From positions 1 through 62,742 of the IMG/VR virus record IMGVR_UViG_3300009108_000005: a stretch of DNA of 62,742 nucleotides; one strand, given 5' to 3'. Numbering within the stretch: the stretch's first letter is position 1; every line of letters starts with the position of its first letter. The DNA comes from a virus. Made by a program: the position numbers and the translations under genes. Below are positions 1 to 62,742 of the stretch, piece after piece. Under the pieces are notes generated by a model that did not search any database, was not told the origin of the DNA, and was given only the letters and a program-made list of their open reading frames with translations.

Positions 1-318
1 CATTTCGTCACCTATTGGATCTTCTTCTGCTACTTCTTCTTGATCAATCATTTCGCTGTCGGTTTCGACTTCGTCTGCAAATTGATCTTGAATGTCTGCT
101 TCGTCTACTTGTTCTTTATCTTCTTTGTCGTCGTCGGATTTTGCTTCCTCGACTTCTTCTTCTGTTGCTTCCTCAAGATCTTCGTCTTCGGTTGCAATCT
201 CTTCGTAAATGCCTCGAGCCTTTTCCACAAATACATCATGAAGGAGGTCGCTGGCCTTTTCATTTTCCTCGTTTATGATAAATTCGAGGACCTTTTCAAG
301 TTTTTCTCTCGTGGTCAT
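1..318 (-). CDS. Prohead core (gp67-like) acidic protein, 3' end outside window
   Basis: The reading frame is open from an ATG at 318 to the window edge (106 codons), so the protein is incomplete. The N-terminal ~40 residues look helical (LLHDVFVEKARGIYEEI) and are followed by a long run rich in Glu, Asp and Gln. A short helical head with an acidic tail just downstream of the portal gene is the layout of T4 gp67, a prohead core scaffold component. A good ribosome site (AGGAG, 8 nt before ATG) fixes the start. It lies downstream of gp20 and the 86-residue gene on the same strand, as in T4 (20-67-68-21). The function is inferred from position and composition; it could be another scaffold protein. 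Confidence 0.6.
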   Translation of the reverse strand, partial: MTTREKLEKVLEFIINEENEKASDLLHDVFVEKARGIYEEIATEDEDLEEATEEEVEEAKSDDDKEDKEQVDEADIQDQFADEVETDSEMIDQEEVAEEDPIGDEM

Positions 319-355
319 ATAATTACTCCTAAAGAAAGCGTTTTGAAACTATTAA

Positions 356-363
356 TATTTACA
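356..363 (-). promoter_or_regulatory. Possible late promoter box (TGTAAATA)
   Basis: The minus strand reads TGTAAATA, one mismatch from the T4 late box TATAAATA, about 40 nt before the acidic prohead gene, in a short gap rich in A and T. It is weaker than the other late boxes in the window. Confidence 0.35.
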
Positions 364-420
364 ATTCGAGAGAGAAATAGCTTAGAAAAAGGTCTAAAAA
401 TCGCCTTTTTTGGAAAAAAA

Positions 421-681
421 TTACATCGTTGGAGGAGGTGCTGGTGGGATTCCGTAAATTTCTTTAAAAAATTTGTATCTTTTATCAAGATCTAACTTTT
501 TTAACTTACGCATTTTTTTCAATTTGTTCAAATGTGTAAGTGTTAATCGAGGGCGCCGACTGTCGTCATATTCATATTTTGATTGATCGTCAATTTCTTC
601 GTATTGTGTACCTACATTATCTGATTTTGGTGCTTCAGATAATTGTCTAAATTCTTTCATCATTTCTACATAATCTTTCAT
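421..681 (-). CDS. Small basic protein after portal gene, probable head-assembly protein
   Basis: An 86-residue protein. Its start overlaps the portal stop by one base (TAATG), so translation is probably coupled to gp20. The N-terminal third is neutral to acidic; the middle is strongly basic (RRPRLTLTHLNKLKKMRKL), and the tail is proline-rich (IPPAPPP). The slot between gp20 and the acidic core protein suggests a prohead core or portal-associated role such as T4 gp67/gp68. No domain was recognised, and the assignment rests on context only. Confidence 0.6.
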   Translation of the reverse strand: MKDYVEMMKEFRQLSEAPKSDNVGTQYEEIDDQSKYEYDDSRRPRLTLTHLNKLKKMRKLKKLDLDKRYKFFKEIYGIPPAPPPTM

Positions 682-2390
682 TATACTGCTCCTGGTGCAT
701 CTGGTAGTTCGTCGCCGGTAATAGGTGATGCCGATCCTTCTGCTCCTGCAGGATCCATTGGATCCTCTGCTCCTGGCAGTGGTTCGGCTTCCATAGGTTG
801 CATCATATTTGGATCCATAGGTTGAACTCCTACTGCTCCTAATCCGCTCATATCACTTTCAGGATCTAATTGTGTATCTTGCTCACCATTTTCTTGTCTC
901 CACATTTGCTCATTTTCGACAATTTCATCTTCTGTAAGTCCTAGGTATTTCTTTAATGCAAAACGCTTAGACATATATGGTGCTTCTGCAAGTCCACTGA
1001 ATACTGCTGATCTAGCTTGATCAACTTCTACTTCTCTATATTGACTAAAGCTCTGCGGATCCGTAAATCTAAGTTCAAACGTACCTGAATCAATATTAAT
1101 ACCTTTCCATTTTAAAAAGAGTTTAAATTCTTTGTCAAATGTAGGTCCTAATAATGCTTGTATACGTTGACAATATTTTGTAAATCTATATTCTTGAATA
1201 AATGCAGTACCTACTCGTCCGTCAACATAACTTGAAGTTCCATCATCTGGACCTGTTGGGAGGTAAGAACTAGGTACTCTTAACGCTCTTAAAATTTTAT
1301 TTGTAAAATACCTTAAATCATCTATCTGCCCTAAATTCTCACCTCCAGGTAATACTTCAACTTTAGATCCTCTTCCCTCTGCTGTTTGTGCAAAAAAGTA
1401 ATCTTCCATTATTGAAAGAGGATTGTAACTAGCATCCATGATTGTTGTGCCTCCTCCAGTTTTATTTGGTATTCTACGTTGGTGAATTTCATTTTTCACA
1501 CGCTCTACAAATCCCATTGCTTTGTGTGATGGCATGTTTCCCACATCTATGTAAAATACTCTACGTTCTGGAGCTCGCTGTACTCTATAAATTATAATAG
1601 AATCTTCTAGTAATTCTTTTTGCTTGTACGTTTTAAACACCGGATCAAGAATGCTTTGACCAAAAGGCCAATTAATATCCATGCCTTCTGTCATTCCTAA
1701 ATGCACCATATGATTTGCGTCAACTCCGTATTCTTCTTGTTCTCCGCCACCATATCCGCTTTGACTATGACCACTACCTGTACCATATGCTCCTCGGTCA
1801 ATAATACCACCTCGTTGCATAGCGGTAACTGATGCAAATTGATCACTATGCGGAATAATATTTGATGCTGTTTTTTCTTGTAAATTTAATGCTAAATTGC
1901 GAACAATATATTGTTCTGGTTCTTTACCTTTTGCCTCATTAATAACTACTTTTGTAACATCCATTGGATTAACCCAATTCCATTCATATGTTTCCGGGTC
2001 TCTAATAAAAAATTGGTCTCCATATTTACATGTATTTCTAAATATTCTCCAAATACGTTTATCCCAATCGTTTAGATTATTCCATTGTTCTAATGCTTTT
2101 TCTAATAATGCTACTTCAGTTTCTGTTGAATCTTCTTTCCATTCGACTTCAAATGGTATATTTGTTTTATCTACAAATTGTGTCGAAAATTCAGCAATAG
2201 TATCTAAAGCCGCATTAACTTCAGAATCTATATCCATTTGGTCGTATTGAACATAACGTTCAATTCTATTAGGTTGTCCTGTATAAACTTCAGGTAACCA
2301 AGAACCAAATTTACTTGCACTTGTATGTGATTGTCCTACTTTTTTAGTATTACCGAATTGGTATACTGTAAAATGTTTTTTCCAGCTCAT
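681..2390 (-). CDS. 20: Portal vertex protein gp20
   Basis: A 569-residue portal protein (T4 gp20 is 524). It would form the dodecameric ring at the head vertex that initiates prohead assembly, docks the terminase and passes DNA. Family features include the N-terminal QPNRIERYVQYDQMDID, the WKRIFRN-like segment (DKRIWRIFRNTCKYGDQF), the central YRVQRAPERRVFYIDVGN and KAMGFVERVK stretches, and the LRVPSSYLP segment near residue 380. The C-terminal ~70 residues are Pro/Gly/Met-rich and probably disordered. It heads a minus-strand head operon and is preceded by overlapping sigma-70 and late promoters. Identification is confident. Confidence 0.95.
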   Translation of the reverse strand: MSWKKHFTVYQFGNTKKVGQSHTSASKFGSWLPEVYTGQPNRIERYVQYDQMDIDSEVNAALDTIAEFSTQFVDKTNIPFEVEWKEDSTETEVALLEKALEQWNNLNDWDKRIWRIFRNTCKYGDQFFIRDPETYEWNWVNPMDVTKVVINEAKGKEPEQYIVRNLALNLQEKTASNIIPHSDQFASVTAMQRGGIIDRGAYGTGSGHSQSGYGGGEQEEYGVDANHMVHLGMTEGMDINWPFGQSILDPVFKTYKQKELLEDSIIIYRVQRAPERRVFYIDVGNMPSHKAMGFVERVKNEIHQRRIPNKTGGGTTIMDASYNPLSIMEDYFFAQTAEGRGSKVEVLPGGENLGQIDDLRYFTNKILRALRVPSSYLPTGPDDGTSSYVDGRVGTAFIQEYRFTKYCQRIQALLGPTFDKEFKLFLKWKGINIDSGTFELRFTDPQSFSQYREVEVDQARSAVFSGLAEAPYMSKRFALKKYLGLTEDEIVENEQMWRQENGEQDTQLDPESDMSGLGAVGVQPMDPNMMQPMEAEPLPGAEDPMDPAGAEGSASPITGDELPDAPGAV

Positions 2391-2407
2391 ATATTATCCT
2401 ATAGTAA

Positions 2408-2415
2408 TATTTATA
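2408..2415 (-). promoter_or_regulatory. Late promoter box TATAAATA for gp20
   Basis: An exact T4 late consensus on the minus strand, 18 nt before the portal ATG. It would be recognised by the gp55 sigma factor encoded at 12947-13756. It shares its last position with the -10 hexamer of a sigma-70 promoter. Confidence 0.75.
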
Positions 2416-2443
2416 TTATATGCTCTTATATGTGTTTTGTCAA
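2415..2443 (-). promoter_or_regulatory. Sigma-70 promoter for gp20 (TTGACA-17-TATAAT)
   Basis: On the minus strand TTGACA (2438-2443) and TATAAT (2415-2420) are separated by 17 nt, matching the bacterial consensus exactly. The -10 abuts the late box, so gp20 appears able to be transcribed by host holoenzyme as well as late in infection. Confidence 0.7.
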
Positions 2444-2447
2444 CCAT

Positions 2448-5009
2448 TTAATAATTTCTCCCAGGAGGGCCTATAGCCGGGCTTTGTGTTCTGGTTATCT
2501 TTGTTGTTTCTATAGCGGTAGATGCTGATGCACCAGCAATTACATCTAATTTTGTTCCATGATCTACTAATAATTTTTGTATTTTTGTTAATTCTAAATA
2601 TTGAGGATCTGTTTTGGCTTTTTCCATGTTTATAATTTTTTGTTGTTCTTGTGCTAATTTTTGACCTTGCGTATATTCGTTACCATGTTCGCCCATACTT
2701 TCTTGCATTGTAGTAAAAATATCTTCTCTACCAGTTACTTGTTCTGCCGCTTCGCCACCCCATTTGTAACCATAATAACCACCGAGTGCAGTTCCTAATA
2801 TCGACATTAATGGTCCGCCACCTAGCATTCCTACAAGGCCACCCATCAACATAGAACCGCCCATACCGCCGCCACCTTTTCCTAAAGTTTTAATTGCAAT
2901 ATCTTTTCTTCTTTTATCTCTTAATGCGACCGCATCTTTATATTCTTGCGAATCTTTATTTACGTCAGCACCACCCCATTGTGCATTAAATTCTGATTCT
3001 GATCTTTGTAATTCTTCATAACCTTCCATCATTGCTATTCCAATGGAAAATATACCTGATAATGTACCACCTTTCATTCCTGTTATGGCTTTACTCGCAG
3101 TTCCACCTGTAATAGATTTTATGGCTCCTTTAGTTGGTGTAAATTTTCCAGTTTTGGGATCATATTTGTAGTCCAAACCGGAATTAGGATCTGTAAATAT
3201 ATTGTTCTTTAGCTCATATGTTTGTCCTCCTCTTAATACTTTATTTCCTTGACCAACCGTTGCGGAACCTAATTGTGACATAGCCAAACTACTAGCAAAT
3301 TTATTTTGGTTTGCCATAGATGTTCCTGATTGTGGAAACATTTTATTAACATTAGGTAGCATTGAAGCACCTGCTCCCATCGCCAAAAATTGCCAAGGAT
3401 TGTCCAATAACATTTTTCCGATAGTAGCCGAAGCGGCTAATCCTTCACCTTTTGCCGCTTGCCCTATTGCAGTTGTAAATTGTCCAACTGATTCAATTGC
3501 TTTTTTAAGTGCAGGTTGAAGGGCCCCTCCCTCTCCAACCATTGCATTAGTTACTCTTAACATTCCTTGTTGTAAATCTGTTGTTACTGTAACTACTGCT
3601 TCATTTGCTTTTAATAATTGGGCTCCTTCTTTCAATCGTAATTTTGCTTGATGTCGAGATTCGGCAGTAGTAGTTCTAGCTTCAGATAACATACGACCTG
3701 CTGTTTGTAAAGATTCATGTTGAGTTGCTAATAATTGAAAATTTTGAGTGTCATATGATTTTACTGATTGTTCTAATGCTTTATGAAATTTACCAAACAT
3801 TGCAGGGTCTATTGCTTCTCCAGATCTTGCCATTTGATCTAAAACAGCACCTGCTGGTCCTAACATAGCCATAAATTCTGCACCTGCTTCTGTTGCTTCT
3901 AGACCTCTACCTTGTGTTTGAGCTTGTATCCATGCATCAATCATCGAATCTGCATTTTCTCCATATCGAGATTTCATTTCATTTGTAATTAATGCTAAAT
4001 TCTTTTCAAATGTTTCTGCCGCACCTTCTTCGCCTTTCATTCTAAGCATCATAGCATACGTTGATGCATCAGTACGATTTAAATTTTCTATTTGGGCTTT
4101 CATTAAATCTTTGCGATTTCTACCTGTATCGTAAGCATAGGCGGCAGTTTCTTGGGCTAGTGCTTTAAAATTTGCGGCTAAATTTACAGCAGAGTTCTGT
4201 GCTAATACTCCTCGTTTTCGATCAGTTTCTAAATATTCTGCTAAGAAAGAATTTACTTCTGTTACTGTAAATCCAAAATTACCAAATTCTTTCATGCTAT
4301 CTCTTGCTGTTTTCGATATTAATCCAAATGCAAAAACACCAGGTCTGACTCCTTGATCTAATAAGTCCTTATGTGCCTTTGTCATATCCATAGTAGTATC
4401 ATTAAGGTAATTTAAAGTTACTGCATTTGATCCTGCAATTCGTTCTAATTCACTTAATGGCACATTAAAACTACTAATTGCTTCTCCTGTATTAATAATA
4501 GATGTTCCTAATCCCATACCTACATCTGTTAATCTGCGTTGAGAATCGGCAAATTCTCCTACAACTTTTGTTGCTAATGCTATCCCTTGGCCAAGGCCAC
4601 CTGGCATCATACTTAATGCATCACTAATACCTTTTCCTGATATCATTGAACCAGCCATTCTCATAATTTGTGGCATTTGTTGAGCGAAAGCCCCAGATGC
4701 TCTTTTTTGAGCAGATAACATTTCTTTATGCTGAGCTTTCATTTGATTTAATGTCTGAAGATTGGTTCTATGTTGGACTGCCTGCATTCGAGACATTCTT
4801 CCAGTATTAGATGCTGTCTCTGTATCTCTAGCTAATTGAGCTCTACTTACATTTGATCCTGTAACAAGTGTTTGGTTAATTTCTCCTAAGGCCTGGATAC
4901 GTTCTGCTTCTTGACTAGAAAGAACATTTAATACTTGTTGTAATGTGTAATCTGTAGCAAAATCAGGTATTTCTACTGAGCCTACGCCTGGAAGTTGTAT
5001 AGATGCCAT
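2448..5009 (-). CDS. Tape-measure-like tail protein
   Basis: About 853 residues starting at MASIQLPG; an upstream in-frame start at 5072 is unlikely because it would overlap the divergent promoter and gp26. The protein is Ala/Gln/Met-rich and mostly helical, with long amphipathic stretches and a Gly-rich hydrophobic segment (GGSMLMGGLVGMLGGGPL) about 100 residues from the C-terminus. These are typical tail tape-measure features: length setting, tail-lumen location and membrane-active segments. It is encoded back to back with gp26, whose -1 frameshift design resembles tail assembly chaperones that sit beside tape-measure genes. It could alternatively be a hub protein such as gp29. No enzyme motif was seen. 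Confidence 0.6.
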   Translation of the reverse strand: MASIQLPGVGSVEIPDFATDYTLQQVLNVLSSQEAERIQALGEINQTLVTGSNVSRAQLARDTETASNTGRMSRMQAVQHRTNLQTLNQMKAQHKEMLSAQKRASGAFAQQMPQIMRMAGSMISGKGISDALSMMPGGLGQGIALATKVVGEFADSQRRLTDVGMGLGTSIINTGEAISSFNVPLSELERIAGSNAVTLNYLNDTTMDMTKAHKDLLDQGVRPGVFAFGLISKTARDSMKEFGNFGFTVTEVNSFLAEYLETDRKRGVLAQNSAVNLAANFKALAQETAAYAYDTGRNRKDLMKAQIENLNRTDASTYAMMLRMKGEEGAAETFEKNLALITNEMKSRYGENADSMIDAWIQAQTQGRGLEATEAGAEFMAMLGPAGAVLDQMARSGEAIDPAMFGKFHKALEQSVKSYDTQNFQLLATQHESLQTAGRMLSEARTTTAESRHQAKLRLKEGAQLLKANEAVVTVTTDLQQGMLRVTNAMVGEGGALQPALKKAIESVGQFTTAIGQAAKGEGLAASATIGKMLLDNPWQFLAMGAGASMLPNVNKMFPQSGTSMANQNKFASSLAMSQLGSATVGQGNKVLRGGQTYELKNNIFTDPNSGLDYKYDPKTGKFTPTKGAIKSITGGTASKAITGMKGGTLSGIFSIGIAMMEGYEELQRSESEFNAQWGGADVNKDSQEYKDAVALRDKRRKDIAIKTLGKGGGGMGGSMLMGGLVGMLGGGPLMSILGTALGGYYGYKWGGEAAEQVTGREDIFTTMQESMGEHGNEYTQGQKLAQEQQKIINMEKAKTDPQYLELTKIQKLLVDHGTKLDVIAGASASTAIETTKITRTQSPAIGPPGRNY

Positions 5010-5020
5010 GAATTTCTGCC

Positions 5021-5028
5021 TATAAATA
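5021..5028 (+). promoter_or_regulatory. Late promoter box TATAAATA for gp26
   Basis: An exact late consensus on the plus strand, 28 nt before the gp26 ATG, with an AAGGAGG ribosome site downstream. It faces the opposite late box at 5039-5046, so the two genes are fired by interlocked divergent late promoters. Confidence 0.75.
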
Positions 5029-5038
5029 GAGTTATATA

Positions 5039-5046
5039 TATTTATT
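5039..5046 (-). promoter_or_regulatory. Late promoter box AATAAATA for tape-measure-like gene
   Basis: The minus strand reads AATAAATA (one mismatch), about 29 nt before the ATG at 5009. It overlaps the transcribed leader of the divergent gp26 transcript. Confidence 0.6.
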
Positions 5047-5056
5047 AAGGAGGAAA

Positions 5057-6157
5057 ATGCCCGAAGATGCAAATGTTATATTAAACGAGTTTTATGACAT
5101 TAATGAATCAAAAGAACAAGTAGAACAATTTATAGAAAAATATAAAGACAATCCAGAAGCAGAACCTGTATTAAAAATAGCAAATCAAGCATTAGATAAT
5201 TTTTCAACAACTCCCAAAAAACAGATTAAAAAAGAAAAAATTGAGCGAGAGACACCTGTTTCAGGTGAGGGTGGAAAAACAGTTGAATCAAAAAAACATA
5301 ATGTGCGACATACTGTTTTAGAAACTAATTCTTCTAATCCGTTAATGCAATATCATAGACCTCCCGGAGTATATGTAATATTACCTAGTAATGGTAACTT
5401 TTATACTATACCTCCTAAGTTATCAAACTTAAATGAAATTTTAGTAAGACCTATGACTGCAAGAGATGAATTATTATTCAAATCTCCGGATATTTTAATG
5501 AACGGTGAATCATTAATTGAAGTAATGAAATCGTGTGTACCAGATATTGAAAATCCAAATGATATTCCTGGACCAGATTTTAATGTTTTAATGTTAGCAA
5601 TACGACTAGTAACATATGGGAAAGAATTAGCTTATAGTGGTTTGTGTACAAAATGTAATACATCTACCGAATTTAATGTAGATATAGAATTTTTATTAGA
5701 TACACAAATAACAGGTCTCGAAAAACAATATAAAATAGTAATAGGCGATTTAACTGTATATGTTAAACCATATGATCTTCGTTGTCAAATTCAATCAGCA
5801 TTGGCAAATTTTGAAAGGTCTGCGATTACTAATAATATATTAGCAAATGATGATACCACTGATGCCGAAAAACAAGTAGAATTAGGCAAATCATTAAAGA
5901 AAATTACCGAAATAACGTATGAGCTAGTATTACGGTCTATAATAAAAGTAGACACACCAACTGCTTCAATTGAGGACAAACAATTAATTGCTGAATGGTT
6001 ACATGATATAGGACGAACTTCTTTTGGGTCTATATCAGAAAAAATAGTAGAAATAACAGATGTAGGTTTTAATAACATCATAGAATTTGATTGCGAAAAG
6101 TGTTCATCTAAATCTTCTACTCCTATTGTGTTTGATCCGACCCTTTTTTTCGCCTAA
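5057..6157 (+). CDS. 26: Baseplate hub/assembly protein gp26
   Basis: A 366-residue zero-frame product. The N-terminal ~100 residues are charged and variable. The conserved core starts at the PGVYVILPSNG segment, continues with VRPMTARDELLFKSPD and a CVPDI segment, and has a four-cysteine zinc-type motif (CTKC near residue 197 and CEKC near 350). This matches the T4 gp26 baseplate hub family, which is about 208 residues in T4. In T4 gp26 is needed for hub assembly. The zero frame ends two codons after a slippery heptamer that would fuse a further ~78 residues. It is divergent from the tape-measure-like gene. Confidence 0.85.
   Translation: MPEDANVILNEFYDINESKEQVEQFIEKYKDNPEAEPVLKIANQALDNFSTTPKKQIKKEKIERETPVSGEGGKTVESKKHNVRHTVLETNSSNPLMQYHRPPGVYVILPSNGNFYTIPPKLSNLNEILVRPMTARDELLFKSPDILMNGESLIEVMKSCVPDIENPNDIPGPDFNVLMLAIRLVTYGKELAYSGLCTKCNTSTEFNVDIEFLLDTQITGLEKQYKIVIGDLTVYVKPYDLRCQIQSALANFERSAITNNILANDDTTDAEKQVELGKSLKKITEITYELVLRSIIKVDTPTASIEDKQLIAEWLHDIGRTSFGSISEKIVEITDVGFNNIIEFDCEKCSSKSSTPIVFDPTLFFA
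6145..6151 (+). promoter_or_regulatory. Predicted -1 ribosomal frameshift site (T TTT TTC)
   Basis: Seven T residues (6144-6150) followed by C give the canonical heptamer U UUU UUC in the zero frame of gp26 (codons CTT TTT TTC GCC TAA). The -1 frame has a TGA at 6133-6135 and is then open to 6384, so the only overlap between the frames is the ~20 nt holding the slip site. Confidence 0.7.
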
Positions 6158-6384
6158 GGCTCTTACAATCAACTCCTGACGAAATTCAGGAAATCTTACA
6201 AGAAATGAAAGATGATGTAAGAGCCTTTCAAAAGAATTTAATGGAACTGGTTGTGTTTTCAGATGGAATGATATCATACAATGATATGTGGATGTTGACC
6301 TATGATGAAAGAGAAATGTTTTTTGAAATTGTTAAACAAAAACTTGATGCAAAGGCAGGAAAGAAACAGCAACAAAATCTTTAG
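6151..6384 (+). CDS. -1 frame extension of gp26 (tail-chaperone-like fusion tail)
   Basis: After slipping at 6145-6151 ribosomes would read CGC CTA AGG and continue for 77 codons to TAG at 6382-6384. The extension is helical and charged (TPDEIQEILQEMKDDVRAF, then YNDMWMLTYDEREMFFEIV) and ends in a Lys/Gln-rich tail. It has no own start in the overlap; the first ATG is at 6195, without a strong ribosome site, so independent translation remains possible. The arrangement (short product, rare longer fusion, neighbour of a tape-measure-like gene) parallels lambda G/GT-type tail chaperones. Its stop overlaps the convergent nucleotidase gene by four bases. Confidence 0.6.
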   Translation, partial: RLRLLQSTPDEIQEILQEMKDDVRAFQKNLMELVVFSDGMISYNDMWMLTYDEREMFFEIVKQKLDAKAGKKQQQNL

Positions 6385-6902
6385 AAGCCAATACCTTCTA
6401 ATTGTTTAATACTGTTACTTGCAGATGTGTGGAGTATTCCTTTTCCTCCTGCTTTATTCCATTCATTAATATTTTGTTGATGGTCATCAATTAATATATT
6501 AGGTCGACCGTCGTGCGATTTAGCAAAGTGTTTTTTATCTGAGCGTTTTACAGCATACACTCTATCTTTGCTAATACCTAAGTTTTTTTCACACCACATT
6601 GCTTTTTGAATTCCTGCTGGAGGATCCCATATTAACCGAACAGCAGGAACAGCGGTTAATATATAAGGTTGGAAAGTTGATATAAATCCCCAAAGTTGTT
6701 TCATATCAGGCATAGGAGGTAACTCTGCCCAAAATAATTTTTCTTCTGCTAATTTATCCCATAGTTCGTGCTTTCCTGAAACGTAACCATAACGTTCAGC
6801 AAAATTATAACCTAATATTTTTGTTGCACCTTCTATTAAATCTACTAAAACGCCGTCCATGTCGCAGTATATTTGAGGATAATCAAATTCTGTTAGTTTC
6901 AT
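6381..6902 (-). CDS. HAD-family 5'(3')-deoxyribonucleotidase-like protein
   Basis: A 173-residue HAD phosphatase. Motif I is DMDG (D14 nucleophile, D16 acid/base), preceded by a beta strand and followed by VLVD. The conserved Lys is in the VYAVKRSDKKHF stretch, and motif III is LIDDHQQNI near residue 147. Size and motifs fit the cytosolic/mitochondrial 5'-nucleotidase (NT5C) type found in many phages, which dephosphorylates (deoxy)nucleoside monophosphates. It is the last gene of a minus-strand run of DNA-metabolism genes, separated from the nuclease gene by a structured untranslated stretch, with its ribosome site AGGAAGG just after a perfect hairpin. The substrate cannot be told from sequence. 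Confidence 0.8.
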   Translation of the reverse strand: MKLTEFDYPQIYCDMDGVLVDLIEGATKILGYNFAERYGYVSGKHELWDKLAEEKLFWAELPPMPDMKQLWGFISTFQPYILTAVPAVRLIWDPPAGIQKAMWCEKNLGISKDRVYAVKRSDKKHFAKSHDGRPNILIDDHQQNINEWNKAGGKGILHTSASNSIKQLEGIGF

Positions 6903-7254
6903 TTACCTTCCTTTAATGATGAGCTAAAGCTCATCACGATCTTTCATTACTTCGTAATTCAGATCGAATTTATACTATTACTATTTAACTATTTCCTGAG
7001 AGTCAAGTCACACTTAGCCTGTTTAAGGCTAAGATAACTATTTCCTTCGGACATAGCACATTCTAATAGAACAACCAAATAGGTTAAGGCGGTTGGGCTG
7101 TACCTTTTTACGTTCTGCTTATCCAACGCAGGTTTATATAAAGCAATTAGATCTACCTTATATACCTTGTAGGTTCCAATTGTCAGGAGAGCCTACTCAT
7201 TTTTTCTGCTTTTGCCACGGAGATCCGAACGAGCGTACTCGTTCTCAACCGGTC
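6903..7254 (-). other. Non-coding stretch with four perfect hairpins, possible structured RNA
   Basis: There is no credible ORF on either strand; the longest ATG frame I read on the minus strand is about 21 codons. Inverted repeats, plus coordinates: 7227-7244 (7-bp stem, CGTA loop); 7013-7033 (7-bp stem, 7-nt loop); 6937-6966 (nested CGATCT/AGATCG around ATTAC/GTAAT); 6918-6935 (GATGAGC/GCTCATC, 4-nt loop). None is followed by a clear T-run on the minus strand, so they are not obvious intrinsic terminators. The last hairpin sits just before the ribosome site of the HAD gene. The stretch could be a structured 5' leader or a processed ncRNA. Confidence 0.55.
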
Positions 7255-7785
7255 TTACGACAATAGAGGCTGTGGTACCCCTTCAACTGAGAGGTATTTA
7301 ATTGAGCCATTGTTTTGTTCCATAAAATCTTTGTAGCTTGTAAAAATCCAGCCTTTATAATTTGCGTGTCTATATGTATAAAATGAGGAATTAAGTAAGT
7401 GTTCTTGGAAGCCTATGTATTTGCCTTTGCGGTTAAATTTTAGTATCAATAAGTTTAAATCTTTTTCTTCTGCCACTTCTAGTATTTGTTCTATCCATTC
7501 ATCTAATAGTCTAATATCGCCTTGGTATAGTAATTGGTGGAAAGGGAAATCAGCATACGATTTACATTCAACATTAAAATATTTCCAGTCGTCGGGTGGT
7601 ATTATGTCTCCTCTGAAGGATTGTACCTGACCCTCGGATAAAAAATCTTTTCTTGCAACATTAGAGCCGCCAACATAAGCACCCGACGATGGAGTTCTTA
7701 CAAAGCTCTCATTATATAAATCCGATAGTTCTTTTGCTATTTCTCTTTCAAATGAACTGCCTTTTATTTTACTTTTACTTGGCAT
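7255..7785 (-). CDS. PD-(D/E)XK nuclease, Holliday-junction-resolvase-like
   Basis: A 176-residue protein with the restriction-endonuclease-like core: an N-terminal helix with acidic residues (SSFEREIAKEL, E13/E15), a Ser/Gly stretch (RTPSSGA), then RGDI (D60) and VECKSY (E73, K75). E...GD...ExK matches archaeal Hjc-type and phage resolvases that cleave branched DNA during recombination and packaging. It sits in the same minus-strand run as gp46/gp47, the recombination nuclease complex, consistent with a joint role. Its start overlaps the end of the upstream dehydrogenase-like gene by 11 nt. Other PD-(D/E)XK activities are possible. Confidence 0.7.
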   Translation of the reverse strand: MPSKSKIKGSSFEREIAKELSDLYNESFVRTPSSGAYVGGSNVARKDFLSEGQVQSFRGDIIPPDDWKYFNVECKSYADFPFHQLLYQGDIRLLDEWIEQILEVAEEKDLNLLILKFNRKGKYIGFQEHLLNSSFYTYRHANYKGWIFTSYKDFMEQNNGSIKYLSVEGVPQPLLS

Positions 7786-8527
7786 TAAGTATTTTTGATA
7801 ATTTCCAAGGTGTAAAACATACAGTTCCTAAACTGAAATAATCTGCACCTTTACCTTTATAGTAATTTACAATATCTATATGATCAATCCCTCCTCCTGC
7901 GATAATCTTCACTGAGGGAAAGTGTGTCTTTATGTAATCTATGAGTTTGATCGTGTAACTTATCAATTCCTTTCCGCTCAATCCTCCGCCAGTAATAGGG
8001 AGGGTGTTGGAGCAGTGGATCTGACCAAACCCAATGTCTAATAATCGCTTGATTTCGTCCTCTGTAGATAGGGGCGATATTTTGGCTATACACCATTCTC
8101 GTTTATTATCCCAAAATGCATTATAAAACTTAGTAAGAGCTTTATAATCTATTTCTACTTTATCGATATTTGGACAACTTAAATTTAATTCTAAGTTTAC
8201 ATGATCGGGTATGTCTTTTGCAAAGTCACCCCAATCTCTAGGCATAATTGCGGCAATACTTATAACTTCTTTGCCGTTGTTTCTGTATTTATTAAGTCCG
8301 TGTTTTATACCCGGATTACGGAGTCCTAATTCGTTCTTCCATCCTTTTTTAGAAAAATCATATCTAAGAGTTCTAAATAGTTGTTTAATTAATCCTGGTC
8401 TACGTAATATTGTAAAAGAACCTCTAACATTAATTGCATTTTTATGTTTAATATAATTGCCAAACGGGGCCGCTATAAAAAATTTAAATTGTTGGTTCTG
8501 AGTCAAGTCGTTCTTTGTTATCTGCAT
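7775..8527 (-). CDS. Dihydroorotate dehydrogenase-like FMN protein
   Basis: About 250 residues from MQITKND (an in-frame ATG at 8551 is also possible; 8527 has a CGGAGG upstream). The TIM-barrel signatures of dihydroorotate dehydrogenase are present: NLSCPN (115-120, with Cys118 in the place of the class 1 catalytic base), AKISP (K149), HCSNT (171-175), GGLSG (181-185), IIAGGGI (208-214) and SLGT (232-235). The enzyme oxidises dihydroorotate to orotate in pyrimidine synthesis. It would support nucleotide supply together with the nucleotidase here and the PRPP synthetase at 48034. It is shorter than cellular enzymes (~310), mainly at the N-terminus. A dihydrouridine-synthase-type activity is less likely. 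Confidence 0.75.
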   Translation of the reverse strand: MQITKNDLTQNQQFKFFIAAPFGNYIKHKNAINVRGSFTILRRPGLIKQLFRTLRYDFSKKGWKNELGLRNPGIKHGLNKYRNNGKEVISIAAIMPRDWGDFAKDIPDHVNLELNLSCPNIDKVEIDYKALTKFYNAFWDNKREWCIAKISPLSTEDEIKRLLDIGFGQIHCSNTLPITGGGLSGKELISYTIKLIDYIKTHFPSVKIIAGGGIDHIDIVNYYKGKGADYFSLGTVCFTPWKLSKILNAK

Positions 8528-8687
8528 AAAAGTTATATGCCTCCGAGTCATCTAAACAATGTCTGGTTTCTCCGTTTTTAAAGACGTATACATATCCCAT
8601 ATCTAATGGTGCCAATCCAGCTCCTCCTCTAGATTGTTGAGTTATGTCTAATAATGATCTTCTATCAATCCATGGTGTTTCAGACAT
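8484..8687 (-). CDS. Small conserved hypothetical protein
   Basis: A 67-residue ORF that begins within the last codons of gp46 (8-nt overlap) and runs 44 nt into the dehydrogenase-like gene, so it is embedded in the operon. The sequence is soluble and acidic at the C-terminus (DDSEAYNFYADNKERLDSE), with a short YVYVFKNGETRHC strand region. No family was recognised. Overlaps on both sides and an ATG at the expected distance support it being real. Confidence 0.55.
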   Translation of the reverse strand: MSETPWIDRRSLLDITQQSRGGAGLAPLDMGYVYVFKNGETRHCLDDSEAYNFYADNKERLDSEPTI

Positions 8688-10413
8688 GTTCTAGTACTTC
8701 CTTATCGCAACTAAATGATGTAAATCCATCTTCTTTAACTACATTTAATATATCATTTACTCGTCCTACAAGTTCGTCTTTATGTGAAATTAAAAATATA
8801 TTTTTATTTCGTTCCCTTGTAATTCTTTTAAGCTCAGCCAATGCAGACTCAACTCCGGTTGTGTCCATTCCGGAGTCAATTAATTCGTCTATAAACATTA
8901 AATTAATTGGAGTATTCATAGATTCAAATATATCCCTAAACGAGAAACTTAAACCTAGTATAAGCCTATTACGCTCTCCTCGTGATAAGTTATCAAAATC
9001 TAAATCTCTTCCATGCTCTGTAATTTCTACAGTTAAATCACTTTGAAAATTTACATAATGTGGTAGACCTAGTTTTTGTAAGTAATATTTAAGCCTTGTA
9101 TTTAAATATGCTAAGTTTTGGTCTATAATCTTCTTTCTTATAAAAGAATCCTTATTTGTAAGAAGCTTTAATAAAAATTCTTGGTGTTCTTTTAAATTAT
9201 TTAATTCGTTAATTTTGTTCCAATTTATTTCTTGTAATCCTTTATCTTGAAGTGTTTCTATTTGTTCTATGTACTGATTTGTTTCTGTTAATTTACTTTC
9301 TAATTGATTTGATAACGTATCTAATGTTGTTTTGTGATTATATGCATCGCTTATTTTATCATAATGGGTAATTGGTTGCTTGCCTAACGATCCTAGGTCT
9401 TCTCTTTCTCGTTTATACTCAGACACTTCTTCTGTATAATTTTTTAATTTATCTTCTTTTGTTTTTAATAGTTTTTTATGCAACTCATCATCTAATGGTT
9501 TTCCACATACGTAACATGCATCATCTTTTATACTTGATAGGTCTTGATTTAACTTGGAGATTTTGGTGTCAATTTGTGCAATATTCCCGTCTAATTGCGA
9601 CGTTTTTCTTTGAAGCTCACTATATGCTTCTAAGTCCTTATGAGCTTGCAATTCTATATCTATATCTACTTCAGATAATTCTAGTAATTTATTTTTTAAT
9701 TCTTCTATATTTTCTTTATGCTTCCTGTCCCACAAATCACTTCGACGTTGTAAATCGTTAATAGAACTTTCTATTTGTTCATTTGCTTGTTGAATTCCAC
9801 CTATTCTGTATTCTTCTTCTTTATGGTTATCTTTTGTTTCTTTAACTAATTCTTTTAATAATGCCGCTTTTTCTGAAAGTAAAGTAATACCTAACAATTC
9901 TTCTATTAAGTTTCGTTGATCATTTTGTTTCATAGCAAGAAAAGGTTCTGTGTATGTATTAAGTGCCATAACATGTTTAAACATATTATGTGTCATACCT
10001 AGAACTTTATCTATTTGCTTTTGTGTTAATTTACTTTCACCTTGTCCTTCGTCTGTTTCATCTATTTGTTCAGAGTCGTTAACATAAAATTTTAATATAC
10101 CTGGTTTACGTCCTCGTTCAATTCTATACGTTACACGATTGCATGAAAATTCAATCGTGACAAGCATATGTTTGCCATTGGTTTTATTGATTAAATTATC
10201 ACGTCTGATATTAGTTAATGGAAGACCAAATAGACCATAAGATAACGCATTTACAAGAGTTGTTTTTCCTGTACCATTGCGTGACCCGTCTCCGCCTAAA
10301 TCTAAATTGTTTCCAAGAACTAAAGTTAAACCAGTATCGTTTAAAAGAACTCCTTGTGTTACATTACCAACACTCATAAAATTCTTGATGGTAATTTCTT
10401 TGATAGTAAGCAT
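8680..10413 (-). CDS. 46: Recombination endonuclease subunit gp46 (Rad50/SbcC-like)
   Basis: 577 residues (T4 gp46 is 560). Walker A is GSRNGTGKTT (43-52). A long coiled coil is broken by a zinc-hook CYVCGKPL near residue 297, followed by the ABC signature LSRGERNRL and Walker B NLMFIDEL with SHKDEL at the end. With gp47 it forms the Mre11-Rad50-type complex that resects DNA ends for recombination-dependent replication and degrades host DNA. It has its own sigma-70 promoter in the end of gp47. Identification is confident. Confidence 0.95.
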   Translation of the reverse strand: MLTIKEITIKNFMSVGNVTQGVLLNDTGLTLVLGNNLDLGGDGSRNGTGKTTLVNALSYGLFGLPLTNIRRDNLINKTNGKHMLVTIEFSCNRVTYRIERGRKPGILKFYVNDSEQIDETDEGQGESKLTQKQIDKVLGMTHNMFKHVMALNTYTEPFLAMKQNDQRNLIEELLGITLLSEKAALLKELVKETKDNHKEEEYRIGGIQQANEQIESSINDLQRRSDLWDRKHKENIEELKNKLLELSEVDIDIELQAHKDLEAYSELQRKTSQLDGNIAQIDTKISKLNQDLSSIKDDACYVCGKPLDDELHKKLLKTKEDKLKNYTEEVSEYKREREDLGSLGKQPITHYDKISDAYNHKTTLDTLSNQLESKLTETNQYIEQIETLQDKGLQEINWNKINELNNLKEHQEFLLKLLTNKDSFIRKKIIDQNLAYLNTRLKYYLQKLGLPHYVNFQSDLTVEITEHGRDLDFDNLSRGERNRLILGLSFSFRDIFESMNTPINLMFIDELIDSGMDTTGVESALAELKRITRERNKNIFLISHKDELVGRVNDILNVVKEDGFTSFSCDKEVLEHV

Positions 10414-10421
10414 AATCTATT

Positions 10422-10451
10422 ATTATACAGTCAGATTGTTATAGATGTCAA
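10422..10451 (-). promoter_or_regulatory. Sigma-70 promoter for gp46 (TTGACA-18-TATAAT)
   Basis: On the minus strand TTGACA (10446-10451) and TATAAT (10422-10427) are separated by 18 nt. They lie inside the last codons of gp47 and 9 nt before the gp46 ATG, so the transcript would have a very short leader. Confidence 0.6.
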
Positions 10452-11451
10452 CCAATTTATTGTTATCAATATGGGTTGATTTAATAGTAGAAAGTTCGCT
10501 TAATACTATTTGATCTACAGATTCAAATTTTGGAACCTCTCCTTCGGACCAATCTACCTCGTGTTCGTCCTCTCGTTCTGGTAATAATACTATTTCTCGT
10601 AACTTATATTCGTCTGTAAATGCTTGTTTAATATGAGTTGCTTCTTCATATGAAATGTCTATGTCTAATGTTACTCTTATATATGTTTTTGGTTTTAAAT
10701 ATTTTTCTGGTGCATCAATTAATTTACTAAGATTAATTGTTTTAAATGATGGTGCATTTGGCCATGCAGTATATTGTGGTTCTTTACCCCATTCTAATAT
10801 CATCATTCCTCTATTATCTTGCCAAGTATCAGAATAATTATGTGGAAAAGTATTACCTATATACACTACATTTTTTTGTTGTTGTCTATTATGAAAGTGA
10901 CCGCTAAAAACATATTCTTGATTTTTAAAATGTTGTTGTCCCAATCCTCCATTTTCTGGCATTGCTACAAGTTGATTCATTTGAAATCCGCCTAATTCGA
11001 AATGACCAAATATATACCTAGATTTTATATTAGGCATTTCCTTCCATTCGTCTTGTACCAACCATGGAACAATGCTAACATCACCTTCTGTAAAAATACT
11101 ATTTACAATATGTACATTATCATATAATCCACCAAATGCTACACTATTAATTTCTCGTTTATCTCTGTAAAATAAATCATGATTGCCCATTATAACAAAT
11201 ACATTTGTAAATGCTTTAGATAAAAATTCTAAATTAGACATTGTATAATTTAATGTGCTAACATTAATAGATGCCCTATGATGATGCCAATCACCTAAAA
11301 ATATACAAGTTTCACATTTTTCTTTTTTAGCTTCTTCAATAAACCATTTAATAAATTCTTCACAATCTGTATTGTGTAATCTACTATTATTTCTTAAACC
11401 AAAATGTATATCTGTAAAACATGCTACTTTTTTAAATAAATTATTTGTCAT
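10423..11451 (-). CDS. 47: Recombination endonuclease subunit gp47 (Mre11/SbcD-like)
   Basis: About 342 residues from MTNNLFKK, a start chosen because it leaves an 11-nt overlap with the upstream gene and begins just before the conserved ACFTDIHFG. The calcineurin-type phosphoesterase motifs are in order: DIHFG, GDWHHHR, GNHD, GHFE and SGHFHNR, giving the two-metal centre. T4 gp47 is 339 residues. It partners gp46 in resection and recombination-dependent replication. The operon order 47-46 is the same as in T4, but here two oxygenase genes precede it and gp55 lies above them. Confidence 0.95.
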   Translation of the reverse strand: MTNNLFKKVACFTDIHFGLRNNSRLHNTDCEEFIKWFIEEAKKEKCETCIFLGDWHHHRASINVSTLNYTMSNLEFLSKAFTNVFVIMGNHDLFYRDKREINSVAFGGLYDNVHIVNSIFTEGDVSIVPWLVQDEWKEMPNIKSRYIFGHFELGGFQMNQLVAMPENGGLGQQHFKNQEYVFSGHFHNRQQQKNVVYIGNTFPHNYSDTWQDNRGMMILEWGKEPQYTAWPNAPSFKTINLSKLIDAPEKYLKPKTYIRVTLDIDISYEEATHIKQAFTDEYKLREIVLLPEREDEHEVDWSEGEVPKFESVDQIVLSELSTIKSTHIDNNKLVDIYNNLTV

Positions 11452-12199
11452 TTTTTTTATCTCTTGCACGTAAAAGGGTTGCATTAAACGATATCATAAT
11501 TCGTTCTCCTTCTCCTTTAAAAGGATACACTGAATGTTTAATCCAAGACGGCCACATAAAAACATCTCCTGTGGTTGGTTGTAATCCCCAACTAGAGTTA
11601 AACATATGAGTTGAAACTCCATTAACTATCCAATTAATATTACCTTGAGGCCACGGCTTTTCAGGTACATCTAAATAAATTGCTCCACTAAGAATTGCTC
11701 CTCCATAATGATGTTCATGTAAAATATGGAAATCTCCTTCTTTTAAAACAACAAACCAACAATCTTTAATAGAAACTTTCAATGACGATATATCTTCGTC
11801 AATTTCTTTTATATATTCGTCTTGTATATCTCGCATACCCATATCGAATACACTAAATTTAGCAGATTGTAATCCATAATTATAACTAGTTATATTAATA
11901 ATATCTTGAATAATATTATCAAAATGTTTTTCTTGAAACTCTTGTTCTATTAGTAGCATTTCACCACTAACAATAGAATTTGATTGACTTTCTTGTGATC
12001 TAGTTCCTTGGATTATTTGTCCTTTGGTTTTTAATTCTTCGATATATTCTCGATCACTTCGGTATGCATTTACACAATCTAATGTTTTTTTTAAAACATC
12101 GGGTTGTAATTTATAATATAAAATATTAGGACCAAATGGATTAAAAAAACTTGCATCAGTTCCAATATCGGAATTAATATTAATATTACTATAAAGCAT
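11441..12199 (-). CDS. 2OG-Fe(II) oxygenase-like protein, tandem copy 2
   Basis: 252 residues. The C-terminal half has a double-stranded beta-helix signature: HILHEHHYGGA (H161, H163), SGAIYLDVPE, then a GDVFMWPSWIKHSVYPF segment (H222) and RIMISFNA (R233, for 2-oxoglutarate). This resembles the TIGR02466/2OG-FeII_Oxy_5 group that is frequent in marine phages; substrates are unknown. It is the same length as the upstream gene and clearly homologous along its whole length, so the pair arose by tandem duplication. It overlaps both neighbours by 11 nt (gp47 and copy 1), implying co-translation with gp47 and possibly a DNA- or protein-hydroxylating role. Confidence 0.75.
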   Translation of the reverse strand: MLYSNININSDIGTDASFFNPFGPNILYYKLQPDVLKKTLDCVNAYRSDREYIEELKTKGQIIQGTRSQESQSNSIVSGEMLLIEQEFQEKHFDNIIQDIINITSYNYGLQSAKFSVFDMGMRDIQDEYIKEIDEDISSLKVSIKDCWFVVLKEGDFHILHEHHYGGAILSGAIYLDVPEKPWPQGNINWIVNGVSTHMFNSSWGLQPTTGDVFMWPSWIKHSVYPFKGEGERIMISFNATLLRARDKKNDK

Positions 12200-12947
12200 T
12201 ATACTTCTCCCCTTTTTGGGTTAATAAAATAGAATTAAAAGAAATCATAATTCGTTCTTTATCACTTTTAAATGGATATACTGTATGTAATAACCATGCA
12301 GGCCACATAATAACATCGCCTGATTTAGGACTAAGTTGCCATGTACTATTATACATAGTGTTTTCTCCGCCAGGAGGAATCCAATTTATATTACCTTGTG
12401 GCCAAGGTAACTCAGGTACATCTAAATATATTGCTCCACTCATAGTTGCTCCAGATGTAGAATGTTCATGTAGTATATGAAAATCTCCAGCCTTCATTTT
12501 AACATACCAAAGACCTTGTATTTCGGCCACATATTCATTTTCTTCTTTTTTTAGTTTTTCAATGGCATCAGAATCATCTCTTAATGCAAGATCATCTTTA
12601 GCATGAGAAGTAACAATTTGAGCATATGTTAATGTTAAATTTGTAATTACATCTATAAGAATTTGTTTATCATTTTCTTCTAAAAATTCTGTACGTATAG
12701 GATACATTTCTCCATCAACTATACTATTTTTTTGATTTTCTTTTCCTTTAGTACCGTGAACAATTTGACCAATTGCATTTAATTTATCTTTTATATCTTG
12801 TTGGCTACTAAGTTTATTAATTATTTCTAACAGTTCTGCTGTATGTCGATCTTTTAATGACATATAAAACATGTTAGGTCCAAACGGATTAAATAACCTA
12901 ACATTTGTTGCAATGTCTTCATTAAAATCGATTCTACTATGAAGCAT
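12189..12947 (-). CDS. 2OG-Fe(II) oxygenase-like protein, tandem copy 1
   Basis: 252 residues, paralogous to the following gene. Shared segments are FNPFGPN near residue 20, DFHILHEHS, SGAIYLDVPE, WPQGNINWI and RIMISFNS. The iron ligand candidates and the 2-oxoglutarate Arg are kept in both copies, so both look active. The regions between (residues ~85-150) differ strongly, suggesting different substrates or partners. The start overlaps the gp55 stop by one base (TAATG), which couples it to the late sigma factor gene. Confidence 0.75.
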   Translation of the reverse strand: MLHSRIDFNEDIATNVRLFNPFGPNMFYMSLKDRHTAELLEIINKLSSQQDIKDKLNAIGQIVHGTKGKENQKNSIVDGEMYPIRTEFLEENDKQILIDVITNLTLTYAQIVTSHAKDDLALRDDSDAIEKLKKEENEYVAEIQGLWYVKMKAGDFHILHEHSTSGATMSGAIYLDVPELPWPQGNINWIPPGGENTMYNSTWQLSPKSGDVIMWPAWLLHTVYPFKSDKERIMISFNSILLTQKGEKYNAL

Positions 12948-13756
12948 TATACTTCGCCTCGTTCTCTTCTTTCTGTTTCTGCTTTTTCAGCAATAGCAAT
13001 TTGATGTGCTACTTGTCTAGTATAACTAGGATTATGTCCTGCTTTTTCTAGTAGATCGTCACGTATATTTTGACTACGTTTTTCGACATTTAATACTCGT
13101 GTAAAAGAATTTGTAATTGCGGCAGTATAATATGCAAATGGGTTTTGTGATTTGCTCTCATCAAATTGTAATGAAATTTGTGATAGTTGCAATAATGCTT
13201 GCGACCGCATTTCATCTACATAAGTGTACCCTCGCCAATTAGATCGTGTAGCATATCGTTCTGTAAGTTTCATACACATATTAGCAAGTTCATCTGTCAT
13301 GTATCCATGTTCAACACAAAACTTACCTGTAGAAATAGTGCCCTTCCAATGTGATCTTGCTACTTCTTTATATCTGTTTTTATTTTGATTCCAAACATAG
13401 TGTTTAAAAGGAGGAAAATTTACTTTAGCATGATGATCCGCTATTGTTTTAGGTTTATTTTTTCTGCCTGGTTCTAAAGGTATGTGTGCAAAGTCATAAA
13501 CTCTATAAACAATATCATTTGGATCAATTTCTACTTCTACATCCTTGTCAATTTCTAATCGTTTTTTACGATTGGTAATTGCCTCTTCTTTATTTTCGTC
13601 TGTTAAATCTTCAATATCAATACAATTAACATGTTCTGCTACAATTAAATCGTAATCCTTAAATTTATCATGTGTATATGCACAATATGTCTGCTTTGAT
13701 AAGTGTATTTGTTTTAATAAGTCTTTATTATTTAGGTAATTTCGTTTTGCTGCCAT
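12947..13756 (-). CDS. 55: Late transcription sigma factor gp55
   Basis: 269 residues (T4 gp55 is 185). The N-terminus NYLNNKDLLKQI matches T4 gp55 NYVNNKELLQAI, and the C-terminal region WRGYTYVDEM, DESKSQNPFAYYTAAITNSF and VLNVEKR matches the sigma-region-2-like core of gp55. An extra ~85 residues lie between the two. gp55 binds host core RNA polymerase and directs it to TATAAATA late promoters, several of which are in this window. It has a sigma-70-type promoter and is divergent from the first baseplate operon. Confidence 0.85.
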   Translation of the reverse strand: MAAKRNYLNNKDLLKQIHLSKQTYCAYTHDKFKDYDLIVAEHVNCIDIEDLTDENKEEAITNRKKRLEIDKDVEVEIDPNDIVYRVYDFAHIPLEPGRKNKPKTIADHHAKVNFPPFKHYVWNQNKNRYKEVARSHWKGTISTGKFCVEHGYMTDELANMCMKLTERYATRSNWRGYTYVDEMRSQALLQLSQISLQFDESKSQNPFAYYTAAITNSFTRVLNVEKRSQNIRDDLLEKAGHNPSYTRQVAHQIAIAEKAETERRERGEV

Positions 13757-13783
13757 ACGTCTCCGTGATTATTTACTGCTATT

Positions 13784-13812
13784 ATTATACAGTATAAGAT
13801 AAAAAAAGTCAA
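13784..13812 (-). promoter_or_regulatory. Sigma-70 promoter for gp55 (TTGACT-17-TATAAT)
   Basis: On the minus strand TTGACT (13807-13812) and TATAAT (13784-13789) are separated by 17 nt, with one mismatch in the -35. It lies 28 nt before the gp55 start, giving early or middle expression of the late sigma factor and of the oxygenase-gp47-gp46 run behind it. Confidence 0.6.
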
Positions 13813-13823
13813 GATTTTTTAAC

Positions 13824-13831
13824 GATAAATA
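13824..13831 (+). promoter_or_regulatory. Late promoter box GATAAATA before the nucleotidyltransferase
   Basis: One mismatch from TATAAATA, ending 5 nt before the ATG at 13837. A late transcript would start at or next to that ATG, so the first gene of the ~31-kb plus-strand block may be read leaderless. Confidence 0.6.
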
Positions 13832-13836
13832 TTATT

Positions 13837-14475
13837 ATGAGAATTCTTGAACTTTTTGAAGCGGTCGCCAAAACTCCTGTTGTATTTTATAGTGGTAGAT
13901 TTCAACCTATGCATAAAGGTCACTTTGGCGTATATAAACACCTTGTTACTGAATTTGGTGTTGATAACGTATTTATCGCAACTATGTTTGGTAAAAAACA
14001 ACAACAGGCACATGCGGCAGGTGATTACTCTACTGATCCGTTTACATTTCAGGAGAAGGCAGATATAATTGCAACAATGTATGGAGTACCAAAAGATCAT
14101 ATTATAGAAACTATGCCATACAGACCTGATTTAACTAAAGTAGGAAGGGATCCTTCTTCTAATTATGTAGTATTAGCATTAGGTGTTAAGGATGCTGAAC
14201 GATTAAAATCCGGTAATGTTGTACAAGAATATACTGAAAATATATTACCTGAACCTTCTGTAGACCCTGAAACAGGACAAGAGCGTTCTTACAAATATAC
14301 AGTACCTAGTATGGAAGGCGGAATGAACGCTTCAAAATTTAGATCCGATATAATAAAAGAAGATGATCAATTACAAATGCGAGAATTATTCAATGATTAT
14401 TTTGGAAACATACAAACCGATTCTAAATCTAGAGATAGAATATTTGGCATAGTAATGCGAGGAATTAGGCGATGA
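13837..14475 (+). CDS. HxGH nucleotidyltransferase (NMNAT/cytidylyltransferase-like)
   Basis: 212 residues. The Rossmann nucleotidyltransferase signature is near the N-terminus: FYSGRFQPMHKGH with H26-K-G-H29. The usual C-terminal SxTxxR-type motif is replaced by NASKFRSDI near residue 162. These enzymes transfer an NMP to small substrates (NMN, pantetheine phosphate, glycerol phosphate, choline phosphate). The GRFQPxHxGH form is most like archaeal-type NMN adenylyltransferases. No Shine-Dalgarno is seen and the late box abuts the ATG, so leaderless translation is likely. It overlaps the next gene by 4 nt, tying it to the baseplate operon. The substrate is unproven. Confidence 0.7.
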   Translation: MRILELFEAVAKTPVVFYSGRFQPMHKGHFGVYKHLVTEFGVDNVFIATMFGKKQQQAHAAGDYSTDPFTFQEKADIIATMYGVPKDHIIETMPYRPDLTKVGRDPSSNYVVLALGVKDAERLKSGNVVQEYTENILPEPSVDPETGQERSYKYTVPSMEGGMNASKFRSDIIKEDDQLQMRELFNDYFGNIQTDSKSRDRIFGIVMRGIRR

Positions 14476-15107
14476 AAGATATACGAGCAAGAGTATCGTT
14501 ACCAAGAAATAGTGATATATTAGAAACAGAGTCTGGTGCACCAAATCCTATTTTATTACCCCTTAAAAAATTTAATGGGATAATTTGGCCTTACACACCA
14601 ACTATTAATATATCTCATCAAGCAGAATATGGTGAATATGAAACGGCACATACAAATTATCCTGTTAGTTATTTTACTAAAAGTAGACCGCCTAATTTAC
14701 AAGTGTCTGGTCCGCTAACTGCTCAATCTGCGGCAGAAGGGCATTACATGATTGCAGTTTTGCATTTTTTACGTATTGTAACAAAAATGCATTTTGGGAT
14801 GAATGATAAAAAAAGAGGAACTCCTCCACCTGTATTAAAATTTAGTGCATATGGTGATTTAATGTTTAGTAATGTTCCAGTTTTAATTCGTTCATTTGCA
14901 TATGATTTAGGACAAGATGTCGATTATATAGATGTAGAAACAGATTCAGCAGAAGCAGGATTTTCAGATGGATTTAATTCAAAAGTACCTAGCATGTTAA
15001 ATTTGGTAATTGATATGGTAATACAACAAACTCCTAGTAAACTTAGAACAAAATTTACTATGAACGATTTTAAATCAGGAAAATTAGTTAAGGACGGATT
15101 TATTTAA
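14472..15107 (+). CDS. Baseplate/tail-tube junction structural protein
   Basis: 211 residues. Its centre (PPNLQVSGPLTAQSAAEG, HFLRIVTKMHFG, RGTPPPVLKFSAYG, FSNVPVLIRSF) matches a baseplate protein family common in marine myoviruses and related in role to the T4 tube-initiator proteins gp48/gp54. It is encoded directly before gp53, with an ATGA overlap upstream and TAATG overlap downstream, so the trio is translationally coupled. No enzymatic motif was seen. A tail-tube cap or junction function is inferred from position and family resemblance. Confidence 0.6.
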   Translation: MKDIRARVSLPRNSDILETESGAPNPILLPLKKFNGIIWPYTPTINISHQAEYGEYETAHTNYPVSYFTKSRPPNLQVSGPLTAQSAAEGHYMIAVLHFLRIVTKMHFGMNDKKRGTPPPVLKFSAYGDLMFSNVPVLIRSFAYDLGQDVDYIDVETDSAEAGFSDGFNSKVPSMLNLVIDMVIQQTPSKLRTKFTMNDFKSGKLVKDGFI

Positions 15108-15403
15108 TGGCAACATATAAAACTAATAGTATATACGCATTAACTCCGATGGATGCAGGTAGATTAGGAATATGGAAAGCACCAGAAGTCGAGGTTACAG
15201 GTAATGAAATAACTATGATAATTTCAAGACACCATAGAAATCGTCCTGATCTTTTAAGCAACGAATTATATGGGACACCTCAGTTATGGTGGGTTTTTAA
15301 AATGTTAAATCCTGATAAGTTAAATGATCCTGTATGGGATTTTAATGAAGGTGTAGAAATATTAACACCTAATCAGTCTGATATAAGTTCATATTTGCAG
15401 TAG
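15107..15403 (+). CDS. 53: Baseplate wedge protein gp53
   Basis: 98 residues, about half the length of T4 gp53. The conserved middle reads NELYGTPQLWWVFKMLN followed by DPVWDF, the LysM-like signature of gp53-type wedge proteins, which strengthen contacts between wedge and hub. It starts with MATYKTN, the same opening as the M15-like gene downstream (MATYKTQ). It is tightly coupled to the preceding gene. Confidence 0.8.
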   Translation: MATYKTNSIYALTPMDAGRLGIWKAPEVEVTGNEITMIISRHHRNRPDLLSNELYGTPQLWWVFKMLNPDKLNDPVWDFNEGVEILTPNQSDISSYLQ

Positions 15404-15414
15404 AGGAAGAAAAT

Positions 15415-17682
15415 ATGTCTGAAGAATTTGGGTTTTTAGAGCCAAACACCCAACAAGAAAAAGGGTACGAGCAATTTGGTCGAAGACAAGCGGCCTCCGC
15501 AACAAAAACAAAGTCTTCTTATGCTCCTAAAGATTCTTTAAAATATTCCCATAGGGGTTTTTTAGGTAATGCTTTAAGTTCTATGCCTTCCGCAACATAT
15601 TATCTTCGATTAAGTATATGCCATCCAACTATTGTTCATAATTTATCTTTAAACAATAAGAAAAAAATAGTAATCGCCGAAACTGCAACAACGGCAGTAT
15701 TTAATATAGTAGATTTAGAAATAATGGCGGCAGTAAGTTGGAATCAAGGAACTAGATCTGCACAAGGAAAAGGTTTTAACATAACAATAGTTGAAACACA
15801 TGGCGCCGCATTATTAGATTATATTAATAGAGCATGTAAAGATTTAGGAATTAAAACACCAAAAGAAGCAACATACTTATTAGAAGTAATGTTTAATAAT
15901 GGTAATGCAGAAAATGTAGAGGCAGGACAGTCTGAATATTATTTTGTTTATCCTCTTATGTTAGAAAGTATGAATATATCAATAACAGAAAAAGGTGGAC
16001 AATATAGAATATCTGCAACATCACCAGGTGTTTCATCATATGCCGGTGGAACTGGCCCAACTATAAAAAATGTTTCTACTTTAGCCGCATCTACATTAGG
16101 CGAATGGGTTAAAGGATTTCAAGCATTTCTAAATAAATGTGCCCAAGATGAAGTTGATGCTGAAGCACATTTTATTAAAGATGAATATTATATTATATTA
16201 GATCCCAAATGGAAAGATTATAAATTTGCCAATTTAAAAGCAACCACAAATGACCGATCAACACGACATTTTACAGATAGTTCTAAGTTAATGATTCAGA
16301 TAGCAAAAGGATCTCACATTCCAGATATTTTGAATACTGTAATGGGAGCAACAACAGAATTTCAAAGTGTAGAAACTACCGATGGGAAAGGGTATTTACG
16401 ACAAGAAGGTCCTGATGGTCCTATGACAGATGCATCAAATATTGCGGTAGTTTTTCGTTTAGTTTGTGATATGAGATTTGGTGAATACGATATAAAAAGA
16501 AAAAGATATTCTAGAAAGTATTTGTATTCGTTTGCACCATATAAAGAACCCGCTGTTTATTCAGGTGAATTAGCTACACAATTTAATGATCCTGATGTAA
16601 TGAAAAAACGAATAAACAAATTATTAGAAGAACAATTACTTACTAAACGATACGATTATAATTTTACAGGATTAAACACAGAAGTATTAAATTTTGATAT
16701 GAATTTTAATCTCACATATTTTAGAGCAATGCCAATTAGAGCAGGACACCAAGCTCAAAGAGAAGGATCACAAAATTCAAAAAAGTTAAAAGTAGGTGCT
16801 TCTCAAAACGGTGAAGAAGCAAAAAAGATGAGAAAACCAAATGATTTGCCTCCATCTCTTAGAAAATATTATGGTAAAACATATGGACCTATGAGCGATC
16901 AAGGATTGGTATATGGTGCAAATCCTACAGATGCAGAAGGATTAGAAAAAGCTCAAGCGGCACTTGCAAGTGAAACTGGCACAAATGTTAGAAAAGGCAG
17001 TGGTTTATTTGTAGAGTCGTATGCATTACCTTCGACTCAAGAAGACATTTCAATGTATACTGTTTCGTCAGATACTGTAGATACAGATGATGCCTTACAA
17101 AAAAATATAACACCTGATCAAAGTACAGGCCGGATACAATTAGGTAATATGTATATGGAATTATCTGGCGGTAATGAATTGGCTAAAATAGATTTAGAAA
17201 TTAAAGGTGATCCATTTTGGTTAGGTATGTCAAATTTAACTAAACAATTTAGAAATGCTACTACAGGTATAGCAGATTTTGCAATATACGAACAGGGAGC
17301 AAATTTATTTTGGTTAAATGTTAGAAGTCCTGTAGAACCAGATGAAGATACAGGAAAAATGGAATTTGTCGACAATACAACAATAAGTGGAATATTTAAA
17401 GTAACTTCTGTTATATCACGATTTACAAATGGAGCATTTACTCAATCATTAGGAGCAGTAAGGGATCTTGGAACTAATTATGAAAAAGCTCGACCTACTT
17501 TATTGAGATTTACAAGTGAAGAAGAAATTAGTTTAGAAAACCGTGCGGCAAGAGATAAAGCCTCAGCTCAAAGTGCATACTCTGATAAGGAAAAAGGAGA
17601 AGGCGGATATAATCAACAAAAGTTTAACAAAGAACGATTTGAAGAAGAACTAGCCGATCAACAATCTAGGGAAGATGCATAA
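15415..17682 (+). CDS. Baseplate hub structural protein
   Basis: 755 residues, with a good AGGAAG ribosome site. The N-terminal ~65 residues are polar and probably flexible. From SSMPSATYYLRL the protein alternates beta-rich segments, and near residue 640 has ISGIFKVTSVISRFTNG, a motif typical of phage hub/tail-associated proteins. The C-terminal ~70 residues are charged and helical. The location between gp53 and gp5 suggests the gp27-like hub role, a ring on which the spike sits, though it is nearly twice as long as T4 gp27 (391). No catalytic motif was found. Confidence 0.6.
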   Translation: MSEEFGFLEPNTQQEKGYEQFGRRQAASATKTKSSYAPKDSLKYSHRGFLGNALSSMPSATYYLRLSICHPTIVHNLSLNNKKKIVIAETATTAVFNIVDLEIMAAVSWNQGTRSAQGKGFNITIVETHGAALLDYINRACKDLGIKTPKEATYLLEVMFNNGNAENVEAGQSEYYFVYPLMLESMNISITEKGGQYRISATSPGVSSYAGGTGPTIKNVSTLAASTLGEWVKGFQAFLNKCAQDEVDAEAHFIKDEYYIILDPKWKDYKFANLKATTNDRSTRHFTDSSKLMIQIAKGSHIPDILNTVMGATTEFQSVETTDGKGYLRQEGPDGPMTDASNIAVVFRLVCDMRFGEYDIKRKRYSRKYLYSFAPYKEPAVYSGELATQFNDPDVMKKRINKLLEEQLLTKRYDYNFTGLNTEVLNFDMNFNLTYFRAMPIRAGHQAQREGSQNSKKLKVGASQNGEEAKKMRKPNDLPPSLRKYYGKTYGPMSDQGLVYGANPTDAEGLEKAQAALASETGTNVRKGSGLFVESYALPSTQEDISMYTVSSDTVDTDDALQKNITPDQSTGRIQLGNMYMELSGGNELAKIDLEIKGDPFWLGMSNLTKQFRNATTGIADFAIYEQGANLFWLNVRSPVEPDEDTGKMEFVDNTTISGIFKVTSVISRFTNGAFTQSLGAVRDLGTNYEKARPTLLRFTSEEEISLENRAARDKASAQSAYSDKEKGEGGYNQQKFNKERFEEELADQQSREDA

Positions 17683-17693
17683 CAGGAAATAAA

Positions 17694-18326
17694 ATGGCAA
17701 CATATAAAACACAATTTGGCGAAAAACCTCCAGTAGGTAGTTACGCAGGGTTTGGTGAAAGACCCGATAAAGATGGCAATTGGTCTTTTCCTAGTACAGA
17801 TGATATTGGAACTAATATTGAGATAGCAAGATTGCATCCTAAGTTACGAAAACTTGCGGCAAACTTTGTTATAAATGCAAAAGCTCACGGAAGCATTTAT
17901 ATTATTAAAATAATAACAGGTGTTAGACCATTGAGTAAACACAAAGACTTACGTAAAAAAGATACACTTAAACATGATTATAAAGATAGTCATCACTTAA
18001 CAGGTACTGCATTTAGAATAGAAGTTGTTAGTGTTAATAGTGTAAACAAAACAAAATATTTACATGAAGCAGACGGATCTGTAACATCTGCAAATAAAGC
18101 ACATTGGAAAGAAATAGGACAACTTGCAGAAACTCAAGGTTTTCATTGGGGCGGTAATGGCGGAGATGATTTATTTCAAAAATATACAGATGCAAATTAT
18201 GGAACAGGTTGGAATAAAAATTATTTTGAATTTAGAGATTGTGGAAGACGTAGAGGTGCAAAAAAATATTGGTCTAGGGAAAAAGATGCAGACCAATGGT
18301 TTGAATTAGGATGTGTACCGGAGTAA
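17694..18326 (+). CDS. Degenerate M15 (D-Ala-D-Ala peptidase-like) baseplate protein
   Basis: 210 residues with a peptidase M15/VanY-like fold signature. The region SHHLTGTAFRIEV (99-111) aligns with the family SxHxxGxAxD motif, and the later GFHWGG and NYFEF align with WGG and PHFEF. The first histidine (H101) is present, but the zinc-ligand Asp is Arg108 and the last ligand His is Tyr. Two of three metal ligands are therefore missing and the protein is probably not a peptidase. It lies between hub and spike genes, so a structural role at the baseplate tip is more likely. Confidence 0.65.
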   Translation: MATYKTQFGEKPPVGSYAGFGERPDKDGNWSFPSTDDIGTNIEIARLHPKLRKLAANFVINAKAHGSIYIIKIITGVRPLSKHKDLRKKDTLKHDYKDSHHLTGTAFRIEVVSVNSVNKTKYLHEADGSVTSANKAHWKEIGQLAETQGFHWGGNGGDDLFQKYTDANYGTGWNKNYFEFRDCGRRRGAKKYWSREKDADQWFELGCVPE

Positions 18327-18329
18327 AAT

Positions 18330-19544
18330 ATGGCAGTAGAATTTAAAACACAGGTAGCAGTAAACGGAAGTGGTGGTAGTAATATTAAGATTAGATCTAT
18401 GCCCTATATGTATAGAGCATATATTAAACGAACTCTTGATTCGGCCGCTATGGGTAGATTACAAGTTTATATACCTGAAATTGGACATCCTTCTAGAGAA
18501 GATACATGGATTAGTGTTAGATATTTGTCACCGTTTGCTGGAGCATCTAATCCGTACTTACAAAAACCAATGTCTACTGCATTTAAAGACACCCAAACTG
18601 CTTACGGTATGTGGATGGTTCCGCCTACTATAGAAACAGAAGGGTTAGTAGGTTTTATTAATGGAGATTTAAACGAAGGAGTTTGGTTAGGTTGTTTCTT
18701 CCAAGAAAATGTTAATTTTACAGTACCGGGTATTCCGTCTGCTATGACATATGAAGGACCAGCACCTGGTGCAGAAAAAAACAAGTATGATAAATTACCT
18801 ACATTACGCCCTGCTCATAAGCCAATGAAAGAAGCTCTTGAATTACAGGGACTTCTTTCATTAGCTCAATATGATGCAATTAGAGGAACATGTACTAGCG
18901 GTGCTAGAAGAGAAAGTCCTAGTAGAGTATTTGGTATTCTAACACCAGAACAACATCAATTTGTAATGGATGATGGAGATGATGCAGGTATCGATAAAGG
19001 TATACGATTACGAACTGCTGGTGGTGCCCAATTATTACTTAATGACGAAAAAGGAATAGTATATATTATTAACAGAGATGGAACTGCTTGGGTAGAACTT
19101 ACTAATGAAGGCAAAATGGATGTGTTTTGTACAGACGATATATCTTATCATTCACTTAAAGATTTTAATTTACATGTTGACGGAGACATTAATATACAAT
19201 CAAAGGGTAGTATAAAAATAAGAGCAGAAGGTTCAGATGGAATTAATATAAATGCTACAACAGGTGACTTTCAAATGAAAACTGCTATGAATTATGTTAT
19301 ACAAGCAGACTTAGATGGAAGTCTTATAACTGCTGGTCAAACTACTGTTAAAGCGGCAAGATTAGATTTAAATGGTGGTAGTGCTACAGATGCAGTTCCT
19401 CCAGAGCCTGCTCCATTAGTCGGAAATGTTAGTGTATTACAAAGTGTATGTACAAGAGTACCTGAGCATGAACCATGGTTAGGACACGAAGATAAAAAAT
19501 TAATGCCACTAGGTGAAGGTTTAACACCGGGGTTTGCAGGTTAA
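18330..19544 (+). CDS. 5: Baseplate central spike gp5-like, lysozyme domain absent
   Basis: 404 residues. The N-terminal half is an OB-fold of the gp5/VgrG kind (GRLQVYIPEIGHPS, WISVRYLSPFAGAS, TEGLVGFINGDLNEGVWLGCF). The C-terminal part has the repeats of an intertwined beta-helix (FNLHVDGDINIQSKGSIKIR, then INATTGDFQMKTAM). T4 gp5 (575 residues) carries a lysozyme between these parts; here there is only a ~60-residue linker. The muramidase instead appears at the start of the next gene. The product should form the membrane-piercing spike under the hub. Confidence 0.85.
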   Translation: MAVEFKTQVAVNGSGGSNIKIRSMPYMYRAYIKRTLDSAAMGRLQVYIPEIGHPSREDTWISVRYLSPFAGASNPYLQKPMSTAFKDTQTAYGMWMVPPTIETEGLVGFINGDLNEGVWLGCFFQENVNFTVPGIPSAMTYEGPAPGAEKNKYDKLPTLRPAHKPMKEALELQGLLSLAQYDAIRGTCTSGARRESPSRVFGILTPEQHQFVMDDGDDAGIDKGIRLRTAGGAQLLLNDEKGIVYIINRDGTAWVELTNEGKMDVFCTDDISYHSLKDFNLHVDGDINIQSKGSIKIRAEGSDGININATTGDFQMKTAMNYVIQADLDGSLITAGQTTVKAARLDLNGGSATDAVPPEPAPLVGNVSVLQSVCTRVPEHEPWLGHEDKKLMPLGEGLTPGFAG

Positions 19545-19547
19545 TGA

Positions 19548-22500
19548 ATGGCTACTAGATATAAAGAATTACCGATAGAGATAAATTATGATGATCAATC
19601 ATTATCACCTCATTATTCTTCTACTCCTATAAACACCAAGACAGCCGCAATAAGTGACGCCGGACTTAACTTTATGTTAGGTAAAGAATTATATCGCGGC
19701 CATCGCCATTGGGATGGTGAAAAATATGTAATGGGTTATAGATATTCTGGTGATGCTTTTCCTAATGGTATAACAGAAACAAATGCATATAGATTATGGA
19801 TTACAGATGTTACTAAAGCACAAAATAATCTTCGCAAACGGTTAAACAATAGTCCTGAATTTGTTTTACAGCATCAATGGGATGCTTTAGTTAGTATGTT
19901 TTATGATACTGGTTCAATCGATTATACCCAGACTGAAGGATATGAATTTGATTTAATTTATTTTATTCAAAAAGGTACTATTGACCAAGTATCATCTGCA
20001 ATACAAATAGATAACAGAACTCCTACTCGTAGAATTGCAGAAGCGTCATTGTTTAGATTATGTAACTATGGTAGCATGAAACCTAGGTCATGGTTACGGA
20101 ACGAAGGTATTCAATATATAAGAAAAAATTATCTTACTCTTAAAAATAAAGATGGTGGTGTTGATAAAACTGCTCAACAGCAAGCCCAATATGCTTATTA
20201 TAAAGAAACTACTAAATTTATAAAAGATATATCTGAAATTGACAGACGCAGAATTATTAATTTAGTAAAACAAGAAACAGATACTACTATTGATGCTAGT
20301 ACACCTGTTGAACAGTATGTTGTTAAAACTACACCTGAAACAGAATATGCTCAACTTAGTACATTAATTTCAACAACAACTACAACAGAAGCACCACAAA
20401 CTGGTTTACCTATTACTATTTCTGAAACTACAACAGGCACTACCACAGGAGGTGGTGGAGGGGGAACAGGCTCCGGTACTGGCGGCGGAACATCTACACA
20501 TTCGCATATTGTTTCACAATGGTTACCGCCCGGTGGATCTGATGGTCAATTTTTAAATCACTTAGGTTCATGGTCAACTCCGGTAGGCTCGGGGGATAAT
20601 GTATTTAATGGTGTATTTGCTAATTTAACTGAAGTACCAACAACTATTGCAGGATATGGAATATTAGATGCATTTTCAGGAAACTATAATGACTTAACAA
20701 ATAAACCTAATTTGTTTAGCGGTAGTTATGATGACTTAACAAACAAACCAAGTAATTTTTCCGGAGCATCTTCGTCAGTAAATGGAGCATATGGATTTGT
20801 TCCTGCACCAGTAGCAGGAGATCAATTAAAATATTTAAGTGCAACAGGTGTATGGGCAGTACCACCTAATACAACATATGTTAATTCTGACTGGGATCAT
20901 AATCAATTAACAAATTGGTCCGCAGATCAACACATAGATTGGACACAAGATCAATCAGGTATTCCTAAAGAAATACACGCAAACAACTATGCTGGTGGAG
21001 CTCCATTTGGAGGAGCAACATCTACTACAGACGGAACAGAAGGTTTAGTACCTGCACCAGTAGCAGGAGACGAAGTTAAATTTTTAAAAGGCGATAGAAC
21101 ATGGGCTACAGTTTCTAGTTATGATCAAACTTTAAACACAACAGATGATGTAACATTTAATGATTTAATTGTTAATGGCACTCTTACAGCAACAATTTTT
21201 GATCAAGATTTAAACACAACAGATGATGTAACATTTGATGATTTAATTGTTAATGGTAATCTTACAGTCAACGGAACTCAAACAATTGTAAACAGTACTA
21301 CTCTTCAAGTAGATGATATACATATTGAAATAGGAACAGTAGGAACCCCAACAAATGACACAGCAGATGGAGGCGGTATTATACTTAAAGCCGCATCAGA
21401 TAAAACTATTACCTGGAGTAAAACTACAGACATGTGGGGATTTAATACTTCTGTAAATGTTGGCGGATTAATTCATATATCAACCGAACAAGGGTCTACG
21501 CCAACACAACCAGCAGATGGTGAAGGTGGATATTTTTATACAAAAGCAGACGGAAAACCATACTGGATGAGTTATGAACAAACTGAAGTAGATTTAACAG
21601 ATGCAGGTGCATTAACTGTATCAGGATTAACTGATACTACAATAACAACTCCTTCAGGAGGAGATGTATTAACGTGGGATTCTTCAAATAACAAATGGAT
21701 AAATCAAGCAGGTGCCGCAGGAACTGTAGTAGGATTAACAGATACAACTATAACAAGTGTTCAAGCCAACGATGTATTAACTTGGGATGGAGCGGCTTGG
21801 ATAAATTCTCCTGCTTCAGCTGGAGGCGGAGGTGGTGCGTTAGGAGCACCAACTGATACAACATTTAACGACGGAGCCTATTATCAAAAAAGTTCTACTT
21901 ATAGTGGAGGCACATTGTTATCTGGGTTTGACGTTACTGGTACTATAACTGATGCAATGGATGGGTTAAACGAAACTATTAAAAATATAAAAAATAATAC
22001 ATATGTTCAAGGTGCGGCATTTACTAATTCTCCATTAGAAGGCGGAGCATCTCCTGCTGTGCCATTAACTGTAAGATTTACTATTTCGAATCCAGGAGAC
22101 GCTACTCATGCAGATTGGGAGTTTGAAGATGTTACAACACCGGCTAATACAGTTAATGTAGCAAACGATACAACTACAATAAGCAACGGATATTATGATC
22201 AAAGTTTTACATCTGTTGCAGGTGGTGATATTAATGTAACTATGACATTAAAATGTCAATCTGCAACAGGTACAACAGGATTAACAGAGGGTAGTTATTC
22301 GATTTATAAAAAAGATGCCGCAGTTGAACTATGGACACCTGCACCTGAACCTGCATGGACTACAACAAATAATGATACAGTAGTTGATCTAGGAGGCCCA
22401 CAAGCAGGTAGAGAAATAGAATTTGATACATCAGCATCGTTGTATACACATTATTGGATGATTGAATTTGGAGACGGTTCAAAATTTCCTGCAAGTGCTA

Positions 22501-25130
22501 ATACTAATGGTGATAATGCTCATGTTGAATCAAATTGGATCGAATGGGCATCTACAAAAACACACACATATGATTATGATGTAGGTGGCAATACGGTTAC
22601 AGCAGATACACAATGGTCTCCTAAAGTTTGGTGTAGAAGTACAACCGCCCAAGGAGGTGTAGGTGCTACTGCTAGTTTAGAAAAAACAGATCATATTAGC
22701 GGATATATAGAACCTGTTGCATCTTTTAATGTAAACAACTTAATAACAGGTAACAATGATGAATCTGGAGATACTAATGCTCAAGGTGCAACTAATACAC
22801 AAGAAGGACATCCTGTAAGATTTACAAATACTTCTGCAAATTTAGGCACTTGGGGAGATACAACATTTACATGGGATTGGGGCGATTCAACAAGCGATAC
22901 AGTTGTAACAGGCGGTAGTAATGTTGATGGTGATTATCTCAATGATATAGAACATTATTTTACTTTAGCAGATGATCTTGTTGCAGAAACATTTGATGTA
23001 ACCTTAAAAGCACAAAATTTAAGAGGCTCTAATAATTCAGATACAACATCTGTAACAACTATAACAGTTAATGTAGATCCTAGAGCAGGATTTAGCGGAG
23101 CATTTACAAATCAAAATACTTCAGCAAATGGTAGTCCTGATTATGTAGATCCTCGAATAGGATTTGATTTTATAAAATATGATCCTGTTAATGGTGGAGC
23201 CGATGCTAATGGTGCATCTAATATTGTACAATTTACAGGGTCATCTACAGGATTAACAGATAATGGCGTCTCTCTTAACCCAGCATATTCGTGGGATTTT
23301 GGAGATTCTAATACAAGTTCAGCAGAAAATCCAACTAATACATATACTAATACAGGATCACCATTACTACGAACTGTAAAATTAATTACATCTACAGATA
23401 ATAGTTATGCTGGTGGTACTGATGATACTGAAAACAAAGCAGATTATATTGAAATAAGAAAAGCACCTACTGCACCAGATGGGTTAACAGGTTCTACTAT
23501 AAATCCTCCGTCCAGTGTAGGTACCCAACCTCACATATGTGATGATACAGATGATAATACCGCCGGGTCTTCGGCACCACCTGCCTCAACCGCTGTTAAC
23601 AGGCAAGTAACATCTTCTATGGTTTCTGATACAACGCAATGGAGTAACGAATTTCCATCAAATGGTACATATGCTGGAACATTAAAAGCCCATATCAATG
23701 AATCAGCTGATGGATCACCAGATGGTATGGTAGTGTTTAATGGATCGCCTCAAGTAAACAGATATGATAGTTCAGGAAATGTAGATGCAAGCGGACAATT
23801 AGAAATTACTGCTGAACGTGACGCAAATCTTTTAAACCATAACACTTATCCTGATAATTTTTATAAAGAATTTGTAGCAAAAGTACATTTCCCTACAGTT
23901 CCGATAGGTTACAATACAATGCAATTAAAGCACGATGATGGAACATCAACCTATCAAGCCAAATGGGTATATGATGATATGACTGATGTTCCGACAATTG
24001 CTGGATGGGGAACTTCAGTAGCAGGAACAGCCACATATAGATATATGTCTGGTATTGCGTTTTATAATACCGGTGCTAGTATATCTATAACAGGTCAAAC
24101 ATTATCAAATCTTACAGGGCAAACTTATAGATACACAACAACACCTCTTACAATTAGTAATGATACTGGAACTGCAATATCTACCCAGACTTATACCCAT
24201 GATGATATGTTACCTCCAAGTGTAAAAACTCATACAAATCTTCATGGATATGTTCCTAATAAAAATGTAGGTGTTAGTACCCCAGTTACATTAAATGATT
24301 TAACTGTTAATATAAATGGTTCAGGATTAGGAAAAGACGGAAAAATAAAATCAAGAGCAGAAAACGTAAATGGTTCTGGTGCTAATGTCACAGATACTAC
24401 AAAATTAATGTATTGGATCGAATCTCCAACATTAGATGAAGCGGCATTACCTAATAATATAACTGTAGGTGCGGCAGTTAGCGGAGCACCAGATTTAATA
24501 CGTATTAATGGTCCTTGGACAGGAACAGATCATGATTATCCTGCTTATACAGATACAAGTAACAATTATTATACAACATATGCATGGGATAGTCAAAATG
24601 ATACATTACCTGGTACAAATGAAGCAGGATGTTATTTAAATGAAATTAAACACACACTAGAAGATTTTTCGTCAGGTTACTTACCTGCAAATGCAGATCT
24701 CGGTGGTGGTGGTAGACTGTCTAGTGTTACACAATATTTTACAATGTGTTTCCAACGAAATAGTATGGCAAAATTTGCTATTAAGATATCGGGAAAAGTA
24801 TCATCTCTTTATATAGCATTTCCAGGATACGATACCGATAACACAAGTGGTTTAAATGGTTGGTTAGATTGTAGTACATTATATGGTGGAGCAGAATTTC
24901 CAGGATCAAATACAGGTGCTGGCGGCAACGGATCAGATGGTGTAAGACGACAAGGTACAGCCGCAGACCAAGGAGCATTTGCGGTTAATACAGTATTAAC
25001 AAATGCATATGCTAATTTAGATTTAGGAACAGCAAATACTGGTTTAGCAACTCATAAACATGTGCTAGTACGATTTGGTATAGAAAACGGAGATTCAGTA
25101 ACCGCAATATCAGTAGAGGATTGGAGTTAA
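19548..25130 (+). CDS. Giant adhesin with N-terminal lysozyme-like domain and PKD domains
   Basis: 1860 residues. Residues ~35-200 look like a GH24 (T4 lysozyme type) muramidase: E47 and D56 have the same 9-residue spacing as T4 E11/D20, and QHQWDALVSMFYDTGS matches the family helix; the T26 position is not conserved. A Thr tract and Gly-rich linker (~280-310) follow, then fibre repeats (NDLTNKP, NTTDDVTF). At least three PKD-like domains carry FGDG (~972), WDWGDS (~1108) and WDFGDS (~1247). The last 600 residues are beta-rich and unassigned. It probably cleaves peptidoglycan or is a tail-tip adhesin fused to the enzyme missing from gp5. Confidence 0.7.
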   Translation: MATRYKELPIEINYDDQSLSPHYSSTPINTKTAAISDAGLNFMLGKELYRGHRHWDGEKYVMGYRYSGDAFPNGITETNAYRLWITDVTKAQNNLRKRLNNSPEFVLQHQWDALVSMFYDTGSIDYTQTEGYEFDLIYFIQKGTIDQVSSAIQIDNRTPTRRIAEASLFRLCNYGSMKPRSWLRNEGIQYIRKNYLTLKNKDGGVDKTAQQQAQYAYYKETTKFIKDISEIDRRRIINLVKQETDTTIDASTPVEQYVVKTTPETEYAQLSTLISTTTTTEAPQTGLPITISETTTGTTTGGGGGGTGSGTGGGTSTHSHIVSQWLPPGGSDGQFLNHLGSWSTPVGSGDNVFNGVFANLTEVPTTIAGYGILDAFSGNYNDLTNKPNLFSGSYDDLTNKPSNFSGASSSVNGAYGFVPAPVAGDQLKYLSATGVWAVPPNTTYVNSDWDHNQLTNWSADQHIDWTQDQSGIPKEIHANNYAGGAPFGGATSTTDGTEGLVPAPVAGDEVKFLKGDRTWATVSSYDQTLNTTDDVTFNDLIVNGTLTATIFDQDLNTTDDVTFDDLIVNGNLTVNGTQTIVNSTTLQVDDIHIEIGTVGTPTNDTADGGGIILKAASDKTITWSKTTDMWGFNTSVNVGGLIHISTEQGSTPTQPADGEGGYFYTKADGKPYWMSYEQTEVDLTDAGALTVSGLTDTTITTPSGGDVLTWDSSNNKWINQAGAAGTVVGLTDTTITSVQANDVLTWDGAAWINSPASAGGGGGALGAPTDTTFNDGAYYQKSSTYSGGTLLSGFDVTGTITDAMDGLNETIKNIKNNTYVQGAAFTNSPLEGGASPAVPLTVRFTISNPGDATHADWEFEDVTTPANTVNVANDTTTISNGYYDQSFTSVAGGDINVTMTLKCQSATGTTGLTEGSYSIYKKDAAVELWTPAPEPAWTTTNNDTVVDLGGPQAGREIEFDTSASLYTHYWMIEFGDGSKFPASANTNGDNAHVESNWIEWASTKTHTYDYDVGGNTVTADTQWSPKVWCRSTTAQGGVGATASLEKTDHISGYIEPVASFNVNNLITGNNDESGDTNAQGATNTQEGHPVRFTNTSANLGTWGDTTFTWDWGDSTSDTVVTGGSNVDGDYLNDIEHYFTLADDLVAETFDVTLKAQNLRGSNNSDTTSVTTITVNVDPRAGFSGAFTNQNTSANGSPDYVDPRIGFDFIKYDPVNGGADANGASNIVQFTGSSTGLTDNGVSLNPAYSWDFGDSNTSSAENPTNTYTNTGSPLLRTVKLITSTDNSYAGGTDDTENKADYIEIRKAPTAPDGLTGSTINPPSSVGTQPHICDDTDDNTAGSSAPPASTAVNRQVTSSMVSDTTQWSNEFPSNGTYAGTLKAHINESADGSPDGMVVFNGSPQVNRYDSSGNVDASGQLEITAERDANLLNHNTYPDNFYKEFVAKVHFPTVPIGYNTMQLKHDDGTSTYQAKWVYDDMTDVPTIAGWGTSVAGTATYRYMSGIAFYNTGASISITGQTLSNLTGQTYRYTTTPLTISNDTGTAISTQTYTHDDMLPPSVKTHTNLHGYVPNKNVGVSTPVTLNDLTVNINGSGLGKDGKIKSRAENVNGSGANVTDTTKLMYWIESPTLDEAALPNNITVGAAVSGAPDLIRINGPWTGTDHDYPAYTDTSNNYYTTYAWDSQNDTLPGTNEAGCYLNEIKHTLEDFSSGYLPANADLGGGGRLSSVTQYFTMCFQRNSMAKFAIKISGKVSSLYIAFPGYDTDNTSGLNGWLDCSTLYGGAEFPGSNTGAGGNGSDGVRRQGTAADQGAFAVNTVLTNAYANLDLGTANTGLATHKHVLVRFGIENGDSVTAISVEDWS
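21121..21265 (+). repeat. Tandem near-identical ~65-bp repeat in adhesin gene
   Basis: Two copies of a unit encoding LNTTDDVTF(N/D)DLIVNG start about 78 bp apart and differ at few bases. This is a common phage-fibre repeat and a likely site of recombination between fibre genes. Confidence 0.75.
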
Positions 25131-25131
25131 T

Positions 25132-28100
25132 ATGCCGACATATAATTTAAATGATGTAATCACGAATAGGATTGATAAAAAAGTCAATTATGGTAAAGCT
25201 CGAACGGCATTTGACCACGAGAAAGGACCAAATAACGAAGCCATAGTTAGTCCTATTCCAAATCCAACCCACAATTTATGGTTAGACAGTCATTTAATAC
25301 CTGCTGTCGCCAGTGATGTTAATACTGCTACTGTTAATTCTTATCAATATAAAAATGGTGCTGTAGCAGGTACCGCAGTTGGCGAATCTGCAGGTGTTAT
25401 AGAATTAACACGAGATCCTACTGTAGCAGATCAACGATCATGGCTTGCATGTTCTACAGTAGGTGACGGTACTACTAGACTCACTAATTGGCTTAGAGCA
25501 ACATATGGTGCAACATATTTGCCTAAATTTGCAATAGCACTTGCTGGCGGAGGTAATGGTAATTACGACTTAACAGCAAGACAAGATTACGAAGAAATAT
25601 ATCCACAATCTACAGATGAAGAATATTACTGGGATTATGAATCTGGTGTATTTGTAATGGTAGGTAATCCTAATGGAAATCTTAGAGATCCATTATTAAC
25701 ACAATCAAGTGGAGTTTACACACATTCTGTATATTTGCTCAAAGGATATAGATATATTGGTGCCGAAGGTTTACAAAACTTCACAGGAGGTACCGGTACT
25801 ACTTTTAATTTAGAAGTAAAAGAAACAGGCACTGGTGCAAATGTTACTAATTCAGATATAACATCGATACAGTTTGATGTAGATAGCGGGTTTGCATTAA
25901 CTGATTTAGGCAACAAAGCAATGAAAATTGCTATGGAAAGTACGTTTAAACATTGGAATATAGCAGGCCAAGATAAACTTACAGCCACAGCGGTAGATGA
26001 AATAACTTTAGCCGAAGGTAATGGTATTGTTTTAACAACTACTGCACCTCCTATAACTACTCAAACATATTATGTAAAATTTGACAGCGGAAAATATATT
26101 TTTGAAGATGCTACAGGAATAGTTGGAGCAGGTACTGCTATTACATCTTTTAATTTTGTTGCAGGAGGCACATATAAATTTGATACAAGTAATGCAACAT
26201 TAGTAAACAGTCAATTTGAATTTTCAACTGTATCGGATGGTACACATGCTTCAGGTCAGATATATACCAATGGTATTACTTATGGTGAATCTACTGGAAC
26301 CAGAATAACCGATGGTTCAGCAGGAGCATTTTTACAGATAGTAGCGGCAAATGATACTGCTGAACAATTATATGATTTCAATCAAGATACAAACGGATCA
26401 GGTGATGGGTCCGGAGCAACAATTACATGGCAACAAAAAACATTAACAATAACAAATGAAATTGTAGATAATAATAACAATATTGTTGTTGATGGCAAAT
26501 ATACAATACCAGGTGTTATTGGTGCGGCAGGACAAGTATTACGATTCCCTTCGACAGGTTCGACATTAGAATGGGGATCATCAGGTACTGTAGATTTAAC
26601 AGATTTATCTGTAACAAATGCAACAGCAAATGCAACATCAACATTAACGTATGATAATACAACAGGTGTTTTTACATACACACCATTAGACGAACAAGAT
26701 CCTGTATTCCTTGCTTCACCTGCAGGTAATATTACTACTGCAAAAATTACCGATTGGGACACAGCCCACGGATGGGGAGATCATAGTGTTGAAGGATACC
26801 TAAAAACTTATACAGAAACTGATCCTGTATTTGGTGCTCATGTTTCGTCTGGAATAACCCAACAAAAAATTACTAATTGGGATGCCGCCCATGCTTGGAC
26901 TAATCATGCAACCCAAAATTATTTTGATAAGGATGATGATGATTTAACTGATATACGAGATGTTGATACTTCGGCGTTAAATGTTAGTACTAATGGATAT
27001 TTTTTAAGATGGAATTCAATTGCTCAAAAATGGAAAGAAGAACTTACCGTTGTTCCTGCTAGTATTGATGATTTAACAGATGTAGATACATCAACAACTT
27101 CGCCAACAGTTGATCAGGTATTACGTTGGGTTGCAGGTACTACTAATAAATGGGTAAATTCGACATTATCTATACCTACTGTATTAGATGATTTAACAGA
27201 TGTAGATACAACCACAACAACTCCTGTTCTTAATCAAGTTTTAAAATATGATGGTACAAAATTTACTCCACAATTAGATACAGGATCTAATACATTAGCA
27301 GGATTAACAGATGTAAATGTTACTGGTGTATCCAATGGTAAAATTATTTCATATTTAAATGGTACTTGGGTATTAGATGATAAATCAGCAACAGGTGCAA
27401 CCGTTTTTACAGGTTTAACTGATACCCCTAGTACTTACACTAGCCAAGCAGGAAAGTTTGTTAAAGTTGCTACTAATGAAACGTCACTTGAATTTGCTGA
27501 TGTAAGTGTACCTGATGAGTTTATAGATTTAACTGATACTCCGGCAAATTATACAGGTTCGGCAGGATATTTTGTAAAAGTTAAAAATGATGGTACAGGT
27601 TTAGAATTTATAAACCAAACATTTTTACAAAATGTAACACAAGAAAATTTTACTGATTTATATGATGTTGCTCCTGTTTCAGGAAGCAATGATACTAATT
27701 TTTTATATTATGATCATCCGTCAACATCGTTTAAGTGGAAAGCCTATGAACTTAAAAATTTAGAAGATGTAGATGCTCTGACTTCCACTAATGATCAACA
27801 AATAGCATATTATAATCATGCAACTACCTCGTTTAAATTTCGTGATTACACACTAACCCAATTGTTAGATGTAGCAGGATCAATACAAGCAGACGATGAA
27901 AAAGTATTATATTATGATTATGGAACTAATTCATATAAATGGAAAGCATTAACTTTAGGACAAATAATTGATGTTGATACTCCAGTACAAGGCGATGACG
28001 ATAAATTTTTACAATATGATTTTGCAAATAATAAATTTATTTGGTCTGATTATCCTAAAGTAAGCATTAGAAATGAAGGAACTACATTAACATATGAAGT

Positions 28101-29328
28101 CGGTTATTTAGATTTTGTTGGTGATGGAGTAAATGCGTCAGCAGTAGGCGATAACGTTACAGTAACTATAGATGGTAATCCAACATTTATTGGGCAAACA
28201 GATACTCCTCCAACATTTTCTGGTAACGTAGGAAAAATGTTAATTGTTAATAGCGGAGCAACCGGATTACAATTTACAGATGTTCCTACAACTATTACAG
28301 ATTTTATTAATTTAAATGATGTTTTACCTAATACTTACTCAACTAACGAAGGTAAATTAGTAACAGTTAATTCGGGTGCCACGGGTCTTATTTTTACAGA
28401 TAAGACTTTTATTAATTTAGACGATACACCTAGTACTATGGCAAATGAAGGTGGAAAGTATATTGCAATTAAAGCAAATGAAACAGGATTAGAGTTTGTT
28501 AATCCTCCAGTTCAAGTTGATACATTTTCTGCATTACAAGATACACCAGGTATTTCAACCGGAGATGCTGGAAAATATATAAAAGTTAATACAGGTGGCA
28601 CGGCATTGGAGTTTGTTGATGCCCCCGACGATATTACAACCTTTGCAGGGCTTACTGATACACCTAGTACAATGAGCGGGCAAACAGGAAAATATTTAAG
28701 AGTTGCCGCAACAGGTGCTGATTTAGAATTTGTAGAACCACCTACTACTACATTTTTAGAGTTAACAGATACTCCTGCTTCTTTTGCAGGATCAGATACA
28801 TTTTTATTAACAGTAGATGAAACAAATGCCGCGATAGGATTTACTAATAAAACCGCATTAGGATACCTTGGAGAAGCTGATTTAACAAATTATACAGTTG
28901 GCGGAACTATTAGTACAGACAATGTTATAGAAGGAAGTACAAATAAATATTATACTGAGGCTCGTGTTGATACAAATTTTGGATCTAAAAATGCAAGTGA
29001 CCTTGCTGATGTAGATTATGCAAATGCTCCAGCAAATAATGATGTATTAATATGGAACTCAGTAACTAGTAAATGGGAACCAGGTGTTGCCCCTGATACC
29101 TCTACTGGTGAAGCAAATACTGTATCTAATGTTGGGACAGGAACTGGAGTATTTAAACAAAAAACAGGTGTAGATTTAGAATTTCATTCTATTTCAGCAG
29201 GAACAGGTATTTCTGTAATACAACAAGGCAACAATATACAGATAGGTAACTTAGCAGTTAGTGGACCTGGCGGAAGTGCTTATATAGAAGAAGACGATGC
29301 AATTGCTTTTGCTATTGCATTCGCATAA
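25132..29328 (+). CDS. Repeat-rich tail fibre protein
   Basis: 1398 residues. The first ~450 residues are non-repetitive and beta-rich. From about residue 620 to 1245 there are about 15 degenerate copies of a 30-45-residue unit whose consensus is F..LTDTP.....G.AGK...V....TGLEF. The C-terminus ends in a short acidic/hydrophobic tail (DDAIAFAIAFA). Such units fold as trimeric beta fibres. It follows the lysozyme adhesin by 1 nt, in the fibre operon. Role: a long shaft, with receptor contact or attachment of other fibres. No enzyme motif was recognised. Confidence 0.75.
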   Translation: MPTYNLNDVITNRIDKKVNYGKARTAFDHEKGPNNEAIVSPIPNPTHNLWLDSHLIPAVASDVNTATVNSYQYKNGAVAGTAVGESAGVIELTRDPTVADQRSWLACSTVGDGTTRLTNWLRATYGATYLPKFAIALAGGGNGNYDLTARQDYEEIYPQSTDEEYYWDYESGVFVMVGNPNGNLRDPLLTQSSGVYTHSVYLLKGYRYIGAEGLQNFTGGTGTTFNLEVKETGTGANVTNSDITSIQFDVDSGFALTDLGNKAMKIAMESTFKHWNIAGQDKLTATAVDEITLAEGNGIVLTTTAPPITTQTYYVKFDSGKYIFEDATGIVGAGTAITSFNFVAGGTYKFDTSNATLVNSQFEFSTVSDGTHASGQIYTNGITYGESTGTRITDGSAGAFLQIVAANDTAEQLYDFNQDTNGSGDGSGATITWQQKTLTITNEIVDNNNNIVVDGKYTIPGVIGAAGQVLRFPSTGSTLEWGSSGTVDLTDLSVTNATANATSTLTYDNTTGVFTYTPLDEQDPVFLASPAGNITTAKITDWDTAHGWGDHSVEGYLKTYTETDPVFGAHVSSGITQQKITNWDAAHAWTNHATQNYFDKDDDDLTDIRDVDTSALNVSTNGYFLRWNSIAQKWKEELTVVPASIDDLTDVDTSTTSPTVDQVLRWVAGTTNKWVNSTLSIPTVLDDLTDVDTTTTTPVLNQVLKYDGTKFTPQLDTGSNTLAGLTDVNVTGVSNGKIISYLNGTWVLDDKSATGATVFTGLTDTPSTYTSQAGKFVKVATNETSLEFADVSVPDEFIDLTDTPANYTGSAGYFVKVKNDGTGLEFINQTFLQNVTQENFTDLYDVAPVSGSNDTNFLYYDHPSTSFKWKAYELKNLEDVDALTSTNDQQIAYYNHATTSFKFRDYTLTQLLDVAGSIQADDEKVLYYDYGTNSYKWKALTLGQIIDVDTPVQGDDDKFLQYDFANNKFIWSDYPKVSIRNEGTTLTYEVGYLDFVGDGVNASAVGDNVTVTIDGNPTFIGQTDTPPTFSGNVGKMLIVNSGATGLQFTDVPTTITDFINLNDVLPNTYSTNEGKLVTVNSGATGLIFTDKTFINLDDTPSTMANEGGKYIAIKANETGLEFVNPPVQVDTFSALQDTPGISTGDAGKYIKVNTGGTALEFVDAPDDITTFAGLTDTPSTMSGQTGKYLRVAATGADLEFVEPPTTTFLELTDTPASFAGSDTFLLTVDETNAAIGFTNKTALGYLGEADLTNYTVGGTISTDNVIEGSTNKYYTEARVDTNFGSKNASDLADVDYANAPANNDVLIWNSVTSKWEPGVAPDTSTGEANTVSNVGTGTGVFKQKTGVDLEFHSISAGTGISVIQQGNNIQIGNLAVSGPGGSAYIEEDDAIAFAIAFA
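27010..28860 (+). repeat. Array of degenerate LTDTP fibre repeats
   Basis: About 15 in-frame copies of a ~100-140-bp unit, diverged in DNA but alike in protein (D(L/V)TD..., G(K/Y).(V/L).V, (L/F).F). Six central copies have lost the TGLEF ending and instead end in a Tyr/Lys/Trp pattern (YYD....FKW), forming a second repeat subtype. Confidence 0.7.
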
Positions 29329-29338
29329 CGGATAAAAT

Positions 29339-29671
29339 ATGGCAAGTTCATTTAAAAATGCAAGTCATACAATTTCGGCGGCAGATACCGACGAAACAAT
29401 GTATACAGCAAATGCGGCAAACCAAGTCGCGGCAATTATTCATGGTTTGTATATTGCTAATAAACATGCTACTTCTAATGTACAAATTACATTAAAAGTG
29501 TATGATAATAGTGCTACTTCAGATAACATAGTATTATCTAAAGTACCTATACCACCGAATACAACATTGAGTTTGGATAAGCCAATTAACTTAGAAGCAG
29601 ATGACGCATTAAAAGTTGCGGCTACACATACAGATTGTGAAATATTTGCAAGTGTTTTGGAGAGAAGTTAA
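29339..29671 (+). CDS. Small beta-rich virion structural protein
   Basis: 110 residues, predicted all beta. It resembles a group of marine phage structural proteins with a core of the form YIANKHA...VQITLKVYDNS..., VPIPPNTTLSLD and a closing strand IFASVLERS. It is encoded between two fibre genes and overlaps the next start by one base (TAATG). It may cap or join fibres; the exact role is unknown. Confidence 0.6.
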   Translation: MASSFKNASHTISAADTDETMYTANAANQVAAIIHGLYIANKHATSNVQITLKVYDNSATSDNIVLSKVPIPPNTTLSLDKPINLEADDALKVAATHTDCEIFASVLERS

Positions 29672-31695
29672 TGTACTATGGTCAACGATATGAAGCGGTT
29701 TTAGCCGCAGTTGATTACGATGATATACAAAATATACCTGACTTTCAGTATGATACATTTACTGGCCCAGGTACTTCGTTTACCTTGACAACAGGTTCTC
29801 CTAAAGATGTTGCGGCACTAGATGTAACAATAGATGGTGTTACACAAAAGCCAGGAGTTGATTATAGTGTAACAAATTTAGCAAGTGGAACACAAATTGC
29901 ATTTAGTTCATCATTAGAAGCAGGCGAAACAGCCGTTGTAGTATATAGGGCAATACCTGGTTCAAGTCAAACATTGGCTTACACAGAACAATTTACTGCC
30001 GTTCAAAATGATGCTACTCCTGTATTAGGGGGAGATTTAAATTTAAATGAAAAGAAAATTATATCTGCATTAAACACCGATTTAAAAATAGAAGTAGGAG
30101 CAGGTGGTGCGTTAAAATTAAATGAATTAGCATTTCCTTCATCCGCTGGAACATCTGGTCAATTTTTAATGACAGATGGCACAGGAACATTAACATGGCA
30201 AACTGCTCCAGGAGCAGTAGGTGGCGAAGCAAATAGTGCAAGCAATGCCGGCACAAATACAGAAGGCATAGGTATATTTAAACAAAAAAGTAATGTTAAT
30301 TTAGAATTTAAAAGATTACTAGCAGGTGATGGTATTGTTATTAGCGAAGAAGGCACAAACCAAATAAAAATACGAACACCTGATTATACCCTTAATAAAA
30401 CAGATTACGGATTAATTCCTGTAGATTTTGGTGATTTAGTGGCCCACGAGGCAGAACAAGATAACGGATTTATTTCAGATGACACGGCAGTTAATTTAAA
30501 TGTATTTTTAGATCATACTACTGGATTAGAAGGGCCTGTTGTATTAACAAATACAGGTCATGATGAAAGATTATTCATTGCAGAACAATCAGGTAAAATT
30601 AAAGTATACAAAGGTTCTACCATTTTGTCAACTCCATTTTTAGATTTATCATCAACTATACAATCTTTAAGTACATCTTATGATGAACGAGGTTTACTAG
30701 GATTAGCGTTTCATCCTAGTTATAATACTAATGGTTGGGTTTTTGTTTATTATTCTAAAGCAAAATCGGGTGCAGGAATTGATCACGAATCTATATTGGC
30801 TAGGTATACAGTTACCGATCCTGCAAATGATGATACAGTAGATATTAGTACTGAGGTAATTATTTTACAATTTGATCAACCTGCAAGTAACCATAATGGA
30901 GGCGCCATAACTTTTGGGCCCGATGGGTTTTTGTATATTGGAACAGGCGACGGCGGAGGGCAAGGTGATCCAGATCATTTAGCTCAAGACAGAACTAATT
31001 TATTAGGAAAAGTTTTAAGAATAAATGTAGATATAGGTTCATCAGCATATACAAATTATGCTATACCAACAGATAATCCATACAAAGATCATTCTACTTA
31101 TAAAGAAGAAATATTCGCTTATGGATTTAGAAATCCATACGGACTCAGTGTAGATCAAACTACAGGAAAATGTTGGACAGGGGATGTAGGACAAAATACT
31201 ATAGAAGAAATTGATATTGTTAAAAATGGTAAAAACTATGGATGGAGTGTAAAAGAAGGAGATAATGTATATGATTTAGATCATGGTATTGCTCTTGCTA
31301 CTGCCGCAGGTACAGATGTTAATACATTTATGAATGGTTTTGAAAATCCTGTTGCATCATACACACATTCAGGCGGAGCAATTAATGGACTATCAGTTAT
31401 AGGTGGGGTTGTTTATAGGGGAGCCACTTGTACAGAATTAGTTGGAAAATATGTTTTTGCTGATTGGACTACAGATTGGAACAATCCTTCGGGAAAATTA
31501 TATTACTTAAAGGAACCAGTACCAGATATGTATCAAATAAATCAATTAAACCCTATAGCAATAGATGTTGGTACCGAATTTATTACAGGGTTTGGAGAAG
31601 ATATTAATAAAGAATTATATATTATAACACGATTATCATATGCTCCTACAGGAACAGGTAAAATTTATAAACTTGCAGGGCAAACAGTTGCATAA
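29671..31695 (+). CDS. Tail fibre with soluble glucose/sorbosone dehydrogenase-like propeller
   Basis: 674 residues. The N-terminal ~260 residues are fibre-like: a FTGPGTSFTL...VTIDGVTQKPGVDY unit shared with other fibre genes, then beta repeats. From ~265 to the end it matches PQQ-dependent soluble sugar dehydrogenases (GSDH/YliI): RLFIAEQSGKIKVY, RGLLGLAFHP, NHNGGAITFGPDG (H408 in the position of the catalytic His), YIGTGDGGGQGDP, FAYGFRNPYGLSVD, GDVGQNTIEEID and NYGW. All major blades seem present. It could oxidise host-surface sugars or simply bind them as a lectin-like propeller. Confidence 0.8.
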   Translation: MYYGQRYEAVLAAVDYDDIQNIPDFQYDTFTGPGTSFTLTTGSPKDVAALDVTIDGVTQKPGVDYSVTNLASGTQIAFSSSLEAGETAVVVYRAIPGSSQTLAYTEQFTAVQNDATPVLGGDLNLNEKKIISALNTDLKIEVGAGGALKLNELAFPSSAGTSGQFLMTDGTGTLTWQTAPGAVGGEANSASNAGTNTEGIGIFKQKSNVNLEFKRLLAGDGIVISEEGTNQIKIRTPDYTLNKTDYGLIPVDFGDLVAHEAEQDNGFISDDTAVNLNVFLDHTTGLEGPVVLTNTGHDERLFIAEQSGKIKVYKGSTILSTPFLDLSSTIQSLSTSYDERGLLGLAFHPSYNTNGWVFVYYSKAKSGAGIDHESILARYTVTDPANDDTVDISTEVIILQFDQPASNHNGGAITFGPDGFLYIGTGDGGGQGDPDHLAQDRTNLLGKVLRINVDIGSSAYTNYAIPTDNPYKDHSTYKEEIFAYGFRNPYGLSVDQTTGKCWTGDVGQNTIEEIDIVKNGKNYGWSVKEGDNVYDLDHGIALATAAGTDVNTFMNGFENPVASYTHSGGAINGLSVIGGVVYRGATCTELVGKYVFADWTTDWNNPSGKLYYLKEPVPDMYQINQLNPIAIDVGTEFITGFGEDINKELYIITRLSYAPTGTGKIYKLAGQTVA

Positions 31696-31704
31696 GGAAA
31701 CAAA

Positions 31705-34563
31705 ATGAGTACAGAAGTAAAATTTAGAAGAGGAAGTACTACTCAACATGCTTCATTTACAGGAGCTCAAGGCGAAGTAACAGTAGATACTGACCTAAAC
31801 ACATTAAGAGTACATGACGGAGCCACTATAGGAGGACACCGAATACTGTTACATAGCGAATTTGTAGGTACTGGAACAGGTACTGTTACCCAGATTGATA
31901 CTGGTACAGGAATAGATGGCGGCCCAATAACTGCTTCTGGTACAATAGCATTAGATGCTAGTACACAAACAACTCTTACAAATGCACAAACTGCTTACTC
32001 TTGGGGTGATCATTCATTAGAAAGTTACTTAAAAAATATAACAACTCAGAATCTTACTAATTTATTAAATGTAGATGATTCGGGCATTACTGATGGACAA
32101 ATACTCCAATACCAATCTAATGCACAACAATATAAACCAGTAGATATGCCTACTGGAGGTGGTGGCGGAGGAGGCGGTTCCTCTGATTTTACCGGACTTA
32201 CAGATACTCCAAGTAATTATACAGGCGAACAACATAAATGGTTAAGAGTTAACACAGGCGAAACCGCATTAGAATTTGTAGAAAATACAGGCGAATCAAA
32301 CTTAGCATCTAATAGAGGTGCAGGTGAAGTACAAGTATTTTTTGCTAAAGATAATACTACAGGTGATTTACAATTTAGAAGTATCAAACAAGGTACTAAT
32401 ATTACATTAACACAAAATGCTAATGAAATTACAATTGATGCTCCAGATTTGGCATATACTCCAGGTACCGGATTAGACTTAAACAATAACGTATTTTCAA
32501 TTGAACCTGGTTACGTTAAAAATACAGGTAATTATACCTTGGCCGGAGATATTACATTTGGAGGAGATGTAATATTTCAAAATCAATTATCCTTTGGTAG
32601 TAAAATTCAAATAAATCATCCTGCTAGTACTAATCGAGAAATATTTTTTAGAGGTACAATTTCAGATGCTACCAATGATTTTGTAGAAATGTCAAGCGGA
32701 TCTACAACAACAGCAACGTTGGCTCCTACTGTTAGAGGAGGAGTAGAATCTAGTACAACTCTTGCTAGTATGAGTGTTATCGGTGAAGTTCCTACAGCAA
32801 AGGATACTGGTACTACTTCTATGATGGATTTCATAGTTAGAAAAGGCGGAGAAGTAGTAGATTATTCGTATGGTACGCCAGAAGCAATTACAACAAGACC
32901 TTTATTTGATTTTAAAAATCATGACACAAGTGTTTTAATAATAAAAACTACAGGAACAGAAGTAGCAACAGGATTAACTGTTAATGGTGATTTTTTAGTT
33001 CCGCATAATGCAAAATTTAAAAATAACTTTTCATTAAAAAGCGGATTAGAAAGTGCAATTGATGCGGCAACTTATCCGGGTTGCGTAGGTGTAGCAAATA
33101 ATGAATTATATTATTCTGCAACTAGTAATAGTGGAGAATGGATTAAAGTAGCAAAATCGACTGAAGTTCCATCAGGTGTATATTATAAAGTTACAGCAGA
33201 TTCGGGAGGATCAGCAGAAGCAACAAGTGTAACAGATGAACTTACTATTGCTGGTGGTACTGGTATAGATACTACAAGAGCAGGAAATACTATTACAATT
33301 ACAAACACCGGCGGTAGTGGCGGTGGCGGAGGAACCACTCAAGATTTATGGGCAACCCTAAATGCAGATACTGGAACAGTAACAGCAAACAGTTCGACAG
33401 ACGTATTAACTGTTACTGGTGGTACTAATATTACAACTAGTATTGCTGGTGATGTTCTTACTATTGATTCTTCTTTAAGTACAGATGTTTTTAAAACGAT
33501 TTCTGTTTCAGGACAAGACAATGTTGTTGCGGTAGGCTCAGAAGATACTTTAGAATTTGTTGCAGGAACTAATGTCACAATAACAACCGATGCGGCCGCT
33601 CAAACTTTAACAATTAATTCTACTGCATCAGGTGGTGGTAACCAAACTCCTACTACTGCTTTTGGAACAGTTAGTGTTCAAGGACAAAATGATGTCGTTG
33701 CTGATAATGGATCTGTAACAGGTGATACATTAACAGTAATTGCAGGAACAGGTATTGCAATCGCAACCGACGATAGTGCCGATAGTATAACAATTACTAA
33801 TTCTGCCCAAGCAACAACAGCATTTACTTCAATTGCAGTATCAGGTGGTAGCACAATAACAGCAGATTCGGCTACAGATACTTTAACATTTGTGGGTGGT
33901 TCTAATGTTACAATTACACCAGATTCCACAACCGATACATTAACAATTGCGGCGTCATCAGTAACACAAGATACATATAAAAATATTGCAGTATCTGGAC
34001 AAAATTCTCTTACTGCTGATCAACCAGGTGATACAGTAACTTTAGTTGAAGGTACAGGAATAACCATTACAACAAATTCCACTAATGATACTGTAACTTT
34101 TGCGGCGGCTGAAGCCGCATATGAGTCAAGACGTGCCGCGGCAAGAACATTTTTTGTTCAAACGCCAGTGTATGATTATGTAATATCAAATACATATTTT
34201 GCAATTGATACAATTGCGGTAACAGGAAATGACTTAGGTGGAAGTGCGGCAGTAAGTCCTACAATATATGTTATAGGCGGCCATACATATGCATTTGCAT
34301 TAGATTGTTCGGGCCACGGATTTGTTATAAAAACAGCCGCAGGTGAAGGTGTTACAGGAAACACAACTAATGCATATGATACAGGGTTAAGGCATCTTAG
34401 TACGTCTAATGTTTGGTCATATGGTTCAAGTGCCCAAGGAAAAATTGATGGTACATTATTTTGGACAGTACCTCAAGTAATAAGCGGTAATTACATTTAT
34501 CAATGTACGGCTCATGCCCCCATGCATGGTATAATTGTAGTTAAAGATGTAACAGCATTATAG
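31705..34563 (+). CDS. Tail fibre with tropism-determinant-like N-terminus and cupredoxin-like C-terminus
   Basis: 952 residues. The first ~50 residues (EVKFRRGSTTQHASF, GEVTVDTDLNTLRVHDGA) match the N-terminal domain of phage major tropism determinants. The middle has LTDTP units and six ~44-residue repeats. The last ~110 residues are cupredoxin-like: SGHGFVIKT with H871, and YIYQCTAHAPMHGIIVV with C934, H937 and M940. The C-x2-H-x2-M loop is the short ligand loop of amicyanin. Copper binding is predicted, not shown. The position at the tip of a fibre suggests a receptor-binding or redox role. Confidence 0.7.
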   Translation: MSTEVKFRRGSTTQHASFTGAQGEVTVDTDLNTLRVHDGATIGGHRILLHSEFVGTGTGTVTQIDTGTGIDGGPITASGTIALDASTQTTLTNAQTAYSWGDHSLESYLKNITTQNLTNLLNVDDSGITDGQILQYQSNAQQYKPVDMPTGGGGGGGGSSDFTGLTDTPSNYTGEQHKWLRVNTGETALEFVENTGESNLASNRGAGEVQVFFAKDNTTGDLQFRSIKQGTNITLTQNANEITIDAPDLAYTPGTGLDLNNNVFSIEPGYVKNTGNYTLAGDITFGGDVIFQNQLSFGSKIQINHPASTNREIFFRGTISDATNDFVEMSSGSTTTATLAPTVRGGVESSTTLASMSVIGEVPTAKDTGTTSMMDFIVRKGGEVVDYSYGTPEAITTRPLFDFKNHDTSVLIIKTTGTEVATGLTVNGDFLVPHNAKFKNNFSLKSGLESAIDAATYPGCVGVANNELYYSATSNSGEWIKVAKSTEVPSGVYYKVTADSGGSAEATSVTDELTIAGGTGIDTTRAGNTITITNTGGSGGGGGTTQDLWATLNADTGTVTANSSTDVLTVTGGTNITTSIAGDVLTIDSSLSTDVFKTISVSGQDNVVAVGSEDTLEFVAGTNVTITTDAAAQTLTINSTASGGGNQTPTTAFGTVSVQGQNDVVADNGSVTGDTLTVIAGTGIAIATDDSADSITITNSAQATTAFTSIAVSGGSTITADSATDTLTFVGGSNVTITPDSTTDTLTIAASSVTQDTYKNIAVSGQNSLTADQPGDTVTLVEGTGITITTNSTNDTVTFAAAEAAYESRRAAARTFFVQTPVYDYVISNTYFAIDTIAVTGNDLGGSAAVSPTIYVIGGHTYAFALDCSGHGFVIKTAAGEGVTGNTTNAYDTGLRHLSTSNVWSYGSSAQGKIDGTLFWTVPQVISGNYIYQCTAHAPMHGIIVVKDVTAL
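33180..34110 (+). repeat. Six ~44-residue fibre repeats
   Basis: In-frame degenerate copies of a unit with consensus VSGQ...V.A...DTL.(F/V).(G/A)GT.(I/V)TI.T.......LTI, lying just before the cupredoxin-like end. A related unit recurs in the following fibre gene, for example near 34930 and 35820. Confidence 0.7.
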
Positions 34564-34575
34564 GAGACTATTTAA

Positions 34576-37500
34576 ATGAGTAGAACAGTAGTAACAGGAA
34601 AAACATTTGCAACAAACCCAACTATTAAGGGAAATGCTACATTTACTGGAGTAGAAGGGTTATCTATACCTACTGGTTCAACTGCTGAACGCCCAACTAC
34701 TCCTTCTGAAGGTGTTATACGATATAACGCAACAACAGGTAAGTTTGAAGGATATTCAAAAGATCCTAATAATTCTACTCAATCAATTTGGGGATCTTTA
34801 GGAGGCGGAGCATTATTAGATTTAAGTGATATAGACGAATCAGGATTACAAGATGGTAATTTACTTAAATGGGATAGTGTTTTAACAAAATTTGTTCCTA
34901 CTGAAGGCACTCTTTTAGATACTATTAAAGTTTCAGGACAAACAGATTTAACAATACCTGAATCAGGTGATCTTGAAATGGTATCTGGTGCTGGCATTCA
35001 ATTAACAACCGATCCTACAAATGGAAAAATAACTATTGCTTCGACTACTCAAGCAAATTTATCAGTTGACACTTTTACTGCTGATGGGAATACAAAAGAA
35101 TTTGATTTATCAAGAGTTCCTACTCAGCCTGTTGATGTTCTTGTTCATGTTGATAGTTTATATCAAGCACCATCAACCTATACTATTGTAGGTACTAGTC
35201 CGGCAAAACTTGTATTTCCAGAAAATATACCAGTCAATTTAGAAATATCTGTTACTTTTCTTAATATGGATACAGTACAAACCATTGTGCAAGATGGTAG
35301 TATAACTCCTGCAAAATTGTCAGCAAGCACATATTACATAGATACTTTTTATGGAGATGCTTCAACAACGACATATACGTTATCACAATTAGCAAGTACA
35401 CCTAATCAATTATTAGTAACAGTAGATGGTGTAATTCAAACACCTGGAGCAGACAATGCTTATTCCGTAACAGGAACAACATTAACATTTACAAGTCCTC
35501 CGGCATATAATGCTCTTGTAAAAGTAAGATTTATGGGAGCAACATTTTCTACTGCTAGTTCAATATCACCAAATGCTGTTGGCATACCAGAAATGGATAT
35601 AGGTGGATCCGGAACAACAGGGCAAGTATTAGGATTAGGATCTTCAGGAGGTTTTATTTGGATATCTCCTTCATCAGCAGATTTTAAATATAATAACCAA
35701 ACATTTACAAATGCTTCTAGTGTAGAATTTAATGTTGCATCAGGATTTACTATGACAGAAACAAGTCCGGGTGTATTAAAAGTAGGATTTGGAGACTATC
35801 TTACTACAGTATCTGTTAGTGGTCAACCTACTATTTCTATAGATTCTACAAGGGAATTAGAATTTGTTGCAGGATCGGGTGTTAGTATAGTAACAGACAA
35901 TACTGTGGAAGATAAAAAATTAACTTGGTCTGTTGCAGTAGGATCCCTTACTGAACATGTTTTACCTTCTGTTACGTCTACATATGATATAGGATCTAGT
36001 TCTAAAATATGGGATACTGTATACACAAATACATTAGATTTAGGATCTATAAATTTAACAGATGATGCAGGAACTTTACAAGTACCATCAAGTATTAGGT
36101 TTGGTGGAGGAAATCCAATTACCTTAACTGCAACCTCCCAAGGATTAGAAGTAGAAAAAATAACGTTAGGAACTGCGGCTCAAATTACAGCAGGTGAAGA
36201 TGTAACATTAACAGTTACTAGTGGAAAATTAAATTTACCTGCGGCAAACGTCGGTATACAAGAATTGAATATAAGCAATAGTGGAACAGCAGGCCAGTTT
36301 TTAAGTACAACCGGTAGTTTATTACAATGGGTAACACCATTAACCGGAGTATCGGTTGGCACAGGGTTACAACTTCAAGGTGGCGGTTCTACTATAATAT
36401 CTACAGGAACAATAATATTAGATCCACAAGTAAGCCAAGATGCTCAACAAGGTGTTGTTGCATACGGATGGGGAAACCATGCTAGTGCAGGATATTTGGC
36501 AAATATAACAGCAGAAAATTTAACTAATTTAGCCGATGTTGAAACTGGTACATTAGGTATAGGAAATAATGATTGGTCGTTAGTTTGGGATAATTCTTCT
36601 GCAAAGTTTAAAATAAAGGATATGCGATCTGGTTGGAACATAGGTTCAGTTGCAGGATCTACATATTATGGAGAAGGTCGTGTAGGTATAGGTATAAGTG
36701 CTCCGACAGCATTACTTCATATAAACCAACAAGAATCAAATCCTTCGGATCCTTTAATTGTACAAGATGGTGCATATAGACCTTTATATATTCCTGCAGG
36801 TGGTATATTAACTACTCAAACAGGTATACATTTAGAAACAGATTATGCTAATATTACTTCTCCAACTGCTCCAACAACAGGCGGTATATTTTATTTTAAA
36901 AATGGTAACCCACATTTTGTTTCGAATACTATACCTGAACAAGCATTAACTGCAAGTGCCCTTCCTGTTTATAGTGATTCTGGATCGTTAGAAATTTTAT
37001 TAAATTCTGAAACATTAACAATAGCAGGTGGTACAGGTATCGATACAAGCGGAGCAGTTAATACATTAACAGTTGCAATTGATGCAACGGTTGTAACCCT
37101 TGATGATACCCAAACATTAACACTTAAAACATTAACAAGTCCTACTATTAATTCACCAATAATGGATACGGTCACAGTTAATACAAGTATTACCGGATCA
37201 GCAATAGATACAGACGGAACATTTGCGGCAAATAGTGATACTCTTGTTCCATCCCAAAAAGCAGTTAAAACATATGTAGATAGTTCCTGGGATTCACCTA
37301 CGTTTCATATTGATGCTGTTAATAATAGAGTAGGTATAGGAACAGCAACACCAGGAGTACTGTTAGATGTTGATGGTGGTGATGTTAATATAACAAAAAC
37401 TACAGATTTAGATATAATAATGGAAAACACCGGAGATGATACTGCTGAAAGAACTGTTCAAATGCAGTTTAAACATGATGCCGGAGTGGGAGCATACATA

Positions 37501-37845
37501 AAAGCAATTCGTTCTATTAGTTTAGCAGATAGTATGGATTTAGTATTTGGTACACAACATAATTTAGGAAATGTTGCAGATAAATTTAAAATTGACAGAG
37601 ATGGGCATTTTCACATGTATGCAGGCGATATAACAACTACAGGTGATCTTAGTTGCCAAGACATAACATGCAATGACATTAGTACTGCTGACTTAATAAT
37701 GAGTAATGATAAACCAGATAGATCTGGTAACGAAGTAGACGGAACTAAAGGTTCGTGGGTTATGCAAGAAGGTGAGGAAAGTATGTACTTAATAAATAGA
37801 AATAATGGGAAGCGATATAAAATAATGCTAGAGGAAGTACAATGA
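34576..37845 (+). CDS. Tail fibre protein with modular repeats
   Basis: 1089 residues. The N-terminus has the SIPTGSTAERP...GVIRYN...KFEGY element common in marine phage fibres. Two or more DTF.GDG...Y.L...VDGVIQTPG units (~170 and ~260), a VSGQPTISI unit, and trimeric-fibre elements (GEGRVGIGISAPTALLHI; NRVGIGTATPGVLLDVDGG) follow. The last ~65 residues (CNDISTADLIMSNDKPDRSG to the end) recur as the separate protein at 44525. The Asn-Lys-rich end may be a fold or attachment tag. It is coupled to the next gene by an ATGA overlap. Confidence 0.75.
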   Translation: MSRTVVTGKTFATNPTIKGNATFTGVEGLSIPTGSTAERPTTPSEGVIRYNATTGKFEGYSKDPNNSTQSIWGSLGGGALLDLSDIDESGLQDGNLLKWDSVLTKFVPTEGTLLDTIKVSGQTDLTIPESGDLEMVSGAGIQLTTDPTNGKITIASTTQANLSVDTFTADGNTKEFDLSRVPTQPVDVLVHVDSLYQAPSTYTIVGTSPAKLVFPENIPVNLEISVTFLNMDTVQTIVQDGSITPAKLSASTYYIDTFYGDASTTTYTLSQLASTPNQLLVTVDGVIQTPGADNAYSVTGTTLTFTSPPAYNALVKVRFMGATFSTASSISPNAVGIPEMDIGGSGTTGQVLGLGSSGGFIWISPSSADFKYNNQTFTNASSVEFNVASGFTMTETSPGVLKVGFGDYLTTVSVSGQPTISIDSTRELEFVAGSGVSIVTDNTVEDKKLTWSVAVGSLTEHVLPSVTSTYDIGSSSKIWDTVYTNTLDLGSINLTDDAGTLQVPSSIRFGGGNPITLTATSQGLEVEKITLGTAAQITAGEDVTLTVTSGKLNLPAANVGIQELNISNSGTAGQFLSTTGSLLQWVTPLTGVSVGTGLQLQGGGSTIISTGTIILDPQVSQDAQQGVVAYGWGNHASAGYLANITAENLTNLADVETGTLGIGNNDWSLVWDNSSAKFKIKDMRSGWNIGSVAGSTYYGEGRVGIGISAPTALLHINQQESNPSDPLIVQDGAYRPLYIPAGGILTTQTGIHLETDYANITSPTAPTTGGIFYFKNGNPHFVSNTIPEQALTASALPVYSDSGSLEILLNSETLTIAGGTGIDTSGAVNTLTVAIDATVVTLDDTQTLTLKTLTSPTINSPIMDTVTVNTSITGSAIDTDGTFAANSDTLVPSQKAVKTYVDSSWDSPTFHIDAVNNRVGIGTATPGVLLDVDGGDVNITKTTDLDIIMENTGDDTAERTVQMQFKHDAGVGAYIKAIRSISLADSMDLVFGTQHNLGNVADKFKIDRDGHFHMYAGDITTTGDLSCQDITCNDISTADLIMSNDKPDRSGNEVDGTKGSWVMQEGEESMYLINRNNGKRYKIMLEEVQ
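37640..37842 (+). repeat. Fibre C-terminal module, copy 1 (second copy at 44620-44806)
   Basis: About 190 bp encoding a CNDxSTADxIMSNDKP, DGTKGSWV and KxYK(I/L) module at the end of the fibre gene is repeated in direct orientation 7 kb downstream in the 94-residue gene. DNA identity looks like roughly three quarters. The two copies bracket the adhesin/modification genes. Confidence 0.7.
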
Positions 37846-38987
37846 CAATTTATTCTCGATCAAGAGGAAGAACCGAACAAGGAATACCCGCTACATCAGA
37901 AGAAGCAAGAGGTGGCCTTTTAATGGCAGGTGATGCCGCTGAAGGTGCTTACTGGCAATATCCAGGTAGTCCGGGGTCTGCATTAGCATCAGGTTGGAGA
38001 TATAGATCTATATATACACATGGTTATTTGGCGGCAGGCTATAAAGGATCTAATGCATGGCGGGCTGTAAATAAAACCTGGCATCAAACAGATACTACCC
38101 TTTATTGTGGGGAACAATTAGATAGAGAAGGATCTTATTTGTCAGGCACATATAGCGATCATAATGGATATCTAGAAAATAATGGTCATACTACTGCCGG
38201 TACAAATTTATCTAGTTACAGTCTCGCAAATGGACAAACAAGAAAGATAACTACAACAGGTGGTTTTTCTTCTAGTGGTGTTTCATACGGATACGTAGGT
38301 TACAATCCGTTAACTGAAGGAATTAGTTATGGTACTAGTGGTTATGGCAATCACGTAGGTGGCTGGAATTTTAGTACTAGTGTTCATGATTGTGCTACTG
38401 CTTCCGGAATAAAAACACAAGAAGGATTATGGGCAGGAGGTACACACGGTACAACTTCTCATTCTTTACATTTTGCTTCAGAAGTTATGTATACTGCCGC
38501 TACTGCTTCGTCATCAGGATTAGGTACAGGTTGCCAAGGTGAAGATGTGGGTTGGTTAATGAATGCGGGAAATAACAAATATTCTTATAATTGGTCTAAT
38601 AGATCAATGGGATCAGGCGGTACTTGGACCTATGGAACAGATGGACAATGTAAAGCAATATCCTCTAAACACGGGCATCATTATGTAGGTACTGGTACTA
38701 ATGTTACAAGCGGACAAGATAAGTTTGCTGATAGTAATGGAGCAGTTTTATCGTCTCCAGGTAAAAATCATTCTAATGGTGAAGAAAATCAAGAAGATGG
38801 CCAAGATTGGGGTTATACAATGGGCGATTATAATGGCCAACAAAATAACTGGACTGTAAAATATGTATATTCGACTGATGCTCAAACAACAATGGGAGCC
38901 GCATGTATGCCTAAAGGACATTATGGACAATCATCAGGATTTTGTAGTACAGGTGCCGCATCTGTTTGTGACGTAGGGGTAAGTTAA
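37842..38987 (+). CDS. Gly/Ser/Tyr-rich probable tail-tip adhesin
   Basis: 381 residues, rich in Gly, Ser, Tyr, Trp and His, with a low-complexity glycine-rich character resembling tip adhesins such as gp38 of T-even phages, although no direct family match is claimed. Aromatic segments include GWRYRSIYTHGYLAAGYKGS and WHQTDTTLYCGEQLD near the N-terminus; six Cys are scattered, with three near the C-terminus. It follows directly after the modular fibre (ATGA overlap), the slot usually held by a receptor-binding or fibre-assembly protein. Probably sits at the distal end and contacts the host. Confidence 0.55.
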   Translation: MTIYSRSRGRTEQGIPATSEEARGGLLMAGDAAEGAYWQYPGSPGSALASGWRYRSIYTHGYLAAGYKGSNAWRAVNKTWHQTDTTLYCGEQLDREGSYLSGTYSDHNGYLENNGHTTAGTNLSSYSLANGQTRKITTTGGFSSSGVSYGYVGYNPLTEGISYGTSGYGNHVGGWNFSTSVHDCATASGIKTQEGLWAGGTHGTTSHSLHFASEVMYTAATASSSGLGTGCQGEDVGWLMNAGNNKYSYNWSNRSMGSGGTWTYGTDGQCKAISSKHGHHYVGTGTNVTSGQDKFADSNGAVLSSPGKNHSNGEENQEDGQDWGYTMGDYNGQQNNWTVKYVYSTDAQTTMGAACMPKGHYGQSSGFCSTGAASVCDVGVS

Positions 38988-39997
38988 TGCCAGCACATAA
39001 CCTGACAAAAACAACACCAATGGATTTTGATCCAGTTGTAACTGAACCAACTCCAGTAACGGGTCCGACAGTTCCTGACGCAAAATTAAGATATATTATA
39101 ATTCCTGAAGAAGATATTAAGGCATATATTACAGGTGGTGAATTTCAAGATAAAAATTTTAAATGTGAGTCGAAATATAATTTATTAGGTTTATCTGCGG
39201 TAGAAATAAGTGATTCTCTTTTAGAAACAATTAGACCACAACTAGGTAGATCGTTTGAAGAAATAACAAAAGATGAATTCTATTTTGGTACTGTACATTT
39301 TGCCGAAATACGAGATACTGTTAAAGTTCTTAAAACTGGTGATGGAGTAATTTGGGATTGGACTCCTGCTATACCTGATGAACATTGGAAACAAGCAATA
39401 GACTTTACTCAAGAGATGAAAGATTTTACATTATCTTTTATGAAAAAATATGCAAAAGAAATTATAGAAAATGAATATAGTAAGAAATTAAAATTTATTA
39501 AAAATGTATCTGAATTAGAAGCGGCAACTTGGGAAATACAAAAACATGAAGCAAGAGAATTTTTAACGTATGGTGAAGATGATCCTGCTCACGTAACTCC
39601 GTTTTTAGATTATATTGCAACAGAAAGAAGTTTTGATAAAACAACTTTGTCAAATAAAATATTAGAAAAAGCAGAAGAATATCAAGATAGACTTTCTACT
39701 ATGCTAGTTAAGTCTCAAAAAATATTAAAAAAAGTAGAAGTATGCACAACAATATGGGATTTAAATATTGTATATGAAGATTATTTTGGTATAATGATGC
39801 CTACCGAACAGGCAGAAACATTAAAACGGGTAGACCCAGGTATAAAAGAAGATGGTGAAATAGACTATAATAGAAAAGGAAACCGAATGGCCTTCTTTAA
39901 TACAGATACAAATGAAAAAACAACAGAAGATGATCCAAAGGCAAAATGGTTACCTGATCCTATTAATCCTTATATAGGCAACAAATTAAACTTTTAA
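38987..39997 (+). CDS. Conserved hypothetical protein of the fibre operon
   Basis: 336 residues, soluble and charged, unlike the beta-rich fibres around it. A Pro/Thr-rich leader (1-35) precedes a mixed region (KLRYIIIPEEDIKAYI), then long helices (~140-270) with many Lys and Glu. No transmembrane segment or Cys cluster was seen. It is coupled to both neighbours by TAATG overlaps. The change from fibre to helical composition suggests an assembly factor or chaperone for the adhesins, or the start of the modification cassette. Not recognised. Confidence 0.5.
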   Translation: MPAHNLTKTTPMDFDPVVTEPTPVTGPTVPDAKLRYIIIPEEDIKAYITGGEFQDKNFKCESKYNLLGLSAVEISDSLLETIRPQLGRSFEEITKDEFYFGTVHFAEIRDTVKVLKTGDGVIWDWTPAIPDEHWKQAIDFTQEMKDFTLSFMKKYAKEIIENEYSKKLKFIKNVSELEAATWEIQKHEAREFLTYGEDDPAHVTPFLDYIATERSFDKTTLSNKILEKAEEYQDRLSTMLVKSQKILKKVEVCTTIWDLNIVYEDYFGIMMPTEQAETLKRVDPGIKEDGEIDYNRKGNRMAFFNTDTNEKTTEDDPKAKWLPDPINPYIGNKLNF

Positions 39998-41340
39998 TGT
40001 TTAAAAAAGTAACAGAAAAATTATACGAACTTCAAAAAAACTCTAAATGCACACCCCAACCATGCCAATCATGTTTAAAAAATCCTTGTTGCAAAGATCC
40101 TGGATATGCGACGTTAGAAAATGTAGAAAACATATATTTAAAATACGTAAATAATGAACTAGTAAGAGAAGATGACATAAAATTTAAAACTGGCTTAACA
40201 TTTAAAGAATTTATACAAGAATATTTTAATATTAAAACACATGATACAATAGAAAATTTTTGTATATTTTTTCCTAAAACATTAGGCAAATTTGGTTGTG
40301 TTTTTAACAAAAGAAAAATTATTAATAATAAAGATAATTTTAAAAATTGTTTATTATGGGACGAAGAAAGATTTAATAAAAATACTGCATTTCCGTTAGG
40401 ATGTATTAATAACGGTAGTTCAGATAAAGATCGAGAAGATTTATTTTCAATTTATAATAAAATTTTTAATAATAGTTTTGGACGACTTATGGAACAAACA
40501 AATAATTTACCAGATATGCTACACAATAAAACAGATATTGTAAGTAGCGATGTAACAAATATAAAAGTAGACACTTGGGTAAGAGACCATTTAAGTTTTT
40601 CGCCCGAAGAAGAAAAAGTATTAGAAACAGCCCTTCAATTTGATAATGGGCAGTCTAATTATTCTTCTATTAATTTTGTGCAAAAAACAGGAATAACTCC
40701 TTACAAAAAAATTCATCAATCATTTATGGAGTTAGAAACACGATATCATGCATATAAATCTATTGTAAGAAATTTACGAGAAGCAGAAGTTCGTGTAAAA
40801 ATAATTGAACGAGACATTAAAAAAGAACCGGATCAGTTAGAAAAAGAATTGATGGTTATTAAGCTCGAAGACTTAATGTACGACATAACTGTTTTTAAAC
40901 GAAAAATGAGTCAATGTGAACGCGAACTTAGAACATATTTAGAGCTTTTAGAAAAAACAAAAGAAAAAAACTTAGACGAATATTTAAAAGAAGACGACAC
41001 AGAAGAACGAAAATATTGGATGGCTAGAATGCAAAAGCAGGCGGCAATGGATATTATAGCATATGGTCGGGTAGGTTCGGGTAATATGGATTCTATCTTA
41101 TTAATGCCAGAAGAAGATCAATTAGAAACATTAAGAGGTGCATTACATTTTTCTGGTTTGTTAACTAATACAATAGGACAGATTAATAAACAAGTTGAAG
41201 GCCAGATTAATTCTGAAAAAGCACTCGAAGGATTACAAATGCCACTATTAACTGATAGTAAAAAATTATTTGAAATAAAATTAGATGAAGAAAATATTCA
41301 GCATACCGATCAATCCAAAATTGACGGAACCACAATTTAA
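39997..41340 (+). CDS. Cys-cluster (YkgJ-like) protein with coiled-coil C-terminal half
   Basis: 447 residues. The N-terminal ~120 residues hold a cysteine cluster (C18, C23, C26, C31, C32, then C and GC positions near 88-115) arranged like the YkgJ/zinc-or-iron-chelating domain group, which also occurs in flagellin lysine methylase FliB. Residues ~220-340 are strongly helical and probably coiled coil. The final ~110 residues contain ARMQKQAAMDIIAYGRVG, a conserved marine-phage segment. The next gene starts 56 nt before its stop. Likely metal binding; its place before a U32/methyltransferase fusion suggests a protein-modifying role. Confidence 0.55.
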   Translation: MFKKVTEKLYELQKNSKCTPQPCQSCLKNPCCKDPGYATLENVENIYLKYVNNELVREDDIKFKTGLTFKEFIQEYFNIKTHDTIENFCIFFPKTLGKFGCVFNKRKIINNKDNFKNCLLWDEERFNKNTAFPLGCINNGSSDKDREDLFSIYNKIFNNSFGRLMEQTNNLPDMLHNKTDIVSSDVTNIKVDTWVRDHLSFSPEEEKVLETALQFDNGQSNYSSINFVQKTGITPYKKIHQSFMELETRYHAYKSIVRNLREAEVRVKIIERDIKKEPDQLEKELMVIKLEDLMYDITVFKRKMSQCERELRTYLELLEKTKEKNLDEYLKEDDTEERKYWMARMQKQAAMDIIAYGRVGSGNMDSILLMPEEDQLETLRGALHFSGLLTNTIGQINKQVEGQINSEKALEGLQMPLLTDSKKLFEIKLDEENIQHTDQSKIDGTTI

Positions 41341-42928
41341 TGATTTTTTAGGCTTTTTACATACCTATAAAGATTATATATATGATCTTTATTTTACTAG
41401 TAGAATGCCACCTTTTGTTCAAGATGCAATGGGCGATGTGTTTAATGGTCCACCAGATCATTTATCTATATTAGACAATGCTATAAACGTATCAAAAGAT
41501 ACAGGTATTCAACTTTCTGCAACATTTAATAATACTTTAGTTCGACCATCACAAAATAATTTAGATTTATTTTTACAAAATTTTAAACAACTTTATGATA
41601 CCGGAGTTGTTCGAAGTGCAACGATTCCACATACTCATTGGGTTGCAACAAAACAAATACAATCAGCATTTCCTGAATTAGAAATTAAAAACACAATATT
41701 ACGGAATGTAACCGAACCACGAGAAGTAGTTGCTTTAGGTGAAGCAGGATTTAACTATGTTAATTTAGATCGTGATCTAATGCGAGACCATGACAAATTA
41801 AAAGATATGAAACGTGCTAAAGAACATGCTGGAGTCAAGTTATCATTGTTAGCAAACGAAGGATGCATAGGTAATTGTCCTATGATGGATGAACATTATG
41901 AATTTAATAATTCTAGAACAAACGAAGCTCAGTATTTTAATGATCCTATGTCTAGAGTATCGTGTGATAAATGGGACCAAGAAGATATGGCTGTTCCTTT
42001 AAAATCCGCTAACTTTCCTCCATGGAAAGAAGATTGGGATGAATTATTAGAATATGTTGATGTTATTAAAATGCATGGAAGAGAAAATACTTCTAGATTA
42101 AATGAAACCATGCATATTATAAAAAATTATGCCGAAGATAAGGAAATATTATTTGATACATTTAATGAATTTATAGATGAAACAAATTTAGTAGATGCTC
42201 CTATAAACATATGGCGTGAAAAAATAAAAACTTGTAAGTTTGAATGTTGGGATTGTCATTATTGTGATAAAGTGTATGACAAAAAAAGTGTAATAAAAGG
42301 TAATGATAAAATAAAATATGTAACAAAAGAATTGGTAGATTCTGTTAATAAGGATATCATAGTAGAGATTGACGGATTATCTTCTCAAAAAATTGTTAAT
42401 TTACTTAATAGTTTAGGTAGTATTTCTACAAATTATTTAGAAATTGGATCGTATTTAGGATTAAGCACATGTGCAGTATTGAAAGATAATAATATTAATG
42501 CATTTTGTGTAGATACATGGAAAGAAGATTTACAACCATTAACACAAGAATTAATTTTACCTCCTAATTCTAAAGAAGAATTTATTAAAAATGTAAAACA
42601 GTTTAAGGGGAATAATTCTGTAACAGCATATGAATGTGATTTATTTGATACAAATTTAAAAGACATTAAAAATATTGATTTGTTTTTTTACGATGGGCCA
42701 CACGAAAGTGAAACAATAGAAAAAGCAATAATGTATTATAAAGATTGTTTTGCAGACGAATGTATTTGTATTTTTGATGACGCAAATTTTCCTAATGTTG
42801 TTATAGGAGCAATGAAAGGATTAGAACAAATAGATCATGAGCTTATTTTTCATAAAAAAGTATTAAACACAATAGAAAATCCTACACAATGGTGGAATGG
42901 TATATACGTTACGGTAATTAAAAAATGA
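41285..42928 (+). CDS. U32-like Fe-S protein fused to SAM methyltransferase
   Basis: 547 residues. Residues 1-330 resemble the peptidase U32 family (FSIPINPKL at the start, YFTSRMPPF, GFNYVNLDRDL, LLANEGCIGNCP). Cys candidates for an iron-sulfur cluster are C194, C198, C227 and the knot C317/C321/C324/C327. Known U32 members UbiU/V, RlhA and TrhP perform oxygen-independent hydroxylation. Residues ~370-547 are a class I methyltransferase (YLEIGSYLGLST, FCVDTW, IDLFFYDGPHESET, CIFDD). A single protein could thus hydroxylate and then methylate one target. Target unknown; the fibre neighbours are candidates. Confidence 0.65.
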   Translation: MKKIFSIPINPKLTEPQFNDFLGFLHTYKDYIYDLYFTSRMPPFVQDAMGDVFNGPPDHLSILDNAINVSKDTGIQLSATFNNTLVRPSQNNLDLFLQNFKQLYDTGVVRSATIPHTHWVATKQIQSAFPELEIKNTILRNVTEPREVVALGEAGFNYVNLDRDLMRDHDKLKDMKRAKEHAGVKLSLLANEGCIGNCPMMDEHYEFNNSRTNEAQYFNDPMSRVSCDKWDQEDMAVPLKSANFPPWKEDWDELLEYVDVIKMHGRENTSRLNETMHIIKNYAEDKEILFDTFNEFIDETNLVDAPINIWREKIKTCKFECWDCHYCDKVYDKKSVIKGNDKIKYVTKELVDSVNKDIIVEIDGLSSQKIVNLLNSLGSISTNYLEIGSYLGLSTCAVLKDNNINAFCVDTWKEDLQPLTQELILPPNSKEEFIKNVKQFKGNNSVTAYECDLFDTNLKDIKNIDLFFYDGPHESETIEKAIMYYKDCFADECICIFDDANFPNVVIGAMKGLEQIDHELIFHKKVLNTIENPTQWWNGIYVTVIKK

Positions 42929-43653
42929 AAATATTTCATAAAACTTTTCAAGATAAAATTTTAACTTTTTTTGAAGCGACCGATTCGTTTACTGATAATT
43001 TTAGTAATTCTCTTCTTTCTATGATAAATCAAAGTGGTGCCAAGGCTAATAATATGTTGGTAGGAGAAATAGAAAATGAATATATTATTAATCATGGGGT
43101 ATTAGATGAATTTTATTTAGACACGTTTAATCAAATTATACATGCTCATATAGAACACGATTTGAATAATAGAATGGGCAAGTTTAAAAAAATTGAAAAG
43201 AATGATGTACTAATTCGATCATCATGGCTAAATGTAATGAGGAAAAATGAATTTAATCCTCTTCACATACACGAAGCAAATGATTTTAATTTTATATATT
43301 TTCTTAATGATTTTGATTCTGCTTTAGAAACCTCATTCGGTCGAAATTTGAAATCACGATTTTTTAATATGAAAACCCAAGAGATCACCAATAATGCATC
43401 TTATAAGGGATGTCATGTTATAATAAAAGATCAAGAATTAATGAATATAATACCACAGAAAAATTTTGGTATGATTTATGATTTTGATTTATTGCATCAA
43501 GTATATCCATTCCAGGAAAATGAAAAAAGATTAACATTTGTAATGAATATTGTTGTTAATAAAGGAACTGAAAGCGAATGGGACGCCGAGAAATTTAAGT
43601 GGGAATACACCCATATCCCACATGAAAAAACTGATGCTAGAAATAATATTTAA
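42925..43653 (+). CDS. 2OG-Fe(II) oxygenase-like protein
   Basis: 242 residues. Candidate iron ligands are in LHIHEAND (H114, H116/E117) and LLHQVYPF (H191), with R202 in KRLTFVMNI for 2-oxoglutarate. The overall plan is like the two oxygenases at 11441-12947, but the sequence is distant and the SGAIYL strand is replaced by FNFIYFLND. It overlaps the U32/methyltransferase gene by ATGA, so both are likely made together and may act on the same substrate. The C-terminal ~30 residues are Trp/His/Lys-rich. The substrate is unknown. Confidence 0.6.
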   Translation: MKIFHKTFQDKILTFFEATDSFTDNFSNSLLSMINQSGAKANNMLVGEIENEYIINHGVLDEFYLDTFNQIIHAHIEHDLNNRMGKFKKIEKNDVLIRSSWLNVMRKNEFNPLHIHEANDFNFIYFLNDFDSALETSFGRNLKSRFFNMKTQEITNNASYKGCHVIIKDQELMNIIPQKNFGMIYDFDLLHQVYPFQENEKRLTFVMNIVVNKGTESEWDAEKFKWEYTHIPHEKTDARNNI

Positions 43654-44503
43654 TAATCAATGGTACGTATTGTACCTTGCAGGCATTATGGTTACATCTG
43701 CGTATGTGCAACGCAATGGGTATATATATCCTGTGCTAAATCTTCTAAGCAAATATATAAAATCAAATAGATTATTTGTTGTTATAGTTAGTGCTTTATG
43801 TGGTGTGCTACCTATACCTGGAAGGGTATCTGTATCTGCTGGTATTTTAGATACAATGGCACCTAAAGATTCTAGACGCAAATGGTATGGCATTATAGAT
43901 TATCTTAGTACACATCATTATTACTTGTGGTCTCCGTTTGAAAAATCTGTTATTATACCTATGGCAGTTTTAGGGTTAACATATGTAGAATTTATGTATG
44001 TGATGGGGCCTCTTGCAATGATTGCTATAGTTCTTCCATTGTTTTTAGTATTTTATTTTTTAAAAGAACAAGATGTAATCTGGATTAATCCTAAACAAAA
44101 AGAAGTTACAGTAGAATGGGTTAATTGGAAACTATTAATAGCATTATTTTTGGTTATTGTTTTAGGTAATTATATTAAATCTTATACAAATGAAATTAAA
44201 GCATATATTGAAAATAATGATTGGTCACTTGTAACAGGTGCTTGGATAGGATTTGCTGGTAGTTTTTTATTAGGATCTTCTGCAAGGTTTGCGGCATTTA
44301 CTGCTATTCTTACAAGTATATTCGGTGTTCAATACCTTCCTATGTTTTTCGCTATAGATTATGCAGGCTATATGCTAAGTCCTGTTCATAAATGTTTCAT
44401 TATAGGTAAAATGTATTTTAAAACTCCCTTAGTAACATATTATACTTTTGTTGTTTTTCTTTGCTCAGTTATTATTGCAGTTTCTTTTCTTCTTATTCGC
44501 TAA
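43622..44503 (+). CDS. Multi-pass membrane protein, DUF401-like
   Basis: About 293 residues from MKKLML (a longer alternative-start frame begins at 43550 within the previous gene). Eight or so hydrophobic segments run through the protein. GRVSVSAGILDTMAP and STHHYYLWSPFEKSVIIP match the DUF401 family of bacterial/archaeal integral membrane proteins. No ribosome site is obvious; the start lies 32 nt inside the oxygenase gene, so coupling is expected. A transporter-like inner membrane protein within a tail-fibre operon is unusual; it could change the host envelope, anchor the modifying enzymes or be imported cargo. Confidence 0.65.
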   Translation: MKKLMLEIIFNNQWYVLYLAGIMVTSAYVQRNGYIYPVLNLLSKYIKSNRLFVVIVSALCGVLPIPGRVSVSAGILDTMAPKDSRRKWYGIIDYLSTHHYYLWSPFEKSVIIPMAVLGLTYVEFMYVMGPLAMIAIVLPLFLVFYFLKEQDVIWINPKQKEVTVEWVNWKLLIALFLVIVLGNYIKSYTNEIKAYIENNDWSLVTGAWIGFAGSFLLGSSARFAAFTAILTSIFGVQYLPMFFAIDYAGYMLSPVHKCFIIGKMYFKTPLVTYYTFVVFLCSVIIAVSFLLIR

Positions 44504-44524
44504 ATATTTTATAGGAAAAAAATA

Positions 44525-44809
44525 ATGGCAAAGAAACTTTATATTGGAACTACAAGAGTTTTTGATGATAATGTTGTAGGTCAAGTAGCCCAAGGATTAG
44601 GTCCAGGTGACAATGTTGAGTTTGAAGATATAACGTGCAACGATCTTAGTACTGCTGACGTGATTATGTCTAATGATAAACCTAATCGTTCAGGAAATGA
44701 TGTAGACGGGACTAAAGGTTCTTGGGTGATCCAAGAAGGCGAGAATGATATATTTGTAATTAATAAAAAAACTGGTAAACAATATAAATTAGCATTAACT
44801 GAAGTTTAA
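44525..44809 (+). CDS. Stand-alone copy of a fibre C-terminal module
   Basis: 94 residues, with a clear AGGAAAA ribosome site. The last ~65 residues are homologous to the end of the 1089-residue fibre at 34576 (NDLSTADVIMSNDKP, DGTKGSWVIQEGE, KQYKLALTEV). The first ~30 residues (KKLYIGTTRVFDDNVVGQVAQG) give it an independent start. It may be a free trimerisation/tail-cap subunit or the remnant of a replaced fibre gene. Its stop overlaps the convergent lipoprotein gene by 4 nt. Confidence 0.6.
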   Translation: MAKKLYIGTTRVFDDNVVGQVAQGLGPGDNVEFEDITCNDLSTADVIMSNDKPNRSGNDVDGTKGSWVIQEGENDIFVINKKTGKQYKLALTEV

Positions 44810-45735
44810 TCTATAACTATTACAGGCCTTTCTTTCACACCAAGCAATTCTGCAAGAGCTTCCCCTGGCCCTTTATTATAATATTTTTCTCTCCAATGCT
44901 CTGCTTCATGTGTCATGTATTCAGCAGTTTTTAAAGCATCTATAAGATTTTTTCTTATAACTTGAACATCGTCATTATCATCTTTTAATATTTTATTAAC
45001 TTTTGTTAATTTATCTACTCTAACAGTTAGATGTTCTATTGTTTCCTTGTCCTTATGAAATGTTTCCTTTAACTGTTTGTTTTCAGTTATGAGCTCGGTA
45101 TTTTCAATAGATAGTACAGAAACACGTTCTTTTAAAAATGTTAATTGTTCGAGCTGTTTTTGTACCGCATTGAGCTCTTCACTTGTTTGTACTATTATTT
45201 CAGATTGCTCACTATTAAGCGATTTAAGTTTGGTAATTTTTTGTAAATCGTTTTCTTTTTTCCATGCCTTAACTAAAGCAACTTCAGTTTTTGGTACACT
45301 AGCAAATACATACATTTTATAGAATTTACCTCTAGTACCATTATATACTTCCATGTATTTTTTAACAATACGGAATTGTCCTACTTGTGCTTCAGAATTT
45401 GTTTCTAGGTGTGTTTCTATTTTATTTGTGGCTGTTAATACATTTGCAGTATTTCCATCTACTTGTGAAATGTACTTCTCATGCAATTTAGTATGTAATC
45501 CACAATAGTCTAAAAATTTAGATAAAGCATCGTATTTGGCGTCTTTGAGTGCCTTACGTTCTTCTGCATATTTTGTGGATATACCTGTAAAAAACAGGTG
45601 AGTGGAATCTTCTAATTCGTATCTATCAACCCAACTAGGTTTAGAATCATTTGATATTAAGACTGGTTGCTTGTGTGCCGTTGAGGCACAACCTACTAGG
45701 GAGGCCCCTAGTAGGATTGCGAATAGTTTGTTCAT
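44806..45735 (-). CDS. Lipoprotein with LPP20-like domain and coiled coil
   Basis: 309 residues. The signal peptide has lipobox SLVGC with acylation at C16. The domain that follows (KPSWVDRY, THLFFTGIS, ALKDAKYDALSKFLD) is of the LPP20/outer-membrane lipoprotein kind and is shared with the next gene. Residues ~180-270 form a heptad-rich coiled coil. The product should sit in the host envelope facing the periplasm. It overlaps the upstream lipoprotein by ATGA. Possible roles are superinfection exclusion, spanin-like lysis or receptor masking; none can be proven from the sequence. Confidence 0.65.
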   Translation of the reverse strand: MNKLFAILLGASLVGCASTAHKQPVLISNDSKPSWVDRYELEDSTHLFFTGISTKYAEERKALKDAKYDALSKFLDYCGLHTKLHEKYISQVDGNTANVLTATNKIETHLETNSEAQVGQFRIVKKYMEVYNGTRGKFYKMYVFASVPKTEVALVKAWKKENDLQKITKLKSLNSEQSEIIVQTSEELNAVQKQLEQLTFLKERVSVLSIENTELITENKQLKETFHKDKETIEHLTVRVDKLTKVNKILKDDNDDVQVIRKNLIDALKTAEYMTHEAEHWREKYYNKGPGEALAELLGVKERPVIVID

Positions 45736-46340
45736 CGTACAAAGCCATCTTCAGCAAGTTCTTTCCAAAAATCACGGGCATTTTTCCATTGTGCCTTTGC
45801 CGCTTCAGTACTAGCAAGCCCCATTGCTTTTTGGGCATCTTCAGCATTGGCTTTTGCATTTGATTGCAATGCTGTTTCAAGATCAGTTTTGCTAATACCA
45901 GTTAGTACAAAGTATTTGTAGCCGGGAACACCTGCGGCATCTGCTTCACGTTCAAAGTACATCTCTTGTACACGCAAAAAGTTTGCAGTAGATGCACTCA
46001 TAATTTTTTCAAAGTTACGCTCACTTACAGTAGGCATAACTACAAAACTATCCATGCCATATGTAACACTCGCTCGTTCAAATTTGTTCTTATTAAGAAC
46101 ACGAACGTATTCTGACATTTCCCGGATTGCATCCCGCTTTGCATCTCTGCGGGCATGTTTTTCAGTGCCATACAAAGCACTTGTACCTACAAAGTAAAGT
46201 TGGTTACCCTCTGGACCAGGTGGTACCATAACCCAACCAGGGCGATCACCTACACTATTAAGGGCCTCTTTAACCAATTCTTGTTTGCTGGAACAACCAA
46301 CAGTTAAAAGTGCTACAAGCACCAAATAAAAATACCTCAT
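45732..46340 (-). CDS. Lipoprotein with LPP20-like domain
   Basis: 202 residues, lipobox LTVGC (C16). The mature part has RPGWVMVPPGP, QLYFVGTSALYG and ARRDAKRDAIREM, the same plan as the neighbouring 309-residue lipoprotein (SWV, hydrophobic-G-S, AxxDAxxDA). The two are therefore paralogues, one with and one without the coiled coil. Codons are somewhat richer in G and C than in the fibre genes. Upstream is the 46337-46594 gene (ATGA overlap). Confidence 0.65.
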   Translation of the reverse strand: MRYFYLVLVALLTVGCSSKQELVKEALNSVGDRPGWVMVPPGPEGNQLYFVGTSALYGTEKHARRDAKRDAIREMSEYVRVLNKNKFERASVTYGMDSFVVMPTVSERNFEKIMSASTANFLRVQEMYFEREADAAGVPGYKYFVLTGISKTDLETALQSNAKANAEDAQKAMGLASTEAAKAQWKNARDFWKELAEDGFVR

Positions 46341-46594
46341 TTTTCTCCTATTCGATTAAGGATGAAAATACATCTTTTGCGTTTACCTACTTTAAATTCA
46401 GAAAACCCAAAAGGGACAGGACGATCCCATCCGTTCTTCCTAGCCTGAGAAACACTAGGAAACGCACCTGCCCAACACATAATATGTGCCAAGCAATGTG
46501 TATCGTTAAACTTTTGTTGTGGTTCCATATCAAATAAATTAATATTTTCTAGAGCCACATCTTCATGTACAAAATCCCATTCATTATCGTTCAT
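46337..46594 (-). CDS. Small conserved hypothetical protein
   Basis: 85 residues from MNDNEWDF; this ATG has GGAG at a 6-nt spacing, while an upstream TTG at 46606 does not. It has an acidic N-terminal half and a basic C-terminal half (FKVGKRKRCIFILNR), with two Cys near CLAHIMC. First gene after a consensus sigma-70 promoter and coupled to the lipoprotein pair. No family was recognised. Confidence 0.6.
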   Translation of the reverse strand: MNDNEWDFVHEDVALENINLFDMEPQQKFNDTHCLAHIMCWAGAFPSVSQARKNGWDRPVPFGFSEFKVGKRKRCIFILNRIGEK

Positions 46595-46627
46595 TGAGAA
46601 CTCCAATAAAGTTTAACTAATACATAT

Positions 46628-46655
46628 ATTATACTATCTTTAAGATATTTGTCAA
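46628..46655 (-). promoter_or_regulatory. Sigma-70 promoter (TTGACA-16-TATAAT)
   Basis: On the minus strand TTGACA (46650-46655) and TATAAT (46628-46633) are spaced 16 nt, 34 nt before the ATG at 46594. It probably drives the 46594-44806 lipoprotein unit with host polymerase early in infection. Confidence 0.7.
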
Positions 46656-46960
46656 CCAAAAAGTTTAATTAATGCAATAGAATTCATTACTACAAACCAA
46701 CTAGTAAGAAAAATTGCAAAAGCCGCTTTACGATTAAATGTACTAATAACACCTAAAATACTGCCTACAAACATCATAGGTATGAATATTTTAGTAGCAG
46801 GATCTAATACAGTATATGTTAATATTGCACTGGCACCGCAAACAAGAGTTGCTTCGCCTATTTCACAATAAAATGCCAGCGGGCTTAGTCTGTAACTTTC
46901 TTTGAAGTATTCTTTAACGTTTGAAAAAACCGAGTCTATTGTAATCTTTATCTTCGACAT
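46652..46960 (-). CDS. Small membrane protein with three predicted TM segments
   Basis: About 102 residues from MSKIKITID (an earlier alternative-start frame at 46993 lies deeper in the upstream gene). An amphipathic N-terminal helix precedes three hydrophobic segments (around residues 30-50, 56-72 and 78-98). Size and topology would fit a class I holin, but also many phage membrane proteins. It overlaps the upstream gene by 47 nt. Its end abuts the promoter of the lipoprotein unit. No lysis enzyme is adjacent. Confidence 0.5.
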   Translation of the reverse strand: MSKIKITIDSVFSNVKEYFKESYRLSPLAFYCEIGEATLVCGASAILTYTVLDPATKIFIPMMFVGSILGVISTFNRKAAFAIFLTSWFVVMNSIALIKLFG

Positions 46961-47525
46961 AGGTGTATCCGTCAGGAGGAGTCGTGGAAGCAAGTTCGTC
47001 TTCCCATACAGGGATTATCTCATTATAATCGCCCATTTCTGTATTGTGTCGTAAATGCATTTCTATAAGTTTACCACCTATAAATTCACAATTTATATGC
47101 TCGTAGGAACCTTTGAGCTTTGTTAACATGAAGTTAATTTTTAATTTATCTTTAACACGAATCCATTTATCAAATTTCCATAATGGATTTGCAGGGCTTC
47201 TAAAACCTTCAATGGTTTCGCCTTGTTCTATTGTACGTGAGCTAGGATCTATTGCATAATCAACACTTAAATGTCTACCTTTAAAAGGTTTGCACCAAAA
47301 ATAACCTGGTTCTAAATCCCATCTTCCTTTTTCTAAAAAACGCAATTCTGCACCTATGCCCATACCTGCAAGGTTAACACAAGGTCTAACTATATAATTA
47401 TCTGATTTTGGTACTGCTACATCTGCTGGTCCGCATAAATATCCTAATTTTTTGGCAAGAATGAGTTTGTCGAATATCCATAAATCATCTGGATGACACT
47501 TTACCCACGCTTCGTAATCGTACAT
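46914..47525 (-). CDS. Conserved phage protein, possibly ATP-grasp-like
   Basis: 203 residues. The pattern DLWIFDKLILAKKLGYLCGP, YIVRPCVNLAGMGIGA, PGYFWCKPFKG and CEFIGGKLIEMHLRHN is that of a protein I associate with many marine phages. The VRP...GMG and later IE.H.R.N elements recall the substrate and metal sites of ATP-grasp ligases, but no full motif set is visible, so this is weak. The gene is directly between the broken 2OG oxygenase (1-nt gap) and the small membrane protein. Confidence 0.45.
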   Translation of the reverse strand: MYDYEAWVKCHPDDLWIFDKLILAKKLGYLCGPADVAVPKSDNYIVRPCVNLAGMGIGAELRFLEKGRWDLEPGYFWCKPFKGRHLSVDYAIDPSSRTIEQGETIEGFRSPANPLWKFDKWIRVKDKLKINFMLTKLKGSYEHINCEFIGGKLIEMHLRHNTEMGDYNEIIPVWEDELASTTPPDGYTYVEDKDYNRLGFFKR

Positions 47526-47526
47526 T

Positions 47527-48034
47527 CTATTTAAAATAATTTAAATTTATAATTACCCTTCGTTTTTGATCTGTGCATGTTGCTCCTAGATGTTCAGTAT
47601 CACTTGACATAGTTAATAATCTATTTGCTTTGCATTCAATCTTCGTTCCATCTGAAAGTTTTGTATAACCATTAGTATCGTTTATATAAAATACTGATGT
47701 AGTCCATTGTTTTAATTTATGTTCATCTGATATAACACCTTTTAGATCTGAATGAAGACTGGCTTCTATTATTTCGCTTGTTCTAGTTACAAGATTTGCC
47801 CTTATATTAAGAATACAAATAGGTTTAATTTTTTCTAATAATGGCTCTAATACTCTGGCCAATGGTGATATCCATGTGTACCCTTCATAGAAGCCATGGC
47901 TAAAATAAAACTGATTAGTTTGGTCCGTCGATACACCCAAAAAATCTTGGTAGTGCCAGGGGGGGTTCTTCACTTAATAATATTGTTTGAATCTCACGAA
48001 AAGATTCGATATCTAAAAAATTATCTATAACCAT
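47527..48034 (-). pseudogene. 2OG-Fe(II) oxygenase (prolyl-hydroxylase-like) interrupted at a C7 tract
   Basis: Translation from an ATG overlapping the prs stop (TAATG) gives MVIDNFLDIESFREIQTILL, the usual start of this family, up to SEEPP. At a run of seven C on the minus strand (47959-47965) the frame is lost and stops after ~39 residues. Removing one C joins it to PWHYQDFLG and the rest, giving a ~168-residue enzyme with SLHSD (iron ligands), HLGATC (distal His) and KRRVIINLNYF (Arg). So the gene is frameshifted by one base: sequencing error, phase variation, +1 recoding, or true inactivation. Confidence 0.7.
47959..47965 (-). other. C7 homopolymer frameshift point
   Basis: Seven G on the plus strand (C on the minus). 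Six would restore the oxygenase frame. The zero-frame codons here are CCC CCC CTG, a proline run on which +1 slippage is known in other systems. Confidence 0.65.
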
Positions 48035-48960
48035 TATTCAAATAATACTGATATTGATTCATCATGATGTACTCTGCGAATTGCTTCAGTAAATATATTC
48101 GCAACTGAAATGACTTTTAGTACTTTATTTTCAGGTGCAGGAATAGTATCAGTTATTACTAATCTATTCAGAGCTGATTTTTCCATCCTCTTCGCTCCGC
48201 CTTTGCTTAATACACCGTGTGTTATATATGCTTCCACTTCTTCGGCGCCTTCGCTTATTAATGCCTGTGCGGCTTTTACTAATGTCCCACCTGTATCTAT
48301 TATGTCGTCGACGATGATGCATTGCTTCCCCTTTACGTCTCCTATGACGTTCATTGCTTCGGACTCATTAGCCCTATCTCGTCTTTTATCTATAATTGCA
48401 ATATCTAGATTTAATTTTTTTGCTATTGCTCTTGCTCTGGGAACTCCGCCTGCATCTGGTGAAACTATTATTGCATTACCAGCACTAATCATTGGGCTTG
48501 ATAATAAGTCTTCAACAAATAATGGTTGGGCATATAGATTATCTACAGGAATATCAAAAAAACCTTGAATTTGACCTGCATGTAAATCCATAGTTAGCAT
48601 ACGATCTACCCCTGCCGCTTCTAACATATTAGCAACAAGTTTGGCACTAATAGGTGATCGTCCTGCTGGTTTTCTATCTTGTCTAGCATAACCATAATAA
48701 GGTATTACAGCCGTAATTCGACCTGCACTTGCTCTTTTACAAGCATCAACCATTATTAATAATTCCATTAAGTTGTCGTTGGCGGGATTGCATGTGCTTT
48801 GGATGAGGAAAACATCTTCACCACGAATGTTGTCTTTTATTTCTACCCATATTTCATTGTCGGCGAATCTAGTTACTAGAGTTTCGCATAATTCAACGCC
48901 GGCAATATTAGCAATATCAGTAGCAAGTTTTGTATTTGCGTTACCTGTAATCAGTTTCAT
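48034..48960 (-). CDS. prs: Ribose-phosphate pyrophosphokinase (PRPP synthetase)
   Basis: 308 residues, full length for the bacterial enzyme (~310). Present are the flexible loop YARQDRKPAGRSPISAK (91-107), the divalent/ATP region MDLHAGQIQGFFD (124-136), DKRRDRANESE (191-201) and the PRPP loop CIIVDDIIDTGGTL (214-227). It makes PRPP from ribose 5-phosphate and ATP for nucleotide and NAD synthesis. Base use looks richer in G and C than in the neighbours, and conservation to cellular Prs is high, suggesting acquisition from a host. It could supply pyrimidine synthesis with the dehydrogenase-like protein at 7775, or NAD rebuilding with the nucleotidyltransferase at 13837. Confidence 0.95.
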   Translation of the reverse strand: MKLITGNANTKLATDIANIAGVELCETLVTRFADNEIWVEIKDNIRGEDVFLIQSTCNPANDNLMELLIMVDACKRASAGRITAVIPYYGYARQDRKPAGRSPISAKLVANMLEAAGVDRMLTMDLHAGQIQGFFDIPVDNLYAQPLFVEDLLSSPMISAGNAIIVSPDAGGVPRARAIAKKLNLDIAIIDKRRDRANESEAMNVIGDVKGKQCIIVDDIIDTGGTLVKAAQALISEGAEEVEAYITHGVLSKGGAKRMEKSALNRLVITDTIPAPENKVLKVISVANIFTEAIRRVHHDESISVLFE

Positions 48961-48974
48961 AAATAGTTTCTGAA

Positions 48975-49139
48975 TTAAAAATGACCATCTTTAAAATAAA
49001 TTTTTTTAATTTGGTATAGTTCTTTTTTTACTACCTCAAGTTCTTTTTGCACGGCCTCATATTGTTCTCTATAATAATCACGCTCTTGTTCTACTTCAGC
49101 GGTTTCTGTTAAATGATCTTCAATATGTGGTCCTGTCAT
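48975..49139 (-). CDS. Very small coiled-coil protein
   Basis: 54 residues read directly from ATG at 49137-49139 to TAA at 48975-48977. After MTGPHIEDHLT it is a single charged helix with heptads (AEVEQERDYYREQYEAVQ). It fills the gap between prs and the next gene, in the same direction, without overlaps. No family was recognised; probably a real small early gene. Confidence 0.5.
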   Translation of the reverse strand: MTGPHIEDHLTETAEVEQERDYYREQYEAVQKELEVVKKELYQIKKIYFKDGHF

Positions 49140-49147
49140 AAATGTAT

Positions 49148-49540
49148 TTATTTTAAGAGCTTGGCTGTAATAAACTCTCTTTCATCTATACCACCATGTC
49201 TTTGAATTACTGCATTAACAACATTATTAGGTACCCAACCATATACACTTTCAGTTGGTTCATTACCTGGCTCTTGCCATTCCATCCATAACGGTTCTTC
49301 GTCAGAAGGAAATCCTATTTCCCACGCTTCGTATTCGTTCGCTACTGCTTTTGGTTCGGAATAATGTGAAGGACCTGCTTGGAGGGAAAATGTAAAACCG
49401 TCTCTACAAACTACATTTTTATAAACTCGAATAGTTGTAAATTCTGGTCCATGATGTTCTATTTTTTTAAATGCTCTATGCCATTTATTTGCCCAATCAA
49501 AAATTACAGTCGAACTCTCTTTGGGCTCTGCTATTGTCAT
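49148..49540 (-). CDS. Conserved hypothetical protein
   Basis: 130 residues from MTIAEPKESS; AGAAGG stands 5 nt before this ATG, which makes it better than the alternative start at 49576. It is a mixed alpha/beta soluble protein. The centre (TFSLQAGPSHYSEP, YEAWEIGFPSDEEP) suggests a compact single-domain fold; the end (VNAVIQRHGGI) is helical. It overlaps the upstream coiled-coil gene by 44 nt. Function not recognised. Confidence 0.6.
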   Translation of the reverse strand: MTIAEPKESSTVIFDWANKWHRAFKKIEHHGPEFTTIRVYKNVVCRDGFTFSLQAGPSHYSEPKAVANEYEAWEIGFPSDEEPLWMEWQEPGNEPTESVYGWVPNNVVNAVIQRHGGIDEREFITAKLLK

Positions 49541-49712
49541 GGTACCTTCTTGATTTAGTATAGTTAGTGGGTACATGAAGTCCTTTGTTTTCTAGTCTAA
49601 TACGAAGAATATCATTTTCGTGTTCTAGCTCGTCACATTTACCTACGAGTTCGTGGATGCGAGCTTCGTTTTTTTCTAAAACAACTCGTAGTTGATCTAA
49701 AAGTTTTTTCAT
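49497..49712 (-). CDS. Small coiled-coil protein
   Basis: 71 residues. A heptad helix (LDQLRVVLEKNEARIHELVG, then ELEHENDILRIRLENK) is followed by a short basic tail (YTKSRRYHDNSRAQR). Three nt after the upstream 296-residue gene and overlapping the next gene. It could be a small assembly or regulatory protein; unknown. Confidence 0.5.
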   Translation of the reverse strand: MKKLLDQLRVVLEKNEARIHELVGKCDELEHENDILRIRLENKGLHVPTNYTKSRRYHDNSRAQREFDCNF

Positions 49713-49715
49713 ATA

Positions 49716-50606
49716 TTAATATGGTTGAATTCCACGTGGATCGGCCGGAGGGCCAAATGCGGCAGCTCGTCGACGATCTCTTGCTTCGTCGTCGTCAGGG
49801 CCACCAGGTAATAAATCGTCGGGAATGCGTGATGGAGGTCTATTTTGTTTTGGACTTATTTTTAATATACCTGCATGTAGACCCATACCATTGTGAATTG
49901 CTACTGCATTACTTGTCATCGCAGTACCAATATTATGACCTACAAGTGCTTTAAGTTTAGGACTTGCCCCAAATCTATGAACCCAACTATAATCGCCTTC
50001 TTTTGAGGCTTTATATAATCGTTCTGCTTGTTCTTGTGTAACACCCATTATTTCTAATTGCTGGGCAATCCATTTAGCAAAATCTATTTCTTTTCCGTGC
50101 TCAACACTAAATTCTTCAGTATGCTTAAAGTTTGATGAAGGAAGATCAGGGGATGCTTCGCCGACCGCTTGCATTAATGTTTTAGGTTTGTTTAATTGTC
50201 GTTTTCCTGCTAGATGAGCTTGCCATTTACTACCGGTATCTCTATATGTTTTCATTTTTGTACGATCATATGTATCAAAATCCTTGTCTGATAATGTTCC
50301 TTCCCAATCGTACACCTCGTCATCTCTAGCATCACTAGCATCAACAAGTTTAGGATCTACTTGTCCTGATTTAAAACCACGTTGTGTTCCCATTTGGACT
50401 ACACATTGATTTGCATCACATGCTTCATTTAATATTCCTCGTTTCCTGGCTTCTTTTCTAGCGGCTTTTAATTGCATTCCTGCAACTTGCCCCATCGGTT
50501 CGTCGCCAGAACCAAAACTAGCAATAAACCTTTTTAATTTAGCATCTGACATTGTACTAAAGTTTACCACTTCATTTATACGTTCGCATACTTCATTAAT
50601 TTTCAT
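49716..50606 (-). CDS. Late-expressed hypothetical protein, possibly structural
   Basis: 296 residues. It opens with MKINEVCERINEV, an opening style seen in head and structural proteins of such phages. The middle is hydrophilic; residues ~175-255 are helical with Gly/Ala (HNIGTAMTSNAVAIHNGMGL). The C-terminal 40 residues are Pro/Arg/Asp-rich and disordered (DDDEARDRRRAAAFGPP). It is the one gene of this otherwise early-looking operon with a clear late promoter box, which argues for a virion or assembly protein. It holds one of only two GCAGC-type sites I saw. Not recognised. Confidence 0.55.
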   Translation of the reverse strand: MKINEVCERINEVVNFSTMSDAKLKRFIASFGSGDEPMGQVAGMQLKAARKEARKRGILNEACDANQCVVQMGTQRGFKSGQVDPKLVDASDARDDEVYDWEGTLSDKDFDTYDRTKMKTYRDTGSKWQAHLAGKRQLNKPKTLMQAVGEASPDLPSSNFKHTEEFSVEHGKEIDFAKWIAQQLEIMGVTQEQAERLYKASKEGDYSWVHRFGASPKLKALVGHNIGTAMTSNAVAIHNGMGLHAGILKISPKQNRPPSRIPDDLLPGGPDDDEARDRRRAAAFGPPADPRGIQPY

Positions 50607-50631
50607 TTAAACATCCTAAACTGTTTAAAAT

Positions 50632-50639
50632 TATTTATC
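50632..50639 (-). promoter_or_regulatory. Late promoter box GATAAATA
   Basis: On the minus strand, one mismatch from TATAAATA, 26 nt before the ATG at 50606, in the short gap after the upstream gene. Confidence 0.6.
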
Positions 50640-50642
50640 TGT

Positions 50643-50894
50643 TTATACAGTAAATCCTTCTTTGATTCGTTCTATCTTATCATGAAGGGTTAATTCTTCG
50701 TTATCATCTAAAATCATATCAATTTCATACCCTTCCATTTCAACAAGGATTAACTTGCGAACAATACTCCATTTCTTATTACGCTCTCTTTCGAGATCTT
50801 CTTCAAGGATTGCAATACGCATTGCAGAACTTTTTAGTTCTTTATTAAGTGTTTCTCGCATGCCATCTCGTTTACCACGTTCAAAATCATTCAT
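50643..50894 (-). CDS. Small charged coiled-coil protein
   Basis: 83 residues from MNDFERGKRDGM; AGGAAG lies 6 nt upstream and the start follows the zinc-ribbon stop by one base, so this ATG is preferred over the alternative start at 50927. It is strongly helical (ETLNKELKSSAMRIAILEED) with an acidic C-terminal part. Function unknown; early operon. Confidence 0.55.
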   Translation of the reverse strand: MNDFERGKRDGMRETLNKELKSSAMRIAILEEDLERERNKKWSIVRKLILVEMEGYEIDMILDDNEELTLHDKIERIKEGFTV

Positions 50895-50895
50895 A

Positions 50896-51042
50896 TTACT
50901 TCCTTTCTTCTTTAACAATTCGACCAAAAAATGATGTAGGATAAAGATCTTCTGACTTACACCTTGGACATTTTGGATAATTTACTTTAATACTTCTAGA
51001 AAATACTTTTTCACATTCTTGACATTCGAGTTCCATTTTCAT
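50896..51042 (-). CDS. Mini zinc-ribbon protein
   Basis: 48 residues read from ATG at 51040-51042 to TAA at 50896-50898. Two CxxC knuckles (CQEC near residue 7 and CPRC near 25) make a FmdB/zinc-ribbon-like fold; the tail is basic (GRIVKEERK). The ribosome site AGGAAGT and spacing are identical to those of the following gene. Such mini-ribbons often bind RNA polymerase or nucleic acid. One base separates it from both neighbours. Confidence 0.65.
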   Translation of the reverse strand: MKMELECQECEKVFSRSIKVNYPKCPRCKSEDLYPTSFFGRIVKEERK

Positions 51043-51043
51043 A

Positions 51044-51613
51044 TTACTTCCTATAAGAATAGTTAACAAAATTGTCTACTTCTTTTTGTAGACAGTGATT
51101 AATCCTTTTTTCACGAGCAATATCTTCGATAATTTTTTCTTGCAACCGATCCCACTCCTTTTGCTTTTCTGCAGGACTTTTTGCCATAAAGTTATCCCAC
51201 AAAATACCACGTGGTCTAAAACCATTTGCGTCTTTAAAATGGTCGGAATATGTATCGTCGTCGTATGTAAATTGAGTTTCGCTCTCTTTGCGAACTATTT
51301 CTGCTTGTAACTGTTTCCAGTATTTGGCAATTTTCATATTACCGTGCTTGTCAGGTTTGCGAGCAATTTCAAGTTGCTTTGCAGAAAGGGTACGCCCTTT
51401 ATTAATTTGTTTTGCGAATGATGAAAGGATGTCTGCATCAAATGCAGTAAAACCAACACCGTTGGCTTTGTGTGTTGATTCCATTATTTGTTCATCTTCT
51501 TCTTGATTGTTGAATATTACAACAACCGCCCGCTCAACGGCACGATCATTGTTAGCAAGAAGATTAACAATCTTACTTTTAGTCCAAGTTCCATAGCCTC
51601 TATCAATTGGCAT
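51044..51613 (-). CDS. Conserved hypothetical protein, first gene of early operon
   Basis: 189 residues with a GGAGAC ribosome site. Recognisable pattern: GYGTWTKSKIVNLLANND, RAVERAVVVIFNNQ, then NGVGFTAFDADILSSFAKQI, GRTLSAKQLEIARK and AKYWKQL. I have seen this order in many phages and mobile elements, without an assigned activity. The C-terminal half is helical and charged. It has a consensus sigma-70 promoter and starts the 51613-44806 operon, so it is probably made early. Confidence 0.6.
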   Translation of the reverse strand: MPIDRGYGTWTKSKIVNLLANNDRAVERAVVVIFNNQEEDEQIMESTHKANGVGFTAFDADILSSFAKQINKGRTLSAKQLEIARKPDKHGNMKIAKYWKQLQAEIVRKESETQFTYDDDTYSDHFKDANGFRPRGILWDNFMAKSPAEKQKEWDRLQEKIIEDIAREKRINHCLQKEVDNFVNYSYRK

Positions 51614-51658
51614 GTTTGTCTCCTAAGTAAGTGTTTAACTAATTTAACCTATACAACT

Positions 51659-51686
51659 ATTATACACTCTACAGATCAAATGTCAA
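51659..51686 (-). promoter_or_regulatory. Sigma-70 promoter (TTGACA-16-TATAAT)
   Basis: On the minus strand TTGACA (51681-51686) and TATAAT (51659-51664) are 16 nt apart, about 46 nt before the ATG at 51613. It is divergent from the late box at 51718-51725. Confidence 0.7.
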
Positions 51687-51717
51687 CCAAAAAATTAAAT
51701 GTGTATATAATTTTTTC

Positions 51718-51725
51718 AATAAATA
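51718..51725 (+). promoter_or_regulatory. Late promoter box AATAAATA for gp25
   Basis: One mismatch from TATAAATA, 23 nt before the gp25 ATG, with AAGGA in between. It should start the baseplate wedge operon gp25-gp6-giant protein. Confidence 0.65.
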
Positions 51726-51748
51726 TAATATAATCTATTAAGGATGCT

Positions 51749-52123
51749 ATGGCAAAAACATTATTTAAAGGATTTTCGACAGTTCAAGGACCAAAAACTA
51801 GAAAATTACACGATATAGAATTAGCAAAACAGGATTTAAAAAATCACTTCCATACTAAACGAGGTGAGCGAGTAATGAATCCTTCATTTGGTTCTATGAT
51901 TTGGCAACTAATGTTTGAACCATGGAATGATTCAACTGAAGAAGCAGTTAAAGAAGATTGCATAGATATTGTAGGAAAAGATCCAAGATGGAGGCTAGAA
52001 GGCGTAGAGACTTATTCTAATAATAATGCTTTAAGTGTTAAATTAAGCCTTTTTTATCAACCCACAGACCAATTAGAAGTTATGGCGTTACAATTCGACC
52101 GTGAAATAGACGAGGAAATATAA
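51749..52123 (+). CDS. 25: Baseplate wedge protein gp25
   Basis: 124 residues (T4 gp25 is 132). The gp25-like signature is clear: LAKQDLKNHFHTKRGERVMN, PSFGSMIWQLMFEPW, and a closing beta hairpin with LEVMALQFDRE. gp25 links the wedges to the sheath initiator and is shared by contractile tails and type VI secretion (TssE). It is first in its operon, 3 nt before gp6, the same order as in T4-like marine phages. Confidence 0.9.
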   Translation: MAKTLFKGFSTVQGPKTRKLHDIELAKQDLKNHFHTKRGERVMNPSFGSMIWQLMFEPWNDSTEEAVKEDCIDIVGKDPRWRLEGVETYSNNNALSVKLSLFYQPTDQLEVMALQFDREIDEEI

Positions 52124-52126
52124 CAA

Positions 52127-55100
52127 ATGGCTACACGACAAGATGTTTTATTTGCCGCAGAAGATTATATAGCAAAATACCAATCATTTGCTCAATCTAA
52201 TTTTCAAGCATATGATTTTGATACTTTAAAAGCGGCAATGGTAGATTATATAAGATTAAACTACCCAGAAGATTATAATGATTGGATCCAATCATCTGAA
52301 TTTATTAGTTTGATGGATTTAATAGCCTTTATGGGCCATAATTTAGCGTTTAGAACAGATTTTGCTACTCGTGAAAATTTTATGGAAACTGCTCAAAGTA
52401 GAGATTCGATATTAAGATTAGCCAGGTTCCTCGGATATAATCCTACTAGAAGCATAAATTCAAGTGGTGTGTTAAAAATTAAAACAATAAGAACAACAGA
52501 AGCATTAATTGATTCGGATGGTAATAATTTACTGAACACTGATATTACTTGGAATGATTCTACAAATGCAAATGCATATGAGCAATTTTTAATGGTAATG
52601 AATTCTGCATTTGGCAATACGACACAATTTGGTACTCCGTTTAAAGCGGCAACAATAGATGGTGTTAAAACTGAAATTTATAAAATGAATTCACAAACAC
52701 AACAAAATGTGACTCATACTTTTGCTGGTACTGTGCAAGGAGAATCTATACCATTTGAAATAACAAATGTTGATGTGGATGGAACATTAGGTTTATTTGA
52801 ACCATATCCAGATCCTAATTCTGCTATGCGATGTTTGTACCTTAATGATGGAAAAGGGAATGCTAGTGCTAAAACAGGATTTTTCTTTTATTTTAAGCAA
52901 GGTTCTATAGAATTTAAAGACACGTTAATTTCAAGACCAATTGAAAATCAAGTTATAGATATAACAACATCAAATATTGTTAATGATGATGTATGGGTTC
53001 AAACTATTGATCAAACAGGACAAATAGTAACAACGTGGATTCCGGTTGATACAGTAGTAGGATCAAATGTTATTTTTAATGCAGTCGATAATAATATTCG
53101 AGATATTTTTCAAGTAGTTACTAATGCAGAAGATGCAATTAGTGTTAAATTTGCCGATGGTAGATTTGGTAATGCACCTAAAGGTATTATACGTATTTGG
53201 TATAGAGTAGGAAATGGTGAAGAATATACCATTAGAGCAGACGATATTCGAGATATAGAAATTACTATACCTTATTTTAGTAAGCATGATTTGCAATTAT
53301 ATGATTTAGTTGTTACACTAGATTTAGAAGAACCTATAAAAAATAGTGTATTAACAGAATCAAATACTAGTATACAAGCTAAGGCACCACAGGTGTACAG
53401 TACTCAAAATAGAATGGTATCAGCACAAGATTATGCGGTTTATCCATTGCAAGCATCGACAAATATTACAAAAATTAAAAGTACAAATAGAGTACACAGT
53501 GGTCATACACGTTATGTTGATATTAACGACCCGACAGGAACATATAAAGATTTAACTATTTTTGGTGATGATGGATATATTTTTAAAGAAGAAACATTTT
53601 TACGAAAAACATTAACATTACCTACTCCGTTAAATCCAACAGATATTATTGAGCAATACTTACAACCATATTTAGAAGAATCTGAAGTACAAAACTTTTA
53701 TTATCAAAAATATAAAAATGATTTTGTTTGGTCGGGTAGTACAACAGGAGATGATTTACATTTTACAACATCAGACGAAGCAACTCCTGCGTTAGCCGCA
53801 AAAATGTGGACTTGGAAAAAAGTAACAGGTTCTGCTAGACAAGCAACTGGTTATTTTGAAAAAGGTGCTACTACTCCTGATATAGTTGCTATAGGTAAAG
53901 ATTCGTTAGATTCAATAGGTAAATTTTTAGTTGAAGGTGCAAATATAGAATTCGCAGAAGTGGATACTAACGGTAATTTTGTAGCAGGATCGTCAACTAC
54001 TTGGGCGAGTATAACTGGAATATATGGAGATGGTAGAGGAGTTACAAGTTCTTCATTAGGTTACACAGGTAAAACTAAAGAAGAATATGGTACTGTATCA
54101 TTATCAAGGAATATACCAAATAATGTTAGAATAAAACGTATAGCACCTGCATATAATAATAAATTTAGTGCAACTGAAATTACAGCAATTAAAGATCAAT
54201 TAGAACTTAATAATTCATTTGGTATACGATGGGATCATAGGAATAACCAATATGAAGTTATATTAGGTATTGATTTAGGGGAATCAGAATCTACTGCTTT
54301 TAGTTTAACTGAAAGTACAGCAGGAACACAATCGGATAATAGTTATTTAATAAGAATAGAATTCCAAACAGACCAATGGGTGTTTTTAGCAAGAGCTATA
54401 AAATATAATTTCGGTTCAATAAAAAATGTTAGATTTTTTAACCAACGATTAGATAATAAAGTTAGTAAAATTACAAAAAAATCTACAAAGGATGAAATCA
54501 GAATATTAGATATTAATTTACAACCTCTCACAACTGTCGGCGGAGGTTTAGGTACATCATTATTAACTGCAAATTATGATTTTGATATTGAAGGATTTTA
54601 TACATATGATGATGGTTATACAGATCCACGTAGAGTATTATTAAAATTTGCAGATACTAATAAAGATTATGTGATAGATGATCCGTTTGCTTTTGATAGT
54701 ATTGTAGGATCCAATGAAATTTATGTTGCAGATGAATTAGTAGACAATTATGTATATAAAACATTAATGACTACACCACCTCCAACAAATGCAGATGGTT
54801 CTATAAAATATTGGGTTTCTTCTACATCGTATGATTTGGCAGATAAAGTAGAATATAATGGAGCAGAATATGAATCTAAAGTTGCAAGTAATTTAGGTGT
54901 GCTACCAACTGATACGTCTAAATGGTCGTATAAAAGAGATTTAATTTATGCAAAATATACAGGTAGATCAGGAGTACGATTTAAATGGAAGCATGCCGCT
55001 AGTGAGGAAACACGAATTGATCCAGCGGTTACAAATATTATAGATACTTTTGTATTAACAAATACGTATAATACTGAGTTTAGAAATTGGCTGAAAAATG

Positions 55101-55684
55101 ATAGGCGAGCAAAATATAAGCCATTGCCACATACTACAGAAGATTTAAAAACAATGTTTATGGCATTAGAAGATGCAAAAACATCTTCTGATACAATAAT
55201 TTATAAATCTTGTGAATATAAAATTTTATTTGGTACAGAAGCAGATTATGCATTACAAGCAAAATTTAAAGTAGTTAAAAATCCAACAACAAATTTAACC
55301 GACAATGAAATAAAAGCAACAATAGTAGATTATGTTGATGATTATTTTGAACCTGATAATTGGGATTTTGGCGAAACATTTTATTTTACAGAACTTGCCG
55401 CATTTATTCATAGAAATATGATAGGTATAATTTCTTCATTAGTAATTGTTCCAACAAATGCAGATTCTAGGTTTGGTAATATGTTTCAAGTTACACCTAA
55501 TGCTCATGAACTTTTTGTTAGTGCCGCAAAGGTATCAGATGTTGATATAGTTGATTCATATACTGAGACAAATATGAGAATTGCCGCAGGACTTGTTGAA
55601 ACTCCAACAGCAACAACAAGTATTACAGGAGTCGTAACAGGTACAGGTTCTAGTTCTAGTTCAGGCGGAAGTAATTATTATTAA
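52127..55684 (+). CDS. 6: Baseplate wedge protein gp6
   Basis: 1185 residues, nearly twice T4 gp6 (660). The N-terminal part has the family core (YNDWIQSSEFISLMDLIAFM, NLAFRTDFATRENFM, LRLARFLGYNPTRS). The baseplate J-like region continues with FADGRFGNAPKGIIRI (~345) and STQNRMVSAQDYAVYP (~425). The C-terminal half is an extended beta-rich region ending in a Ser/Gly tail (GSSSSSGGSN). It forms the wedge dimers of the inner baseplate ring. Marine relatives also have long versions. Confidence 0.9.
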   Translation: MATRQDVLFAAEDYIAKYQSFAQSNFQAYDFDTLKAAMVDYIRLNYPEDYNDWIQSSEFISLMDLIAFMGHNLAFRTDFATRENFMETAQSRDSILRLARFLGYNPTRSINSSGVLKIKTIRTTEALIDSDGNNLLNTDITWNDSTNANAYEQFLMVMNSAFGNTTQFGTPFKAATIDGVKTEIYKMNSQTQQNVTHTFAGTVQGESIPFEITNVDVDGTLGLFEPYPDPNSAMRCLYLNDGKGNASAKTGFFFYFKQGSIEFKDTLISRPIENQVIDITTSNIVNDDVWVQTIDQTGQIVTTWIPVDTVVGSNVIFNAVDNNIRDIFQVVTNAEDAISVKFADGRFGNAPKGIIRIWYRVGNGEEYTIRADDIRDIEITIPYFSKHDLQLYDLVVTLDLEEPIKNSVLTESNTSIQAKAPQVYSTQNRMVSAQDYAVYPLQASTNITKIKSTNRVHSGHTRYVDINDPTGTYKDLTIFGDDGYIFKEETFLRKTLTLPTPLNPTDIIEQYLQPYLEESEVQNFYYQKYKNDFVWSGSTTGDDLHFTTSDEATPALAAKMWTWKKVTGSARQATGYFEKGATTPDIVAIGKDSLDSIGKFLVEGANIEFAEVDTNGNFVAGSSTTWASITGIYGDGRGVTSSSLGYTGKTKEEYGTVSLSRNIPNNVRIKRIAPAYNNKFSATEITAIKDQLELNNSFGIRWDHRNNQYEVILGIDLGESESTAFSLTESTAGTQSDNSYLIRIEFQTDQWVFLARAIKYNFGSIKNVRFFNQRLDNKVSKITKKSTKDEIRILDINLQPLTTVGGGLGTSLLTANYDFDIEGFYTYDDGYTDPRRVLLKFADTNKDYVIDDPFAFDSIVGSNEIYVADELVDNYVYKTLMTTPPPTNADGSIKYWVSSTSYDLADKVEYNGAEYESKVASNLGVLPTDTSKWSYKRDLIYAKYTGRSGVRFKWKHAASEETRIDPAVTNIIDTFVLTNTYNTEFRNWLKNDRRAKYKPLPHTTEDLKTMFMALEDAKTSSDTIIYKSCEYKILFGTEADYALQAKFKVVKNPTTNLTDNEIKATIVDYVDDYFEPDNWDFGETFYFTELAAFIHRNMIGIISSLVIVPTNADSRFGNMFQVTPNAHELFVSAAKVSDVDIVDSYTETNMRIAAGLVETPTATTSITGVVTGTGSSSSSGGSNYY

Positions 55685-55696
55685 TTAGGAAAATAA

Positions 55697-58600
55697 ATGG
55701 CAGATTATTCTAGTAAAAACACCAGTGACCAGGTAGATAATACTATACCCGGATCTACAAGTAAAAATACTACAAAAAGATCTACGTATGATTTATTACC
55801 GGAATATCTTCAATCTGATACTAATAAAAAGTTTTTAAATGCTACATTAGATCAAATGATTTTAAGTGGCAATCCTAAAATTGAATCAGGTTATATTGGT
55901 AAAAAAATAGGAGCAATACGAACATCAGCAAAAGATGTTTATACTGAAAGTAAAACAACCCTTAACAATAGATATCAAGTAGATCCTACAGTCGTAAGCC
56001 AAAACCCATCAACTTCAGAATATGAATCTGCTATACCATATGATGATATTATTAGTAAGTTAAAATATCTTGAAACTAACACAACAAATTTAGATAAATT
56101 ATTTTCTGATTATAATTATGCTTGGAAACCACCTATAAATTATGATATGTTTGTTAATTGGAATAGTTATGTGTGGTTGCCATTTGGGTTGCCTCTTGTA
56201 GGATTACATGGCGAAACAAAAGCAGGAATCGAAGGTAAAAGAACATACACAACATCAGCTCAAGTTATCCACGGAAACAGGACATTAACATTAGAAAACG
56301 GAATGCGACTTGCATTTATTAACGATACAAAAACATATTTGGTAACAGGTGTAGGTAAAAAGATAACCTTAATAGATGAAAGTACATTATGTTCAGTAAC
56401 AGAAACTTCTATGGGGCTTGCTACACCAACTCAAGCTCTGGGTACAGTTGATACAGGAACCGGTTCTGTTGCAACTGCCTCAGTAGGAACACAAGGTACA
56501 AACTATGTTCATATACCATTTGTTAATGTATATGATCAAAGTGGTACACCAAGTACCCACGCAATATTAGAGGCTGATGTTAACAATGGTGCTGTAGATA
56601 CCACATTGACAATTACAAATGCAGGAGCAGGATATGCAACTAGTGGAGTTACATTACATATTATGGGCGGACAAACTACAAGGCCTCCATATGTAAATGC
56701 GAATAAAGATGTCCATTATATGCATGAATATATTTGTATGGAAAAAAGTGCAAGAGATAATAATGCATGGTCTAGAGTTAATAATTGGTATCATATTAAT
56801 ACTGTTCAAGCAGTAAACACAATGTTAAATCTTACTAAATCATTTAAATTAGATGGTATTATTGTTGACGATGATTATGCACAACGTCCTATAATAGAAT
56901 GGGAAAGAGATTTACATTTATATAATTATGGCACACATTTTAGAAAACCTGTTGATATTATTATTACAGAAGCAATGAATCCTGCTGATGGAACAAACGG
57001 TTTTCTATTATCAGGCGGGTCTGCCGCGGCAGAAGTACATGATGGATATACAGTTCAAGATAATGATAGAGTATTATTTGTTAATTCTTCAAATGACACA
57101 TACAATAATAAAATTTATAAAGTTAATACAGCAAATACAGGTGCAACAGCCCTAACATTAGAAACAGATGGTAGAGGAGCAGGTCCTCCAACACATGGTG
57201 ATGTTGTTACAAGTTTAAATGGAACCACATTACAAGGTCAAGATTATTGGTTTGATGGAAGAAATGGACCAACGGCCCAGACATCTACTCAAACAACATG
57301 GAGATTAGCACAAGAAAAAGGTACTAAAAATGTTCCAGTAAAGTTTGAATTATATGATACAACATTTCAACCGTTATCAGAATATAATGAAACAGACTTT
57401 TTAGGTAATACAGTTTTTGAATATTTAGAAGACAAAACCACTGCTGATAGATCAGAGGATAAATTTTTAGGTTTTCCGTTAACATATGCAACTACAAATT
57501 ATTTGTCGTCTACTAATACTTCAAATTTAATGTTTAATAATTCTCATCAGCAAACAATGTATTTGTATGATAGAGGTACCATTCCAAAAGATATATTAGG
57601 ATTGTATTATCTAAGAAAGTTTGATAGAGACATTTCTAAATATGATTTTGATAATTGTTGGGAACAAAGTTACAAACAAATTAGAACACCTATTACTATA
57701 ACCCGAGATATTACAAATGCACAAGATGATTTTGTTGTTGATTTAGGTACAACTAATTTCGAACCAGAACGTGATTATAATGTTATAGCAACTACAACAG
57801 GATTTGAATTTTGTTTAAAATCTGCTTATGGATTTGAAAAACTTTCAGGCATAAACCCTACACTATATTTGGCTAAAGGGCAAACTTATACATTTGATAT
57901 AACTAACGGAACTACAGCATTCCAAATACAAGATGCAAGTGCCTCGGCATATGGTACAGGTGTTACAAATAATAATACTCATAGTGGTATAGTTACATTT
58001 GCAGTAAGCGAAACAGAATCTAATGATGTATTATATTATTCTTCACCTAGTGGAACTGGTAAACTTATCATAATAGATAAAGTATTAGAGCAAGGATGGC
58101 CAGAAGTATATCATAACGGTGTAAGATTAACTCGTGATACACATTATATTTTTAATGGAAAAAAAGTAGTTATACCTTACGAAAGTTCAGGAACAGACGA
58201 AACAGTTTCTGATGCTGGTGTACCAGTATTTTCTCCTGCTAATCAAACGCAAAGTACAGATAATTTATTAGCAGTAGGTGACATAGTAGATGTAAAATTT
58301 TATACTACAGATACTAGTGCTACAGATGAATGGGCATATGACGTTCCAACTGGACTTAAAAACAATCCAGGCAATGATGTATTGGGTAATATTTCGTACG
58401 CAGAAATATTTCCGCATATGATTGATTTAATTGATAAGCATCCTGGTTTAAAAGGTCCGGCATTTGGTAATAATAATTATAGAAGTTTGGGTGGTGAATC
58501 AGGATTTGGCGGAACAATTAATCACCAAATATCTCCTTTACTTAAACTTGGTTTAATGTTAGGAAATGAAAATTATGATTTATTATTAGCATTAGATTAT

Positions 58601-61600
58601 ACTGCTGATAGTTATAATGTGTTTAAAAAGAAATTCATACAAAAAATTGAACAATTATATGCTTCAATGGATTCCGGCACAAACACAAGTGCATTAGTTG
58701 ATCAAGCATTATATGATTTAAATTTAGGTAAAAATAATACATTTCCATTTGCAAATAGTGATATGGCGTATTATTTTAATATGGTCGAAAAAACATATTC
58801 AGTTACAACATCGACTAGTACATTTACTTTACCTAAAACAATTACAAGAAAAAACCAATATCATAATCATGTGTATGTTTATACAGTAGATACCAATGAT
58901 GTTGAAACATTTGAAACTGAGTTTACATTAAATCCTAATGCAAATACTATTACATTGGGGACAGCGGTTGCATCAGGAAAAGTTGTCATAAAAGTTAGTA
59001 TTGACGAAGGATTAAGTTTTATACCACCTACTCTTGCTAAATTGGGCGTTGCTCCAACGTATGTGCCAAAAAGTTATGTTGACGATACAGGTTCTAGAAC
59101 AGTAGTTGTAATTGAAGGACATGACGGTTCAAAAACAGTAGCTCACGATTCAACTATTACAGGCTCGGGATCTGTTTTATCACACACGATAACAGATTAT
59201 AGAGATAAAGCATTATTAGAATTAGAAAATAGAATTTATGGACATATACAATCTGAGTTTAATAGCGACGATGACAATATAGTAACCTATTCACATAGTC
59301 CAGAATCTAAACGAAAAGATTTAACTTTATTTCCTGGAAAATATCGAACAACGCCATATACAATAACTGATAGAAATAATTTTTATGATAATTATTTTAA
59401 CGCATTTAAGATTGCTCGAGGTATAACATTATTACCAAATACAGGATATGATGTAAATAATAAATTTACATGGAATTATAGTGCAGATGCTAATGCCAAT
59501 GGAATAGGATATTGGAGAGGCATTTATAAACATTATTTTGATACAGATAGACCACATTCTCATCCTTGGGAAATGTTAGGTTTTATAGGAAAACCTTCTT
59601 GGTGGGATACACATTACGAATGGGTCAATGCTACTAAACGAAATAATATGATTTCTGCTTTGCAAAAAGGAATTATATCAGAACCTGGCCAAACTATTGT
59701 TCAAGATATTAATGTTGCGAGGCCTGGTGCTACATTTCCTGTGGCCGCAGACGGAACATTACAAGATCCGGTTACCGCAACTTTAATGTCAAGTCCAACG
59801 GCTTTAGACGCCAAAGCAAGTTGGTCAATAGGTGACAACAGTCCGATAGAAACTGTATGGAAACGAACATCGTTGTTCCCATATATAGAAAATGAATTTT
59901 TATTTTCAATAAATCCTGCAAAATATTTAGAAAAATATTATGATACAAAAGATAAAATAACCGATGGCGGAAATAAAGCAATAACAATTGATGTGACAAC
60001 AGCCCCTAAGGCTGGTAACACCTCTGGTACAGTATTTTATTTAGATGGTGTCCAGCAGAAAAAATTAGTACTACAAGCAGGAAATGTATATACATTTAAT
60101 TTAACAGATGCATCTTACAATACACATGATTTTCAATTATCAGAAGCATGGGAAGGCCAGGTCTCTGGACAGTATACAACAGGTTGGGACGAAGCAACTG
60201 ATCCAACTAAACCTACATTTTCGCCAACTTCATCTACCCCAGAAATATTATACTATTATGATTCACAAGGTGGTCTTTACCACACCCAAGAAGGTGGTGT
60301 AATAGAAGTAGTATCTGTAGAACGTAAAAAACAATTTATATCTAATAAAACAAAAAAACGACATAATTCAAATGAATTATTCGTTCATAATGAAGTAGAT
60401 AATAATAATTTATCTAGACGAATATTAGGATTGCAACAACCTATTGTTGATAGATTAATGTTTTTAGGTAATGATATATATGTAGATTTTGCTAGACAAC
60501 TAAGACAGTTAAACACAAAATTAAGTTACAAAATGCAAGGATTTTCTAAAAAATCTTCTATATCTATGCTGGCAGATAGTTTACAATCAGAAAAATCAAA
60601 TAACTTTATACCAAACGATGACTTAACTATTAAATTTCACACTTCATCACCATATAAAGAATATATTTATAGTGGTGTTGAAATTATTAAAACATCAACA
60701 GGTTATGCTGTTTATGGATATCATAATGATAAACCGTATTTTACAATACAAAATCAATTAAAGTCGACAATTAAACAAATTACAGTAAGTGAAACAAATA
60801 TTCAATTATATTCGGAATTTGATACAGGCACAAAACGGATAGATTATGGTACAGAATTTGAATCAGCAAATGATGTGTATAATTTCTTATATGCTTATGG
60901 AAAATATTTAGAAAATGTAGGATTTGAATTTAATTATCCTAATCAAGATGGAGTATATGAAGACTGGACATTAACTGCCCAACAATTTATATTATGGTCT
61001 GAAGCCGAATGGGGCGACGACACATCTATTAAATTAAGTCCTGCAGGTAATTTATTATATTTTAAAACTACACATGGTCATATAAAAAGCAATGATTATG
61101 AATATGGCAGTTTTTATTTAGATGTAAATAAATCTTTATTTGACTCAACGACTGTAGATGTAGATAGGCAATTAAGTTATATAACTGTTAAGCCTAAGGA
61201 CGAAAGTAGGGCGATTTATTGTGCTTCGTTTGTTGTATGTGATTATGAACATCTGTTAATAATTAACAATAAAACAATATTTGATGATATAATTTATTAT
61301 CCTATTTTAGGTGATGCAAAACATAGATTTAAAATAGAATATTTAAAAACTCCAGAATGGAATGGCTCATTACATGCGCCTGGTTATTTAGTTTATGGTG
61401 ACACAATATATGAAAATTTTGATAAAACTGTAGACAATATAACCTCTAGTTATTTTGCATCTGAGCAAACAGGATTGAATAAAGATAGTATAAATGTTGC
61501 TAGAAAAAATATTGGTTATGAAAAGAAACAATTTTTAAGAAATATGCGTCTTTCAGAAGATGTGCAATTTCAATTTATGAAAGGAGTAAGCCATTTAAAA

Positions 61601-62742
61601 GGTACACCTGAAGTTTTTAATAGATTGACTAGAAGTACATTTTTACTTGAAGCAAGTGTTGATATTAATCTAGAAGAAGAATGGATGTTTAGGTTAGGTG
61701 AATTTGGACCTGAATCTAAACAAACAACTAAAGAATTTACACTTAAAAATACAGATATAAAAGCAAATCCTCAGTTAATAAATTTTGGGGAAATTTATCA
61801 AGGACAAGCAACAGATTTTGATTATGATACTACTATTAGTATGTTAGGCGGAGACGGAAGATGGTTAGAACAACCATCAACAAATCCTGCTGTTCAATTT
61901 AGTACTAGACCTATATTTGATCAATCGATAGATACTCTTGCTGAAATTGAAACGTATGAAAAAGATTTACCTAATGCTGGTTATCCTAGATTAGAAGAAA
62001 CATCGTATCAAGTTTTTAAATTAGAAGATTTACCTACATTATATGACAAATATAAAGATGACGATAGTTCATTATTATATAAATTACTTCAGACACCAAA
62101 TTGGAAAGATACATATACCTATGCAAAAGGATATTATGTACGATATAAAGGTAAGCGATATACTTCTACAAGAATTATAAATGCGGCCGCTAAAAGTTTT
62201 TATGGTATAGTAAATGCAAAATATACAAAAACTCATGCAAGTGGTAATTTAGCAGAACTTGTAATTGAAAAATGTGTTTTCACAGTTGATGGTATTTCTA
62301 AAGTTACTGCAACTGCTGATCCTTATCTTTATGGTATAACAGGTGTTACGGCTAGATTTGGAGAATTTGATTTTACTTATTATTCACCTGTAGATAGACC
62401 TAGTACAAGTTCAGTTGATTCATCTGTACAACGAGGTGTGGATGCAAATGGTGATTTTACGTATATTTTTTCATTTGCAGATGGGGCAATACCTGCTATA
62501 AATATTCCTGCAGATGATGATAAAATGTATTTGTCGGCATTTAATTATAAAACTGATGCTGAAGTTAGTGGCAATGTTACTGATAGATGGATAGAAACCG
62601 GTGAAGCAGGATTATTTAATGTATGGACAGCAGATACAGGAACAGGCGATTGGTCGACATTCAATCTTCAAGATGATAATTTTGGAATTGAACAAATTTG
62701 TAAAGGATATGAAACTGGTGACGAAGCCCTTATTAAATTAGG
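55697..62742 (+). CDS. Giant baseplate-associated structural protein, 3' end outside window
   Basis: Open from ATG 55697 (GGAAAATAA upstream) to the edge: at least 2348 codons with no stop. The start (STYDLLPEYLQSDTNKKFLN) and a later FMKGVSHLKGT...EEWMFRLGEFG segment (~1955-2010) match the very long structural protein found after gp6 in cyanophage- and pelagiphage-like myoviruses, the place of gp7 in T4 (1032 residues). It contains at least two domains related to the cupredoxin-like end of the 952-residue fibre, around 57860-58085 and 60030-60310, both without the Cys/His/Met ligands. Probably an outer wedge or fibre-attachment protein. Confidence 0.7.
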   Translation, partial: MADYSSKNTSDQVDNTIPGSTSKNTTKRSTYDLLPEYLQSDTNKKFLNATLDQMILSGNPKIESGYIGKKIGAIRTSAKDVYTESKTTLNNRYQVDPTVVSQNPSTSEYESAIPYDDIISKLKYLETNTTNLDKLFSDYNYAWKPPINYDMFVNWNSYVWLPFGLPLVGLHGETKAGIEGKRTYTTSAQVIHGNRTLTLENGMRLAFINDTKTYLVTGVGKKITLIDESTLCSVTETSMGLATPTQALGTVDTGTGSVATASVGTQGTNYVHIPFVNVYDQSGTPSTHAILEADVNNGAVDTTLTITNAGAGYATSGVTLHIMGGQTTRPPYVNANKDVHYMHEYICMEKSARDNNAWSRVNNWYHINTVQAVNTMLNLTKSFKLDGIIVDDDYAQRPIIEWERDLHLYNYGTHFRKPVDIIITEAMNPADGTNGFLLSGGSAAAEVHDGYTVQDNDRVLFVNSSNDTYNNKIYKVNTANTGATALTLETDGRGAGPPTHGDVVTSLNGTTLQGQDYWFDGRNGPTAQTSTQTTWRLAQEKGTKNVPVKFELYDTTFQPLSEYNETDFLGNTVFEYLEDKTTADRSEDKFLGFPLTYATTNYLSSTNTSNLMFNNSHQQTMYLYDRGTIPKDILGLYYLRKFDRDISKYDFDNCWEQSYKQIRTPITITRDITNAQDDFVVDLGTTNFEPERDYNVIATTTGFEFCLKSAYGFEKLSGINPTLYLAKGQTYTFDITNGTTAFQIQDASASAYGTGVTNNNTHSGIVTFAVSETESNDVLYYSSPSGTGKLIIIDKVLEQGWPEVYHNGVRLTRDTHYIFNGKKVVIPYESSGTDETVSDAGVPVFSPANQTQSTDNLLAVGDIVDVKFYTTDTSATDEWAYDVPTGLKNNPGNDVLGNISYAEIFPHMIDLIDKHPGLKGPAFGNNNYRSLGGESGFGGTINHQISPLLKLGLMLGNENYDLLLALDYTADSYNVFKKKFIQKIEQLYASMDSGTNTSALVDQALYDLNLGKNNTFPFANSDMAYYFNMVEKTYSVTTSTSTFTLPKTITRKNQYHNHVYVYTVDTNDVETFETEFTLNPNANTITLGTAVASGKVVIKVSIDEGLSFIPPTLAKLGVAPTYVPKSYVDDTGSRTVVVIEGHDGSKTVAHDSTITGSGSVLSHTITDYRDKALLELENRIYGHIQSEFNSDDDNIVTYSHSPESKRKDLTLFPGKYRTTPYTITDRNNFYDNYFNAFKIARGITLLPNTGYDVNNKFTWNYSADANANGIGYWRGIYKHYFDTDRPHSHPWEMLGFIGKPSWWDTHYEWVNATKRNNMISALQKGIISEPGQTIVQDINVARPGATFPVAADGTLQDPVTATLMSSPTALDAKASWSIGDNSPIETVWKRTSLFPYIENEFLFSINPAKYLEKYYDTKDKITDGGNKAITIDVTTAPKAGNTSGTVFYLDGVQQKKLVLQAGNVYTFNLTDASYNTHDFQLSEAWEGQVSGQYTTGWDEATDPTKPTFSPTSSTPEILYYYDSQGGLYHTQEGGVIEVVSVERKKQFISNKTKKRHNSNELFVHNEVDNNNLSRRILGLQQPIVDRLMFLGNDIYVDFARQLRQLNTKLSYKMQGFSKKSSISMLADSLQSEKSNNFIPNDDLTIKFHTSSPYKEYIYSGVEIIKTSTGYAVYGYHNDKPYFTIQNQLKSTIKQITVSETNIQLYSEFDTGTKRIDYGTEFESANDVYNFLYAYGKYLENVGFEFNYPNQDGVYEDWTLTAQQFILWSEAEWGDDTSIKLSPAGNLLYFKTTHGHIKSNDYEYGSFYLDVNKSLFDSTTVDVDRQLSYITVKPKDESRAIYCASFVVCDYEHLLIINNKTIFDDIIYYPILGDAKHRFKIEYLKTPEWNGSLHAPGYLVYGDTIYENFDKTVDNITSSYFASEQTGLNKDSINVARKNIGYEKKQFLRNMRLSEDVQFQFMKGVSHLKGTPEVFNRLTRSTFLLEASVDINLEEEWMFRLGEFGPESKQTTKEFTLKNTDIKANPQLINFGEIYQGQATDFDYDTTISMLGGDGRWLEQPSTNPAVQFSTRPIFDQSIDTLAEIETYEKDLPNAGYPRLEETSYQVFKLEDLPTLYDKYKDDDSSLLYKLLQTPNWKDTYTYAKGYYVRYKGKRYTSTRIINAAAKSFYGIVNAKYTKTHASGNLAELVIEKCVFTVDGISKVTATADPYLYGITGVTARFGEFDFTYYSPVDRPSTSSVDSSVQRGVDANGDFTYIFSFADGAIPAINIPADDDKMYLSAFNYKTDAEVSGNVTDRWIETGEAGLFNVWTADTGTGDWSTFNLQDDNFGIEQICKGYETGDEALIKL

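Follow-up and report, generated by a model that had tools for sequence, protein, structure and literature searches.

Gene order and the repeated fibre end

We analysed positions 1 to 62,742 of the viral record IMGVR_UViG_3300009108_000005 (62,742 nt, hereafter the window). A tail-fibre-like gene is followed there by an adhesin, two further genes, a fusion of two enzyme domains, an oxygenase, a membrane protein and a short gene that repeats the end of the fibre (Table 1). The preliminary description had named these genes between the repeats, and all are present. It had further held that they are all coupled by overlaps. This is right from the fibre through DUF401, with overlaps of 1–56 nt (fibre/adhesin 4, adhesin/helical 1, helical/Cys 1, Cys/fusion 56, fusion/oxygenase 4, and oxygenase/DUF401 20 when DUF401 is taken to start at 43634 and not at 43550, where the mechanical ORF begins), and wrong for the last junction, where a 21-nt gap separates DUF401 from the module gene. 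A megablast search with 34–50 kb of the window against phages gave zero matches. The lipoprotein-like pair at the right is retained in five relatives (L063–L067), partly cut by contig ends, and in L067 both flanks of the larger fibre island are present with nothing in between.

Table 1. Features of the fibre and adhesin region of the window, with their positions
Feature	Position	Strand	Remarks
Tail-fibre-like protein (fibC)	34576..37845	+	phrog_892 tail fibre C-terminus at 1048-1088; final ~62 aa are module copy 1
Module copy 1	37658..37843	+	left border of exchanged cassette as placed by alignment; L063 alignment stops at 37843, L005 alignment begins at 37675
Predicted tip adhesin, T4-GC 351	37842..38987	+	phrog_1417; kelch-type propeller model
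Helical protein, T4-GC 352	38987..39997	+	phrog_1604
Cys-cluster protein, T4-GC 353	39997..41340	+	phrog_1409 at 202-435; Cys-cluster N-terminal region fused to coiled-coil-looking C-terminal domain
Fusion protein, T4-GC 354	41285..42928	+	phrog_1458; U32-fold domain (~1-335) with 7 invariant Cys; predicted class I O-methyltransferase (~350-547)
Predicted 2OG-Fe(II) oxygenase	42925..43653	+	PF13759
Right border of cassette	43634..43664	+	DUF401 start; differing upstream genes run into it out of frame (tail RNNI-stop)
DUF401 membrane protein	43634..44503	+	PF04165; travels with backbone in L063 comparison
94-aa gene with module copy 2	44525..44809	+	on backbone side
Two lipoprotein-like genes (read by eye from sequence)	44806..46340	-	constant right edge of larger fibre island

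The two copies of the module (37658-37843 and 44625-44810) form a gap-free alignment of 186 nt with 138 identities (74%); no other ungapped placement of copy 1 on the plus strand exceeded 79/186 (mean 52, sd 6.5). The repeat, previously placed at 37640-37842 and 44620-44806, is therefore real, and those coordinates were good to about 20 nt. Mismatches between the copies number 13, 8 and 27 at codon positions 1, 2 and 3; since they fall mostly at third positions, the module is a coding repeat shaped by selection on the protein.

Borders of the exchanged unit

Comparison with three relatives supports the earlier proposal that an adhesin and enzymes form one exchangeable unit. L063 keeps module 1 (84% identical to the window), DUF401 (95%), module 2 and most of the right flank (92–97%). 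Its interior differs: the adhesin and 352 cannot be aligned, 353 aligns over 2% of its length and 354 is 69% identical, with homology returning at DUF401. L064 is 96–98% identical to the window from the adhesin to the oxygenase and then drops to 75% in DUF401. In these two comparisons, interior and backbone have separate histories. The pelagiphage-like L005 aligns with the window from the module to the oxygenase over 5,908 columns at 80.8%, with flanks that cannot be aligned, the fibre being visible for about 0.9 kb upstream of the module. Its terminase is closest to that of HTVC008M (61.6%), and the portal and baseplate proteins of the window are closest to those of large phages such as PA5oct. 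The block is thus shared between unrelated phages, and judging from these alignments it has probably passed as one piece from phage to phage, even where these differ widely.

The alignments with L063 and L005 make module 1 the left border. On the right, the border coincides with the start of DUF401 (~43634), 1 kb ahead of module 2, and could be read in two comparisons (L063 and L064) that both involve one shared backbone. Unlike genes precede DUF401 in different phages (the window and L004 have the oxygenase there, L063 and L013 an unrelated gene of 242 aa) and share the same out-of-frame tail. DUF401 is less alike in L064 than is the flank to its right (83–91%) and may therefore have been exchanged too.

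The preliminary description had taken the two modules for paired recombination points, with the whole block between them moving as one. The repeat on which this rests exists, and two comparisons do put a border at module 1, yet we consider the proposal very improbable: both readable right borders coincide with the beginning of DUF401, which leaves module 2 with the right-hand backbone. Furthermore, both modules occur in just 2 of the 14 groups in which adhesin and DUF401 are both visible (2/27 groups overall), so that the same genes are mostly found without the duplication, the outcome that the preliminary description had itself named as refuting. Modules 1 and 2 do not homogenise, since the copies within one phage (69% and 61% identical) differ more than same-position counterparts between phages (87% and 94%). 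These values give no sign of gene conversion, and the mapped loci include no module-to-module deletion. As a general mechanism, paired recombination at the repeats is therefore not supported; the cassette itself stands.

The distal tail fibre locus of the T-even phages (gp37/gp38) reportedly swaps adhesins by recombination between conserved motifs, as Tetart, Desplats and Krisch are said to have described in 1998. The window resembles that locus in that a conserved fibre C-terminus precedes an exchangeable adhesin gene and exchange occurs at short conserved sequence; an exchange border in the fibre C-terminal motif ahead of the adhesin gene was found with both L063 and L005. It differs in that modification enzymes and two more proteins move with the adhesin, and in that this adhesin is kelch-like by model.

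Predicted folds of the cassette proteins

The model of the adhesin (mean pLDDT 70.5) superimposed on the kelch protein 6hrl_A with Z 29.9 and rmsd 2.4 over 270 aligned residues, predicting a kelch beta-propeller fold; a search of PDB sequences with the adhesin profile gave no match at E up to 1. By Pfam, the gene after the fusion encodes a predicted 2OG-Fe(II) oxygenase (33.2 bits to PF13759, cut-off 27) and the next gene matches PF04165 (37.9 bits, cut-off 24). The Cys-cluster N-terminal region of 353 has no Pfam match. It lies upstream of 354 in 4/27 groups, either fused or as a separate gene.

The fusion protein 354 had been called a U32/methyltransferase. For its N-terminal part (model residues 1-272) the label is borne out by fold, the U32 structure 5d88 ranking first in Foldseek (E 1.1e-7; Z 16.7, rmsd 3.5, 220 aligned), but not by Pfam, whose U32 profile is absent among the 20 families that 27 members of 354 matched at E up to 1. 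An NCBIfam search returned nothing beyond stray weak matches. Like the Peptidase U32 proteins TrhP and RlhA, 354 has conserved Cys residues, seven of them invariant (194, 198, 227, 317, 321, 324 and 327) and candidates for holding an Fe-S cluster; it differs from them in motif spacing, in its fused methyltransferase and in its gene company. The Cys-rich stretches of the model (193-200, 209-242 and 319-337) have pLDDT < 50, so that the putative metal site falls outside the confident part of the model, which counts against our preferred explanation. The C-terminal part is a predicted class I SAM O-methyltransferase, matching PF13578 (39.7 bits, cut-off 26.3) and, by model, the O-methyltransferase TomG (5n5d_A; Z 16.8, rmsd 2.9, 175 aligned).

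These folds raise the possibility that 354 acts on tRNA as the bacterial pair TrhP/TrmR does, the U32 domain forming 5-hydroxyuridine and the methyltransferase 5-methoxyuridine, its proximity to the adhesin being an incidental late-operon position. TrhP and RlhA do hydroxylate RNA bases (PMC6599085), and the best PDB sequence match of the 354 profile is TrmR/YrrM (5zw3, E 0.0013). By structure, TrmR is level with many O-methyltransferases (Z 16.0 against 16.8 for TomG), and the spacing of the TrhP residues described as essential (E162, C170 and C177; PMC6599085) is not kept, the invariant residues of 354 being E192, C194 and C198. The window has zero tRNA genes, a point against this reading that says little.

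Gene company and a proposed role in maturing the adhesin

We then looked at the neighbours of these genes elsewhere. Of 50,697 phage records, 109 are matched by 351, 118 by 352, 125 by 353 and 123 by 354. The adhesin and 353 lie no more than 9 kb upstream of 354 in 20/20 groups whose sequence reaches 5 kb upstream, and 352 was detected in 16 of these. Two phages count against tight linkage: in S-ShM2, 354 is ~6 kb away from 351-353, and in S-CAM4, DUF401 is ~56 kb away from 354. Across 14 loci, 34 extra ORFs lie between adhesin and DUF401, and 25 of them resemble oxygenases (19) or halogenases (6), compared with 1/150 ORFs elsewhere in the same loci; independent Pfam tallies are taken as further support. 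The ORFs behind these counts lack independence from one another, and members of the block served as seeds for the oxygenase profiles, which take in the DUF6445 and so-called denV families. The halogenase of HTVC008M, which sits between terminase genes, counts against the association.

Bacterial homologues of the U32-like domain have genes for secretion, surface proteins or peptide modification next to them or close by in 5/6 readable loci, two more (L078 and L096) being too short to read. The gene precedes a type I secretion set in L079 (by Pfam) and L081 (by similarity), and adjoins DUF6445 and a radical SAM/SPASM enzyme in L080. In L082 a GLUG-repeat protein is encoded a few genes away, and in L095 a Trp halogenase two genes away. 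The sixth locus counts against the trend: in L083 (Hydrogenimonas) the gene is beside CRISPR type III-like genes (by eye), with no adjoining adhesin. Altogether, the constant adhesin upstream, the halogenases and oxygenases in the company of 354 and the surroundings of several bacterial homologues make a tRNA substrate improbable.

From these neighbourhoods we infer, with good reason, that the cassette enzymes probably modify the adhesin. Our preferred reading, to which we give a probability of roughly 0.6, is an exchangeable host-recognition cassette whose enzymes most likely mature the tip adhesin. The fibre would terminate in the conserved module, which may dock the kelch-propeller adhesin encoded directly after it. 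The adhesin would be accompanied by escort and enzyme genes of its own (352, 353, 354 and the oxygenase), possibly with a part for DUF401, and the set would be swapped by recombination at two brief conserved sequences, of which the left one is the fibre C-terminal module and the right one the DUF401 start. The enzymes would most likely act before assembly: the U32-like and 2OG enzymes may hydroxylate the adhesin, the methyltransferase of 354 may O-methylate it and, in relatives with a flavin halogenase, it may be halogenated. If adhesin and chemistry must be inherited together, the linkage would be explained. With regard to the residues involved, the adhesin has 1.6% Pro, which led us to reject a collagen-like or Pro-rich substrate for prolyl hydroxylation; its aromatic content (7.1% Tyr, 2.9% Trp) is only a hint.

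Methylation of a putative tail fibre on virions has been described for phage phi18:1 (PMC13288928). Fe(II)-dependent oxygenases in variable islands of marine phages have been tabled under host recognition, in passages that give no mechanism (PMC3909814). Among the matches listed in a literature search, titles and abstract openings, mostly outside subscription journals, held no proposal of fibre-tip modification by oxygenases or halogenases. We considered the mutated 2OG gene ORF23 from experimental evolution of S-TIM4 (PMC6224464) and did not count it as support because its neighbours are gp5 and the cpeT/CP12 genes, with the gene labelled "fiber" following only ~9 kb further on.

It is unlikely, though less so than a tRNA substrate, that the enzymes act on something besides the adhesin, whether glycans on the host surface, some small molecule or metabolites, with the oxygenases in DNA repair or nitrogen stress and the halogenase against an antibiotic. 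Glycosyltransferases are conspicuous in pelagimyophage host-recognition islands (PMC7029224), and printed proposals for marine phage 2OG oxygenases and halogenases include DNA repair, nitrogen stress and antibiotic protection (PMC2984593; PMC9146016; PMC3037559), among them DNA repair and 2OG sensing (PMC3037559; PMC9146016) and, called speculative by its source, antibiotic protection (PMC2984593). Such substrates would leave unexplained why enzymes and adhesin are inherited as one swapped unit and why these genes are nearly absent from the flanks. The adhesin-plus-enzyme block suggests a job for marine phage oxygenase and halogenase genes that have resisted explanation; marine T4-like phages carry many of them, such as the nine 2OG oxygenase copies of S-SZBM1 (PMC9146016) and the flavin halogenases of 20/153 cyanophage genomes (PMC10452541).

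More tentatively, with the odds somewhat against it, the cassette may belong to a marine myophage protein-maturation system for receptor binding, in which a swappable adhesin and its hydroxylases, O-methyltransferases and halogenases, together with a sulfotransferase (in another island of the same backbone), put unusual residues on the fibre tip. The tip, not metabolites, would then be what VirX1-type flavin halogenases of cyanophages natively act on, as would many 2OG oxygenases that lack an explanation, and in bacteria related enzymes with the U32 fold would serve the cell's own secreted adhesins. If these enzymes do mature the receptor-binding tip, host range could not be predicted from the sequence of the tail fibre by itself, as the modifying enzymes must count too; the question of the oxygenases and halogenases would become directly testable by mass spectrometry of virions from cultured phages; and the iodinating viral halogenase would be offered a physiological substrate. 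A similar pairing is seen in RiPP maturation, where the flavin brominase SrpI acts on a genetically encoded peptide (PMC10858898); the substrate proposed here differs in being a folded virion adhesin with no known leader peptide.

Finally, the fibre region of the window resembles the host recognition cluster described for pelagimyophages and cyanomyophages (PMC7029224) and the metaviromic islands (PMC3909814) in being a large non-syntenic island of fibres and enzymes. It differs from the islands as presented there in containing a defined sub-unit with borders, and in belonging to a phage with a portal most like those of large non-cyanophage myoviruses. The Kyanoviridae phages Syn19, P-SSM4 and P-HM2 carry the four genes T4-GC 351-354 in identical order, to which the window adds the Cys-cluster N-terminal region, the oxygenase gene, DUF401 and module 2; a search with the module profile found no module beside the Kyanoviridae run. 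The four genes are annotated there as hypothetical or sericin-like.

The adhesin and enzyme block and its borders

The preliminary description reported a fibre end duplicated behind a set of enzyme genes, and this repeat is genuine: modules 1 and 2, the two copies of the fibre C-terminal module, are identical at 138 of 186 bases, while the next-best ungapped match elsewhere on the + strand of the window reaches 79/186. Module 2 is the C-terminal portion of a 94-aa gene, whose protein matches mostly records of Prochlorococcus and Synechococcus phages (genomes of ~38 to 195 kb). Judging from these matches, phage structural proteins commonly terminate in this module. Module 2 is a small backbone gene, perhaps a spare fibre end. 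The named intervening genes are present and overlaps couple six of the seven junctions, but the junction of DUF401 with the module gene is a 21-nt gap. Genes 351 to 354 have an identical order in Syn19, P-SSM4 and P-HM2, the annotations there being hypothetical or sericin-like.

Positions, family matches and phage-collection matches of features in the window
Feature	Position (strand)	T4-GC	Family match	Matching records of 50,697
Two further 2OG oxygenases	11441-12947 (-)		first, phrog_81; second, PF13759 (E 3.1e-18)	
Fibre-like protein with glucose/sorbosone dehydrogenase domain	29671-31695		PF07995 (residues 297-596, E 8.8e-47)	
Module 1	37658-37843			
Tip adhesin		351	phrog_1417	109
Helical protein		352	phrog_1604	118
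Cys-cluster protein		353	phrog_1409	125
Fusion protein		354	phrog_1458	123
2OG gene			PF13759	
DUF401 membrane protein			PF04165	
94-aa module gene	44525-44809			45
Module 2	44625-44810			
Gene named denV	47527-47973 (-)	100	phrog_274	

The borders were located with two contigs that share the window's right backbone, L063 and L064. L063 is close to the window in that backbone (DUF401 95%, lipoprotein-like genes 97 and 93%, prs 92%) and at the fibre end (84–85%), whereas in the interior the adhesin and 352 are unalignable, only 2% of 353 can be aligned, 354 reaches 69% identity, and the order of 352 and 353 is reversed. L064 agrees with the window in the interior (352 97%, 353 98%, 354 97%, 2OG 98%, adhesin 96% over the 82% covered before the contig ends) and less so beyond the 2OG gene (DUF401 75%, module gene 84%, flank 83–91%). 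For L063 and L064 alike, the change in identity falls on the DUF401 start or slightly within it (windows 43585-43705), and the earlier proposal that the second repeat forms the cassette's end is not supported. The gene that precedes DUF401 differs (the 2OG gene in the window and in L004, which is the L064 contig; an unrelated gene of 242 aa in L063 and L013), and all of these share one out-of-frame terminal tail, RNNI-stop. Such sharing would be expected had each upstream gene been fused to the beginning of DUF401; the tail is absent from the 2OG gene of L005, a pelagiphage-like relative. On the left, L063 homology runs as far as the last base of module 1 (37843), and L005 homology starts within that module (37675). 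The divergence of interior from backbone identities, together with the block shared with L005, bears out the proposal of an exchangeable unit joining an adhesin with enzymes.

To count linkage, contigs with 354 proteins at least 95% identical were merged into 27 groups (L004 falling in the window's group); L037, without the methyltransferase part, the duplicate L002 and the named phages were left out. In all 20 groups whose contigs extend 5 kb upstream, both the adhesin and 353 are located no more than 9 kb ahead of 354, and 352 was detected in 16 of these groups; overall, 23/27 groups have the adhesin upstream of 354, the remaining four being cut short. DUF401 follows 354 within 6 kb in 16/27 groups (12/21 among those with 4 kb to the right). 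The module precedes the adhesin in 5/23 groups and follows DUF401 in 2/16, L003 (standing for the window) and L054 (on the L063 contig), which are also the only two of 14 groups with adhesin and DUF401 to have modules at both ends. A DUF401 homologue in S-CAM4 (KU686202.1, 159614-160648) lies ~56 kb from that phage's 354 gene.

Sharing between phages and the wider island

The window's portal is closest to those of large phages such as PA5oct, Atu_ph07 and Vibrio 2.275.O (50–55%, best 12 of 2,479 matches). Its baseplate protein matches 60 records, the best 10 being Pseudomonas phages of ~287 kb, and the ten host groups listed for these matches include no cyanophages. The L005 terminase is closest to that of HTVC008M (61.6%). 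Window and L005 align over 5,908 columns at 80.8% across the module-to-2OG stretch, and DUF401 at 72%; no alignment was found in the pre-module fibre (~0.9 kb visible) or past DUF401. On this sequence comparison we read the shared block as horizontal movement.

L065 has the window's right backbone, and its visible left 6.7 kb holds a sulfotransferase (PF13469), a denV-labelled gene and further proteins that are adhesin-like by inspection, with no module, DUF401 or 351–354 in that stretch. L067 carries both window flanks (12971-20207 in 65–77% pieces; 45159 onward) and nothing between. Since L065 has other content and L067 none, the cassette lies within a larger replaceable host-recognition island, and an island of this kind is described in related phages (PMC7029224). 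Positions 7345-7352 of L067 (reversed) correspond to window 20207-45159, a natural empty site without the 25-kb fibre island. An L065 protein with no Pfam match resembles a glycosyltransferase by inspection. The dehydrogenase domain of the window's fibre-like protein is possibly another propeller at a fibre tip.

The enzymes and their possible target

With the block, its borders, its sharing between phages, the model folds and the enzyme enrichment established here, the leading explanation, to which we assign a probability of about 0.6, is that the cassette enzymes chemically modify the adhesin. The adhesin's predicted model (mean pLDDT 70.5) is a kelch propeller (6hrl_A, Z 29.9, rmsd 2.4, 270 aligned). 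That of 354 (mean pLDDT 78.8, pTM 0.54) matches the U32 protein 5d88 at its N-terminus (Z 16.7, rmsd 3.5, 220 aligned) and O-methyltransferases at its C-terminus (TomG, Z 16.8, rmsd 2.9, 175 aligned). Seven Cys are invariant across 27 sequences of 354, and the Cys-rich stretches of the model fall in large part below pLDDT 50. The 354 protein thus has a U32-like fold by model but is not a canonical U32 member, because no Pfam U32 profile matches 354 sequences and they do not preserve the Glu/Cys/Cys spacing on which TrhP depends. Modification of tRNA and action on substrates other than the adhesin are live alternatives, each unlikely and the first somewhat less probable than the second.

Between adhesin and DUF401, the 14 groups hold 34 extra ORFs, 6 halogenase-like and 19 oxygenase-like (a class of nine seed families, including DUF6445 and the denV-labelled family), compared with 0/150 and 1/150 outside ORFs of those loci. 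The Fisher p of 3e-22 indicates a large rather than an exact enrichment, because of kinship among the ORFs and the use of block members as profile seeds. By Pfam, PF13640 occurs in 11, PF13759 in 9 and PF04820 in 6 of the 34 (some ORFs falling in more than one family), and each in at most 1 of the 143 outside ORFs (of 150) tallied, where none is among the 25 commonest of 69 families. In 9/27 groups a halogenase-like gene is present, either in the adhesin-to-DUF401 interval or no more than 5 kb behind 354. In syn9, Syn10, S-WAM1, S-RIM44 and P-RSM6 a large fibre gene (presumed only in Syn10) is followed by a few genes, a halogenase and then oxygenases; the P-SSM2 halogenase adjoins genes labelled fibre assembly, and that of HTVC008M sits between terminase genes. 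One gene in the syn9 halogenase neighbourhood is JmjC_2, a family that includes known protein hydroxylases.

The window's so-called denV gene has no counterpart at that place in L063 or L064. With syn9 gp51 and gp53 (locus L071) it belongs to a family named DNA endonuclease V; their matches to 2OG-FeII_Oxy_3 are weak (E 0.013, 0.0019 and 0.0003), the window's gene falls in the oxygenase profiles made here, and the family's name may be wrong.

A genome scan for bacterial U32-like relatives gave 8 loci. Two are phage-like and have block genes as neighbours (L076, L077); the other six contain a stand-alone U32-like gene at 37–46% identity. In the order of L079, 6/398 genomes match, four already known and two new (L095, L096). 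In L079 the U32-like gene neighbours HlyD and an ABC transporter bearing a C39-like domain (Pfam). Similarity points to this set in L081 as well, where an upstream fragment, considered as a secreted-protein end, is not confirmed by Pfam. L080 has DUF6445 and radical SAM/SPASM genes, L082 a GLUG-repeat protein a few genes off, and L095 a Trp halogenase (1.8e-92) two genes away with an M50/HlyD-like protein further on. Five of the six readable neighbourhoods (the L078 and L096 contigs are too short) are consistent with adhesin or secreted-protein modification; L083 is a counterexample, with no secretion, surface-protein or peptide-modification genes. The L095, L080 and L079 clusters are candidate secreted-protein or peptide modification systems. 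L096 has two tandem U32-like genes of about 540–550 aa on a 4-kb contig.

In the proposed mechanism, module 1 would dock the adhesin, and its retention would keep fibre and adhesin compatible while providing a handle for recombination. The 352 and 353 proteins would escort the adhesin, 354 would carry out hydroxylation and then O-methylation, and 2OG oxygenases and halogenases would make additional modifications. DUF401 lies at the border, and a transporter role for it is a guess. In the accessible portions of the sources, the nearest precedents in print are a table placing island oxygenases under host recognition (PMC3909814) and another phage whose virions carry a methylated fibre protein (PMC13288928). 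The window's two further 2OG oxygenases, which lie outside the fibre island, adjoin SbcCD-like genes.
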